Source: Acidobacteria bacterium RIFCSPLOWO2_12_FULL_68_19 (GTDB lineage: Bacteria; Acidobacteriota; Vicinamibacteria; Vicinamibacterales; UBA2999). Taken from it: 41,166 bases of DNA. Below are positions 1-41,166 of the stretch, piece after piece. Every line of letters starts with the position of its first letter. Position 1 is the stretch's first letter. The notes below the pieces were generated by a model that saw only the letters and a program-made list of their open reading frames with translations, had not been told where the DNA came from and did no database searches. The DNA is taken from the NCBI GenBank assembly GCA_001767525.1, contig MELF01000043.1:1-41166 (forward strand). Reading direction: 5' to 3'. The translations under genes were made by a program, and so were the position numbers.

Positions 1-1
1 G

Positions 2-2077
2 GCGGCGCGCGCGCCGTCGATCGACGGCGTGCTCGACGAGCCGGCCTGGCGCGACGCCGCCATGTTCGACGACTTCACGCAGCAGGAGCCGTCCGACGGT
101 GCGCCCGCCACCGAGCGGACGGAAGTGCGCGTGCTCTACGACGGGGGGCACCTGTACCTCGGGGTGCACGCGTTCGACTCGAATCCGGACGGCATCATCG
201 CCACCGAGATGCGCCGCGACTCCCCGCAGCTGCTCGAGGAAGACAACTTCCAGATCATCCTCGACACCTTCCGCGACTCCCGGTCCGGCTACATGTTCGT
301 GACCAGCCCGCTCGGCGCGAAGCTCGAGCAGCAGGTGTTCGAAGAGGGGGGCGGCAACACCCGCGGCACCGCGTCGAACATCAACCGCGACTGGAACGGC
401 GTGTGGGACGCCTCCGCGCAGCGGACCGAGGACGGCTGGGTGGCGGAGATCGCCATCCCGATGGTCACCGTGCGCTCGCCCGACGCCGACGTGCAGACGT
501 GGGGCGTCAACTTCATGCGCAACATCCGGCGGAAGAACGAGCAGGTCTACTGGGCGCCGATTCCCAAGCCCTACTCGCTGACCCGCGTCAGCCTGGCGGG
601 CACCGTGACGGGCATGTCGGAGGTAACGCGCGGCCTCGACCTGCGGCTCAAGCCGTTTGTCATCGCGGGCGGCCGCCGCGACCGGCTCGGCCGGTCGGTG
701 TCGGCCTCCACCCTGCGCGACATCGGCCTGGACGCGAAGTACGGGCTGACCTCCGAGCTGGCGCTCGACGTGACCGTCAACACCGACTTCGCGCAGGCGG
801 AGGTGGACGAGCAGCAGGTCAATCTCACCCGGTTCCCCCTCTTCTTCCCGGAGAAGCGCGACTTCTTCCTGGAGAACTCGGGGCAGTTCACCGTCGGCAC
901 CCAGGGGAACCGCCGGATGGTCGATCTCTTCTTCAGCCGGCGCATCGGCTTGTCCGACACGGGCCAGCCGATCCCGCTCATGGGCGGCGCTCGCATGACC
1001 GGCAAGGTCGGCGACCACAACATCGCCGTCATGCAGCTCCAGACCGGCGACGCCTACGGCCGCCCCGGCGAGAACTTCGTGGTGGCGCGCTACAGCCACG
1101 ACATCGGCCAGCGGTCGAAGATCGGGGGGCTCCTCGTCAACAAGGAGGCGGTCAACGACGCGCGGTTCAACCGCACGTTCGCCGCCGACGCGCTCCTGGC
1201 CCCGACGCCGAGCCTTCAGTTCCACTCGTTCCTGGCGCAGAGCGCCACGCCCGGCGTGGCCGACGAGCAGCAGGCGTTCCACACGCGCGCCTCCTTCCAG
1301 AACAGCCGCTGGAACCTGTACGGCGAGTTCACCGACATCGACGACCACTTCAACGCCGAGGCGGGATTCGTGCCGCGCAAAGGCATCAAGACGAGCACGC
1401 TCCACGTCGAGCGGACCCCGCGCCCGGGCGGCCTGATTCGCGTCATGGAGCCGATGATCACGATCGACTACACGACCGACCAGCAGAACCGCCTGATCAC
1501 GCGCCGCATCCACCACATGGTCGGCACGCGCTTCCAGAACGGCGCCTACCTGAACATCATGCTGAACCGGTGGCTGGAGGTGCTCGACGTGCCGTTCGCG
1601 ATCTCCCGCGGCGTCGCCATTCCCGTCGGCGCATACCGCTTCTACGACTTCAACGTCGTCTTCAACAGCAACCCGTCGCGGCGGTTCTACGAGCGCTTCC
1701 GGTACTCGCCGGGCACCTTCTACGGCGGCACGCGCCACGAGGTGGAGAGCCTGGTGGGGTGGCGGGCGACGAGCCGCGCCTCGACCGAGATCAGCTGGCA
1801 GCGCAACGACGTCGACCTGCCGTGGGGCGCCTTCGTCCTCAACCTCGGCATCATGCGGGTGGACTACACGCTGTCGCCGCGGATGACCGTGCGCTCGCTG
1901 TCGCAGTACAACTCGTCGACGCGCCAGTTCAGCACCAGCATCCGCTACAACTTCATCTACAAACCGGGCAGCGACCTCTACGTCGTCTACGACGGGCTGC
2001 AGGGGAGCCTGCCCGGCCGGCCCGATCTGCGCAACCAGCAGCTCGTCGTCAAGCTGACCTACCTGCTGTCGCGCTGA
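2..2077 (+). CDS. DUF5916 / CBM9-like outer-membrane protein, 5' partial
   Basis: The open frame runs in from the left edge; the first visible residues include IDGVLDEPAW, typical of a family-9 carbohydrate-binding-like domain that follows a signal peptide, so the true start lies outside the window. The N-terminal ~200 residues fit the CBM9-like sandwich. The rest matches the DUF5916 arrangement: a stretch with FPEKRDFFLENSG, then repeated amphipathic beta strands ending in a polar-aromatic C-terminus, as expected for an outer-membrane beta-barrel. Members are common in Acidobacteriota and Bacteroidota, usually without an assigned substrate. A role in cell-envelope binding or uptake of a polymer is inference. 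Very high third-position GC matches the neighbouring core genes. Confidence 0.85.
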   Translation, partial: AARAPSIDGVLDEPAWRDAAMFDDFTQQEPSDGAPATERTEVRVLYDGGHLYLGVHAFDSNPDGIIATEMRRDSPQLLEEDNFQIILDTFRDSRSGYMFVTSPLGAKLEQQVFEEGGGNTRGTASNINRDWNGVWDASAQRTEDGWVAEIAIPMVTVRSPDADVQTWGVNFMRNIRRKNEQVYWAPIPKPYSLTRVSLAGTVTGMSEVTRGLDLRLKPFVIAGGRRDRLGRSVSASTLRDIGLDAKYGLTSELALDVTVNTDFAQAEVDEQQVNLTRFPLFFPEKRDFFLENSGQFTVGTQGNRRMVDLFFSRRIGLSDTGQPIPLMGGARMTGKVGDHNIAVMQLQTGDAYGRPGENFVVARYSHDIGQRSKIGGLLVNKEAVNDARFNRTFAADALLAPTPSLQFHSFLAQSATPGVADEQQAFHTRASFQNSRWNLYGEFTDIDDHFNAEAGFVPRKGIKTSTLHVERTPRPGGLIRVMEPMITIDYTTDQQNRLITRRIHHMVGTRFQNGAYLNIMLNRWLEVLDVPFAISRGVAIPVGAYRFYDFNVVFNSNPSRRFYERFRYSPGTFYGGTRHEVESLVGWRATSRASTEISWQRNDVDLPWGAFVLNLGIMRVDYTLSPRMTVRSLSQYNSSTRQFSTSIRYNFIYKPGSDLYVVYDGLQGSLPGRPDLRNQQLVVKLTYLLSR

Positions 2078-2103
2078 CGACTGACCTACGGCTGAGGTAT
2101 AAT
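2074..2103 (+). promoter_or_regulatory. sigma-70-like promoter for the exported-protein operon
   Basis: A perfect -10 hexamer TATAAT lies at 2098-2103. A -35-like CTGACG (four of six consensus bases) lies at 2074-2079 with an 18-base spacer. It sits between the DUF5916 stop and the ATG at 2138, so transcription would start near 2110 with a leader of about 28 bases. An AT-rich hexamer is conspicuous in this GC-rich setting. Confidence 0.6.
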
Positions 2104-2137
2104 CCGCCCCCTCCCGTTGAGGTTGTTCGGGGCGCCC

Positions 2138-3340
2138 ATGAAGCCGCTGCATGCGGTCCTCGGCTCGTTCGCGTGCCTGGCGCTGTCGCTTGGCATTCCC
2201 TCCCGTGCCGCCGCCCAGACCGAGACGGGGCTCTCGCCGCGTCAGCTGCTGATCCGACTGACGAGCGCCGCCGGCACCGGGACCGGCGTCTCGAACATCG
2301 GCGAGGTCATCGCCGACCTCGTCGGCCTCGAAGTCTCGACCGCGCCGCTTGGCTCCTCGGCGGGCGGGTTCACCTTCACCTTCGACCCGGTGACACGCGC
2401 CTTCAGCCGCGCCGCGCCGTCGTTCGGCCCGATGTTCGGCGAGCGGGCGATCACGGTCGGCGAGGGAGGCGCGAACTTCGGGATCAACTTCCTCCGGCGG
2501 ACCTACGACACGCTGGACGGCGTCGACATCCGCGACGGCTCGCTCGAGACGGTCGTGCTGTCGGCCGGCGGGGCGCCGCTCTACGGCGGCACGGTGGCGC
2601 TCGACGTGACGACCGACACGGTCGTCTTCTTCGGCAACGTGGCGCTGAACGACCGGTTCGACGCGGGCGTCGCGCTGCCGTACGTCCGGCTGCGGATGGA
2701 CGGCCGGCATTCGATCGCCGACGAGGTGGCCGTCGGCTCTGCGACCGCATCCGGGCTCGGCGACGTGGCGCTCCGCGCCAAGCTGCGCGTGTACGCCCGC
2801 GGGCAAGGGGGCATTGCGATCGGCCTCGACGCGCGGCTCCCGACCGGCGACAAGGAAGCGCTGCTCGGCGCCGGCGTGACGCGGACGCTCGTGAGCGGCA
2901 TCTGGTCGGGGGCCATCGGTTCGCTCGCGCCGCATGCCTCGGTCGGCTTCGAGTACTGGAGCGACCCGTTTCAGATCTTCGACCCGCTCCAGCGCTCGGC
3001 CGTCGAAGCGGGCCGCCACGGAGTCGTCTACGCGGGCGGCGTGGAATGGGCGGCGACCGATCGCCTGACCGTGAATGGTGAGCTCACCGGACGCACCGTC
3101 CTGGACGGCGGACGGCTCTCGTACCGCTCGCTCCCGTTCCGCGGCAATCCCTTCGGCATTACGGAGGCGTCGGTGGCGTCGGTCGACCCGCGCGGCCTGC
3201 GGCAGGTGGCCGCCGCCACCGGCATCAAGTGGAATCCCGCGGGAACGCTGCTCCTCACCGCGAACGTGCTGATTCGGCTGGACGAGGCGGGGCTGCGCGA
3301 CGAGCTCACGCCGATCATCGGCTTCGACTGGGGGTTCTGA
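2138..3340 (+). CDS. Exported beta-barrel-like protein of unknown function
   Basis: A 400-residue protein starting with a clear Sec signal peptide: positive MK, a hydrophobic run, and an AAAQ-type cleavage region near residue 26. ATG 2138 was preferred over an upstream in-frame TTG because it places the signal peptide at the very N-terminus. The mature part is rich in Gly, Asp and alternating hydrophobic residues and ends IIGFDWGF. A terminal aromatic residue is typical of outer-membrane barrels recognised by BAM. It resembles transporter-like or MetA-pathway-type barrels, but I do not recognise a specific family. It is the first gene of an apparent operon; the next start overlaps its stop by one base. 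Confidence 0.7.
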   Translation: MKPLHAVLGSFACLALSLGIPSRAAAQTETGLSPRQLLIRLTSAAGTGTGVSNIGEVIADLVGLEVSTAPLGSSAGGFTFTFDPVTRAFSRAAPSFGPMFGERAITVGEGGANFGINFLRRTYDTLDGVDIRDGSLETVVLSAGGAPLYGGTVALDVTTDTVVFFGNVALNDRFDAGVALPYVRLRMDGRHSIADEVAVGSATASGLGDVALRAKLRVYARGQGGIAIGLDARLPTGDKEALLGAGVTRTLVSGIWSGAIGSLAPHASVGFEYWSDPFQIFDPLQRSAVEAGRHGVVYAGGVEWAATDRLTVNGELTGRTVLDGGRLSYRSLPFRGNPFGITEASVASVDPRGLRQVAAATGIKWNPAGTLLLTANVLIRLDEAGLRDELTPIIGFDWGF

Positions 3341-4002
3341 TGACGGCCGCACGGGCGATCGGCGGGCTCTGTCTGGTATGCCTGATGGTGGCGCCGGTGC
3401 CGGCCTTCGCGCAGCTCGACGAGCCCTCCTGGGGCATTACCGTCGGTTTCGCGCCGCTCTGGCGCGTGCCGAACGGGCTGGCCGACGCGCTCGACGCGGA
3501 CGAGCTCGACCTGGAGGGACGCGAGTTTCGAGTCGGCCTGGTGCGCGGCACGACGTTCGGCGGCGAATGGGGCATCACGCTGGTGCACAAGCGCCTCTCG
3601 GAGGACTCGCGCGTGACGCTCCGCCAGTCGAACGACGTCATCTCGGTCGTCACCGACGATGCGGAGCTGCTCGGGGTCGAGGTGCACCGGTTCTTCGCGT
3701 TCGCCCGGGCGGGGCGCGCGCAGATCGGCGTGAACCTCGGCGGCGGCCTCGCCCAGCTGCGCGGCTTCGTCACCGGATCGGTCGATCCGGGCGACGGAAC
3801 CTCGATCCGGGCGCCGATCGGATTCTCGGAGCTCTTCACGCTGACGGGGCGCGAGGTGAACGTCTTTCCGCTGGTCCGCGCCGAACTCGCCGTCGCCGCG
3901 ATGATCGGCGATCGCACGAAGGTTCGCGTCGGCAGCGGCTTCAACATGCCGGGCGTGCAGGTGGTGAGCGTGTCGCTCTCCGTGCTGCTGGGACGCTATT
4001 GA
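3340..4002 (+). CDS. Exported hypothetical protein, probable small beta-barrel
   Basis: A 220-residue protein whose ATG overlaps the preceding TGA by one base (ATGA context shifted), indicating translational coupling. The N-terminus has a signal peptide with cleavage near AFAQ (about residue 24). The body is a series of short amphipathic beta strands with conserved-looking Gly residues and ends SVSLSVLLGRY, consistent with an outer-membrane barrel of about eight strands. No catalytic motif is visible. The surrounding genes suggest a cell-envelope module with the 400-residue barrel and the lipoprotein-like product downstream. Function unknown. Confidence 0.7.
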   Translation: MTAARAIGGLCLVCLMVAPVPAFAQLDEPSWGITVGFAPLWRVPNGLADALDADELDLEGREFRVGLVRGTTFGGEWGITLVHKRLSEDSRVTLRQSNDVISVVTDDAELLGVEVHRFFAFARAGRAQIGVNLGGGLAQLRGFVTGSVDPGDGTSIRAPIGFSELFTLTGREVNVFPLVRAELAVAAMIGDRTKVRVGSGFNMPGVQVVSVSLSVLLGRY

Positions 4003-4004
4003 CG

Positions 4005-4919
4005 ATGCGCGATTGGACGGGCGTAGGTCGGCTGCTCGCCGCCGCGGGTATGGTCGCGGCGGCGGCCGCGACGCTGGGCGGGGCGGCATGCAGCCAGGGG
4101 TCGCTGCCGGGATCGCCGACGCCGATTCTGGTGGGCGGCGGCGGTGGGCGGTACGGCGGCACGCTCTCGTACCGGCGCATCGGCGGCGGCTTTTCGATTG
4201 ACGAGTCGGCGCAGTCGCTCAGCATGTCCCTCGTGTTGTCGGCGGCCGATCAGTTCGCCGCGCAGTTCGAAACCTCGGGCGGCAGCCGCGGGAGCCTGCA
4301 GGGCACGATCGACGGCGCGCTGAACGCCGGGACGTTCACCGCGACCATGCTGGTGTCCACGCCGGCGGAAACGCCCGGCGCGGCGGGCGGCCTCGGGGGC
4401 AGCGTGTTCGGCCCGCGGGCCCTCGTCACGTGCGAGGGACGGGGAGAGGCGACCGGGCGATTCTCGGGCATCGCCGTGACCTGGACCATCGACAGCATCC
4501 GCTACGACAATTGCATCGGGCTGGTGGCGAGCTCCGAGGCGCAGGCGACGGCAATCAGTCCGATCCCGCAGGCGGGGGCCCGCGCCACCGTGGTGCTCAC
4601 GATTCTGCCGGGCACGACGGTGTCCCGCGGCCGCTGCGAGAACGGGACCGACGGATTCCCGTTCACGGTCGAGATCGCGGAAACGAGCGGCGTCGGTCTC
4701 ACGCTCGACGACACGATCGTGGTGGAGGAGCGGCGCGCCGGCCAGGTGGTCAGCACGCGGCATCTCGATAATCCGCTGACGACCCTGCGGGCCGGGGAGA
4801 AGCGGCGTCACTCGGCGTGCGGCCCGCGGCCGGGTACCTATCAGGCGTTCTTCAGCGGCCGCGACGCCAACGGCAACACCATCCGCTTCGCCTCGCCGAT
4901 CGTCACGTTCGCGCCCTAG
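4005..4919 (+). CDS. Putative lipoprotein of unknown function
   Basis: A 304-residue protein starting two bases after the previous stop, so it belongs to the same operon. The N-terminus has an Ala-rich hydrophobic segment ending LGGAAC at about residue 28. This resembles a lipobox with an imperfect -3 residue, so lipidation is likely but not certain. After the cysteine comes a Ser/Gly/Pro-rich spacer containing a Gly run, then a beta-rich globular domain with Cys residues and no recognised motif. It ends near a small palindrome between convergent genes. Function unknown; the setting implies periplasmic or surface location. Confidence 0.65.
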   Translation: MRDWTGVGRLLAAAGMVAAAAATLGGAACSQGSLPGSPTPILVGGGGGRYGGTLSYRRIGGGFSIDESAQSLSMSLVLSAADQFAAQFETSGGSRGSLQGTIDGALNAGTFTATMLVSTPAETPGAAGGLGGSVFGPRALVTCEGRGEATGRFSGIAVTWTIDSIRYDNCIGLVASSEAQATAISPIPQAGARATVVLTILPGTTVSRGRCENGTDGFPFTVEIAETSGVGLTLDDTIVVEERRAGQVVSTRHLDNPLTTLRAGEKRRHSACGPRPGTYQAFFSGRDANGNTIRFASPIVTFAP

Positions 4920-4937
4920 GCTTCCAGGCACGGGGCA

Positions 4938-4953
4938 TCCGGCTCGAGCCGGA
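4938..4953. terminator. Small symmetric hairpin between convergent genes
   Basis: The perfect palindrome CCGGCTCGAGCCGG, extended by one T-A pair, can form a 6-bp stem with a TCGA loop. It lies in the 56-bp gap between the rightward lipoprotein gene and the leftward kinase gene. There is no U-tract, so terminator function in both directions is only suggested by position. Confidence 0.3.
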
Positions 4954-4975
4954 CCACGATCGCGACGCGCCAGCG

Positions 4976-7237
4976 CTAATCGACGCGGCCCGTATTCTCG
5001 ATCACCCAGAGGTCGCCGCGCTTGCGGAGCGTGAAGACGTCGCGCTGCGCCGCCGAGACGGCGCGCTGACCCGTGCGCGGCGTGCAGACGTACGTGCTGC
5101 GGACGTTCACCTGCGCCGTCGTCGGCTCGGCGGGATCGATCAGGAACCGCATGTCGTCGAACTGCACGTCGTAGGCGCGGCAATTGTCGAACGAGCGCTG
5201 GAGCGCCTGCCGCGCCTCGCGCTGGAGCGCAGGGTAGATCTGCAGCACGGCGTTGATGTCGCGGTCGCGGTAGGCCGCCTGAAAGCGGCCGAGCGCCGCG
5301 ACGAGGCCCGGACGCTCCTTTTCGAGCGGATTCGGCGTGGCTGCCGCGGGCGACGGCGCTGTGGGAGCCGCCGCTCCCGCCGGCGCGGGCGTCGCGGCCG
5401 GCTGGCTGCGACGCCCCAGCGCATCGGTGGCCGCCTGCTGGAACGCGTCGCGCGCAAGGAGCGCCTGCAGGCCGCCGTCGACGTGGGCCGAACGCTCACG
5501 CGCCGCTTCGGCCCGCTCCTTGGCGTCGAGCGCGATCCGCCAGGTGTCGCCCGCCAGTTCCGGCGCATTCCGCGCGACGGCCGTCTTTTCAGCCGAGCTC
5601 ATTGCATCGAAGGCGGCGGCGGCCACCCGCGTGGCGACCTCGCCGATGCGCGTGTCGCTCCCGGCGGCCGCGTTCCGTGCCAGCAAGTCGAGCGCGCCCG
5701 GCAGATCGCCGCCCGTGTACATCGTCCGCACGCGCGCGAGCAGATCCTGGATTGCGGTATCGACCGGCGGCGCGTCGGAAGGGGCCGGCGTGGGTGCGGG
5801 CGCGAGTGCCGCGCGGCCCACCGGCGGCGCCGGGGCGACCGGTCGGTCCGTCACTGCGGGCGTCGGGGCACGGGCAGGAGGCGTTGACGGCGGCTCCGCG
5901 GCGCCGCGCGTGGACGGTAGCGCCGTGGCGATGGACGGCGGCGCGGCTGGTACCGGCGACTCGACTGCCGCCGTCGGCTGTGCGCCTGGCTCGACAGGCT
6001 GGGTGCCGGCGCTGTCGCGCAGCAACCAGGGGACCGCCGCGAGCGCCGCCGCGCCAAGAGCTCCCGCGGCGATCCAGACCGGCACCCGCGAACGAGGCCG
6101 CGGCCGCTCCGGCCGAGCGACCTCTCCCCGCCTCAACTGCTGCACGCGCGCGAGCATCTCGCGCGCGGTGACGTTGGTCGGGTCAACGGCCATCGCGTCG
6201 CGGATCAGCAGGAGCGCCGCCGCCGTTTCGCCCTTCTCCAGGCGCGCGTTCGCCTCGGAGAGGTAGTGGCGGACGGACAGTTCCCGGTCCTCGCGCGGCT
6301 GCTCCAGAAGGCCGAACGCGTCGCGCTGCGATCCCTCGGCCGAAGCCGAGCGCGCCTGGCTCTCCGGGGTCCGCGCTGGTCCGGGCCGCACGACGACCGT
6401 CTGCAGGCCGGCTTCCGTGTTCATCTGCCGCCGGATGTCGACGATGGCGGCGCGCATCTCGGCGAGGTCGGCGAACCGGTGCTCCGGCGCCTTCTGCAGC
6501 GCGCGCACCACGATCCGTTCGATGCCGGGCGGGAGGTCCTTGTAGAGCTCCCCGAGCGACGGCGGATCCTCGTGCGGCAGGCGATGGAGGAGGCCGTCCT
6601 CGAGACCGCCTCTGAACGCCTGCTGGTAGCAGAGCAGCTCGTACGCGACGGCGCCGACCGCGAAGATGTCGCTGCGGTGATCGATTGGGCGGCCGAGCAT
6701 CTGCTCCGGCGACATGTAGTTCAGCGTGCCGATGAGCGCCCCGTCGCGCGTCATCCCCGAGCCGGCGGTCCGCGCGATCCCGAAGTCCAGGATCCGGATC
6801 ACCCCTTCGCGATCGACCATCAGATTGGCGGGCTTGACGTCGCGGTGCACGATGCCGGCGCGGTGAGCAAAATGCAGCCCTGCGCAGATCTGCTCGAGGT
6901 ACGAGAGCTTGTCGGCGAGCGTGACCGGCCGCCGATGGGCGATGACGTCGGCGAGCGATTCGCCTTCGACGAACTCCATCACGATGTACGGCTGGTACTC
7001 GTGATGCCCGGTGGCGTGAATGGTGATGATGTTCGGATGCCGGAGTGTGGCGGCCGCCTGCGCTTCGCGGAGGAAGCGCGCGAGCAGCTCCCGATCCTGG
7101 ACCTGCTCGCGCAGCATCTTGATCGCCACCGGACGGTTCAGCGCCACGTCGCGGCCGAGGTACACGGTCCCCATGCCGCCCGACCCGAGCTGGCGGATGA
7201 CCTCGAAGTCGCCGATGTGCGAGGGAAGCGCCGCCAT
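4976..7237 (-). CDS. PknB-like Ser/Thr protein kinase with transmembrane segment
   Basis: A 753-residue Hanks-type kinase. Visible motifs: glycine loop GSGGMGTVY at 18-26, ATP lysine K40, alpha-C Glu E58, catalytic HRDVKPAN with D133, DFG at 151-153, and SPE in place of APE at 176-178. The kinase domain ends near residue 275. A short helical TPR-like stretch (about 320-370) precedes a transmembrane segment at about 385-406. An Ala/Pro-rich, disordered external linker runs to about residue 500. The C-terminus is an extracytoplasmic domain whose last ~100 residues look like an NTF2/SnoaL fold and end VIENTGRVD. It is predicted to phosphorylate Ser/Thr of cytoplasmic partners in response to an external signal. 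It is monocistronic. Gene family confidence is high; the ligand is unknown. Confidence 0.93.
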   Translation of the reverse strand: MAALPSHIGDFEVIRQLGSGGMGTVYLGRDVALNRPVAIKMLREQVQDRELLARFLREAQAAATLRHPNIITIHATGHHEYQPYIVMEFVEGESLADVIAHRRPVTLADKLSYLEQICAGLHFAHRAGIVHRDVKPANLMVDREGVIRILDFGIARTAGSGMTRDGALIGTLNYMSPEQMLGRPIDHRSDIFAVGAVAYELLCYQQAFRGGLEDGLLHRLPHEDPPSLGELYKDLPPGIERIVVRALQKAPEHRFADLAEMRAAIVDIRRQMNTEAGLQTVVVRPGPARTPESQARSASAEGSQRDAFGLLEQPREDRELSVRHYLSEANARLEKGETAAALLLIRDAMAVDPTNVTAREMLARVQQLRRGEVARPERPRPRSRVPVWIAAGALGAAALAAVPWLLRDSAGTQPVEPGAQPTAAVESPVPAAPPSIATALPSTRGAAEPPSTPPARAPTPAVTDRPVAPAPPVGRAALAPAPTPAPSDAPPVDTAIQDLLARVRTMYTGGDLPGALDLLARNAAAGSDTRIGEVATRVAAAAFDAMSSAEKTAVARNAPELAGDTWRIALDAKERAEAARERSAHVDGGLQALLARDAFQQAATDALGRRSQPAATPAPAGAAAPTAPSPAAATPNPLEKERPGLVAALGRFQAAYRDRDINAVLQIYPALQREARQALQRSFDNCRAYDVQFDDMRFLIDPAEPTTAQVNVRSTYVCTPRTGQRAVSAAQRDVFTLRKRGDLWVIENTGRVD

Positions 7238-7378
7238 GCGAGGCCGCCGATCGCGCGGATTATACCGCCGCGCTCGCCTTCGACGCGGAACTCACGGCTG
7301 CCGACCCGCGCGCCGTTGATCAGCCCATCGAACCGGCCACGGCAATGCACCTCGGGCACCCCAGGCACCTCGGGCGCA

Positions 7379-8704
7379 TTACGCTCGCTCGAGAACCTGT
7401 ACGCGCTTCCCGAGGACGTAGGCAAGCGTCGCCGCGGCGAGCACGCCGCCGGTCACCGCGAACTCCCGCGCCGTGGCGGTCGAGAGAATCCAGAGCACCA
7501 GCGCGGCGCCCGCTGCCGGCGCCAGCCAGATGCCGGGGAAGGTGAACGGCTCGGCCGCCATGCGGACGTCGCGCCGCCGCAGTTCGAGCGCCGCGGCGCA
7601 GCAGAGCAGGTACAGCAGCAGCGTCCCGACGTTGGAGACGATGGCGAGCGCCTGGAACGTGTTCGTGCTCGCCAGCGCGACGACGAGCGTGGCGTGCGTC
7701 CAGATGGCCGTGCCGGGGGTGCGGCGGACTGGATGAATCCGCGCGAAGATCCGCGGGAGGAGCCCGTCGCGGGCGAAGGCGTACAGGCTGCGCGGCGTGC
7801 TCAGCATGTCGCCGCACAGGTAGCCGAACATGGAGGCGACGGCGCCGAGCAGCATGAGCACGACGCCGGCCCGGCCGAGGAAGCGCCCCGCCGCCTCGGC
7901 GAGCGGCGCCTCCGTCTGCTGCGCGAGCAGCGGCCCCGAGGCGGCCTGCGCCACCAGCTGAATGGCCACGTAGAGCGACGTGGCGAGCGTCAGCCCCAGG
8001 AAGACGGCGCGCGGCACCGTGCGCGCCGGGTCCTTGATCTCCCCGCTCGGCGCCACGGCCATCTCGACGCCCGTGTAGGCGAAGATGAGCAGCAGGACGC
8101 TGCGCCCGAGCGCCTCCCGGTCGGGAAGGCCCGGCCAGACGAGCGCCGGGCGATCGAGCAGGAGCACGCCCGCCGCCACGAAGACGACGAGCGGCGCCAG
8201 CTTGGCGACGGTGACCGTCTCGACCAGGCGCGTGCCGACCCGGACGCCGCGCGCGTTCAGCAGCGCCAGCACGGCCACGATGCCGCCCAGAACGGCAAGC
8301 CGGGTCGCGCCGCCGGCGACGATCGGCGCCAGCGTGCCGATCTGATCGAGGAGCGCCGTGGCCACGCCCGACACCGCCGCCAGCCCGGTGAGCCACTGCA
8401 GCACCCCCGCCAGCAGCGCGGCGTAGGCGCCGAACGCCACTTCCACGTACGCGTAGATGCCCCCGGTGAGCGCCACCCGGCTGCCGGCCATCGCCAGGGC
8501 AACCGCGATCAATCCGATGATGGCGGCGCACAGCAGGAACGCCAGCGGCGCGGCGTCGCCGACGCCCTGCGCCACGAGCGCCGGGAGCACGAAGATGCCC
8601 GCGCCGATCGTCGCGTTGAGGATCGCCGCGGTGAGCTGGCGCACCCCCAGCGCGCGGACGAGCGCCGCTTCGGTGGCGACGTGGGGAGGGAGGATCGCCG
8701 GCAC
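7379..8704 (-). CDS. APC-superfamily amino acid permease
   Basis: A 441-residue integral membrane protein with about 12 hydrophobic segments. The first transmembrane helix carries the APC signature around NATIGAGIFVLPA, where unwound glycines bind the substrate's alpha-amino and carboxyl groups. A later segment with YTGVE is typical of the sixth helix. It is expected to import amino acids or related amines by proton symport or antiport at the inner membrane; substrate cannot be read from sequence. The chosen start is a GTG at 8704 without a strong ribosome-binding site, so a start a few codons away is possible. It is separated by 77 bp, including a strong hairpin, from the hydrolase gene upstream. 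Confidence 0.88.
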   Translation of the reverse strand: MPAILPPHVATEAALVRALGVRQLTAAILNATIGAGIFVLPALVAQGVGDAAPLAFLLCAAIIGLIAVALAMAGSRVALTGGIYAYVEVAFGAYAALLAGVLQWLTGLAAVSGVATALLDQIGTLAPIVAGGATRLAVLGGIVAVLALLNARGVRVGTRLVETVTVAKLAPLVVFVAAGVLLLDRPALVWPGLPDREALGRSVLLLIFAYTGVEMAVAPSGEIKDPARTVPRAVFLGLTLATSLYVAIQLVAQAASGPLLAQQTEAPLAEAAGRFLGRAGVVLMLLGAVASMFGYLCGDMLSTPRSLYAFARDGLLPRIFARIHPVRRTPGTAIWTHATLVVALASTNTFQALAIVSNVGTLLLYLLCCAAALELRRRDVRMAAEPFTFPGIWLAPAAGAALVLWILSTATAREFAVTGGVLAAATLAYVLGKRVQVLERA

Positions 8705-8733
8705 GGCCGGTCGAATGGACTATCGAGGGCCGC

Positions 8734-8760
8734 CCGCCGGCGCGCCTGGCGCGCCGGCGG
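8734..8760 (-). terminator. Perfect GC-rich hairpin after the hydrolase gene
   Basis: Arms CCGCCGGCGCGCC (8734-8746) and its exact reverse complement (8748-8760) form a 12-13 bp stem with a minimal loop. It lies 22 bp past the stop codon of the leftward hydrolase gene and before the start of the permease gene. No T-run follows, so it could stop transcription by a U-independent mechanism or simply protect an mRNA end. Confidence 0.45.
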
Positions 8761-8781
8761 ATGGGCCCTGCTCGTCAACGG

Positions 8782-9684
8782 CTAGGTGGTCTTCAGATGC
8801 TTGTTGAAGTGATCGATCGTGCGCCGCCACGCCAGCGCCGCCGCTTCCTTGTTGAAGCGCGGCGTCGTGTCGTTGTGGAAGCCGTGCATCGTCCCCGGGT
8901 ACTTGTACAGCTCGTACGGAATCCGGTTCGCCTTGAGCGCGACTTCGTACGCCGGGTAGCCGGCATTGATGCGTTCGTCGTCTTCGGCGAGGTTGATGAG
9001 CAGCGGCGCCTTGATCTTCGGCACGTCCTCGGCCCGCGGCGCGCCGCCGTAGAACGGCACCGCCGCCTGCAGGTCGGCGCCGAGCTCCACCGCCAGGTTG
9101 TTGACGACGCTCCCGCCGAAGCAGAAGCCGGTGGCGCCGAGGCGGCCGGTGCAGTCGGGGCGGCTCTTGACGTAGCGCGCCGTCGCCAGGAAGTCCGCCA
9201 TCATCTTCGGCTGCTCCAGCGTGCGCTGCATGTCGACGCCCTTCTCGTCGGTGCCGGGATAGCCGCCGAGGGAGGTGAGCACGTCGGGGCCGATTGCCAT
9301 GAAGCCGGCGACGGCGGCGCGGCGCACCACGTCTTCGATGTGCGGGTTGAGCCCGCGGTTCTCGTGGATGACGATGATGGCGGGAAGCGTCCCGGCCGAG
9401 TTCGCCGGCCGCGCCAGCAGCGCGCGGATCATGCCGTAGCCCTGGGGCGACTTCACCTCGACCCGCTCGGTCCGGATCCGCGGATCGCCGGGCGCGACCT
9501 GCTGCGCCTCGGCGTAGCGCGGGCCGAGCGCCTCGAGGATTGCCGCGGCCGTGACGCCGCCGGCGGTGTACCTGGCGGCGCCGTCCAGGAAGGATCGGCG
9601 ATCGATCAGGCCGTGGACGTAGCGGTCGAACAGCTTCCAGACTTCAGGATGCAAGGTCTTGACGTTCACGTGAACTTCGCTCAT
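8782..9684 (-). CDS. Dienelactone hydrolase family protein with Tat-like N-terminus
   Basis: A 300-residue alpha/beta hydrolase. The nucleophile motif GFCFGG gives Cys188, as in dienelactone hydrolases and YghX/YsgA-type enzymes; the acid is in EDDER (D235 or D236) and the base is H267 in MHGFH. An oxyanion region HENRGLN lies at 107-113. The N-terminus has DRRSFLDGA followed by a hydrophobic Ala/Gly stretch, similar to a Tat signal, so the enzyme may be exported folded. ATG 9684 was chosen over an upstream extension because a GGAGG box lies 8-9 bases before it and the homologous region starts there. Expected reaction: hydrolysis of lactones or carboxylic esters; natural substrate unknown. 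Confidence 0.9.
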   Translation of the reverse strand: MSEVHVNVKTLHPEVWKLFDRYVHGLIDRRSFLDGAARYTAGGVTAAAILEALGPRYAEAQQVAPGDPRIRTERVEVKSPQGYGMIRALLARPANSAGTLPAIIVIHENRGLNPHIEDVVRRAAVAGFMAIGPDVLTSLGGYPGTDEKGVDMQRTLEQPKMMADFLATARYVKSRPDCTGRLGATGFCFGGSVVNNLAVELGADLQAAVPFYGGAPRAEDVPKIKAPLLINLAEDDERINAGYPAYEVALKANRIPYELYKYPGTMHGFHNDTTPRFNKEAAALAWRRTIDHFNKHLKTT

Positions 9685-9801
9685 GCGCGTGCCCTCCAGG
9701 AGGTCCGTGCCGGATACTGCGAGGATGAGGACCCGTCTGGCGGGCGAGCATACCACGGGCGGGTCGTGGCCGCCCCTCGACGTCATGTATCCTCGTGACG
9801 G

Positions 9802-10554
9802 GTGCACGACCTGATCGTCTTCGTGACGGCCCTCGTCGCCGGCGGCATCAACTCGGTCGCCGCCGGAGGCAGCCTCCTCACCTTTCCGACGCTCATCTGG
9901 CTCGGCGTCCCCTCCATCAACGCCAACGCCACCAACACGGTCGCCATCTGGCCCGGCACGCTCGGCAGCACCTGGGCCTATCGCCGCGATCTACGCGGCA
10001 CCGACCCGCGGGTGTACGCGCTCATCGTGCCGAGCGCGGCCGGCTCGGTCGTTGGCGCCGTGCTCCTGTACCGCACGCCCACGGACCTCTTCGACGGTCT
10101 CGTGCCGGCGCTCATCGCCTTCGCGACAGTCCTGTTCATGCTGCAGGATCGGATCCGCCGGCGCCTGCGCGTCGCTCCCGCCGACGTGCTCCGCTCGCAC
10201 TGGTTCGCGTGGGCGATGCTGCTGCAACTGCTCGTGGGCGTCTATGGCGGCTACTACGGCGCCGCGATGGGGATCCCGATGCTGGCGGCGCTCAGCCTGA
10301 TGGGGCACACCGACATCCACCAGATGAACGGCCTCAAGAACCTGCTCTCCACGTGCATCAACGTCGTTGCCGCGCTGTACTTCATCGGGGTCGGGCTCGT
10401 GGTCTGGCCCGACGCGATCGTCATGGCGGTCGGCACGGTGGCGGGCGGCGTCGGCGGCGCCGCCATGGCGCGGCGCATCGGGCGCGAGGCGGTGCGGCGC
10501 CTCGTCGTCATCATCGGGTTCGGCATGGCGATCTCGCTGCTGGCGCGGCTCTGA
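9802..10554 (+). CDS. TauE/SafE family sulfite-exporter-like membrane protein
   Basis: A 250-residue membrane protein with about eight transmembrane helices in two repeats. Diagnostic segments are the N-terminal AGGINSVAAGGSLLTFP with the following NANATNT, and the second-half GVYGGYYGAAMGIPML with MNGLKN. These match the TauE/SafE (DUF81) fold proposed to move sulfite, sulfoacetate or other anions across the inner membrane. The start is GTG at 9802, divergent from the hydrolase gene with a 117-bp shared upstream region. It is followed after 43 bp by coaA and may be co-transcribed with it. The substrate is not predictable from sequence. Confidence 0.9.
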   Translation: MHDLIVFVTALVAGGINSVAAGGSLLTFPTLIWLGVPSINANATNTVAIWPGTLGSTWAYRRDLRGTDPRVYALIVPSAAGSVVGAVLLYRTPTDLFDGLVPALIAFATVLFMLQDRIRRRLRVAPADVLRSHWFAWAMLLQLLVGVYGGYYGAAMGIPMLAALSLMGHTDIHQMNGLKNLLSTCINVVAALYFIGVGLVVWPDAIVMAVGTVAGGVGGAAMARRIGREAVRRLVVIIGFGMAISLLARL

Positions 10555-10597
10555 CGGCGCGCGCGAGGCGGCCCTGGGAATCGACTAGGATCGTCCT

Positions 10598-11533
10598 GTG
10601 CCCCCCGAGCCGGCCGTCGCGGTGTCGCGGTTCATCGAGTTCACCCGGGCCGAGTGGGCGCGGCTGCGCGCCGCGACGCCGCTGCCGCTCTCGGAGGCGC
10701 AACTGGCCGGCCTCGTCGGCCTCAACGAGCGCATGTCGCTCGCCGAGGTCGCCGACGTCTACCTGCCGGTGTCGCGGCTGCTCAACCTGTTCGTCGCCGC
10801 CACGCAGGAGCTGCACGAGGCCACCGCCACGTTCCTCGGATCCACCGCGCCCCGGGTGCCGTTCGTGATCGGCCTTGCCGGCAGCGTGGCGGTCGGCAAG
10901 AGCACCATCTCGCGCATCCTGCAGGCGCTGCTCGGGCGCTGGCCTGGCCACCCGCACGTCGATCTGGTGACGACCGACGGCTTTCTCTGGCCGCGGCCGG
11001 TGCTGGAGGCGCGCGGGCTGATGGCGCGGAAGGGCTTTCCCGAGAGCTACGACGTACGGCGGCTGCTCCGGTTCCTGTCCGACCTGAAGTCGGGCGCCGC
11101 CGAGGTGTGCGCGCCCGTCTATTCCCACCTGACCTACGACATCGTCGAGGGGGAAGTCCAGGTGGTGCGCCAGCCCGACATCGTGGTCGTCGAAGGGCTC
11201 AACGTGCTGCAGACCGGCACGGGCCCGACCTTCGTCTCCGACTTCTTCGACTTCTCGGTCTACGTGGACGCGAGCGAGCCGGACATCGAGCAGTGGTACA
11301 TCGAACGGTTCCTCGCGCTGCGCGAGACGGTCTTCCGCAACCCTTCGTCGTACTTCCACCGGTACGCCGATCTGGCGCCCGGCGAGGCGGTGGACACCGC
11401 GCGCACCCTGTGGCGGACGATCAACCTGCCCAACCTCCAGCAGAACGTGCTCCCGACGCGGGAGCGCGCCCACCTCATCCTCGAGAAGGCGAGAGATCAC
11501 GCCGTCAGGCGCGTGCGGTTGCGGCGGCTGTAG
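10598..11533 (+). CDS. coaA: Type I pantothenate kinase
   Basis: A 311-residue prokaryotic (type I) pantothenate kinase catalysing ATP-dependent phosphorylation of pantothenate, the first committed step of coenzyme A synthesis in the cytoplasm. Evidence: Walker A GSVAVGKS at 95-102; TTDGFLWP carrying the catalytic Asp; the conserved RKGFPESYD segment; YSHLTYDI; and VVEGLNVLQ. Length matches the family norm of about 310-320 residues. The start is GTG at 10598. The first ~15 residues are weakly conserved, so a start at a nearby codon cannot be excluded. It converges with rdgB across an 87-bp GC-rich gap. Confidence 0.96.
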
Positions 11534-11620
11534 CCACGCTGGCGCACGCGGGCAGCGCCGGCCCGAAACCCGGCCGCGGCCCTATCGGCTCTCCGCCGGC
11601 TCGAGGACGCCGGGTGGCCG

Positions 11621-12271
11621 TCACGGAACAGAGGACGAGCCCTCGTGTGCCGTTCTGCACTCCGCCAGCCACCGTGCCAGGTGCCGGAACGCCTCGCCCC
11701 GGTGCGACACGCGCGTCTTCTCCTCCTCGGTCGCTTCTCCCAGCGTCCGGCGATGGGGCGGGTAGTAGAAGATCGGGTCGTAGCCGAATCCGTGGGCGCC
11801 ACGCGGTTTCTGCGCGATGACTCCCTCGACCGCGCCGGTCGTCTCGTACACGACGGCGCCATCCTTGACCAGGGCGAGGGCGCAGACGAAGCGGGCGGTG
11901 CGCGGCGCGGCCGGCCGCAGCGCGAGCCGCCGCTCGATCTCGGCGAACCGTTCCGGATACGAGGCATCCGGGCGCAGGAAACGCGCCGACCAGACGCCCG
12001 GCTCGCCATCGAGCGCGTCGACGACGAGGCCGGAGTCTTCCGCGACCGTGTAGAGCGGCCCGCACTGGAGCGCCGCCGCGGCGCGGGTGACGGCCCCGTC
12101 GTAGTAGAGCGCCTTGGCGCGGGCGTTCTCCTCGAAGGTGGCGCCCGTCTCTTCCGGCTCCGGCACCGGCGTGAAGTCGCGCAGCGACAGCAGGTCGACC
12201 GCGAGCGGCCCGAGCAGCCTCCGGATCTCTCGGAGCTTGCCGGGATTGGTCGTGGCCAGGAGCAGGCGCAC
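11621..12271 (-). CDS. rdgB: RdgB/HAM1 non-canonical purine NTP pyrophosphatase
   Basis: A 216-residue inosine/xanthosine triphosphate pyrophosphatase that hydrolyses ITP, dITP and XTP to the monophosphates and pyrophosphate, keeping deaminated purines out of nucleic acids. Motifs: N-terminal ATTNPGKLREI, metal-binding region around TFEENARAKA, AEDSGLVVDAL with the catalytic Asp, GFGYDPIF, and C-terminal SHRGEAF. The start is GTG at 12271, directly adjacent to the TAG of rph, so the two genes are co-transcribed and probably coupled. The rph-rdgB order is a widespread bacterial arrangement. The C-terminal ~15 residues past the conserved domain are unremarkable. Confidence 0.95.
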   Translation of the reverse strand: MRLLLATTNPGKLREIRRLLGPLAVDLLSLRDFTPVPEPEETGATFEENARAKALYYDGAVTRAAAALQCGPLYTVAEDSGLVVDALDGEPGVWSARFLRPDASYPERFAEIERRLALRPAAPRTARFVCALALVKDGAVVYETTGAVEGVIAQKPRGAHGFGYDPIFYYPPHRRTLGEATEEEKTRVSHRGEAFRHLARWLAECRTAHEGSSSVP

Positions 12272-13003
12272 CTACTTCTTGTCCAGGTACTGGCCGACGA
12301 AGCCGCGCTGCAGCGCGATGAGCTGGCGGATCCCCGTGTCGGCCAGATCGAGCAGGCGGTTGAGCGCTTCGCGTCCGAACGGCAGCGACTCGGCCGTCCC
12401 CTGGACCTCCACGTACATCCCGCCGCCGGTCTTGACGATGTTCATGTCGACGTCGGCCCGCGAGTCCTCGGAGTACGCCAGATCGAGCATCGGCTCGCCG
12501 TCGACGATGCCGACGCTGGTCGCCGCGACGTAGTCCTGCGCGGGCATGGTGCGGATGAGGTCCTGCTCGCGCATCTTCTGGAGCGCCAGCACGAGCGCCA
12601 CGAAGGCGCCGCTGATGGCCGCCGTCCGGGTGCCGCCGTCGGCCTGAATCACGTCGCAGTCGAGCGTGATGGTCCGCTCGCCGAGGTCGTCGAGCCGCGT
12701 CACCGCGCGCAGCGATCGCCCGATCAGCCGCTGGATCTCCTGCGTACGGCCGCCGACCCGGCCCGCCGACGCCTCGCGCTGCGACCGGGTGGAGGTGGCG
12801 CGCGGGAGCATGCCGTACTCGGCCGTGACCCACCCTTTGCCGGTGTTGCGCCTGAAGGGCGGCACCCGGTCCTCGACGCTGGCCGTGCAGATGACCTTGG
12901 TCCGGCCGGCCTCCACCAGCACGGAGCCTTCGGCGTGCATCAGATAGTTGGGAGTCATCCGGGTGGGGCGAAGCTGTTCGGCGAGACGACCGTCGGCGCG
13001 CAT
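12272..13003 (-). CDS. rph: Ribonuclease PH
   Basis: A 243-residue phosphorolytic 3'-to-5' exoribonuclease that trims tRNA 3' ends using inorganic phosphate and acts as a hexameric ring. Diagnostic segments: the RxGR-like N-terminus, [38 protein letters not shown], the phosphate-binding [16 protein letters not shown], and [18 protein letters not shown]. Length is normal. ATG 13003 was taken as the start; a GTG two codons upstream (13009) is the alternative and neither has a strong Shine-Dalgarno. The upstream 80 bp hold heptameric repeats in opposite orientations. Confidence 0.96.
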
Positions 13004-13023
13004 CGACACACTCTAATGCAAAA

Positions 13024-13089
13024 CGCCCAACGCCCATCGCCCAACTCCCAAGACGCCAAACGTCATGTGGGAGTTGGGAGTTGGGAGTT
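13024..13089. repeat. Heptameric repeat arrays in inverted orientation
   Basis: Four tandem heptamers of the form CKCCCAW lie at 13024-13051, and three exact GGGAGTT units lie at 13069-13089. Read on one strand, both arrays are versions of TTGGGMG, placed head to head; CCCAACTCCCA (13040-13050) and TGGGAGTTGGG (13068-13078) form a perfect 11-bp inverted repeat. They lie between rph and the GerMN gene, so a transcribed hairpin or a low-complexity intergenic repeat family is possible. Confidence 0.7.
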
Positions 13090-13092
13090 CGC

Positions 13093-13677
13093 CTACGGCT
13101 CCTGGCGTACGAGTGAAGGATCCGGATCGAGTGGACGCCGCAGGTCGACGTGCCCCGCCAGCGTATCGACCTCGCGGCCGTCGACGAGAATCTGCACACG
13201 CCGGATGGACGGAAGGTTCGCGGTGACCGCATGGACGAGCGCGTACACGGTCAGGAGCTCGGTGGACGACCCGCCGCCGTGCGCCGACGACACCTCGCCG
13301 CTCAGGTCGATGAACGCGTCGCCGCGATCGGTGATGTAGAACGCCCGGAGCGTCGTCCCCTGGGGAATGACCGAGACGTACGGCTCGGGCGCGCTCTGGA
13401 GCTGCGCCGTCAGGATTTCGCGTCCCTGCGGCACGACGCCGTCGGCGAGCGGCACCTCGCGGCGGACCCCCACGAGCGCCTGGCCGTCGGCGGACCCGAA
13501 GAACAGCGTGGCGGTGATGTGTCGGACGTCGGCCGACGGCGCGGTCGGGTCGGCGGATGACCCTGCATCCGCGGGCGGCCCTCCAGCCAGACGGTCGAGG
13601 CCGCGCGAGACGGCCCAGCCGGCGAGCGCCAGCAGCAGGACGACGGCGGCGGATTGGAGCAGCCGTCGCCTCGTCAC
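13093..13677 (-). CDS. GerMN-domain membrane-anchored protein
   Basis: A 194-residue protein with an N-terminal signal anchor (MTRRRLLQ followed by a hydrophobic Leu/Ala run to about residue 22), a short Pro/Ser/Asp linker, and a GerMN domain of about 110 residues. The GerMN fold is indicated by the HITATLFFG opening, PQGTTLRAFYI, DAFIDLSGEV and IRRVQILVDGREVDTLAGHVD segments, as in GerM/LpqB-like proteins. GerMN proteins occur next to peptidoglycan amidases in non-sporulating bacteria, and here the GTG start overlaps the amidase TGA by four bases. A role in cell-wall turnover together with the amidase is inference from that coupling. Confidence 0.85.
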   Translation of the reverse strand: MTRRRLLQSAAVVLLLALAGWAVSRGLDRLAGGPPADAGSSADPTAPSADVRHITATLFFGSADGQALVGVRREVPLADGVVPQGREILTAQLQSAPEPYVSVIPQGTTLRAFYITDRGDAFIDLSGEVSSAHGGGSSTELLTVYALVHAVTANLPSIRRVQILVDGREVDTLAGHVDLRRPLDPDPSLVRQEP

Positions 13678-15194
13678 GGCTGTCGCAGCGCCTCGAGGTG
13701 CGCACGAAACCGCAGCACCGCGCCGAAGATGCTCTGGGCCACGGCGTTCTGGAACTCCTCGGATCTGACGCGGCCTTCCTCGCCGGCGTTCGTGAGGTAC
13801 GTCATCTCCACGAGCGCCGCGGGCATGTTGACGCCCGTCAGCACCCGCAGCAGCGCCTCCTGCAGGGGCCGCGAGCCCATCGTGACATGCGCTCGCAGCT
13901 CTTCCTCGAGCATTCCGGCGAGCACGGCGGAGGCGTCAACGTGCCGCGCCTGCGCCAGATCCCACCGGATCACGTCGATGGTGCGCCGCGCGCCGCCGAG
14001 CACCGGCAGCGAGACCGCGTCGGTGTCGGCCGCGCGCCGCGCCGCGTCCCCCTCCTGGTCGAGCCGCAGGTGGAACACCTCGGCGCCGGCGACCGAGGCC
14101 GCCGGCGCCGCGTTCAGATGCAGGCTGAGGAACAGGTCTGCCTTGCTGTTGTTGGCGGCGGCCGTCCGGTCGTCGAGGCCGACGGTCCGGTCGTCGTCTC
14201 GGGTCAGGACGACCCGGACGCCGAGCCGCGCTTCGATGAGCGCGCGGAGACGGCGCGCCACCTCGAGAGTGATCTGCTTCTCCTCCGTGCCTCCCGCGCC
14301 GCGGACGCCCCGGTCGTCGCCCCCGTGGCCCGGATCGATGACGATCGTCTGCAGCACCGGGCGCGGCGCGAACAGGAGCGGCGGAACCGCCGCGGATTCA
14401 GGCGCCGGAGCGGGCGGCGGCGCCGGCGGGGGCGCGTCGGCGACGGCGGCTGGCGTCACCTCCACCACCACCCGTGTCACGGCGCCGGCCTCCGAAGGCA
14501 TCGCCCGCGCCGCCCCGGCGCTTCTGTCGAGCACGACGACCAGCGTCGTTGGTTGATCGCCCGGACGGATCTGGTCGATGAGCCCGGCTCCGTCCGCCGG
14601 CAATCCGAGGTCGAGCGCGTCGGCGTCCACGCGGAGGAGGAGGCGTCCCGCTTCGGTCGTCACGTTCACCGGCGCGGCCGGCGCGATTTCAACGGTCGCG
14701 CGCGTGGGCGGCCCGGCGGCGTCGATGCGGGCCGTCACACGCGGTACGCGGAGGTCGCCGACGATGAGCAGGCGCGAGGGGCGGCGCAGCTCGATGCGGG
14801 CGTCGTAGATCGGGCCGAGTACGCGGGGGAGCAGTTCGACCGGCACGAGCCAGCGGCGCCCCGCCCCCGATCGGACGGGCGCCGAGGGGAGCGCCACCAC
14901 GCGCCCGGCGACCGACGCCATCGGCCGATCGACGGAGACCACCGCCGTGCGGCCGCGGTAGGTCAGCGTGAGCCCGCCCGCCAGCGTGTCCTCCCGCACG
15001 GCGACCTGGAAGAGCGCGGCCACCTCATCGAGCGCGATGAGCTCCTGGCCGCCGGCCATTGTCGTCTGAACGGGCCGCCGTCCCTCGCGAGAGACGAGCG
15101 TGAGCGGCGCGGGCGGGGGCGTCCCCTGCGCCTGCAGGAGCGAGGCAAGCAGGAGCAGGAGGACGGGAACTGACACGGAGGCCGTGCCTCGCAC
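13674..15194 (-). CDS. N-acetylmuramoyl-L-alanine amidase (Amidase_3)
   Basis: A 506-residue exported zinc amidase that cleaves the bond between MurNAc and L-Ala in peptidoglycan. A signal peptide (hydrophobic Leu run ending LLQAQG) starts the protein. The first ~250 residues form an AMIN-like beta region. A Pro/Ala-rich linker follows, and then the catalytic domain: DPGHGGDDRGVRG with zinc ligand H290, EKQITLEVARRL with the second ligand Glu, LFLSLHLNA with the third ligand His, and ALVEMTYLTN with the catalytic Glu. All active-site residues are present. The start is GTG 15194. It is coupled to the downstream GerMN gene by a GTGA overlap. Confidence 0.94.
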   Translation of the reverse strand: MRGTASVSVPVLLLLLASLLQAQGTPPPAPLTLVSREGRRPVQTTMAGGQELIALDEVAALFQVAVREDTLAGGLTLTYRGRTAVVSVDRPMASVAGRVVALPSAPVRSGAGRRWLVPVELLPRVLGPIYDARIELRRPSRLLIVGDLRVPRVTARIDAAGPPTRATVEIAPAAPVNVTTEAGRLLLRVDADALDLGLPADGAGLIDQIRPGDQPTTLVVVLDRSAGAARAMPSEAGAVTRVVVEVTPAAVADAPPPAPPPAPAPESAAVPPLLFAPRPVLQTIVIDPGHGGDDRGVRGAGGTEEKQITLEVARRLRALIEARLGVRVVLTRDDDRTVGLDDRTAAANNSKADLFLSLHLNAAPAASVAGAEVFHLRLDQEGDAARRAADTDAVSLPVLGGARRTIDVIRWDLAQARHVDASAVLAGMLEEELRAHVTMGSRPLQEALLRVLTGVNMPAALVEMTYLTNAGEEGRVRSEEFQNAVAQSIFGAVLRFRAHLEALRQP

Positions 15195-15232
15195 GGCCTC
15201 ATGATCGCACGCTTCGACTTTGCTGCGCTCGC

Positions 15233-15643
15233 TCAGTGCGGGCGGTCTTCTTCGTCGCCGATGTCGCCGCCCTCGCGTGGCTCGGCGCCGGCGAACAGAT
15301 CCTCGGTGACGCCGCCGATCGAGTCGAGGTCGCCGCCGCCCAGGGCGCCGCCCTGCGAGGACGCATCGCCTACGAGCGTCGTCAACGGTTGTTCGGACTT
15401 GCGTGCACCGCCCGTCCGCGCGCGTGACGCGGCTCTCGGTGCGGCACGCCGGCGGGGAGCCGTCTTACGGCCGGCCGCCCGGGTGCGCGTCTTGCGTGCG
15501 CTCTTCCGCGCGACCTTCCGCGCGACCTTCCGCGTGCGCGCGCCGCCCTTGCGCGCAGCCGCCCTCTTGCGGGTGCCGCCGCGCGTGCTCGTCTTTCGCG
15601 CGCCCGCGCGCTTCTTGACCTTCTTCACGCTACGTCGTGCCAT
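15233..15643 (-). CDS. Histone-H1-like basic protein
   Basis: A 136-residue protein in two parts. Residues 1-85 are almost entirely Lys, Arg, Ala, Thr and Gly with repeats such as RKVARK, like bacterial H1/Hc1 tails and the C-termini of extended HU proteins. Residues 86-136 are Gly/Asp/Glu-rich with GGALGGGDLDSIGG and an acidic end. ATG 15643 has an excellent Shine-Dalgarno (AAGGAGG five bases upstream), supporting real expression despite low complexity. It probably binds DNA or RNA nonspecifically and condenses the nucleoid; that role is inferred from composition. Confidence 0.75.
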   Translation of the reverse strand: MARRSVKKVKKRAGARKTSTRGGTRKRAAARKGGARTRKVARKVARKSARKTRTRAAGRKTAPRRRAAPRAASRARTGGARKSEQPLTTLVGDASSQGGALGGGDLDSIGGVTEDLFAGAEPREGGDIGDEEDRPH

Positions 15644-15723
15644 ACGCCTCCTTCCGCGAGCCCCCGGCTCGCAGTCGCGCTCTACGCCGGCAAGATCCCC
15701 GCCCGGCTCATGCGTTCGAGCGG

Positions 15724-15756
15724 GAGTTGCGCTAAGCTGTGGCGCAACTCTATCTC
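15724..15756 (+). promoter_or_regulatory. Palindromic operator overlapping a putative promoter
   Basis: GAGTTGCGC (15724-15732) and GCGCAACTC (15742-15750) form a perfect 9-bp inverted repeat with a 9-base spacer. A -35-like TTGCGC lies in the left arm and a weak -10-like TATCTC lies at 15751-15756 with an 18-base spacer. The site is 15 bases before the ATG of the DUF6152 gene. This layout fits a repressor operator straddling the promoter; the DNA could also form an RNA hairpin. Confidence 0.45.
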
Positions 15757-15770
15757 ATTCCGGGAGGGGC

Positions 15771-16157
15771 ATGGTGAGACGCACGCTGCTGTTCATGGCG
15801 ATCGGGGTGCTGGTGGCAGTCGTCCCGGCCTCGGCGCATCATTCGTTTGCGGCCTACTACTTCGAGGACCAGTCGGTCACCCTCGAGGGGACCGTGCAGG
15901 AGTTCCATTTCCGCAGCCCTCACACCGTTCTGGTCTTCACGGCGCCCGATTCGAGCGGCCGGACGCAGACGTTTACGGCTGAATGGGGCAATCCGCGCCG
16001 GTTGAGCACCCAGGGGGTCACGGTCGAGACGCTCAAGCCGGGGGACGTGGTGGTGGTGACGGGAAGCCCGGGGCGCGCCAACTCGCAGTACAAGGTCCAT
16101 TTGAAGGGGATCCGCCGTCCCTCGGACGGCTGGAGCTGGGTCGGCGGCCGCCGGTAG
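15771..16157 (+). CDS. DUF6152 family exported protein
   Basis: A 128-residue protein with a signal peptide ending at about PASAHHSFA. The HHSFAAYY motif straight after cleavage, then VTLEGTV, FRSPHTVL and W(G)NPRRL, mark the DUF6152 family, a small periplasmic OB-like beta-barrel found in many Proteobacteria and Acidobacteriota, often near genes for secreted enzymes or steroid/aromatic metabolism. Conserved His residues suggest metal binding, but no function is established. GGGAGGGGC just upstream of ATG 15771 is a strong ribosome-binding site. A 9-bp palindrome lies upstream. The gene stands alone, 131 bp before the NHL gene. Confidence 0.85.
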   Translation: MVRRTLLFMAIGVLVAVVPASAHHSFAAYYFEDQSVTLEGTVQEFHFRSPHTVLVFTAPDSSGRTQTFTAEWGNPRRLSTQGVTVETLKPGDVVVVTGSPGRANSQYKVHLKGIRRPSDGWSWVGGRR

Positions 16158-16288
16158 CGAGTGCTCCTGGGGCCCCGCCGCCCGGATTGTGCGCGGTGAG
16201 GGGAGTCGGCGATCGCCGAGGGTCTTCGTCTCGGGCGCCGGCCGCCTCGGCCGTCGTCTAGTCGCCGGATACCGTTGGAGGCGCCATC

Positions 16289-17566
16289 ATGTGTAATCGC
16301 GTAGTGACACTCGCGGCGGTGTGTGCCGCGCTGCTCATCATGTTTCTCGTCGGGGCGCGCACGGCGCGCGTCGAGGCGCAGGAGGGGCAGGCTCCCGGGG
16401 CGGGGTTCGCGGCCATTCCCGGCCTGAAGGGCGGGCAGGACATCTTCGGCCCGTACGAGGCGGTCCCGAACTGGCCGAGGCCGATGTCGGAAAGCCTGCC
16501 TGGCCACGAGAACTGGACCTACTCGGTGTCGATGGACGTCTTCGCCGAGAGCCCGAACCGCGTGCTCATCGCCAGCAAGGGCGAGCTGCCGCTCATCGCG
16601 AAGCGGCCCCAGTCCACCTGGCTGCCGCAGCTCGGCCCGGGGCTGCAGTTTCCGGTGTTCCGGCTGCCGCTGCGGCAGGCGGGCGGCGCCATTCCGAACG
16701 GCGACGAGCTGGACCAGCCCGGCAACGGTCGTCCCGGCATCGACTGGCGCTGGGAGCATTCGATCCTCGTCGTGAACGCCGAAGGCAAGATCGTGGAGGA
16801 CTGGACGCAGTGGGACAAGATGTGGGTGCGGCCGCACGACGTCGAGATCAGCCCCTACGATCCGCAGAAGCACGTCTGGATCGTCGACGCCGAAGGGCAC
16901 GGCGTCTACAAGTTCACCAATGACGGCAAGAAGCTCCTGCTGACGCTCGGCACGCCGCGCGTGGCGGGCGACGACGACACGCACTTCCGGCGCCCGACGT
17001 TCCTCGCGTTCATGGACGCCAACACGATGTACCTGGCCGACGGCTACGACAACACGCGCGTCATCAAGTACGACATGAACGGGAAGAAGCTGCTCCAGTG
17101 GGGGCAGAAGGGGACGACGCCCAACGAGAAGCGGCCCGGCTACTGGAACAACGTGCACGGCATTGCCGTCGATCCGACGACGAGGCGGGTGTATGTGAAC
17201 GACCGGGCCAACAGCCGCGTGCAGGTGTTCGACGAGAACGGCAAGTACCTGGACGAATGGAACTTCGGGCCGCGGCCGCCGATGGACATCCACAGTTTCG
17301 TCGTCACGAGCGACCGGAAGCTCTGGGCGGCCGACCAGGGGACGCACAAGATCCTGGGCTACGATCTGGCGGGACATTTCCTATACTCGTGGGGCAGTTG
17401 GGGCGAGTATCCCGGGGGCATGTGGGGCGTGCACGGGCTTGCCACCGACCAGGAAGGGAACTTCTACGTGGCCGAGGTGAACAACGGCCGCGTGCAGAAG
17501 TACCGGCCGCGGAAGGGGGCCAATCCCGCGTTCCTGGTGGGGAAGCCGTGGAAGGGCGTGTGGTAG
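16289..17566 (+). CDS. Secreted NHL-repeat beta-propeller (PAL-like)
   Basis: A 425-residue exported protein. It begins with a signal peptide (to about residue 31, ending RVEAQ). The rest is a beta-propeller made of NHL-type blades, seen as repeated units such as HDVEISPYDPQKHVWIVD, HGVYKFTNDGKKLL, HGIAVDPTTRRVYVND, NSRVQVFDENGKYL and HGLATDQEGNFYVAEV. This matches the family annotated as peptidyl-alpha-hydroxyglycine alpha-amidating lyase-like, where metal-binding His residues face the propeller centre. Bacterial homologues are usually of unknown substrate, so lyase activity is not claimed. GGAGG seven bases before ATG 16289 supports the start. It is followed 50 bp later by another secreted enzyme, probably in one operon. 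Confidence 0.82.
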   Translation: MCNRVVTLAAVCAALLIMFLVGARTARVEAQEGQAPGAGFAAIPGLKGGQDIFGPYEAVPNWPRPMSESLPGHENWTYSVSMDVFAESPNRVLIASKGELPLIAKRPQSTWLPQLGPGLQFPVFRLPLRQAGGAIPNGDELDQPGNGRPGIDWRWEHSILVVNAEGKIVEDWTQWDKMWVRPHDVEISPYDPQKHVWIVDAEGHGVYKFTNDGKKLLLTLGTPRVAGDDDTHFRRPTFLAFMDANTMYLADGYDNTRVIKYDMNGKKLLQWGQKGTTPNEKRPGYWNNVHGIAVDPTTRRVYVNDRANSRVQVFDENGKYLDEWNFGPRPPMDIHSFVVTSDRKLWAADQGTHKILGYDLAGHFLYSWGSWGEYPGGMWGVHGLATDQEGNFYVAEVNNGRVQKYRPRKGANPAFLVGKPWKGVW

Positions 17567-17616
17567 CAAGCCGCACGCCGCGAGGCAGAGGTCGGCAATC
17601 GTCTGGAGGCATGTCG

Positions 17617-18552
17617 ATGCGACGACATCTCGTGCTTGGAATGGTGGTGGCGGCGGGCGTGCTGGTGATGGCGGCCGGGGCGTACCGGCACGCGCAGGCG
17701 CAGCAGCAGCCGCAGCCGTCGGCGGCGAACATCGAGGTCGAGAAGCTCAAGGACAACCTGTTCGTGCTGCGGGGCGGCGGTGGGAACACCACCGTGTTCG
17801 TGCAGGCGAACGGCGTGACCGTCGTGGACACGAAGAACCCCGGGTGGGGTCAGCCGCTCATCACCAAGATCAAGGAGCTGACGAGCAAGCCGGTCACGAC
17901 GATTGTCAACACGCATACCCACGGCGACCACGTGAGCGGCAACGTCGACTTCGCGCAGAACGTGGACGTCGTGACGCACGTGAACACCGCCGAGAACATG
18001 AAGGCGATGAGGCCGGTGACGAGCATTCCGACCCCGCCGGTGAACGTCTTCGCGCAGCACGGCGGGCACGGGCTGCCGAAGCGGACGTTCAAGGACACGA
18101 TGACGCTCGGGAGCGGCGCCGACCGCCTCGATCTGCACTACTTCGGGCGCGGCCACACCAACGGCGACGCCTGGGTGGTGTTCCCGTCGCTGCGCGTCCT
18201 GACGGCGGGCGACATCTTCTCGGGGAAGAACCTGCCGCTGCTCGACTACAACAACGGCGGGAGCGGCGCGGAGATCGGCGACACGCTGATGAAGGCCTAT
18301 ACCACCGTCGGCAAGCAGGTCGATTCGATCGTCACCGGCCACAGCACGGTGATGACGCCGACCGATCTGCGGGAGTACGCCGAGTTCAACCGCGACTTCC
18401 TGAACGGGGTGCGCGAGGCGAAGAAGGCGGGCAGGAGCGTCGACGAGATCGTCAAGACGTGGAAGACGCCGGCGAAGTACAAGGGCTATGCGGACCCGCA
18501 GCCGATGAGGCTGCAGGCGAACGTCGAGAACATCTACAAGGAAGTGCGGTAG
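17617..18552 (+). CDS. Secreted metallo-beta-lactamase-fold hydrolase
   Basis: A 311-residue exported MBL-fold protein. The signal peptide runs to about AQAQ at residue 29. The metal-binding HTHGDH motif lies at 100-105. Downstream are the other MBL ligands: GRGHTNGDAWV, AGDIFSG and VTGHSTV. The family is expected to bind two zinc ions and hydrolyse an ester, lactone, thioester or beta-lactam. The QAxGVTVVDT segment is typical of subclass B3-like or glyoxalase-type secreted enzymes. Two ATGs lie six bases apart; 17617 is preferred because GGAGG (17605-17609) is seven bases from it and only one base from the earlier one. Substrate unknown. Confidence 0.88.
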   Translation: MRRHLVLGMVVAAGVLVMAAGAYRHAQAQQQPQPSAANIEVEKLKDNLFVLRGGGGNTTVFVQANGVTVVDTKNPGWGQPLITKIKELTSKPVTTIVNTHTHGDHVSGNVDFAQNVDVVTHVNTAENMKAMRPVTSIPTPPVNVFAQHGGHGLPKRTFKDTMTLGSGADRLDLHYFGRGHTNGDAWVVFPSLRVLTAGDIFSGKNLPLLDYNNGGSGAEIGDTLMKAYTTVGKQVDSIVTGHSTVMTPTDLREYAEFNRDFLNGVREAKKAGRSVDEIVKTWKTPAKYKGYADPQPMRLQANVENIYKEVR

Positions 18553-18621
18553 GGGGCGCGCGGCGTCCGGTCGTCCCGGCCCGAGCGAGGCCGGCGTCAG
18601 CGGGACCGGGACGTCATCGGG

Positions 18622-18627
18622 TACAAT
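18622..18627 (+). promoter_or_regulatory. Putative ssrA promoter -10 element
   Basis: TACAAT, preceded by GGG, lies about 50 bases before the mature tmRNA 5' end, leaving room for a leader removed by RNase P. No good -35 hexamer is seen at the usual distance, so the call rests on the -10 element and position. Confidence 0.45.
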
Positions 18628-18676
18628 CGAGGGGTGCCGGTGGGAACTGAGCCGCCGGCGCCCTTTCTCTGTTCGT

Positions 18677-19031
18677 GGGGGCGATTCTGGCTTCGACGGG
18701 GGCACAGAAGCGCGGGATGCATGCCGAGCTCCATTGACTCGTTAATCCGATGGGACATCCGATAACTGCGGATACTCAGTACGCACTCGCTGCTTAATTA
18801 AGCAGTGACGTCTGCCCCGGCCTGGCCTGGTGGCTGGGGGTCAGACGCCATCACACAGGCTGGCGATCGGGGGGCGGCTCGGCCTCCGGTCGTGAGATGG
18901 TTCCGGGTCTGGTGTCCGGCGGTTTTGGCCGCTTCCTCACGCCGGGCACGAGAAATCAGAAGCGGACACGCATGTAGAGTCCTGCGGGGACGTGCTTTCG
19001 GACGCGGGTTCGACTCCCGCCGCCTCCACCA
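18677..19031 (+). ncRNA. ssrA: Transfer-messenger RNA (tmRNA)
   Basis: A one-piece tmRNA of about 355 nt that rescues stalled ribosomes by trans-translation with SmpB. The 5' end GGGGGCG pairs with CGCCTCC before the 3' ACCA (one G-U pair) to form the acceptor stem; the tRNA-like 5' part contains GATTCTGGCTTCGACGGGG. The T-arm GGGTTCGACTCCC precedes the terminal CCA, which is encoded. The tag reading frame at 18768-18797 gives ADTQYALAA then TAA, ending in the expected ALAA degradation signal. The palindrome CTGCTTAATTAAGCAG (18790-18805) around the stop is helix 5. The last 26 bp serve as the attachment site of the island that follows. Confidence 0.97.
19006..19031 (+). other. attL, 3' end of ssrA
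   Basis: Twenty-six bases, beginning GGGTTCGACTCCC and ending with the encoded CCA, are identical to 37784-37809. They cover the tmRNA T-arm loop side and acceptor 3' strand, the classic crossover location for tyrosine integrases. This copy keeps the tmRNA intact. Confidence 0.92.
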
Positions 19032-19042
19032 TCTAACCTGTT

Positions 19043-19071
19043 CTACCGAGATGGTTTTGCGATCTCGGTAG
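19043..19071 (-). terminator. Hairpin at the 3' end of the integrase gene
   Basis: CTACCGAGAT (19043-19052) and ATCTCGGTAG (19062-19071) form a perfect 10-bp stem with a 9-base loop. The stop codon of the integrase is inside the outer arm. It separates the leftward integrase transcript from ssrA and could also be part of the att architecture. Confidence 0.55.
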
Positions 19072-19076
19072 ATCCC

Positions 19077-19096
19077 GTTGCCAGCATGTTGCCAAG
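19077..19096 (+). repeat. Possible integrase arm-type site, left end
   Basis: Two GTTGCCA heptamers spaced four bases apart (11-bp period) occur here and again at 37637-37656, with 18 of 20 bases identical. This copy lies inside the integrase 3' coding region, about 46 bp from attL. The shared motif near both ends fits an integrase arm-binding site; a second possibility is that the right copy is a relic of another integrase gene end. Confidence 0.4.
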
Positions 19097-19578
19097 CCCC
19101 GCTACCGCTGGCGGTAGGGCTACGCCCGTTCTCGACGCATCAAGCAGCCGGATGGCTCCTTCAACCGCCGCTGGGCTCAAGTGCATGTATCGCTGCGTCG
19201 TCTTGAGGTCCTGATGCCCTGCGAGTTCCTGAATCGCCCTGGCTGGTGCGCCTCGCATCGCCAAATGGGAACAGAACGTGTGCCGAAGGATGTGAACACC
19301 CGGCCGGACGCCGGCTCTGCGCGCGGCGCTGCCGATCCTGTCCTGCACGATCTTCATCGTCAGCGCCTCGCCGTTCGACTGAACCAGCACTCTGCTTCCT
19401 TGTAAGTGTCGACGCGCCTTCAGCGCCGCCGCGAGGCGCTCAGTCATTGGCACGTGTCGCAGTCGTCCTCCCTTCGTTGCCGTCAGCTGTCCCTTCCACT
19501 CTGAGTGCTGAACGGTGAGCTGACGTTTGTGCAGGTCGACGTCCGACCATTCGAGCGCCATCATCTCGCCCAGCCGCA

Positions 19579-19583
19579 GCCCC
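19579..19583. repeat. IS21 target-site duplication, left copy
   Basis: GCCCC flanks the left IS end and is repeated at 22151-22155 after the right end. Removing one copy with the IS restores the integrase frame exactly, which confirms the boundary. Confidence 0.85.
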
Positions 19584-19795
19584 TGCGCGCGCCGCTCGGA
19601 AAGTAGACCAATACGCCGCTCGGAAAGTAGACCACCTGCGAGGGCGTTCATTCTACGTGGTTCTGACCTGACGACCGGACATCTGACCCCCTCCTTCAGG
19701 GTCTTTCCAGACAGCGTGAGCCGGCCTGGGCCGGCGAGCGCCCATAGAGGACTGCGCCGCTGCACGCGTCGAGATGGCCATGGCTGGTCGACGGA

Positions 19796-20560
19796 TCATG
19801 ACGGCTCCTCGCGGGTGCGGCGCTTGCGCATGCGATAGCTCTTGCCTTTGGTGGTGATTACGGTCGCGTGATGCGCCAAGCGATCCAGCAGCGCGGTGGT
19901 CAGCTTCTCGTCGCCGGCAAAGACGGTGACCCATTCGGCGAAGGCCAGATTCGTGGTGACGACGGTGGCGCGCCGCTCGTAGCGGTCGGTGAGCAGATTG
20001 AAGAGCAGCTCGCCGCCGGGCCGGTCGAAGGGCACGAAGCCCAGCTCGTCCACGATGAGCACATCGACGCGCCGGAGCCGCAGCTGCAGGCGCGTGAGCT
20101 CGCGGGTATCGCGGGCTTCCAACAACTGCCGCACGAGGTCGGCGGCGCGGGTGAAGAGCACGCGGTGTTTCTGCTTCGTGGCTTCGACACCCAGCGCGAT
20201 CGCCAGGTGCGTCTTGCCGGTCCCGATCGGGCCGGCGAAGATCAGATTCTCCGGCGCGGTGACCCACTCGCCGCGCGCGAGGGTGTGGATCTGGGTCGCG
20301 CTGACGCCCTCGGCGGCGGCAAAGTCAAAGGTGTCAAGGGTCTTGATCTCGGGAAAGCGCGCCTCCCGGAGCCGCTGCCGGATCACCGACTCGTGGCGCG
20401 AGGCCTGTTCGGCACTGAGGACCTCATGCAAATAGTCTTCGTGCGGCCAGTGGGTGTCGCGCGCTTGCCGGGCGAGGCGCTCAAACGTGCGCGCGATGCC
20501 CGGCAGCTTGAGCGCGCGCGTCTGGGTGACGATGAGATCGCGCGTGAGGGCCGCGCTCAT
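19796..20560 (-). CDS. istB: IS21 helper ATPase IstB
   Basis: A 254-residue AAA+ ATPase related to DnaA/DnaC that assembles on DNA and stimulates the IstA transposase. The Walker A GPIGTGKT lies at 110-117 and Walker B VLIVDELG at 167-174, followed by PFDRPGGELLFNLLTDRYE, a strongly conserved IstB stretch, and a sensor-like VVTTNLAFAEW. The N-terminal ~95 residues are the helical IstA-interacting region. Its ATG overlaps the istA stop by four bases. Length and motifs are normal, so the gene appears functional. Confidence 0.95.
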   Translation of the reverse strand: MSAALTRDLIVTQTRALKLPGIARTFERLARQARDTHWPHEDYLHEVLSAEQASRHESVIRQRLREARFPEIKTLDTFDFAAAEGVSATQIHTLARGEWVTAPENLIFAGPIGTGKTHLAIALGVEATKQKHRVLFTRAADLVRQLLEARDTRELTRLQLRLRRVDVLIVDELGFVPFDRPGGELLFNLLTDRYERRATVVTTNLAFAEWVTVFAGDEKLTTALLDRLAHHATVITTKGKSYRMRKRRTREEPS

Positions 20561-22035
20561 ACCGCCACCTCGACGAGCCAGGCGTCGTAGTCAGCCGCAC
20601 AGCCGCTCCCCACCTCGATGGCGCGGAGGGGCGCAGGCACCGCGTCCGACTCGAGGCGATCGATCGCCATCCGCGCTGGCGTGAGCGCGAGCAGCAGGGG
20701 CGTCCCCATCGCGAGCGCAGCGGTCAGCGCGGGGACGACGACCGCGGCGCCCTGGGTGTCGAGCTGGCCGAGGACTTTGGCGAAGAGGCGCGCGGCATCG
20801 CGCGGCCCGTGCGCCCCGTGGAGCTGATCCCAGATCGCCGGAAACGGCGCACCCAGATCTCGCAGGAGATCCGGCAGCACCTGGCGCACCGCCTGCGGCT
20901 TGCGCGCGAGCTCCGCCAAGTAGTGCCGGTAGTCAATCGACCGCTCGCCAAACCGTTTCCGCGGATGCCGGATCAGCGTCCCGTCCTGGCCGACGATCGT
21001 CACGGTCGTGGCGCCGACGCGCACGACGAGGTCGAGCCCCGCCCAGCGACTCCACACCGAGTACACCGCGCCCTGGAGCCGCACTAGCGCGCGCGGTGTC
21101 ACCGTGGCGAACGTCGTGGCCTCGGGCGCAAAGGGCAGCGGGACGAGCCGGAAGAGGCGCTGCTCCTCGGCAAAGCGCGCGCCGCTGGTCTGCCCGGCCG
21201 CATCCCGGGTGGTCTCGAGGCGCGCATCCATCCGCGCCAGCAGCGCCTCGTTGATGACCGCGAGCGTCGCGCCCACCGGAATCGGGACGAGTGCCTGCTG
21301 CCGGACGGCCTTGCCGCGGGCCTCGACGCCGCCCTTATCGTGGCCCTCGCCGGGCCGACAGAAACACGCCTCCAGCAGGTAGTGCGAGGCCAACGCCGCG
21401 AACCGCGGCGTCAACGCCCGCGCGCCGCCGACCAGGATCCGCACGACGGCCGCCCGCAAATTGTCGTACGCCACGCGCGCCGGCACGCCGTCGAAGTGCG
21501 CAAACGCCCGGACGTGCCCGTCGAGAAAGCTGATTTGATCTTGCCGGTCGTAGATCCATGCGAAGTCGCGGCCCGAGTACATCAGCCGCATCAGGAAGAG
21601 CCACGCCTTGCGGCGGGTCCCATCGACGTCGACCAGCACCTCGAAGAAGTCGACCTCGGCCAGATCGCCCGGCCGATACGTCAACGGGACGAAGACCTCG
21701 CGCCGTTGCCGCTTCCACTCCGCGACGGCGTCCTTGACCAGCGTGACACCGACGTGGAGCCCCTCGGCCGTGAGCAGCGTGTGCAGCCGCGTGGCCGTCA
21801 GCCGCTGCTTGCCGCCCGTCCAGCGCACGGACTCGGCCAGCACCGCCTGCACCCGCGGCGCGACCGCATCCCACACCGGCCGCGGCCGCACGGCCCCCTC
21901 CGCTTTTCGCGCCGGGGCCGCCTCGTCCAGGTACTTCCGGACCGTGACCCGCGCCAACCCAAGCTCCCGAGCCACCGCCCGCTGCGATCGGCCCTCCACC
22001 AGCACTTTGTGCCGGACCACATGCACTTGATCCAT
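20557..22035 (-). CDS. istA: IS21 transposase IstA
   Basis: A DDE transposase of about 492 residues that cuts and joins the IS ends. A helix-turn-helix lies at about 15-40 (RSQRAVARELGLARVTVRKYL), followed by a second DNA-binding region. The catalytic triad is visible in AEVDFFE, VAYDNLRA and KGGVEARG (D132, D194 and E241 when counted from the upstream ATG 22044). The C-terminus has beta-strand and helical regions typical of IstA. ATG 22035 is preferred because GGGAGG is nine bases upstream, whereas it touches the other ATG at 22044 with no spacing. It overlaps istB by four bases. Confidence 0.94.
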   Translation of the reverse strand: MDQVHVVRHKVLVEGRSQRAVARELGLARVTVRKYLDEAAPARKAEGAVRPRPVWDAVAPRVQAVLAESVRWTGGKQRLTATRLHTLLTAEGLHVGVTLVKDAVAEWKRQRREVFVPLTYRPGDLAEVDFFEVLVDVDGTRRKAWLFLMRLMYSGRDFAWIYDRQDQISFLDGHVRAFAHFDGVPARVAYDNLRAAVVRILVGGARALTPRFAALASHYLLEACFCRPGEGHDKGGVEARGKAVRQQALVPIPVGATLAVINEALLARMDARLETTRDAAGQTSGARFAEEQRLFRLVPLPFAPEATTFATVTPRALVRLQGAVYSVWSRWAGLDLVVRVGATTVTIVGQDGTLIRHPRKRFGERSIDYRHYLAELARKPQAVRQVLPDLLRDLGAPFPAIWDQLHGAHGPRDAARLFAKVLGQLDTQGAAVVVPALTAALAMGTPLLLALTPARMAIDRLESDAVPAPLRAIEVGSGCAADYDAWLVEVAV

Positions 22036-22150
22036 CCTGAGCATCCTCCCAGCGGACGCCGGATCCCCCGATCCGGCAAGCCCGCCATCAGGCCCTCAGG
22101 TGGTCTACTTTCCGAGCGGCGATTGGTCTACTTTCTGAGCGGCGCGCCCA

Positions 22151-22155
22151 GCCCC
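22151..22155. repeat. IS21 target-site duplication, right copy
   Basis: GCCCC directly follows the terminal CA of the IS and is identical to 19579-19583. Confidence 0.85.
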
Positions 22156-22760
22156 GCATCTCCGCCGAGCAACACTAGCGCGTAGGTGTTCATATCGACG
22201 CGTGCAGCGGCCTGTACCAACTTCTCGTAGTCGTCGAAGTCGTGGAACGCCATCGACTTCTTCGGAATCGGGAAGAGTCGAATCGCACAGGGCACCCGTT
22301 CGATGACGTCCCATTCGACGGCCTTCTTGAGCAGCACGCCGAGCACCGTCAACACGTTGTTCGTTGTCTTCGCGGACTTCGCCTTCAGCGCGAGCTTGAG
22401 CTGCTGCACTGATTCGTTGGTGATCGCGTCGAGCCTTTTCTTGCCAAGCATCGGAACCAGATGCCGATTCAGAATTGTCTCCTTCGCAGCAATCCCGCTC
22501 GGCTTCTGACGATTCGCGCGTGCGTGGCCGTCGAGGAATTTCGGCGCGAACTCTTCAAGCGTGGGCACCTCCTTCGTGGATTTCGGGAGCCCGTTCACGA
22601 GCACGTGTCGTTCTCGGTCCTGCCCCCATCGTTGCGCTGCCGACTTGGATGCCGTCCTGAACACTCTTCGTTCACGAACCGGCATCCCGTCCGGCAGCAC
22701 GAGGCGGATGTCGACTTGCCACCCGCCGCGCCTATACGGTCTGACTACCACGGCCATCGG

Positions 22761-22988
22761 TCACCTTTCCGATGGCGAGGACTTCTGGCCGAGCCAGTCT
22801 ACCAGCGCGCGCTCCTGGAAAAGGACCCGGCGGCCCAGCCGGACCACGCCAGGAATTTGCCTGCGCTCCACCATTGCGTAAACGGCCTTCCTGGTCGTGC
22901 GGAGCAGGTCGGCGACCTCGCTGCTTGTGAGGAAGGTGGGGAGGACGGACGGCCGGGGTGTCGAGGTAAGCGTTCCAGTCTTCCTCAT
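22761..22988 (-). CDS. AlpA/excisionase-like helix-turn-helix protein
   Basis: A 75-residue protein with a MerR-like helix-turn-helix domain of the excisionase/AlpA type: TSSEVADLLRTTRKAVYAMV, then IPGVVRLGRRVLFQERALVDWL, the wing typical of this family. It lies three bases upstream of the integrase gene, and its ATG overlaps the stop of the next gene upstream (ATGA). Such proteins act as directionality factors that turn integrase toward excision, or as transcriptional regulators of the integrase. Both uses are established for the family; which applies here is unknown. The first ~15 residues are non-conserved. Confidence 0.88.
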   Translation of the reverse strand: MRKTGTLTSTPRPSVLPTFLTSSEVADLLRTTRKAVYAMVERRQIPGVVRLGRRVLFQERALVDWLGQKSSPSER

Positions 22989-23494
22989 TCGCCCTCCCGA
23001 ACCATGGGCACCACAATGTCGGTGACCATCGTCTTGAACATCGGCAGCGTCACGGTGTCGGACACCACGACCTCGCCTTCAGCGGCCGACTTCGTTGTGT
23101 AAAGTGCGATGCCGGGGACGTCGTAAACGCGCTCGATCGCGGCGTGACCGTTCCGCGCTCGCCAAACACCTTCGAGGGTTCGTCGATTCGGACGACCCGC
23201 ATTTCCCAGCAACACGTGCAAGTGCCAAAGGCCGCTTCTGCCTCGCTCAACGGCGTAGGCCCAAATGACCGGGCGTCGGCATAAGTGTCCCACCAAGCCA
23301 ACCCACCAGAACGCCTCGCGACTTGCCAGGCCCCTATCCACCGGAAACACTCTCTTCGGGTCGAACGTCAACGTTCCGGACAGTTGCCACGGCAGTCGAG
23401 CCAAGTATCCCGACCACGCACGTCGCAGCGACCTACCTCCGAGGCGGCGGCGGTCGCGCCAGTCCTGGTGCTGCTCATGCCAGATCGTTCCCAT
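22985..23494 (-). CDS. Small HUH replication-initiator-like protein
   Basis: A 169-residue protein with the three motifs of HUH (rolling-circle) endonucleases in the right order: TLTFDP at 41-46, then a Glu on a strand (AVERG, E83) leading to HLHVLLG with the metal-binding His pair at 91 and 93, and YTTKSA with the candidate nucleophile Y132. This arrangement is that of replication-associated proteins of small plasmids and phages. ATG 23494 was chosen; a TTG four codons upstream is possible. It is coupled to the AlpA-like gene by an ATGA overlap. It could start replication of the excised island. The protein is short and lacks a helicase, so it would rely on host helicase. Family call is from motifs only. 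Confidence 0.68.
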   Translation of the reverse strand: MGTIWHEQHQDWRDRRRLGGRSLRRAWSGYLARLPWQLSGTLTFDPKRVFPVDRGLASREAFWWVGLVGHLCRRPVIWAYAVERGRSGLWHLHVLLGNAGRPNRRTLEGVWRARNGHAAIERVYDVPGIALYTTKSAAEGEVVVSDTVTLPMFKTMVTDIVVPMVREGE

Positions 23495-23732
23495 CGTCCA
23501 CCGCAAAACGACCGCGTAGGCATACCTCCGGGTATCAAGTAGCCGCGCCGGTCGGTCGCCGCGTGTGCTAAGCGAACCGTCAGGACTTTCGTCGAGGCTC
23601 TCGCGCCCCCGGCAGGTCAGGCTAGACGACTCGGACCTTCAGAGGCCCAAGCGGTCGACACCAGATCTACACGCGAAAACTGCGACGGTAATCGGTTTGG
23701 ATTGTGATCGCAGGAATGGGCTCCGTCGAGGC

Positions 23733-24515
23733 TTACTGACCCCCGAACACCAGGTCGACGTGCCGAACAGGTGTTCGCCTCGTGGCGACCTGGGAGATGC
23801 CAAAGTGCCCAGCGACGATGAAGTCAAGCACGCGAGACGGAGCGCGCTTCAACACGGTCTTTGGAACGGCCGCGATATTGAGTCGTCGTTCCTTCAGCAG
23901 ACGCGTCAGCTTAGCCCCGCGCTCTAGCACGTCGCCATGCGACTCACGCCAGATTTGCCTGACCGGGGATGAAAGATCGCGTCGGAGGGACTGAACCTGA
24001 TCCGGCAGGGGCACGAGCCGCTGCTGTGGTCGATTCCCAACACCGCGCCAGTCAGACCGGAACAACAGGTCGTCAAAGACCCGGATCCCCCGTTCGGCAA
24101 GCCCGCGCCAGGTGCCAGACGATGCGTTGTGCCGGGCCAGGGTGTTCAGAAACCGCTGAGCATATGGCACCCGCAAATGCAGATCGTAGGCAACGCATAG
24201 GCGACGGAAGAGGGCGCTGCCCTTCATTCGAGAGCGCCTGGCGTCCTGCCGTTCTTCTCGGGAGCTTTGGTGGTCCACCTTGGCAGCCCGGTGGAGCCGT
24301 CTTGAGATCAGCTCAAGCTCCTCCAGGACTCGCTCAAACGACGGCAGTTCCTCCATCTTCCGTCGATGCGTCTGGTAGGCCGCACTCTGAGCGAAGTCCT
24401 CACGAAGCACGAACCGCTGTCCGGCTTGGAAGATCACCGTTGGAATCGAGCGTGCCCGGCGAGCCGCTCGGCCCTCTGAGGCAGCCCTCTTCCGAGAGCG
24501 CAATGCCAGAGCCAT
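23733..24515 (-). CDS. Hypothetical protein of the island
   Basis: A 260-residue protein I do not recognise. It is very rich in Arg and Leu, with predicted helices throughout, a charged central part (RREERQD-like) and no signal peptide or membrane segment. GGAGG six bases before ATG 24515 supports translation. It lies between the initiator-like gene and the serine recombinase and has the same leftward direction. A DNA- or RNA-associated role is suggested only by the high Arg content. The roughly 240 bp between it and the initiator-like gene show nothing convincing. Confidence 0.55.
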   Translation of the reverse strand: MALALRSRKRAASEGRAARRARSIPTVIFQAGQRFVLREDFAQSAAYQTHRRKMEELPSFERVLEELELISRRLHRAAKVDHQSSREERQDARRSRMKGSALFRRLCVAYDLHLRVPYAQRFLNTLARHNASSGTWRGLAERGIRVFDDLLFRSDWRGVGNRPQQRLVPLPDQVQSLRRDLSSPVRQIWRESHGDVLERGAKLTRLLKERRLNIAAVPKTVLKRAPSRVLDFIVAGHFGISQVATRRTPVRHVDLVFGGQ

Positions 24516-24628
24516 CGCTGCCTCCGCAAAGCAGCTCCGCGACGGAACGATTGGCGGCGGGACCGGCGCGGAAACCGGCCGTTCGGGGATCAGCCTAGCC
24601 GCCGCTGTCAGGTTAGCACTGGCAGGCA

Positions 24629-24731
24629 GGTGTCCCAGAAACAGATGATTGCGGGACAGGGCGCGCGATGGCTAAAACGAGCGGATTGTCGAGCGAATCA
24701 GGAGGCGAGTTCGGCGGGTTTCTGGGACACC
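24629..24731. repeat. 14-bp inverted repeat and dyad at the end of the recombinase gene
   Basis: GGTGTCCCAGAAAC at 24629-24642 is repeated in inverted orientation at 24718-24731, bracketing the stop of the serine recombinase. A further dyad, TGTCCC (24631-24636) and GGGACA (24653-24658), gives a 28-bp interrupted palindrome just outside the gene. The arrangement could be a recombination or binding site for that recombinase, or a relic of an earlier insertion boundary. Confidence 0.5.
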
Positions 24732-25282
24732 CTGGCGCGGTGAACGACGGATCGGGATACTCCGAGGGCCGCTGCCGCTTCACGCACCGACAGGTGTGCC
24801 GTTCGCACGATGTCTGCGAGCGCCATGTTGGCGGCAGGACGCCCCAGGCGCTTGCCGGAAGCTCGAACCCTCGACAGGCCAGCTCGAACCCGTTCGGCGA
24901 TTCGCGCCCGCTCGAACTCGGCGAGGGCTCCAAGAACGTGCAGCTGCAGTCGCCCTGCAGCGGTCGTGCAGTCGATGCCCTCACCCAGGGACACGAACGC
25001 CACGCCGAGGGCCTGCACGTCCTCCAGCAGCGTCACCAGGTGCTTCAGATTGCGCCCGAGGCGATCCAGTCTCCAGACGACCAGGACGTCGAACCGCCGC
25101 CGCCTGGCGTCCGCAACGAGGCGGTCCAGAGATGGCCGGCGGTCCTTCGCTCCGCTCACGCCTCTGTCGATGTATTCCACAGCCGTCCAGCCACGGGCCT
25201 CGACGTAGCGACGGAGTTCCTGGAGCTGGTTCTCGGGTTCCTGGTCTGAGGTGCTGACACGAGCGTAGATGGCAGCGCGCAT
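24698..25282 (-). CDS. Serine recombinase, resolvase/invertase type
   Basis: A 194-residue site-specific recombinase. The N-terminal catalytic domain has YARVSTSDQ with the nucleophile Ser10, then DRGVSGAKDRRPSLDRL and VWRLDRLGRN with the catalytic arginines, and the long E-helix with EFERARIAERVRAG. The C-terminal helix-turn-helix (VREAAAALGVSRSVVHRA) binds DNA. Size matches Tn3-type resolvases and DNA invertases. It could resolve dimers or replication intermediates of the island or invert a segment. Its upstream region carries a palindrome shared with a divergent small gene, and its 3' end carries inverted repeats that may be its target. Confidence 0.93.
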   Translation of the reverse strand: MRAAIYARVSTSDQEPENQLQELRRYVEARGWTAVEYIDRGVSGAKDRRPSLDRLVADARRRRFDVLVVWRLDRLGRNLKHLVTLLEDVQALGVAFVSLGEGIDCTTAAGRLQLHVLGALAEFERARIAERVRAGLSRVRASGKRLGRPAANMALADIVRTAHLSVREAAAALGVSRSVVHRARVSQKPAELAS

Positions 25283-25291
25283 GTCTTCATT

Positions 25292-25314
25292 TTACCTTAA
25301 CCCCCTTTAGGTAA
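25292..25314. promoter_or_regulatory. Palindromic operator between divergent genes
   Basis: TTACCTTAA (25292-25300) and TTTAGGTAA (25306-25314) form a near-perfect inverted repeat across a CCCCC spacer. It begins ten bases before the recombinase start on the minus strand and lies 47 bases before the small gene on the plus strand. The AT-rich TAAAAT on the minus strand overlaps the left arm and may be a -10 element, so this looks like an operator controlling the recombinase. Confidence 0.45.
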
Positions 25315-25360
25315 TCACAGGACGCCAAGATTCACCTCGACCGGGTTAAGATACGCCAGC

Positions 25361-25558
25361 ATGTCCAAGAAGTTGCCGCCAGACGTCCTCGCCTACTTCC
25401 GCCAGCAGGGCGCGAAAGGGGGCCGGATTGGGGGGCGTCGTGCCCTCGAAACGATGTCCCCCGAGGCGCGGGTCGCACGGGCGAAGAAAGCCGCCGCCGC
25501 TGCTGTCGCCGCGCGGAAGCGGGCGGCGAAGAAGACAAAGAGGAAGGCCGGCGAATGA
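25361..25558 (+). CDS. Small basic protein ahead of the hsd operon
   Basis: A 65-residue protein. The N-terminal half has PDVLAYFRQQGAKGGRIGG and TMSPEARVARAKKA; the C-terminal half is an Ala/Lys/Arg helix ending in a basic tail. Similar short AKGGRIGG proteins are found in many bacteria as hypotheticals. No clear Shine-Dalgarno precedes ATG 25361; a TAAGAT -10-like hexamer at 25347-25352 would place the transcript start at or next to the ATG, so it may be leaderless. It is 25 bp before hsdM in the same direction. DNA binding is inferred from composition. Confidence 0.6.
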   Translation: MSKKLPPDVLAYFRQQGAKGGRIGGRRALETMSPEARVARAKKAAAAAVAARKRAAKKTKRKAGE

Positions 25559-25583
25559 ACCTCGCCGTTACCGAGTAACCCCT

Positions 25584-28250
25584 ATGCCGCGCCTTTCTCT
25601 CGCCAAACTCGAACGTCACCTCTATGCCGCTGCCGATCGGCTGCGCCAAGAGGGACTCGATGCTGCCACCTACAAGGACTACATCTTTGGGATACTGTTC
25701 TTGAAACGCTGTTCCGACGTCTTCGACGCCGAGAACGAGAAGCTCGTCGGAGAGAAAGTGCAGCAAGGCATGGTCGTCAGGGAAGCCCAAGTCCTATACG
25801 GCGAGAATCCGGACTACTACGACGGCTTCTTCGTGCCGGAGCGCGCCCGCTGGACATATCTTCAGGTCACACTCAACGATGCCAACGTCGCCTATGGCAG
25901 CGTCCTCGACACGGCACTGGGCGCATTGAGTGAAGCGAATGAATCGCTGGAGCACGTCCTCGACCACATCAGCTTCATGCGCACGCAGGGCAACAAGCGC
26001 ATCCTGTCTGACGACGCCTGCAAAGATCTCGTCCGCCACTTCTCCAAGCACCGGCTCCGCAACGAGGATTTCCAGTTCTCCGACCTGCTCGGCGCGGCCT
26101 ACGAGTTTCTCATCAACATGTTCGCGGAGTCGGCCGGCAAGAAGGGCGGCGACTTCTACACGCCCCGAGACGTCATCCGCCTAATGGTGCGCATCCTCAA
26201 GCCTGCGCCAGGCATGAGCGTGTATGACCCCACCTGCGGTTCGGGCGGTATGCTCATCATCAGCCGCGAGTTCATTGAACAATCCGGTGGCGACCCCACC
26301 AACCTGCGCCTCTGCGGCCAGGTGAACGACGCTTCGGCGTGGTCCATCTGCCGGTTGAACATGCTGCTGCACGGCGTGCCCGGCGCGGATATCCAGCTCC
26401 AGGACACCTTGCTCCATCCGATGCATCGCGAGGCCGGCGAACTGGAACGCTTCGACCGCGTCATCGCCAATCCGCCTTTCAGCCAGAACTACACCCGTAG
26501 CAACATGGAGTTCCCCGAGCGTTTCCGCTGGGGCTGGTGTTCCACGTCGGGCAAGAAGGGCGACCTCATGTTTGCTCAACACATGCTCGCCGTCTGCAAA
26601 CCCGGCGGCATGGTGGCCACCGTCATGCCCCACGGCGTCCTTTTTCGCGGTGGCGCGGAAAAGGAGATTCGCAAGAAGTTCCTCGAACAGGACCTCATCG
26701 AAGCCGTCATCGGTCTGCCGCAAAACCTGTTTTACGGCGCGGGCGTCCCGGCGTGTATCCTCATCATGCGGCCCAATCTCGCCGGGCAGTCGCCCAATTC
26801 GAACAAGCCCGTCGACCGCCAGGGCAAGGTGCTCTTCATCAATGCCGACGCCGAGTTCCATGCTGGCCGCGCGCAGAACTATCTCCGCCCGGAACACGTT
26901 GAGAAGATCGTCTCCACCTTCGACCGCTATCAGGACATCCACGGCTACGCCCGCGTTGTCCCGCTCACCGAGATCGCTAGCGAAGCCAACGACTTCAATC
27001 TGAACATCCGCCGCTATGTGGACAACTCGCCGCCACCGGAACCGCACGACGTGCGCGCCCACCTGCTGGGCGGCGTCCCCGTGGCGGAAGTAACGGACAA
27101 ACGTCCACTCTTCGATGCGCTCGGCTTCAAGTCCGAACACGCCTTCGCGGCACGCGAAAATGGCGCTAGATACTTTGATTTCGCCCCCGTGTTGCCTGAA
27201 CGCGCCGCCATCCGCCCGCTTGTCGAGAACGACCCCGGCGTGCAGGCGTGCTTGATAGCCGTCCGCAAGGAGCTCTCCGCGTGGTGGGCGGAACACTCGC
27301 CGCGCCTCGCGGACCTCCCGCGCCGCCGCGACCTCAATCGCGTCCGCAGCGAGTTCCTCGACACCTTCGTCACCACGCTGCTTCAGATGAAGGCCAGCGG
27401 CGGCTCACCGCCGCTCGACCGCTTCAAGCTCGCTGGTGTCATCGCCACCTGGTGGACGGATACGCTGCCCGACTTCAAGACCCTGCTCGAAAACGGATTC
27501 CCCGGCGTCATAGACGGCTGGGTTGATGCCATCGCCGACGCGGTGGAGGACGACGATAATGCCGGCCCAGCCTTCGATCCCTTCGGCCACAAGCTCGTCT
27601 GCCGCACTATGGCGGATTACCTGGAACGCATCGCCACGGCCAAGGCGGACGTCTCGCGGCTCAAGGGCGAGAAAGAAGCGTTCGAGCAAAGCAATGCCCC
27701 CGACGACTTCGACGAGGACGAACTGGCCGAGTGGAACTACGCCAAGGACCTCGACCGGCAGATGCGCGAACTCAAGACCGAGCACAAGGACGCCCTAAAG
27801 GCGCTGACGAGACTGGAACGCGCCGCCGCCCGAGCCCGCGCCACCGAAGACGACAACCGCGCCGTCATCGACGCGACCGCCGCCCTCCAACCGGTCCTGG
27901 GCCAGCTGTCCGCCTTGGAGGCCGCACTCCAGCCCTACGACCAAATCAAGGAACAGCTCGCCGAGGCCCGCGCCCGCTTCCGCACGCTCACCGGTGAGTT
28001 CGTGAACGAACTCAAGGCCCGCTGCGGCGCGATGAACGACGACCAGAAGCGTGCCCTCGCCCTCGAACTCTTCGCGCAGGACGTGCAGGCTGGCCTGGAC
28101 GCCGCCGTCGCCGAGAAACGGCAGGGACTCGTGCGCGTCATCGAAGGGCTATGGGACAAGTATCGCGTGACGCTGGGCGACCTGCGGTTTAACCGGCACA
28201 CTGCCGAGGACGCGGCGAGGACATTCATGAGTTCTCTCGGATACCAATGA
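25584..28250 (+). CDS. hsdM: Type I restriction-modification methyltransferase subunit
   Basis: An 888-residue N6-adenine DNA methyltransferase that uses S-adenosylmethionine to protect host sites and forms M2S or R2M2S complexes. The HsdM N-terminal helical domain begins LAKLERHLYAAADRLR. SAM motif I DPTCGSGGM starts at D215, and catalytic motif IV NPPF is at 296-299; GGDFYTPRDVIRLM before motif I is typical. Beyond about residue 480 there is a long extra C-terminal region with an Asp/Glu-rich stretch and coiled-coil-like helices to the end. This makes it far longer than the ~500-residue EcoKI form; such long HsdM proteins are known. ATG 25584 starts at the conserved domain. It overlaps hsdS by four bases. 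Confidence 0.95.
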   Translation: MPRLSLAKLERHLYAAADRLRQEGLDAATYKDYIFGILFLKRCSDVFDAENEKLVGEKVQQGMVVREAQVLYGENPDYYDGFFVPERARWTYLQVTLNDANVAYGSVLDTALGALSEANESLEHVLDHISFMRTQGNKRILSDDACKDLVRHFSKHRLRNEDFQFSDLLGAAYEFLINMFAESAGKKGGDFYTPRDVIRLMVRILKPAPGMSVYDPTCGSGGMLIISREFIEQSGGDPTNLRLCGQVNDASAWSICRLNMLLHGVPGADIQLQDTLLHPMHREAGELERFDRVIANPPFSQNYTRSNMEFPERFRWGWCSTSGKKGDLMFAQHMLAVCKPGGMVATVMPHGVLFRGGAEKEIRKKFLEQDLIEAVIGLPQNLFYGAGVPACILIMRPNLAGQSPNSNKPVDRQGKVLFINADAEFHAGRAQNYLRPEHVEKIVSTFDRYQDIHGYARVVPLTEIASEANDFNLNIRRYVDNSPPPEPHDVRAHLLGGVPVAEVTDKRPLFDALGFKSEHAFAARENGARYFDFAPVLPERAAIRPLVENDPGVQACLIAVRKELSAWWAEHSPRLADLPRRRDLNRVRSEFLDTFVTTLLQMKASGGSPPLDRFKLAGVIATWWTDTLPDFKTLLENGFPGVIDGWVDAIADAVEDDDNAGPAFDPFGHKLVCRTMADYLERIATAKADVSRLKGEKEAFEQSNAPDDFDEDELAEWNYAKDLDRQMRELKTEHKDALKALTRLERAAARARATEDDNRAVIDATAALQPVLGQLSALEAALQPYDQIKEQLAEARARFRTLTGEFVNELKARCGAMNDDQKRALALELFAQDVQAGLDAAVAEKRQGLVRVIEGLWDKYRVTLGDLRFNRHTAEDAARTFMSSLGYQ

Positions 28251-29482
28251 ATCGACGCCTGACAACACGAGTAGCAGACAAAGCGAAGGTGCTGATGGGG
28301 CAATCGCCGCCGTCTGCGGCTTGTTCTGAGACTGGCGATGGCTTGCCCTTCATCCAAGGCAACGCCGAATTTGGGAGGCGGCATCCGACCCCAATTCTCC
28401 GATGCTCTGCGCCCACAAGAATCGCCGAGTCCGGTGATTTGCTTCTCAGTGTTCGCGCCCCTGTTGGTGAATTGAACCAGGCAGTTGAGCGCACCGTGAT
28501 TGGCCGTGGCCTCTCCGCACTACGCTTCGAACCTTCGCAGAGAAGTTTCGCCTGGCACTCAGTCAACTTTTCAGCGCCGGCACTCAACCGGGTCGCACAA
28601 GGCACAACTTTTCTAGCCGTCAGTCGAGAGGATGTCGAGAGGCTCGAAATCCCGTGGCTTCATGAGGCAAATCGCGACGTTGCGGCGGTGCTGGACAAGA
28701 TGGACGAGGCGATTGCGAAAACGGAGGCCGTGACTGCAAAGCTGCGGCAGGTGCGCGCCGGCCTGATCCACGACCTCCTCACCCGTGGCGTCGGCAGGAA
28801 CGGTCAACTCCGGGACCCGATCTCCCACCCTGAACAATTCGAAGAGTCACCGCTCGGCCGCATCCCCAAGGAGTGGCGCCGCACAACTCTCGGGGACGCT
28901 GCTGACTGGTCTAGCGGCGGCACGCCAAGTCGTTCCCAGTCCTCTTGGTGGAATGGTGACGTCCCAATTCTCACACCGAAAGACATGAAGGTCTTTGAGG
29001 TGTCCGACACCACTGAACATGTCTCGATGGACGCTGCGGTGACTGGCTCGAAAGTAATGCCAGCCGATACCGTGTTCATCGTCGTGCGCGGGATGATTCT
29101 CGCTCACACCTTTCCGGTGTGCCTCAGCACGCGGCCGTTCGCGTTCAACCAGGACATCAAAGCAGTGCGCGGAAAGCACGGCTTAACGCCACGGTTTCTG
29201 GCGCACTGGTTCACTGCGAATGCGTCCACTTTCCTGCGCAAGACTACCGAGGCGACGCACGGAACAAAGAAGCTGGATTCGAAAGAGCTACACCGCACCC
29301 CTATCGGTGTTCCCGACCCGGACGAGCAGGTTGCGATTGTCGAGCGAATCGAGGCGCTCGACTCGGCGCTTCGGGCTGAGATGTTAGGAGCTGCCAAACT
29401 CGGCAAGCTGAAATCGGGCCTGATGACCGACCTGCTCACCGGCCGCGTCCGCGTGCCGGAACCCATCGGAACAACACCATGA
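28247..29482 (+). CDS. hsdS: Type I restriction-modification specificity subunit
   Basis: A 411-residue HsdS with two target-recognition domains (about 1-140 and 205-360), each followed by a helical conserved region. The first helix spans about 141-185 (LDKMDEAIAKTEAVTAKLRQVRAG) and the second the last ~50 residues (GKLKSGLMTDLLTGRV). The second domain opens with PKEWRRTTLGD, a frequent HsdS motif, and contains GTPSR. It determines the bipartite DNA site recognised by the complex. The first recognition domain begins unusually close to the N-terminus and lacks the usual PxxW opening, so it may be slightly shortened. It is coupled to hsdM and hsdR by ATGA overlaps. Confidence 0.94.
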   Translation: MNRRLTTRVADKAKVLMGQSPPSAACSETGDGLPFIQGNAEFGRRHPTPILRCSAPTRIAESGDLLLSVRAPVGELNQAVERTVIGRGLSALRFEPSQRSFAWHSVNFSAPALNRVAQGTTFLAVSREDVERLEIPWLHEANRDVAAVLDKMDEAIAKTEAVTAKLRQVRAGLIHDLLTRGVGRNGQLRDPISHPEQFEESPLGRIPKEWRRTTLGDAADWSSGGTPSRSQSSWWNGDVPILTPKDMKVFEVSDTTEHVSMDAAVTGSKVMPADTVFIVVRGMILAHTFPVCLSTRPFAFNQDIKAVRGKHGLTPRFLAHWFTANASTFLRKTTEATHGTKKLDSKELHRTPIGVPDPDEQVAIVERIEALDSALRAEMLGAAKLGKLKSGLMTDLLTGRVRVPEPIGTTP

Positions 29483-32400
29483 GCAAGATCCAATGGGAAT
29501 ACGATCTCGTCGAACGCTCGTTCTGCGGGCAGCTCAAGGCGATGGGCTGGCAATGGATCGAGGGCGATACCGATGTGCCCGACTTCACCGAACGCCAGAC
29601 TTTCCGTGAAGTATTGCTCAAAGGCCGGCTCGCCGCCGCGCTGCGGAAGCTTAACCTCCGCGACGGCCAGCCCTGGCTGGATGATGACCGTGTCGGCCGC
29701 ATCGTCGAGAAGTTAGAGAGGGCCGAGGGCCATCGCCTAATCGAGATCAACGAGTCGGTTACCAAGCTCCTGCTCAAGGGGACGGAGATTGACGGCCTGG
29801 CGGATTGGAACTTCGGGCGCAACCAGCCGGTTCGGTTCATCGATTTCGAGAATCCCACGAACAACGACTTTCTCGTCATCAATCAGTTCAAGGTGGAACT
29901 GACCAGCGGACGTGGCCACGTCATCCCCGATTCAGTGCTGTTCGTGAATGGCATCCCGCTCGGGGTGGCGGAGTTCAAGAGTCCCGGCATCGAGAACCCG
30001 TTGCAGGAAGCCATCAATCAACTGCTGCGCTACTCCAACCAGCGTCGCGAAGTCTGGCCTACGCTCTATACCGACAACGAGGGCGTGGAGCGCCTGTTTC
30101 ACACCAACCAGTTGCTCATCGCCAGCGATTTCTTCGAGGCGCGAGCTGCCACCCTCGGCGCACCGCCGGAGGCGTATCTCGAATGGGCGGACACCAGCCC
30201 CGTGCCCCTGAGCACGGTCGCACAGGAACTCGGCGTCCTGTCGCGCTCGCCGGACGAGCCGGAAGCGGCGCAGGAACTCGCGGTCGTCGGCCCGGAGAAA
30301 GGTGATCGCGCAGGCATTCCCTTGTTCTTTCGAAAATCGGAGCAGCGTCCCGAGGGCATGCGCAGCCAGGGAGCGACTTTGCACAGCCAGCAGATTCTCA
30401 CGGCCGGCATGTTGCGCCCGGCACATCTGCTCGACCTCATTCGCAACTTCACGCTGTTCCAGCAGGTGGATGGCAAGACGCGCAAGGTGGTGGCGCGCTA
30501 CCAGCAGTTCCGCGCCATCCACAAGGCGGTCACGAAGCTGGCGGAGGGCCGCACCAGGGCTCAGGGCGTGGAGCGCGACGAGCGCGGCGGCATTGTCTGG
30601 CACACGCAGGGTTCAGGCAAGAGCCTCAGCATGGTGTTCCTCGTCCGCAAGATGCGGATGATGCCCCGCTTGAACCGGTTCAAGGTTGTGGTTGTCACCG
30701 ACCGCACCGATCTACAGGATCAGCTTGGCGCGACGGCGCAGTTGAGCGGCGAAGCCGTGCGTCCGACCGACGAAGATTTGAAATCGCGTGAATCGCCCAC
30801 GGCCTTGACTCAGCGTCTCCTGAGCGAGCGCACGCCCGACATCGTCATGGCGATGCTGCAAAAGTATCAGCCTGTCGGGGCGAAGCCCGATGCGAAGAGT
30901 CTCACTGTGCTGCCGCAGGCGGGCGAGAAGCCGGCCGACAAAGTGGCCATGACGATTCTCCGCAAGGAAAAGAAGCCTGGCAAAGACGAGGCGGTCGTTG
31001 AAAGGCAGGTCACGTTCACCGAGAACATCCGGTTCGAGGAGTTCCCCGAGTTAAACAAGTCGGAGGAGATTCTCGTGCTCGTGGACGAGGCGCACCGTTC
31101 GCACACCCGCACGCTCCACCGAAACCTCCGCAAGGCACTGCCCAACGCGGCCATCATCGGCTTCACCGGCACGCCCATCCTGAGCCACGACAAGAAGGAG
31201 ACTCGCGAGATCTTCGGCGACTTCATTGACAAATACATCCTGCAAGACGCGGAACTCGACGGCGCAACAGTGCCGATCCTCTACGAAGGCCGGACGGCGG
31301 ACGGGATTGTGAAGGACGCGCCCAGCCTCGACGCGGTGTTCGAGGACATGTTCCGCGATTACACGCCCGAGGAACGCGCCGTCATCAAGGCGAAGTACGC
31401 CACCGAGGGCGACGTGATGGAAGCGCCGATGCTCATCGAGCAAAAGGCGCGCGACCTGATCCGGCATTTTGCCAGCGTGGTCTTGCCGGAGGGCTACAAA
31501 GCGCAGGTGGTTGCCACGAGCCGTCAGGCGTGCATGACCTACCTCGACAAGCTGGCGCAGGCGCGCAACGAACTCGTTGCGGAATTGGAGGCTGTGTCCG
31601 CCGCGACGCTCGCCTTGCCCGATGACGAGGTCGAGAAACTGGATGCGAAGACACGTGTCCTCGTGCGCCTCCACAAGGAACTGCCGAAAATCCGCGCCTT
31701 CGAGATCGCCGCCGTGTTCTCCGGCAATCATAACGACCCGGAATCGTGGTGGGATTGGGCGGACAAGGGCAAGCAAGAGGAGTTCATTAAGAGGTTCAAG
31801 CGCAAGTTCGCCACAGCCAAGACCGAGAAGACCGACCCGCTCTCGATTGTGGTTGTGACGAACATGCTGCTGACGGGCTTCGACGCACCAGTGGAGCAGG
31901 TGCTTTACCTCGATCGGAAACTCGTCGCACACGACCTGTTGCAAGCCATCGCCCGCGTGAACCGCACGTCCGGCCAGAAGAAATGCGGTTACGTCGTGGA
32001 CTATATCGGCGTGGCCCGTCACTTGAACGAGGCGCTCACTGATTACGACGGCAGCGACATTGAGGGCGCGCTGATTGACATCAACGCCGAACTGCCCAAG
32101 CTGCTCGACCGCCGGGCGCGGGCGGTCGCCGTCTTCACCGATCGCGGCATCAACGACCTTCAGGGACAGGTGGACGCCTGCGTGCAGTTGCTCGAAGACC
32201 TGAAGATCCGGGCGGACTTCATCAATAAGCTCCGTTCGTTCTACGAAATGCTCGGCTTGCTGGAGCATCGCCCGGAAGTGCCAGGAGATGTCTTCCGTGA
32301 TGCGAAGCTCCTGGGCTTCATCAACAAGGTCGCCGCCAACCTGTACCGCGATCCGGCACTAGACCTATTCGGCGTAGCGGAGAAGGTGAGGTCCCTGATC

Positions 32401-33009
32401 AACGCGCATGTGTCCGCGCGTGGGGTTGACCCAAAGATTCCTCCCACCGCCATCACGGACGCCGAGTTCGAGAAGGTGTTGCAGGCGCAGGGCAGTAGCC
32501 GTGCGCGCGCCGCGCAGATGCAGCACGCCGCGCGTTATCACATCATCGGCTTCTCGAACCAAAACCCCGCTTACGCCCGGAAGATGAGCCAGCGGCTGGA
32601 GGAGATTCTCCAGCGGTTCAAGGATGACTGGAACGCGCTGGAACGGGAACTGCGCAGGTTCATTGATGAACTCCGCCAGGGCGACCGGAATGATTTCCCT
32701 GACCTTGACGCAAAGGTGCAAGTGCCCTTTGTGCGGCTGGTGCTGGAAGAGTGTGGCAAGGGACGCGAACTCACGGCGGAGCAGCGCGGGCAGGCGATCA
32801 AGGTTACTCTGGACATGGTGGAACGCATCCGCCAGGAGCTGCGAAAGGTCGGTTTCTGGAAGAACGACGCCATGCGCGAGCTGCTGACTAAAGCACTGGT
32901 TCGCGATTTGAACAGCGCCAAGGTATGCCGTCCGGAAGGGGAACGCGACCTGGCCCAACGGTTGGTCGCGCTCGCCAGGGAAAACCATTCGAATCTCACC
33001 CGCCAATGA
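29479..33009 (+). CDS. hsdR: Type I restriction enzyme endonuclease/translocase subunit
   Basis: A 1176-residue HsdR, the ATP-driven motor and nuclease of the type I complex. The N-terminal PD-(D/E)xK nuclease has D151 (VIPDSVLF) and E165-x-K167 (VAEFKSPG). Superfamily 2 helicase motifs follow: Walker A GSGKS (378-382) in HTQGSGKSLSM, DEAH at 536-539, GFTGTPI, and the later LLTGFDAP and AIARVNRT segments of the second RecA domain. The C-terminal helical region binds HsdM. All key residues are present and the length is typical. It starts by an ATGA overlap with hsdS and ends by an ATGA overlap with the metallopeptidase gene. Confidence 0.96.
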   Translation: MSKIQWEYDLVERSFCGQLKAMGWQWIEGDTDVPDFTERQTFREVLLKGRLAAALRKLNLRDGQPWLDDDRVGRIVEKLERAEGHRLIEINESVTKLLLKGTEIDGLADWNFGRNQPVRFIDFENPTNNDFLVINQFKVELTSGRGHVIPDSVLFVNGIPLGVAEFKSPGIENPLQEAINQLLRYSNQRREVWPTLYTDNEGVERLFHTNQLLIASDFFEARAATLGAPPEAYLEWADTSPVPLSTVAQELGVLSRSPDEPEAAQELAVVGPEKGDRAGIPLFFRKSEQRPEGMRSQGATLHSQQILTAGMLRPAHLLDLIRNFTLFQQVDGKTRKVVARYQQFRAIHKAVTKLAEGRTRAQGVERDERGGIVWHTQGSGKSLSMVFLVRKMRMMPRLNRFKVVVVTDRTDLQDQLGATAQLSGEAVRPTDEDLKSRESPTALTQRLLSERTPDIVMAMLQKYQPVGAKPDAKSLTVLPQAGEKPADKVAMTILRKEKKPGKDEAVVERQVTFTENIRFEEFPELNKSEEILVLVDEAHRSHTRTLHRNLRKALPNAAIIGFTGTPILSHDKKETREIFGDFIDKYILQDAELDGATVPILYEGRTADGIVKDAPSLDAVFEDMFRDYTPEERAVIKAKYATEGDVMEAPMLIEQKARDLIRHFASVVLPEGYKAQVVATSRQACMTYLDKLAQARNELVAELEAVSAATLALPDDEVEKLDAKTRVLVRLHKELPKIRAFEIAAVFSGNHNDPESWWDWADKGKQEEFIKRFKRKFATAKTEKTDPLSIVVVTNMLLTGFDAPVEQVLYLDRKLVAHDLLQAIARVNRTSGQKKCGYVVDYIGVARHLNEALTDYDGSDIEGALIDINAELPKLLDRRARAVAVFTDRGINDLQGQVDACVQLLEDLKIRADFINKLRSFYEMLGLLEHRPEVPGDVFRDAKLLGFINKVAANLYRDPALDLFGVAEKVRSLINAHVSARGVDPKIPPTAITDAEFEKVLQAQGSSRARAAQMQHAARYHIIGFSNQNPAYARKMSQRLEEILQRFKDDWNALERELRRFIDELRQGDRNDFPDLDAKVQVPFVRLVLEECGKGRELTAEQRGQAIKVTLDMVERIRQELRKVGFWKNDAMRELLTKALVRDLNSAKVCRPEGERDLAQRLVALARENHSNLTRQ

Positions 33010-33713
33010 CAGAGACACTTCAGCTCGCTGGCCTGGAGTTCGAGGTCCGACGCAGTGACCGGCGGACAACGTTCGGTTTGACCGTGGATCGCAGCGGCGA
33101 GCTGGTGGTCCACGTCCCCTCCAACACATCGGGGGATGAATTGTCGGGTTGGATCAATAAGAAGCTGCTCTGGGTGCATCGCAAGCTCGCGCTCAAGGAG
33201 CAGACCGCGCCCAAACTGCTCGGGCCGGAATACGTGTCCGGCGAAGCTTTCAGCTATCTAGGCCGACGCTACCGTCTCAAGTTGGTTGAACGTCAAGAAC
33301 ACCCGCTTCACTTCGATGGCGCACGCTTCACTCTGCGTCGCGACGCCAGACCAGCCGAGCGACATTTCCGCCACTGGTATATTTCAGCCGGTTGCGACTG
33401 GGTGGCGCGGCGCGTTGAAGCCCTCTCTGCTCGGACCGCCAGCAGGCCGTGCCGGGTCGAGGTTCGTGACTTGGGTTTTCGTTGGGGATCGTGCGGCCGG
33501 AACGGAGTCGTTTACTTCAACTGGAAGCTGCTTCAGTTGCCTGTCCGGCTCGCGGATTACGTCATCGCTCACGAACTCGTTCACCTGCGTGAAGGCCACC
33601 ACGGGCCGGAGTTCTGGGCTGCCCTCAGCCGGGCCATGCCAGACTGGCAGAAACGGAAGGATGCGCTCGCCAGCGGAGCCAAGGAGTACCTCGTCTTCGG
33701 CCTCTCTGTATGA
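33006..33713 (+). CDS. YgjP-type metallopeptidase (DUF45) of the hsd operon
   Basis: A 235-residue protein of the YgjP/WLM zinc metallopeptidase family. The zinc motif is HELVH at 189-193 with a third His at 198 or 199 in REGHHGPEFW; the typical FRWGSCG segment is at 158-164. No signal peptide is present, so it acts in the cytoplasm. The ATG overlaps the hsdR stop (ATGA), so it is the fourth gene of the restriction operon. DUF45 genes are a recurring neighbour of type I restriction genes and may control HsdR levels by proteolysis, but that has to be inferred; known alleviation of restriction in E. coli uses ClpXP. Confidence 0.88.
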   Translation: MTETLQLAGLEFEVRRSDRRTTFGLTVDRSGELVVHVPSNTSGDELSGWINKKLLWVHRKLALKEQTAPKLLGPEYVSGEAFSYLGRRYRLKLVERQEHPLHFDGARFTLRRDARPAERHFRHWYISAGCDWVARRVEALSARTASRPCRVEVRDLGFRWGSCGRNGVVYFNWKLLQLPVRLADYVIAHELVHLREGHHGPEFWAALSRAMPDWQKRKDALASGAKEYLVFGLSV

Positions 33714-33747
33714 CATCGGCGACGTCGTCACACCTTAAACACGCTCT

Positions 33748-35244
33748 TCAAAAACGAGCGCCTGGCCGGTAGTACGACTCTCGGTCCTCATCTTCATCCG
33801 CGTCTCGATCCTTCGCGCCAATGGCAAGAATGTCTCTGACTGTCAGGGGAGACGTCTTGGCCTGCCGACATGCGACCGCCGCCAACGCCAACGCGGCAGC
33901 ATGGTCATCGTGGCCACCATGCGGATGATCGATGAGAACACGGCCGCCGGTCCGGAACCTGCGCTCCAGACACTTCAGCTCTTTCACCAGTTGCGGGTGG
34001 TCCAGCAGGTCTATGCGACCCTCAGCGAACAGCGGCTCAAGTTCTCCAAAGGCTGCCGACTTATCGATCGGAGCCTCGCGGTACGTCACTCCGACAGACG
34101 AGAACGCTTGTGGCACCCATTGGCCAGCGTACCTATCTCCCGTGACACGCGTAACCCTGTAGCGTTTGAGCACATGCGCAATCTCAGCGACCACCCCAGA
34201 CAGATCGATGGCATGGGAGCCCTGTCGACTCCAGCCCTTCACGACATCGACCACGAGGCGCGCCCCTGTGCCGCTGCCTTCGCTGTGGCAGATGGCCATC
34301 GCGAACGCATCCGGCCCGCCGCCGCTGGGGTCCACGGCCGCGTGGTACTGCACACCGTTCTGCGGCGGCAGCTCGTACCGATGAGGACACACCGCGTCTT
34401 CGACCCACGCGTACGGGAGAAACGCTCCAGTATCCTCGGCGAACTCAGCCTCGAACTCCCGGGCGAAACGCGACGGGTCGAGTCGGCGTTCGCGTTCCAG
34501 GCGCTCGGCCTTGATGGTGGGATTCATCAGGACCGTACTGGCGCGCCAGACTAGAAGATCGGGGTTGTCCTGGCCGAAACCACGAATGAAGTCGTCGTGC
34601 AGAACGCCGGACTTCATGTACGGCGTTGAGATCTTGACGAGCCGTGTCTGCGGAAATCCGATCATGCCCCGTCGAATCGATGCCTGGATTTCGACGTCGG
34701 CGTTCGCTTGCCCTTCGAGCCGGAAGAAAGCCACCTCGCTCAAACCGGCCACTGGTATCGACCAGCCCCGCACGCTGCGAAGCGTCGAAGGGAAGCACGC
34801 GACGTGAACGCCGTTCGCGAGCGTCAGTTCGAACGTCTGGACATCCGCGATCTGAGAGGCGAGGAGCGGCGACTGCGTCAGGTAGTCTCGGATGTAGCTG
34901 AAGGCGATTTTCGTTGCACGCAGGTCCTGCGCGATGAGAGGCACCATAGCTCGTTCGCCCTTCGCCAGGTGCACTTCGTGGCCTCCGAACAGAGCTTCGT
35001 AGCACATGATCGGAGCACTGATCCGCGAGTCCTTTCCGGCCCTCGCCCCCGCGATGACTGTGACCTCGCCAAACCCGGCCGACGGCGCGTTCTGCCGACC
35101 CGTGCAGGTGCGAAACAGGTCGAGCTGGGTGGCCGACAGCGGCAACCCGTAGATGGCCCGGAGCAATGTGGCCTGCGCCTCGGACAGCGACAGGTTCAAG
35201 AGCTGCGGGTCGGTCACGAACTCGACGATGTCGGGAAAGGTCAC
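33748..35244 (-). CDS. Phage-type terminase large subunit, orphan
   Basis: A 498-residue protein with terminase large-subunit architecture. The ATPase half has a Walker A-like GARAGKDS at 66-73, a hydrophobic Walker B strand ending AGLSE with E170 (Ser in place of the usual Asp), and a coupling motif around KISTPY. The nuclease half has an RNase H-like Asp triad: AVDPSGGGPDA (D305), VTGDRYAGQW (D370) and HDDHAAALALA (D446 or D447). It should cut and pump DNA into a capsid. No portal, capsid or tail gene is in the island, so packaging would need a helper phage. GTG 35244 overlaps the stop of the upstream gene (GTGA). Confidence 0.86.
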   Translation of the reverse strand: MTFPDIVEFVTDPQLLNLSLSEAQATLLRAIYGLPLSATQLDLFRTCTGRQNAPSAGFGEVTVIAGARAGKDSRISAPIMCYEALFGGHEVHLAKGERAMVPLIAQDLRATKIAFSYIRDYLTQSPLLASQIADVQTFELTLANGVHVACFPSTLRSVRGWSIPVAGLSEVAFFRLEGQANADVEIQASIRRGMIGFPQTRLVKISTPYMKSGVLHDDFIRGFGQDNPDLLVWRASTVLMNPTIKAERLERERRLDPSRFAREFEAEFAEDTGAFLPYAWVEDAVCPHRYELPPQNGVQYHAAVDPSGGGPDAFAMAICHSEGSGTGARLVVDVVKGWSRQGSHAIDLSGVVAEIAHVLKRYRVTRVTGDRYAGQWVPQAFSSVGVTYREAPIDKSAAFGELEPLFAEGRIDLLDHPQLVKELKCLERRFRTGGRVLIDHPHGGHDDHAAALALAAVACRQAKTSPLTVRDILAIGAKDRDADEDEDRESYYRPGARF

Positions 35245-35753
35245 TTTGCCTCGATCCCGCTCTCCGGCTCGCTTTGGGGTGCCTGCTGCGCCCGACTTGC
35301 AAGGTATTCGTGAAGCGGCGTCACCGGCTTTGCCCGCCGTTCCAGTCCGAGGGCTGCCAGGTAGCGCGCGATTGCGTCTGCCAGCTGGGTGCGTTCGCGG
35401 ACGACCGGCAGGAGAGCGCGCTTCCGGACGTTCACCAGCAAGGGCTGCTTCAAAAGCCAGGCGTCGATGCTGTCGAGCATCAGCTTGGTGCGGACCACCA
35501 AGTCAACCAGCGCCCGTTGTTGCGTCGAGATAGCCGTGTCTCCGCCGAGATCAGAAATCAGCTCATCGCGCCAGCCAGCGAGGGCCTTCCCGACGGTCGT
35601 GCGACGGTCGACAGCGCGGCTGCCAAGCACCTTGACGGCCTGCTTCAGCTCGCGAAGACCGGTGTTGGAACTGGAGGCAATCGCCTGGGTATTCCTCGCG
35701 AATGCGTCCGGTTCATGCCAGCGTTCCTGCCGGATCTCGGGTTGGAGTGCCAT
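35241..35753 (-). CDS. Hypothetical protein coupled to terminase, possible small subunit
   Basis: A 170-residue, mostly helical, charged protein. Its stop overlaps the GTG of the terminase gene by four bases, and its ATG has GGAG at a suitable distance. Size, location directly upstream and translational coupling fit a terminase small subunit, which recognises packaging sites. However, no clear DNA-binding helix-turn-helix is visible and I do not recognise the family. It could instead be an unrelated island protein. The 160 bp upstream are shared with the divergent AAA-ATPase gene. Confidence 0.55.
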   Translation of the reverse strand: MALQPEIRQERWHEPDAFARNTQAIASSSNTGLRELKQAVKVLGSRAVDRRTTVGKALAGWRDELISDLGGDTAISTQQRALVDLVVRTKLMLDSIDAWLLKQPLLVNVRKRALLPVVRERTQLADAIARYLAALGLERRAKPVTPLHEYLASRAQQAPQSEPESGIEAK

Positions 35754-35913
35754 GATGCGCTCCGATTGTCGCAGCTTACGCGCTCAGAGCCAATGGTGAA
35801 CATACTCGTAAACGCATCCAACGCAATGAGTTGTCACCGCCGGTCGCCTCGCACTAATAGTGAATGTGGTGCTACGATGAACACCGGCTGGGTGAAGGTT
35901 CTAGGGAGCGACC

Positions 35914-37098
35914 ATGCTGACGAAAGTGACCGTTGAAAACTTCCGGAGCATCGAGAGATGCGAGGTGGAACTTGCGCCCATCACGATCTTCTTTGGCCCA
36001 ACGTCGGCCGGAAAGTCGACGCTGTTCTACGCTCTTCTCGTTCTCAGAAACTTCATTCTGAATCCGAATCAGGCCGTTGACGGTTTCTTCAACTTGGGGT
36101 TTCAGAATCTCGGTGGGTTTGACGCCTGCGTTTTCAATCACGTTCTGTCTAAAACGCTCGGCGTCACGGCCCACTTTGGCCATCGCAGCTACGGCGTCCA
36201 CCTTCGAAAGACCGACGCGGACATTGTCGAGGAGAGTGAATTTCTTCACATGAACGCGAAAGTGCCTCTTCCCTACAACGCTGGCCAGTCTTTTCCCTTC
36301 AGCTACACAGATAAAGAGGAAGAGTTCACAATCAACTGGAATGGCTTCGCCTCCACAGTAGCGCCCAAGACGACGGCAACGTCGGAAGCGCAGGCCCAAG
36401 CGGTCAATCTAGCGGAAGCGTTGAATGGTCCTGTCGAAGCAATCAAGGGCGTGGATGTGTGCCCCCATCGTCGCGGATTCTTTAAGCCGAGCTATTCTCC
36501 GGCCCCGCTGACGCCAACACCGACAAGTGAAGATGAAGTAGCGACGCTAATCATTAACGATCAGAACGCACCGCCACGAATATCGATCAATACGGTGGAA
36601 GTCTTTGACCGCGACTTCCGAACCTACACGCCTCCAGGCACGGCGGTCACATTTCTGCAAACAACCGAACAGAAGGACGCTCGCGTGCCTGGTCTGCTCG
36701 TTAACGACGGCTTCGGCGTCAACCAAGTCGTCTACATGCTCTCGAAGATTCACAGGCCGGATGTCGAAACCGTCTTGATTGAGGAACCGGAAATACACCT
36801 GCACCCCACGGTCATCAGGAAGTTTGCCCGCGTCCTAAGCCATCTTGCGACTGAAGAAGAAAAGCAATTGATCTTCACGACGCACAGCGAGCAGTTCCTT
36901 CTGTCAATTCTCGCCTGCGTGAAGGAGCGATTGCTTCGACCGGATCAAGTGCGTTGCTACCACGTTGCTAGGGACAGAAAGAAGACCATCTTCACTCATG
37001 AGCCCGTATCGGACGAAGGTCAGATCTCTGGCGGACTCTCGTCCTTCATGGAGGGCGAACTTCAGGACATCAAGTCTTTTCTTTCCGTCGGCGAATAG
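35914..37098 (+). CDS. AAA/ABC-type ATPase of a two-gene module
   Basis: A 394-residue SMC/OLD-like ATPase. The N-terminus VTVENFRSIERCEVEL leads to Walker A GPTSAGKS at 28-35. An insertion of about 200 residues follows (helical and charged). The C-terminal lobe has a signature-like GFGVNQVVYML (266-276), Walker B with catalytic acids VLIEEPEIHLHP (287-298) and the switch His in FTTHSEQFL (H324). There is no TOPRIM domain, unlike OLD nucleases, so the nuclease activity may be supplied by the next gene. GGAG lies before ATG 35914. Base composition is visibly more AT-rich than neighbours, suggesting a separate origin. Similar ATPases are sensor or motor parts of antiphage systems; function here is inference. 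Confidence 0.85.
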   Translation: MLTKVTVENFRSIERCEVELAPITIFFGPTSAGKSTLFYALLVLRNFILNPNQAVDGFFNLGFQNLGGFDACVFNHVLSKTLGVTAHFGHRSYGVHLRKTDADIVEESEFLHMNAKVPLPYNAGQSFPFSYTDKEEEFTINWNGFASTVAPKTTATSEAQAQAVNLAEALNGPVEAIKGVDVCPHRRGFFKPSYSPAPLTPTPTSEDEVATLIINDQNAPPRISINTVEVFDRDFRTYTPPGTAVTFLQTTEQKDARVPGLLVNDGFGVNQVVYMLSKIHRPDVETVLIEEPEIHLHPTVIRKFARVLSHLATEEEKQLIFTTHSEQFLLSILACVKERLLRPDQVRCYHVARDRKKTIFTHEPVSDEGQISGGLSSFMEGELQDIKSFLSVGE

Positions 37099-37104
37099 CT
37101 GAAC

Positions 37105-37551
37105 GTGGCCGTCTTCGTCATCAACGAGTGGCTGTGGGCTGATTCGTTTGGAGACAACGGCGCGGAGCGTCAGAAGGAAGCGTTCAACGTCATCGTGAAG
37201 CTGTCGCAGTCACAGCATCGAATTGTTGTCATTGTCGGCAGCCGATTCGACGAAAAGGCTTGGAGGCTCTGCAAGAGCACCAACACCAACGTGGCCGAAA
37301 TCGCCAAGGTGTACTTCGGCATTCTCCGAATCAACTCTGATCGTTGTCTGTTGCTGAAGTCAGAGAATGTTGCTGCGTTATCTGACAATCTGTCCCAGTC
37401 GATAAAAGACGACGACCACTACCTTGTTCGTGCACAGTTGAGCGTGAACGACGCGATTCTCGTAACGACGGACGAACCGCTTCGCAATGTGGTGACGCAA
37501 GCAGGTCTGAGTTGTTTGTCCCGTGAAGACTTCCTGGCGACTTATTTCTGA
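37105..37551 (+). CDS. PIN-like nuclease-domain protein paired with the ATPase
   Basis: A 148-residue protein starting with GTG six bases after the ATPase stop. The fold pattern is PIN-like: a first strand FVINEWLWAD, a central acidic cluster KDDDHYLVRAQ (D102-D104), and NDAILVTTDEPL with D116 and D123, close to the C-terminal acidic motif of PIN RNases. The usual first Asp is replaced by Asn7/Glu8, so activity is uncertain or the metal site is altered. It is the last gene before attR. Together with the ATPase it looks like a regulator-effector pair in which an RNase is activated by the ATPase; this is inference. Confidence 0.7.
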   Translation: MAVFVINEWLWADSFGDNGAERQKEAFNVIVKLSQSQHRIVVIVGSRFDEKAWRLCKSTNTNVAEIAKVYFGILRINSDRCLLLKSENVAALSDNLSQSIKDDDHYLVRAQLSVNDAILVTTDEPLRNVVTQAGLSCLSREDFLATYF

Positions 37552-37783
37552 AACTGAGTGTGTCGTTAATAAGTCCGAGCAAGTCCGGAACCTTGTGCTG
37601 CTCGGCCCAGAAGTGTTGGTGCGCCGAGCGAGGAGCGTTGCCACGATGTTGCCAAGACTAGGGTCGATTCGTGCGGACTCACGGGGACGGACGCGGACAA
37701 CGGCGAGGCGTCAACGTGATGACCGGCGAGCACTTGTTGCCAGAAGTCCTTCGCCATCATCACGTTAGAATTTGACGACTTTA
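37552..37783. other. Non-coding right end of the island
   Basis: This 232-bp stretch between the PIN-like gene and attR has no convincing gene. The minus strand holds a short frame with SLGNIVATLLARR that resembles the GNMLATG end of the island's own integrase, and the arm-type-like repeat at 37637-37656. Nothing else is seen. Confidence 0.5.
37637..37656 (+). repeat. Possible integrase arm-type site, right end
   Basis: GTTGCCA-N4-GTTGCCA, the counterpart of 19077-19096 (two mismatches, in the four-base spacer), lies 127 bp before attR. Confidence 0.4.
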
Positions 37784-37809
37784 GGGTTCGACTCCCGCCG
37801 CCTCCACCA
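37784..37809 (+). other. attR, duplicated ssrA 3' end
   Basis: An exact 26-bp copy of 19006-19031, with no tmRNA sequence upstream of it. It marks the right boundary of the island; the sequence after 37809 (CTCCAGAAC) is different from that after attL. Confidence 0.92.
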
Positions 37810-37861
37810 CTCCAGAACTGTCGATGATCTTGCCGGGCTGACGCGTCAGCGCGTCGAGCCG

Positions 37862-38470
37862 ATGGTGCGTGGCCTGTTCCCCACGACGGAACAAGACCCG
37901 GTGCTCCAGATCCTTGAAGGGTCTGTGGTCGTGCTCACGACTGAGAACATCGCTTCCGTGTTGCGTGAGACCACCTGGATGCATACCGCTTGGGATCTGG
38001 CAAACCTGTACCTCACCAGCGTCGGCGCCAGCCTGCTCAGTGCCGAGGCGCCGGGCTTGGTCGGACTCAGCGAAGAGACAACCTGCTACGTGTCGATCGA
38101 CTACTTCCGGGGGCTGGGCCGGTTCGAGGACTTCATCGTCCACGAGGCTGCACATATCTTTCACAACTGCAAGCGACACACGATGGGCCTTCCCGAATCG
38201 TCCGCGCGCGAATGGCCGCTCGATATCGCATACGACAAGCGCGAGACGTTCGCGTATTCGTGCGAGGCGTTCAGCCGCGTCGTCGAACGTGGATCAACCC
38301 GGCAGGCTCGGCTTGCGCTGGTCCGTGAACTGGCAGACGGTCACGTGCCCGAAACGGATCGCCTCGACGCCCGGGAGTACGTGAGTGTCCTGACGGAGGC
38401 CGCGGGTGCCAGAAACGATTGGAAGCACATTCTCAGTCGTTGCGCACCTCCCCGCCATCCCCGGCGGTGA
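37862..38470 (+). CDS. HExxH-motif protein, probably 5' truncated at attR
   Basis: The open frame runs from within attR; the first plausible internal start is ATG 37862, giving 202 residues. The protein has a putative zinc motif HEAAHIFHNCKR (HExxH) with FAYSCEAFSR downstream that could supply the third ligand. It has no signal peptide or membrane segment. The codons between attR and 37862 (DDLAGLTRQRVE) look protein-like, so the original gene probably began upstream and lost its 5' end when the island, or an earlier one, was joined here. A metal-dependent peptidase is the most likely class; no specific family is recognised. Activity is doubtful if truncated. Confidence 0.6.
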   Translation: MVRGLFPTTEQDPVLQILEGSVVVLTTENIASVLRETTWMHTAWDLANLYLTSVGASLLSAEAPGLVGLSEETTCYVSIDYFRGLGRFEDFIVHEAAHIFHNCKRHTMGLPESSAREWPLDIAYDKRETFAYSCEAFSRVVERGSTRQARLALVRELADGHVPETDRLDAREYVSVLTEAAGARNDWKHILSRCAPPRHPRR

Positions 38471-38598
38471 CAGCTTGCGGGCCGCCACCCGGGCCGCTGC
38501 GTCCGTAGCCGCCTGCGCACCCGACATCGACCATGCGCCCGTGGTCCGGGCCGTCTGGACGCCGACGGCCGCGACATTAGCCATTGTGTCCCTGTTTA

Positions 38599-38617
38599 TA
38601 TACGTCTGACGTATACT
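38599..38617 (+). promoter_or_regulatory. Palindromic promoter/operator of the abiE operon
   Basis: TATACGT-CTG-ACGTATA (38599-38615) is a perfect 7-bp dyad. The -10 element TATACT at 38612-38617 overlaps the right arm. The ATG at 38627 is nine bases after the -10, so the transcript would be leaderless or nearly so. AbiEi antitoxins are known to repress their own promoter through inverted repeats, which fits this site. Confidence 0.6.
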
Positions 38618-38626
38618 ACTGGGGAC

Positions 38627-39259
38627 ATGACGAGCGCAAGACCCAAGTCCTCCCGGACGGATAAACTCCAGCGGCTATTTGAACTGGCGGCCGGCCAAGC
38701 CGGCTACTTCACTGCGGCGCAGGTGCGCGAGCTGGGCTACAGCGCCCGCAGCGTCGTGCACCACGTCACCGCTGGGCATGTCGAACGGCTGAGCCGCGGA
38801 TTCTACCGGCTTGTGGGCGTGCCCGCCAGTGCGCACGAGGACATCGTGGCGGCGTGGCTGAAGCTTGCCCGTCGCGCGGTCGTATCCCATGACACGGCGC
38901 TCGCCTTGTACGACCTCGCGCCGTCCCGGTCGCATGAGATCCATCTCACGCTGCCCCGGAAGTACCGACCTCGGACTCCGCAATCCGCGTCCACCGTGGC
39001 GCTGCACACGACCACCGTTCCGCTGCGCCGCGATGAGGTGACGAACCGTTTCGGCGTGCAGATCACGTCGCCCGCGAGGACCATTGCCGACATCGCCGAC
39101 ATCGGTGCCGACCCCAGCGTCGTCATCGAAGCGATCGGGCGCGCAGTCGCGACGGGCCTCGTGTCTCCAAACGAGTTGCGCACAGCCGTGAAGCGCCGCT
39201 CTGCTCGAGTCCGACAACTCGTCGCAAGGGCTATCCAAGAGGTCGGCCTCCGTGCGTGA
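38627..39259 (+). CDS. abiEi: Type IV antitoxin AbiEi
   Basis: A 210-residue AbiEi-family antitoxin/repressor. The N-terminal winged helix-turn-helix (FTAAQVRELGYSARSVVHHV, then VERLSRGFYRL) is the DNA-binding part. The C-terminal domain contains AVVSHDTALALYDL, the HLTLPRKYRP segment and SPARTIADIADI, all typical of AbiEi. It counteracts the AbiEii toxin without binding it directly and represses the operon. The gene has no Shine-Dalgarno, and the start sits right after the promoter. It overlaps abiEii by eight bases, indicating coupled translation. Confidence 0.93.
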   Translation: MTSARPKSSRTDKLQRLFELAAGQAGYFTAAQVRELGYSARSVVHHVTAGHVERLSRGFYRLVGVPASAHEDIVAAWLKLARRAVVSHDTALALYDLAPSRSHEIHLTLPRKYRPRTPQSASTVALHTTTVPLRRDEVTNRFGVQITSPARTIADIADIGADPSVVIEAIGRAVATGLVSPNELRTAVKRRSARVRQLVARAIQEVGLRA

Positions 39260-40106
39260 GTACGCCACGCCCGCTGCCTTTCGTGCCGCCGTCGAGGCCA
39301 GACTGCGCGAGCGCGCCCGTCGCCTCAGCGCGCCCGCATACATTGTCCGTCGCCAGGCCGCGCTCGACCGTTTGCTGGTACGCCTGACGAGAGTGGCGCC
39401 AGATCGCTGGGCACTCAAGGGTGGGTTGGCGCTCGAGACCAGGTTCGGGGAGCGTGCACGCGTCTCGATCGACCTGGACGCCGACCACGTTTACGGCGCC
39501 GAGGCAGCCCGTGCCGATCTCCAACGAGCCGCCATCGAGAACATCGGCGACCACTTCGGATTCGCCATCGTCGGCAGTGAGGAACTCCGCGAAGCGGGTG
39601 TCCGTCTGGCCGTGCGGTACAAGCTGGAGAGCTCCCTCACCGAACGGCCGTTCGAACCACTCCAGGTGGACGTCACGATCGTCCCACCCGATCCCTGGGA
39701 TGCTCAACCCGTGTGGCGGCAGGGACTCCTGACCGAGGTCGGACTCGACCCCTTCGAGGTCCTGCTGATTCCGTTGGAGCGGCAGATCGCCGAGAAGCTG
39801 CACGCCTTCACGCGAACATACAAAGGTGGTGGCACGACGCGCGCGAGAGATCTCGTGGATCTGCTGCTCATCCGCCAGCATGGAGGTGTCGACGTCAGTC
39901 TGCTGCGAGAGGCTGTTCGGCGTATCTTCCATCGCCGTGCGACGCACCCGGTTCCCGATCGCCTGCCACCTCCGCCGGCCGCGCTGGCTGTCGCCTACCG
40001 CAGGGAAGCGCAACGAGTTTCCGCTGTCGCCGGTCTTGAAGAAGCGCACCGACTGCTCGCGCAGTGGCTCGATCCCGTGTTGGCGGAGATTCACCACATC
40101 GGCTAG
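39252..40106 (+). CDS. abiEii: Type IV toxin AbiEii nucleotidyltransferase
   Basis: A 284-residue nucleotidyltransferase of the AbiEii/AbiGii (DUF1814) family. The catalytic signature is KGGLALETRFGERARVSIDL with the following DAD (GG then DxD), followed by QVDVTI carrying the third acid, and EKLHAFTRTYKGGGTTRARD with the Lys/Arg-containing DUF1814 motif and DLVDLLLI. Family members transfer nucleotides, some to tRNA acceptor stems, to stop growth and abort phage infection. The start is GTG 39252. All motif residues appear present, so the pair is likely functional, in contrast to the broken toxin-antitoxin genes just downstream. Confidence 0.94.
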   Translation: MREYATPAAFRAAVEARLRERARRLSAPAYIVRRQAALDRLLVRLTRVAPDRWALKGGLALETRFGERARVSIDLDADHVYGAEAARADLQRAAIENIGDHFGFAIVGSEELREAGVRLAVRYKLESSLTERPFEPLQVDVTIVPPDPWDAQPVWRQGLLTEVGLDPFEVLLIPLERQIAEKLHAFTRTYKGGGTTRARDLVDLLLIRQHGGVDVSLLREAVRRIFHRRATHPVPDRLPPPPAALAVAYRREAQRVSAVAGLEEAHRLLAQWLDPVLAEIHHIG

Positions 40107-40696
40107 CCACGTGAGGCGCCCGTCGGTGCGCGGTCGTCGCCAGATGATCGAATCGCCGTCGAGGGTGCATCGGTCCGTCCCAGTACGTCACTCCCGCCGC
40201 ACTCCGTCTCGCATGAAGCGGGCGTGCATGTCGGGGTACAGCATGCCTCATGCGCCTTCGGGCAGCCACGGCCGCGGGATCGTCGCGTCCACAGGAGACA
40301 GTGCGCCGCAGGCATGCCCAGAACTGGCGTCCGCGATATGGTGATCCTCCGCGAGAAGGTCGACAAGCCGATCGTCATCAAAGTCCCCGGAGCAGGGCCG
40401 CATCCATCGAGTAGCGCGTTGCGCACAAGCGTCGCGGCGTCGACCGGGAGGCCTTCATCAGCACCCACAGCAGCGCCCAATCGGTTCGTCAGCGGCGCGA
40501 ACATGGCCGGTGCCGCCTGAACAAGCTCGGTTGGACCGTGACGGTCGAGCAGTCGCGACATCCCACCATCGCAGATCAACCGTTGGAGGTTCGGAAGCGC
40601 TTCCAGGTGACGATGCAGCGCCAACCAGTCGTTCAGGACGACCGGAAGGGGGCGGTCCCAGAACCCCGCATCGCCGACAACATCGAGCGCGGCCAT
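40103..40696 (-). pseudogene. Fragment of an unrecognised protein, part of a gene graveyard
   Basis: The minus-strand frame from about 40696 encodes MAALDVVGDAGF and a protein-like stretch (LPVVLNDWLALHRHLEALPN, then ALLDG) that is Leu-rich and globular in look. The frame then becomes low in quality near 40320; another frame there reads PRPWLPEGA then stop, and a further one MHARFMRDG. This mixture of short sensible pieces in different frames indicates degraded genes. I cannot assign the original family. Overlap with the 3' end of abiEii by four bases is accidental. Confidence 0.4.
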
Positions 40697-40895
40697 GTCG
40701 CAGGTTCTGGTCGACGGCCCACGCGCGCAGGAACTCCGCGCTGGCATTGGTGGGCGCTTCGTCGGTCCTGAATCCAGCGATGCCGGCGACGAGGACTGAG
40801 GTGTCGACAACGCCCCTACGCGGAGGGGTTGGCGGCTTCGGCGGATCGGACTTGTCGCAGGCGTAGATGAGGACGTTGGTATCAAGCGCGGTCAT
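40690..40895 (-). pseudogene. Chimeric remnant of PIN-domain (VapC-like) toxins
   Basis: The gene starts as a normal VapC-like PIN toxin (MTALDTNVLIYACDKSDP), then runs after about 28 residues into the start of a second PIN protein (RRGVVDTSVLVAGIAGF, PTNASAEFLRAW), and loses similarity after about residue 68. It therefore joins two toxin beginnings, each lacking the catalytic C-terminal acids, and cannot be an active RNase. The start overlaps the antitoxin gene by 14 bases, the usual layout of a toxin-antitoxin operon. Confidence 0.6.
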
Positions 40896-41070
40896 GCAAC
40901 TCCTCTCGCGTGGGCAGCGGTCCCTTCGAGAAGAATTGCATGCGTTCGATGCTGGCCCGGAGCCGGGCGAGTGCGGCGTTGCGGTCTTCGGGCATCTCGT
41001 CGATGGGCTCGACGATCAGGCGGACCCGCTGCTGCTCGTGCAGGCCCAGCTCACGCGCAGGCTTGAGCAC
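40882..41070 (-). pseudogene. DUF104-like antitoxin, 5' end lost at an IS junction
   Basis: The visible product (about 62 residues from GTG 41070) reads LKPARELGLHEQQRVRLIVE and ends TREELHDRA. This matches the middle and C-terminus of DUF104/AF2212-like antitoxins, whose usual first strand (an xFEDGVLKP-type segment) is missing its first part. The frame upstream runs into sequence resembling an IS21-type end. It precedes and overlaps the VapC-like remnant by 14 bases. It may still be made from the GTG, but is probably damaged. Confidence 0.55.
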
Positions 41071-41072
41071 GC

Positions 41073-41166
41073 TGCGCGGCGTCAACTACTTTTGCCGGTC
41101 GACGACAACTATTTCTGCCGGCGAAGGGCTAGCGAATGGAGCGCGGCTGGTGACCGCAGCAGCGCT
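41073..41166. mobile_element. End of a second IS21-like element, continuing past the window
   Basis: The sequence after the antitoxin begins TGCGCGGCGTCAAC, similar in style to the TGCGCG end of the complete IS21 element. It carries two 16-bp tandem units, CAACTACTTTTGCCGG (41083-41098) and CAACTATTTCTGCCGG (41106-41121), 14 of 16 bases alike with a 23-bp period. Repeated units at the termini are a feature of IS21-family elements. No transposase is visible within the 94 bases available. Confidence 0.45.

Follow-up and report, generated by a model that had tools for sequence, protein, structure and literature searches.

Dozens of capsid-less islands with both terminase halves suggest satellites whose own motor loads them into the particles of other phages

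Results

An att-bounded island at the tmRNA gene

Our analysis concerned one stretch of DNA (hereafter the window), the 41,166-nt contig MELF01000043.1 of Acidobacteria bacterium RIFCSPLOWO2_12_FULL_68_19 (GCA_001767525.1). The last 26 nt of its tmRNA gene, identified with ARAGORN, (GGGTTCGACTCCCGCCGCCTCCACCA; attL, 19006–19031, plus strand) recur as an exact direct repeat at 37784–37809 on the same strand (attR); by our own estimate, chance recurrence of such a 26-mer is expected about once per 10^11 such windows. The 18.8-kb island between the repeats has a G+C content of 61 %, compared with 71 % to its left and 66 % to its right, and a tyrosine integrase lies beside the repeat derived from the 3′ end of the RNA gene, as expected of an integrative element.

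The integrase gene is in two parts on the minus strand, a C-terminal part (19043–19594; PHROG integrase, E value 5e-33; homology ending near 19585) and an N-terminal part (22128–22757; PHROG integrase, E value 2e-18), which are 84 % identical to residues 201–373 and 1–204, respectively, of the intact integrase of a related island (L240). Between them lies an IS21-type insertion recognized by its inverted ends (approximate boundaries 19590–22144, minus strand), with an istB-like gene (19796–20560) and an istA-like gene (20557–22044) whose identities come from sequence reading only. The ends of the insertion are 25-nt perfect inverted repeats (19614–19638 and 22097–22121) plus outer copies, the outer motifs (TGGTCTACTTTC[CT]GAGCGGCG) being duplicated and occurring at each end; a target duplication around the insertion in the integrase could not be clearly placed. 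Because IS21 splits the integrase, the island probably cannot excise unaided at present.

Next to the integrase, and also on the minus strand, are an HTH_17 excisionase/AlpA-like regulator (22761–22988; Pfam HTH_17, E value 8e-12; PHROG excisionase, E value 6e-8), a possible replication protein with a weak, below cut-off HUH/Rep-like match (22985–23506; Pfam REP_ORF2-G2P, E value 0.03), a 260-aa protein without a match in Pfam, PHROG or PADLOC (23733–24515) and a serine resolvase/invertase (24698–25282; Pfam Resolvase, E value 2e-48) about 61–66 % identical to those of two other islands (L240 and L243). A plus-strand Type I restriction–modification (R-M) system follows, comprising the methyltransferase HsdM (25584–28250; PADLOC MTase_I, E value 8e-257), the specificity subunit HsdS (28247–29482; Specificity_I, E value 4e-43) and the restriction subunit HsdR (29479–33009; REase_I, E value 7e-114), and after it a YgjP-like metallopeptidase (33006–33713, plus strand; Pfam, E value 6e-49). 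The terminase pair described below occupies 33748–35753. Divergent from it is an AAA_15/AAA_21 (OLD/AriA-like) ATPase (35914–37098, plus strand; Pfam AAA_15, E value 3e-22; NsnB/AriA/Old-like in PADLOC), succeeded by a 148-aa PIN-like protein (37105–37551, plus strand) recognized mainly by sequence inspection (PRORP, a PIN nuclease, E value 0.03, below cut-off; no PADLOC match). The G+C content of this candidate defence pair (35914–37551) is far lower, at 53 %. The R-M genes, the AAA/PIN-like pair and the terminase genes thus share one att-bounded island, which the initial annotation had missed along with the IS21-broken integrase.

The initial annotation had described a terminase pair without any structural genes, and this description holds: none was found around the pair in the window, and Pfam, PHROG and PADLOC detected no capsid or portal gene within the island. 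Nor was a primase found in the island, with no alpha-type primase, one of the marks of P4-like satellites, among its annotated genes. Searches of the whole host genome for PF05065 (capsid) and PF04860 (portal) were also negative, so there is no resident helper of those types. Beyond attR are a zincin-like ORF (37772–38470), whose initial codons overlap the repeat, and, just past it, an AbiEi/AbiEii toxin–antitoxin pair (38627–40106), which the position of the repeat rules out as a component of the island.

A large and a small terminase subunit

The larger protein of the pair (498 aa; ORF confirmed at 33748–35244, minus strand) matched terminase families in PHROGs (phrog_2, E value 1.4e-18; phrog_9, 1.5e-5; phrog_38, 2e-5), while a Pfam search returned zero matches. 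A profile built from 32 relatives matched T4 gp17 (3ezk, E value 1.6e-12), the solved TerL nuclease domains 5tge and 5m1f (about 1e-11) and the TerL 6z6d (1.7e-9), placing the protein in the TerL family as the initial annotation had proposed; the closest annotated phage TerL is that of Synechococcus phage S-CBS4 (27 % identity). The Walker A-like loop and full Asp triad that had been read from the single sequence both proved intact when 155 relatives were aligned. The window protein reads GARAGKDS at Walker A, and the lysine of this motif (K71) is kept in 145/155; the catalytic glutamate (E170) is kept in 154/155, the remaining sequence having a gap; and the aspartates of the RNase H-like nuclease are kept in 155 (D305), 154 (D370) and 153 (D447) sequences. 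On these profile and motif matches, 33748–35244 encodes a TerL-type large terminase with the ATPase lysine and glutamate and a complete nuclease triad.

The Walker B region, GLSE, is as unusual as first thought. Among 154 TerLs, the residue preceding the catalytic glutamate is D in 135, E in 17 and S in two, the window protein and L069; the closest relative, L085, has DE at this place. We considered and dropped the idea that the odd Walker B marks a dead enzyme, since the catalytic glutamate is always retained in the aligned TerLs.

The smaller protein (170 aa; ORF confirmed at 35241–35753, minus strand) is encoded directly upstream of terL. The GTGA coupling noted in the initial annotation is present, and the same 4-nt overlap is the commonest TerS–TerL spacing among relatives (52/90). 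Sequence libraries gave no clear TerS match, so its identity rests on structure: PHROG and Pfam scans of 75 relatives found no TerS family (best hit Terminase_4, E value 0.05, in one sequence), a PDB sequence search returned nothing meaningful, and tblastn against database phages found none encoding a relative. An AlphaFold2 model built from the 75 relatives was all helical (pLDDT 80.8), and its two best matches among solved structures were HK97 TerS (Z 8.9; 83–84 residues superposed, rmsd 2.5–2.6), a score to be read with the caveat that helical bundles readily reach middling Z. The first five matches among viral predicted structures were all annotated as TerS. With an all-helical HK97 TerS-like core and a gene abutting terL, the 170-aa partner is, according to its model, a small terminase, as the initial annotation had anticipated, with an HK97-like fold; packaging-site binding and TerL stimulation are its predicted functions.

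The pair within a family of tmRNA-site islands

The tmRNA 3′ end (tmRNA at 18677–19031 in the window) serves as a hotspot of integration throughout this bacterial family. Islands of 7.0 kb (L240, genome G030) and 8.8 kb (L238, G027) occupy the same site, each with unrelated cargo and a second copy of the 26-mer 7–9 kb downstream, and the TerS–TerL pair is absent from both. A third tmRNA-site island (L243, G040 contig 43) is PICI-like: it encodes a Terminase_2 TerS and a D5-type primase, and no TerL was seen in its first 20 kb. Genome G037 presents a near-empty site, with chromosomal flank about 0.8 kb after the tmRNA gene; the AbiE stretch is probably a second insertion because it, too, is absent there. 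None of ten further islands with the integrase family of the window (about 55–66 % identical) carries this pair, and several islands with related integrases have Type I R-M genes instead. The pair is therefore accessory in this island backbone.

These data bear on the reading that a packaging module was captured as cargo by a tmRNA-site defence island, of which the window copy is now immobile and heading for loss. The other cargo of the sampled integrase relatives, often Type I R-M with no such pair, fits this reading, as do the splitting of the integrase by IS21 and a Walker B Asp-to-Ser change found only in the window and L069. Against it, both ORFs are intact and translationally coupled, with the catalytic glutamate and Asp triad retained, and there are signs of selection. 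The only closer relative of both TerL and TerS recovered by our searches, the 15-kb viral contig L085 (TerL 63–65 % identical, TerS 52 %), gave a dN/dS of about 0.26 for both terminase genes (dN 0.32/dS 1.22 and dN 0.48/dS 1.87), although dS in this comparison is near saturation. The ratio points to purifying selection on TerL and TerS, in keeping with the earlier suggestion, made from the catalytic residues, that selection had kept the large protein.

L085 and L147, which share the TerS subfamily of the window, are also mobile-element-like. Besides TerS and TerL, L085 carries integrase, HTH and resolvase genes, a tape measure gene and, on the opposite strand, unrelated cargo; L147 (45 % in TerS) is an 11.7-kb tRNA-Lys element of Nitrospira. 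The tree built from 151 TerLs joined the window to L085 with 100 % support and placed both together with L073, L074, a Rhodococcus plasmid and ‘Virus Rctr16k’. We regard capture of the pair as cargo as unlikely, if the most serious of the alternatives to a packaging role.

Relatives of the terminase pair

Searches of viral and genome collections with single sequences were negative, and relatives were gathered with an alignment of ten closer sequences, the 32-sequence alignment being too diverse for searching. These searches gave 58 viral loci and 80 of 167 genome loci, from Acidobacteriota, Pseudomonadota, Nitrospirota, Myxococcota and other phyla. TerL relatives occur in 28/396 genomes of the phylum of the window; the relatives were picked by similarity to the window and their proportions are not a census.

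Gene calling and clustering across 176 TerL loci revealed a recurrent layout of integrase, small HTH protein, primase/RepA-like helicase, TerS and TerL, with one to several genes downstream of TerL and then host genes. The TerL-containing stretch is flanked by tRNA-derived direct repeats in more than 40 loci, and 34 elements were well delimited by long repeats of this kind (8.4–18.8 kb, median 11.6 kb). TerL and an integrase are present in all 34 and a recognizable TerS in 28. A major head (capsid) gene without a portal was found in 5/34 (four by cluster, and L064). No portal was among the 25 commonest PHROG families listed per scan; the scans covered nearly all other genes of these elements, and a single match to an unlisted family could exist. 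Primases, helicases, excisionases, several tape measures and a few neck proteins were among the families seen. The island and its relatives alike lack a complete virion gene set, as is characteristic of phage satellites.

Some portal-less elements carry single virion genes. In two tRNA-bounded elements of 9–10 kb with no portal detected, a lone HK97-fold major capsid gene directly follows TerL (L143, 11607–12749; L207, 11512–12645), and satellites of this type may assemble a self-encoded shell on a portal from another phage. Tape measure or tape-measure-like large ORFs, again with no portal detected, occur in L085 (12077–15058), L061, L068, L144, L159, L174 and L182, most of which are also without a capsid gene; these proteins may set the length of borrowed tails. 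Separately, small alphaproteobacterial plasmids from Methylobacterium, Komagataeibacter and Roseomonas (L003, L004 and L006) combine resolvase, TerS and TerL with P4/D5-type primase or RepA-like replication genes (TerL of L006 is cut at the record end) and are possible satellite plasmids. TerL homologues with one in-frame stop (TAG, TAA), namely L062/L192 (G310 contig 206) and the second copy of L067 (G157), are decaying copies with an intact copy present in the same genome.

Portal genes accompany only 12/176 TerL loci, all of them viral contigs, and the portal-bearing TerLs are nested at a few positions of the tree of 151 sequences, away from the window. Close homologues are thus mostly not beside portal or capsid genes, the arrangement that would have spoken against the initial annotation. 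The same distribution makes it improbable that the pair was left behind when a prophage or cf-PICI-like element decayed and its capsid and portal genes disappeared. Such an origin would suit the portal genes found beside TerLs of the same family in some larger viral contigs (L109, L113, L115, L138 and L140), and the single virion gene (capsid, tape measure, hub or neck) that some elements retain; the att boundaries, however, allow no space for lost genes unless rearranged, and portal-less elements with the same layout, sharply bounded and with their genes intact, are found across many phyla.

The pair has a Type I R-M system on one side and the AAA/PIN-like genes on the other within one island, and defence cargo is usual in satellites (PMC11389934). 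These points raise the further reading that TerL, with TerS, now serves in defence, as a nuclease or motor directed against invading phage DNA or its packaging. We consider this the least probable of the alternatives, slightly behind decay from a larger element. TerL matches no PADLOC family, its relatives accompany an integrase, a primase and sometimes a tape measure or capsid but not consistently defence genes, and most delimited elements retain TerS. For the defensive DNA-cutting role suggested earlier we found no direct evidence; the conserved TerS partner and the full ATPase and nuclease point instead to packaging.

Discussion

In terminases, TerS locates the packaging site and TerL cuts the DNA, docks on the portal and translocates the DNA, TerL–portal contacts usually being specific. 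Given that TerS and TerL are identified and conserved, that the island is att-bounded with no portal or capsid detected, and that the layout recurs in dozens of elements, we favour, with somewhat better than even confidence, the interpretation that the pair is the holoterminase (TerS and TerL) of a phage-satellite-like integrative element packaged via helper procapsids. Having no portal of its own, such an element must use the procapsid of a helper. After excision and replication, the island would be recognized by TerS at a packaging site, where TerL would cut; TerL would then dock on the portal of the helper procapsid and pump island DNA into the empty procapsid with ATP, its nuclease making the terminal cut. 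The putative helper would supply portal, tails and, for most relatives, capsid, and the integrase would insert the delivered DNA at a tRNA or tmRNA 3′ end. Where relatives have tape measure, capsid or neck genes, the products may modify the borrowed particle.

That the pair packages DNA, that a helper phage exists and that TerL docks on a portal not its own are each inferred here, and the last is a demanding assumption because TerL–portal contacts are usually specific. The putative hijacking of helper capsids, proposed in the initial annotation, is the best reading for the relatives. For the window copy, with its broken integrase and sampled integrase relatives devoid of the pair, a packaging role is a presumptive one. 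Counted against it are the absence of the pair from the sampled integrase relatives, the missing primase, the broken integrase and the lack of a resident PF05065/PF04860 helper. The pair may be either an accessory that made the island phage-mobile, which we think somewhat likelier than otherwise, or a captured leftover, which we think unlikely.

Extending helper-dependent packaging to the relatives, we give roughly even chances to a widespread, unnamed satellite class that encodes a holoterminase, lacks a portal and relies on a motor able to dock on foreign procapsids, with subsets that reshape helper particles by adding a single virion component, be it a capsid of their own, a tape measure, a hub or a neck protein. 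The window would be a defence-loaded, integrase-inactivated member. Few satellites have been described in the phyla in which the relatives occur, and the defence cargo of the window (Type I R-M and the AAA/PIN-like pair) would be tied to possible phage-borne spread. A motor without a portal would, if real, depart from the usual rule of matched TerL–portal pairs and would open motor–portal specificity, the choice of helper and satellite packaging to direct tests.

The literature searched, of which coverage was partial, yielded no description of capsid-less satellites with TerS and TerL, so that novelty is not proven. The phage relatives of the two proteins, a homologue in Synechococcus phage S-CBS4 (TerL) and a structural relative in HK97 (TerS), come from complete phages. 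Among satellites, PICMIs resemble the window island and its relatives in their small size, tyrosine integrase, AlpA-like regulator, primase, defence cargo and lack of capsid remodelling, but a terS homologue was not found in PICMI (PMC10803314). PICIs and SaPIs share an integrase, an excisionase-like regulator and a TerS for redirecting packaging, as well as the primase of the window’s relatives; they use the TerL of the helper, whereas the window island brings its own and, while possessing the HTH_17 regulator, has no primase that we could find. The cf-PICIs and Streptomyces satellites encode TerS and TerL plus a full head set (PMC10690885). Like the window island, cf-PICIs are integrative satellites with their own TerS and TerL (PMC10690885), but they also encode capsid, protease, portal, connectors and HNH; the window island has neither the major capsid protein nor the portal that define them, and most relatives are without both. 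MulchRoom and MiniFlayer, satellites of Streptomyces phages, likewise have TerS and TerL but differ in encoding portal, capsid and scaffold proteins and in lacking a primase (PMC10690885). Known satellites thus bring either TerS only, relying on the helper motor, or a whole head, and the arrangement in the window is intermediate between the TerS-only PICIs and the full-head satellites.
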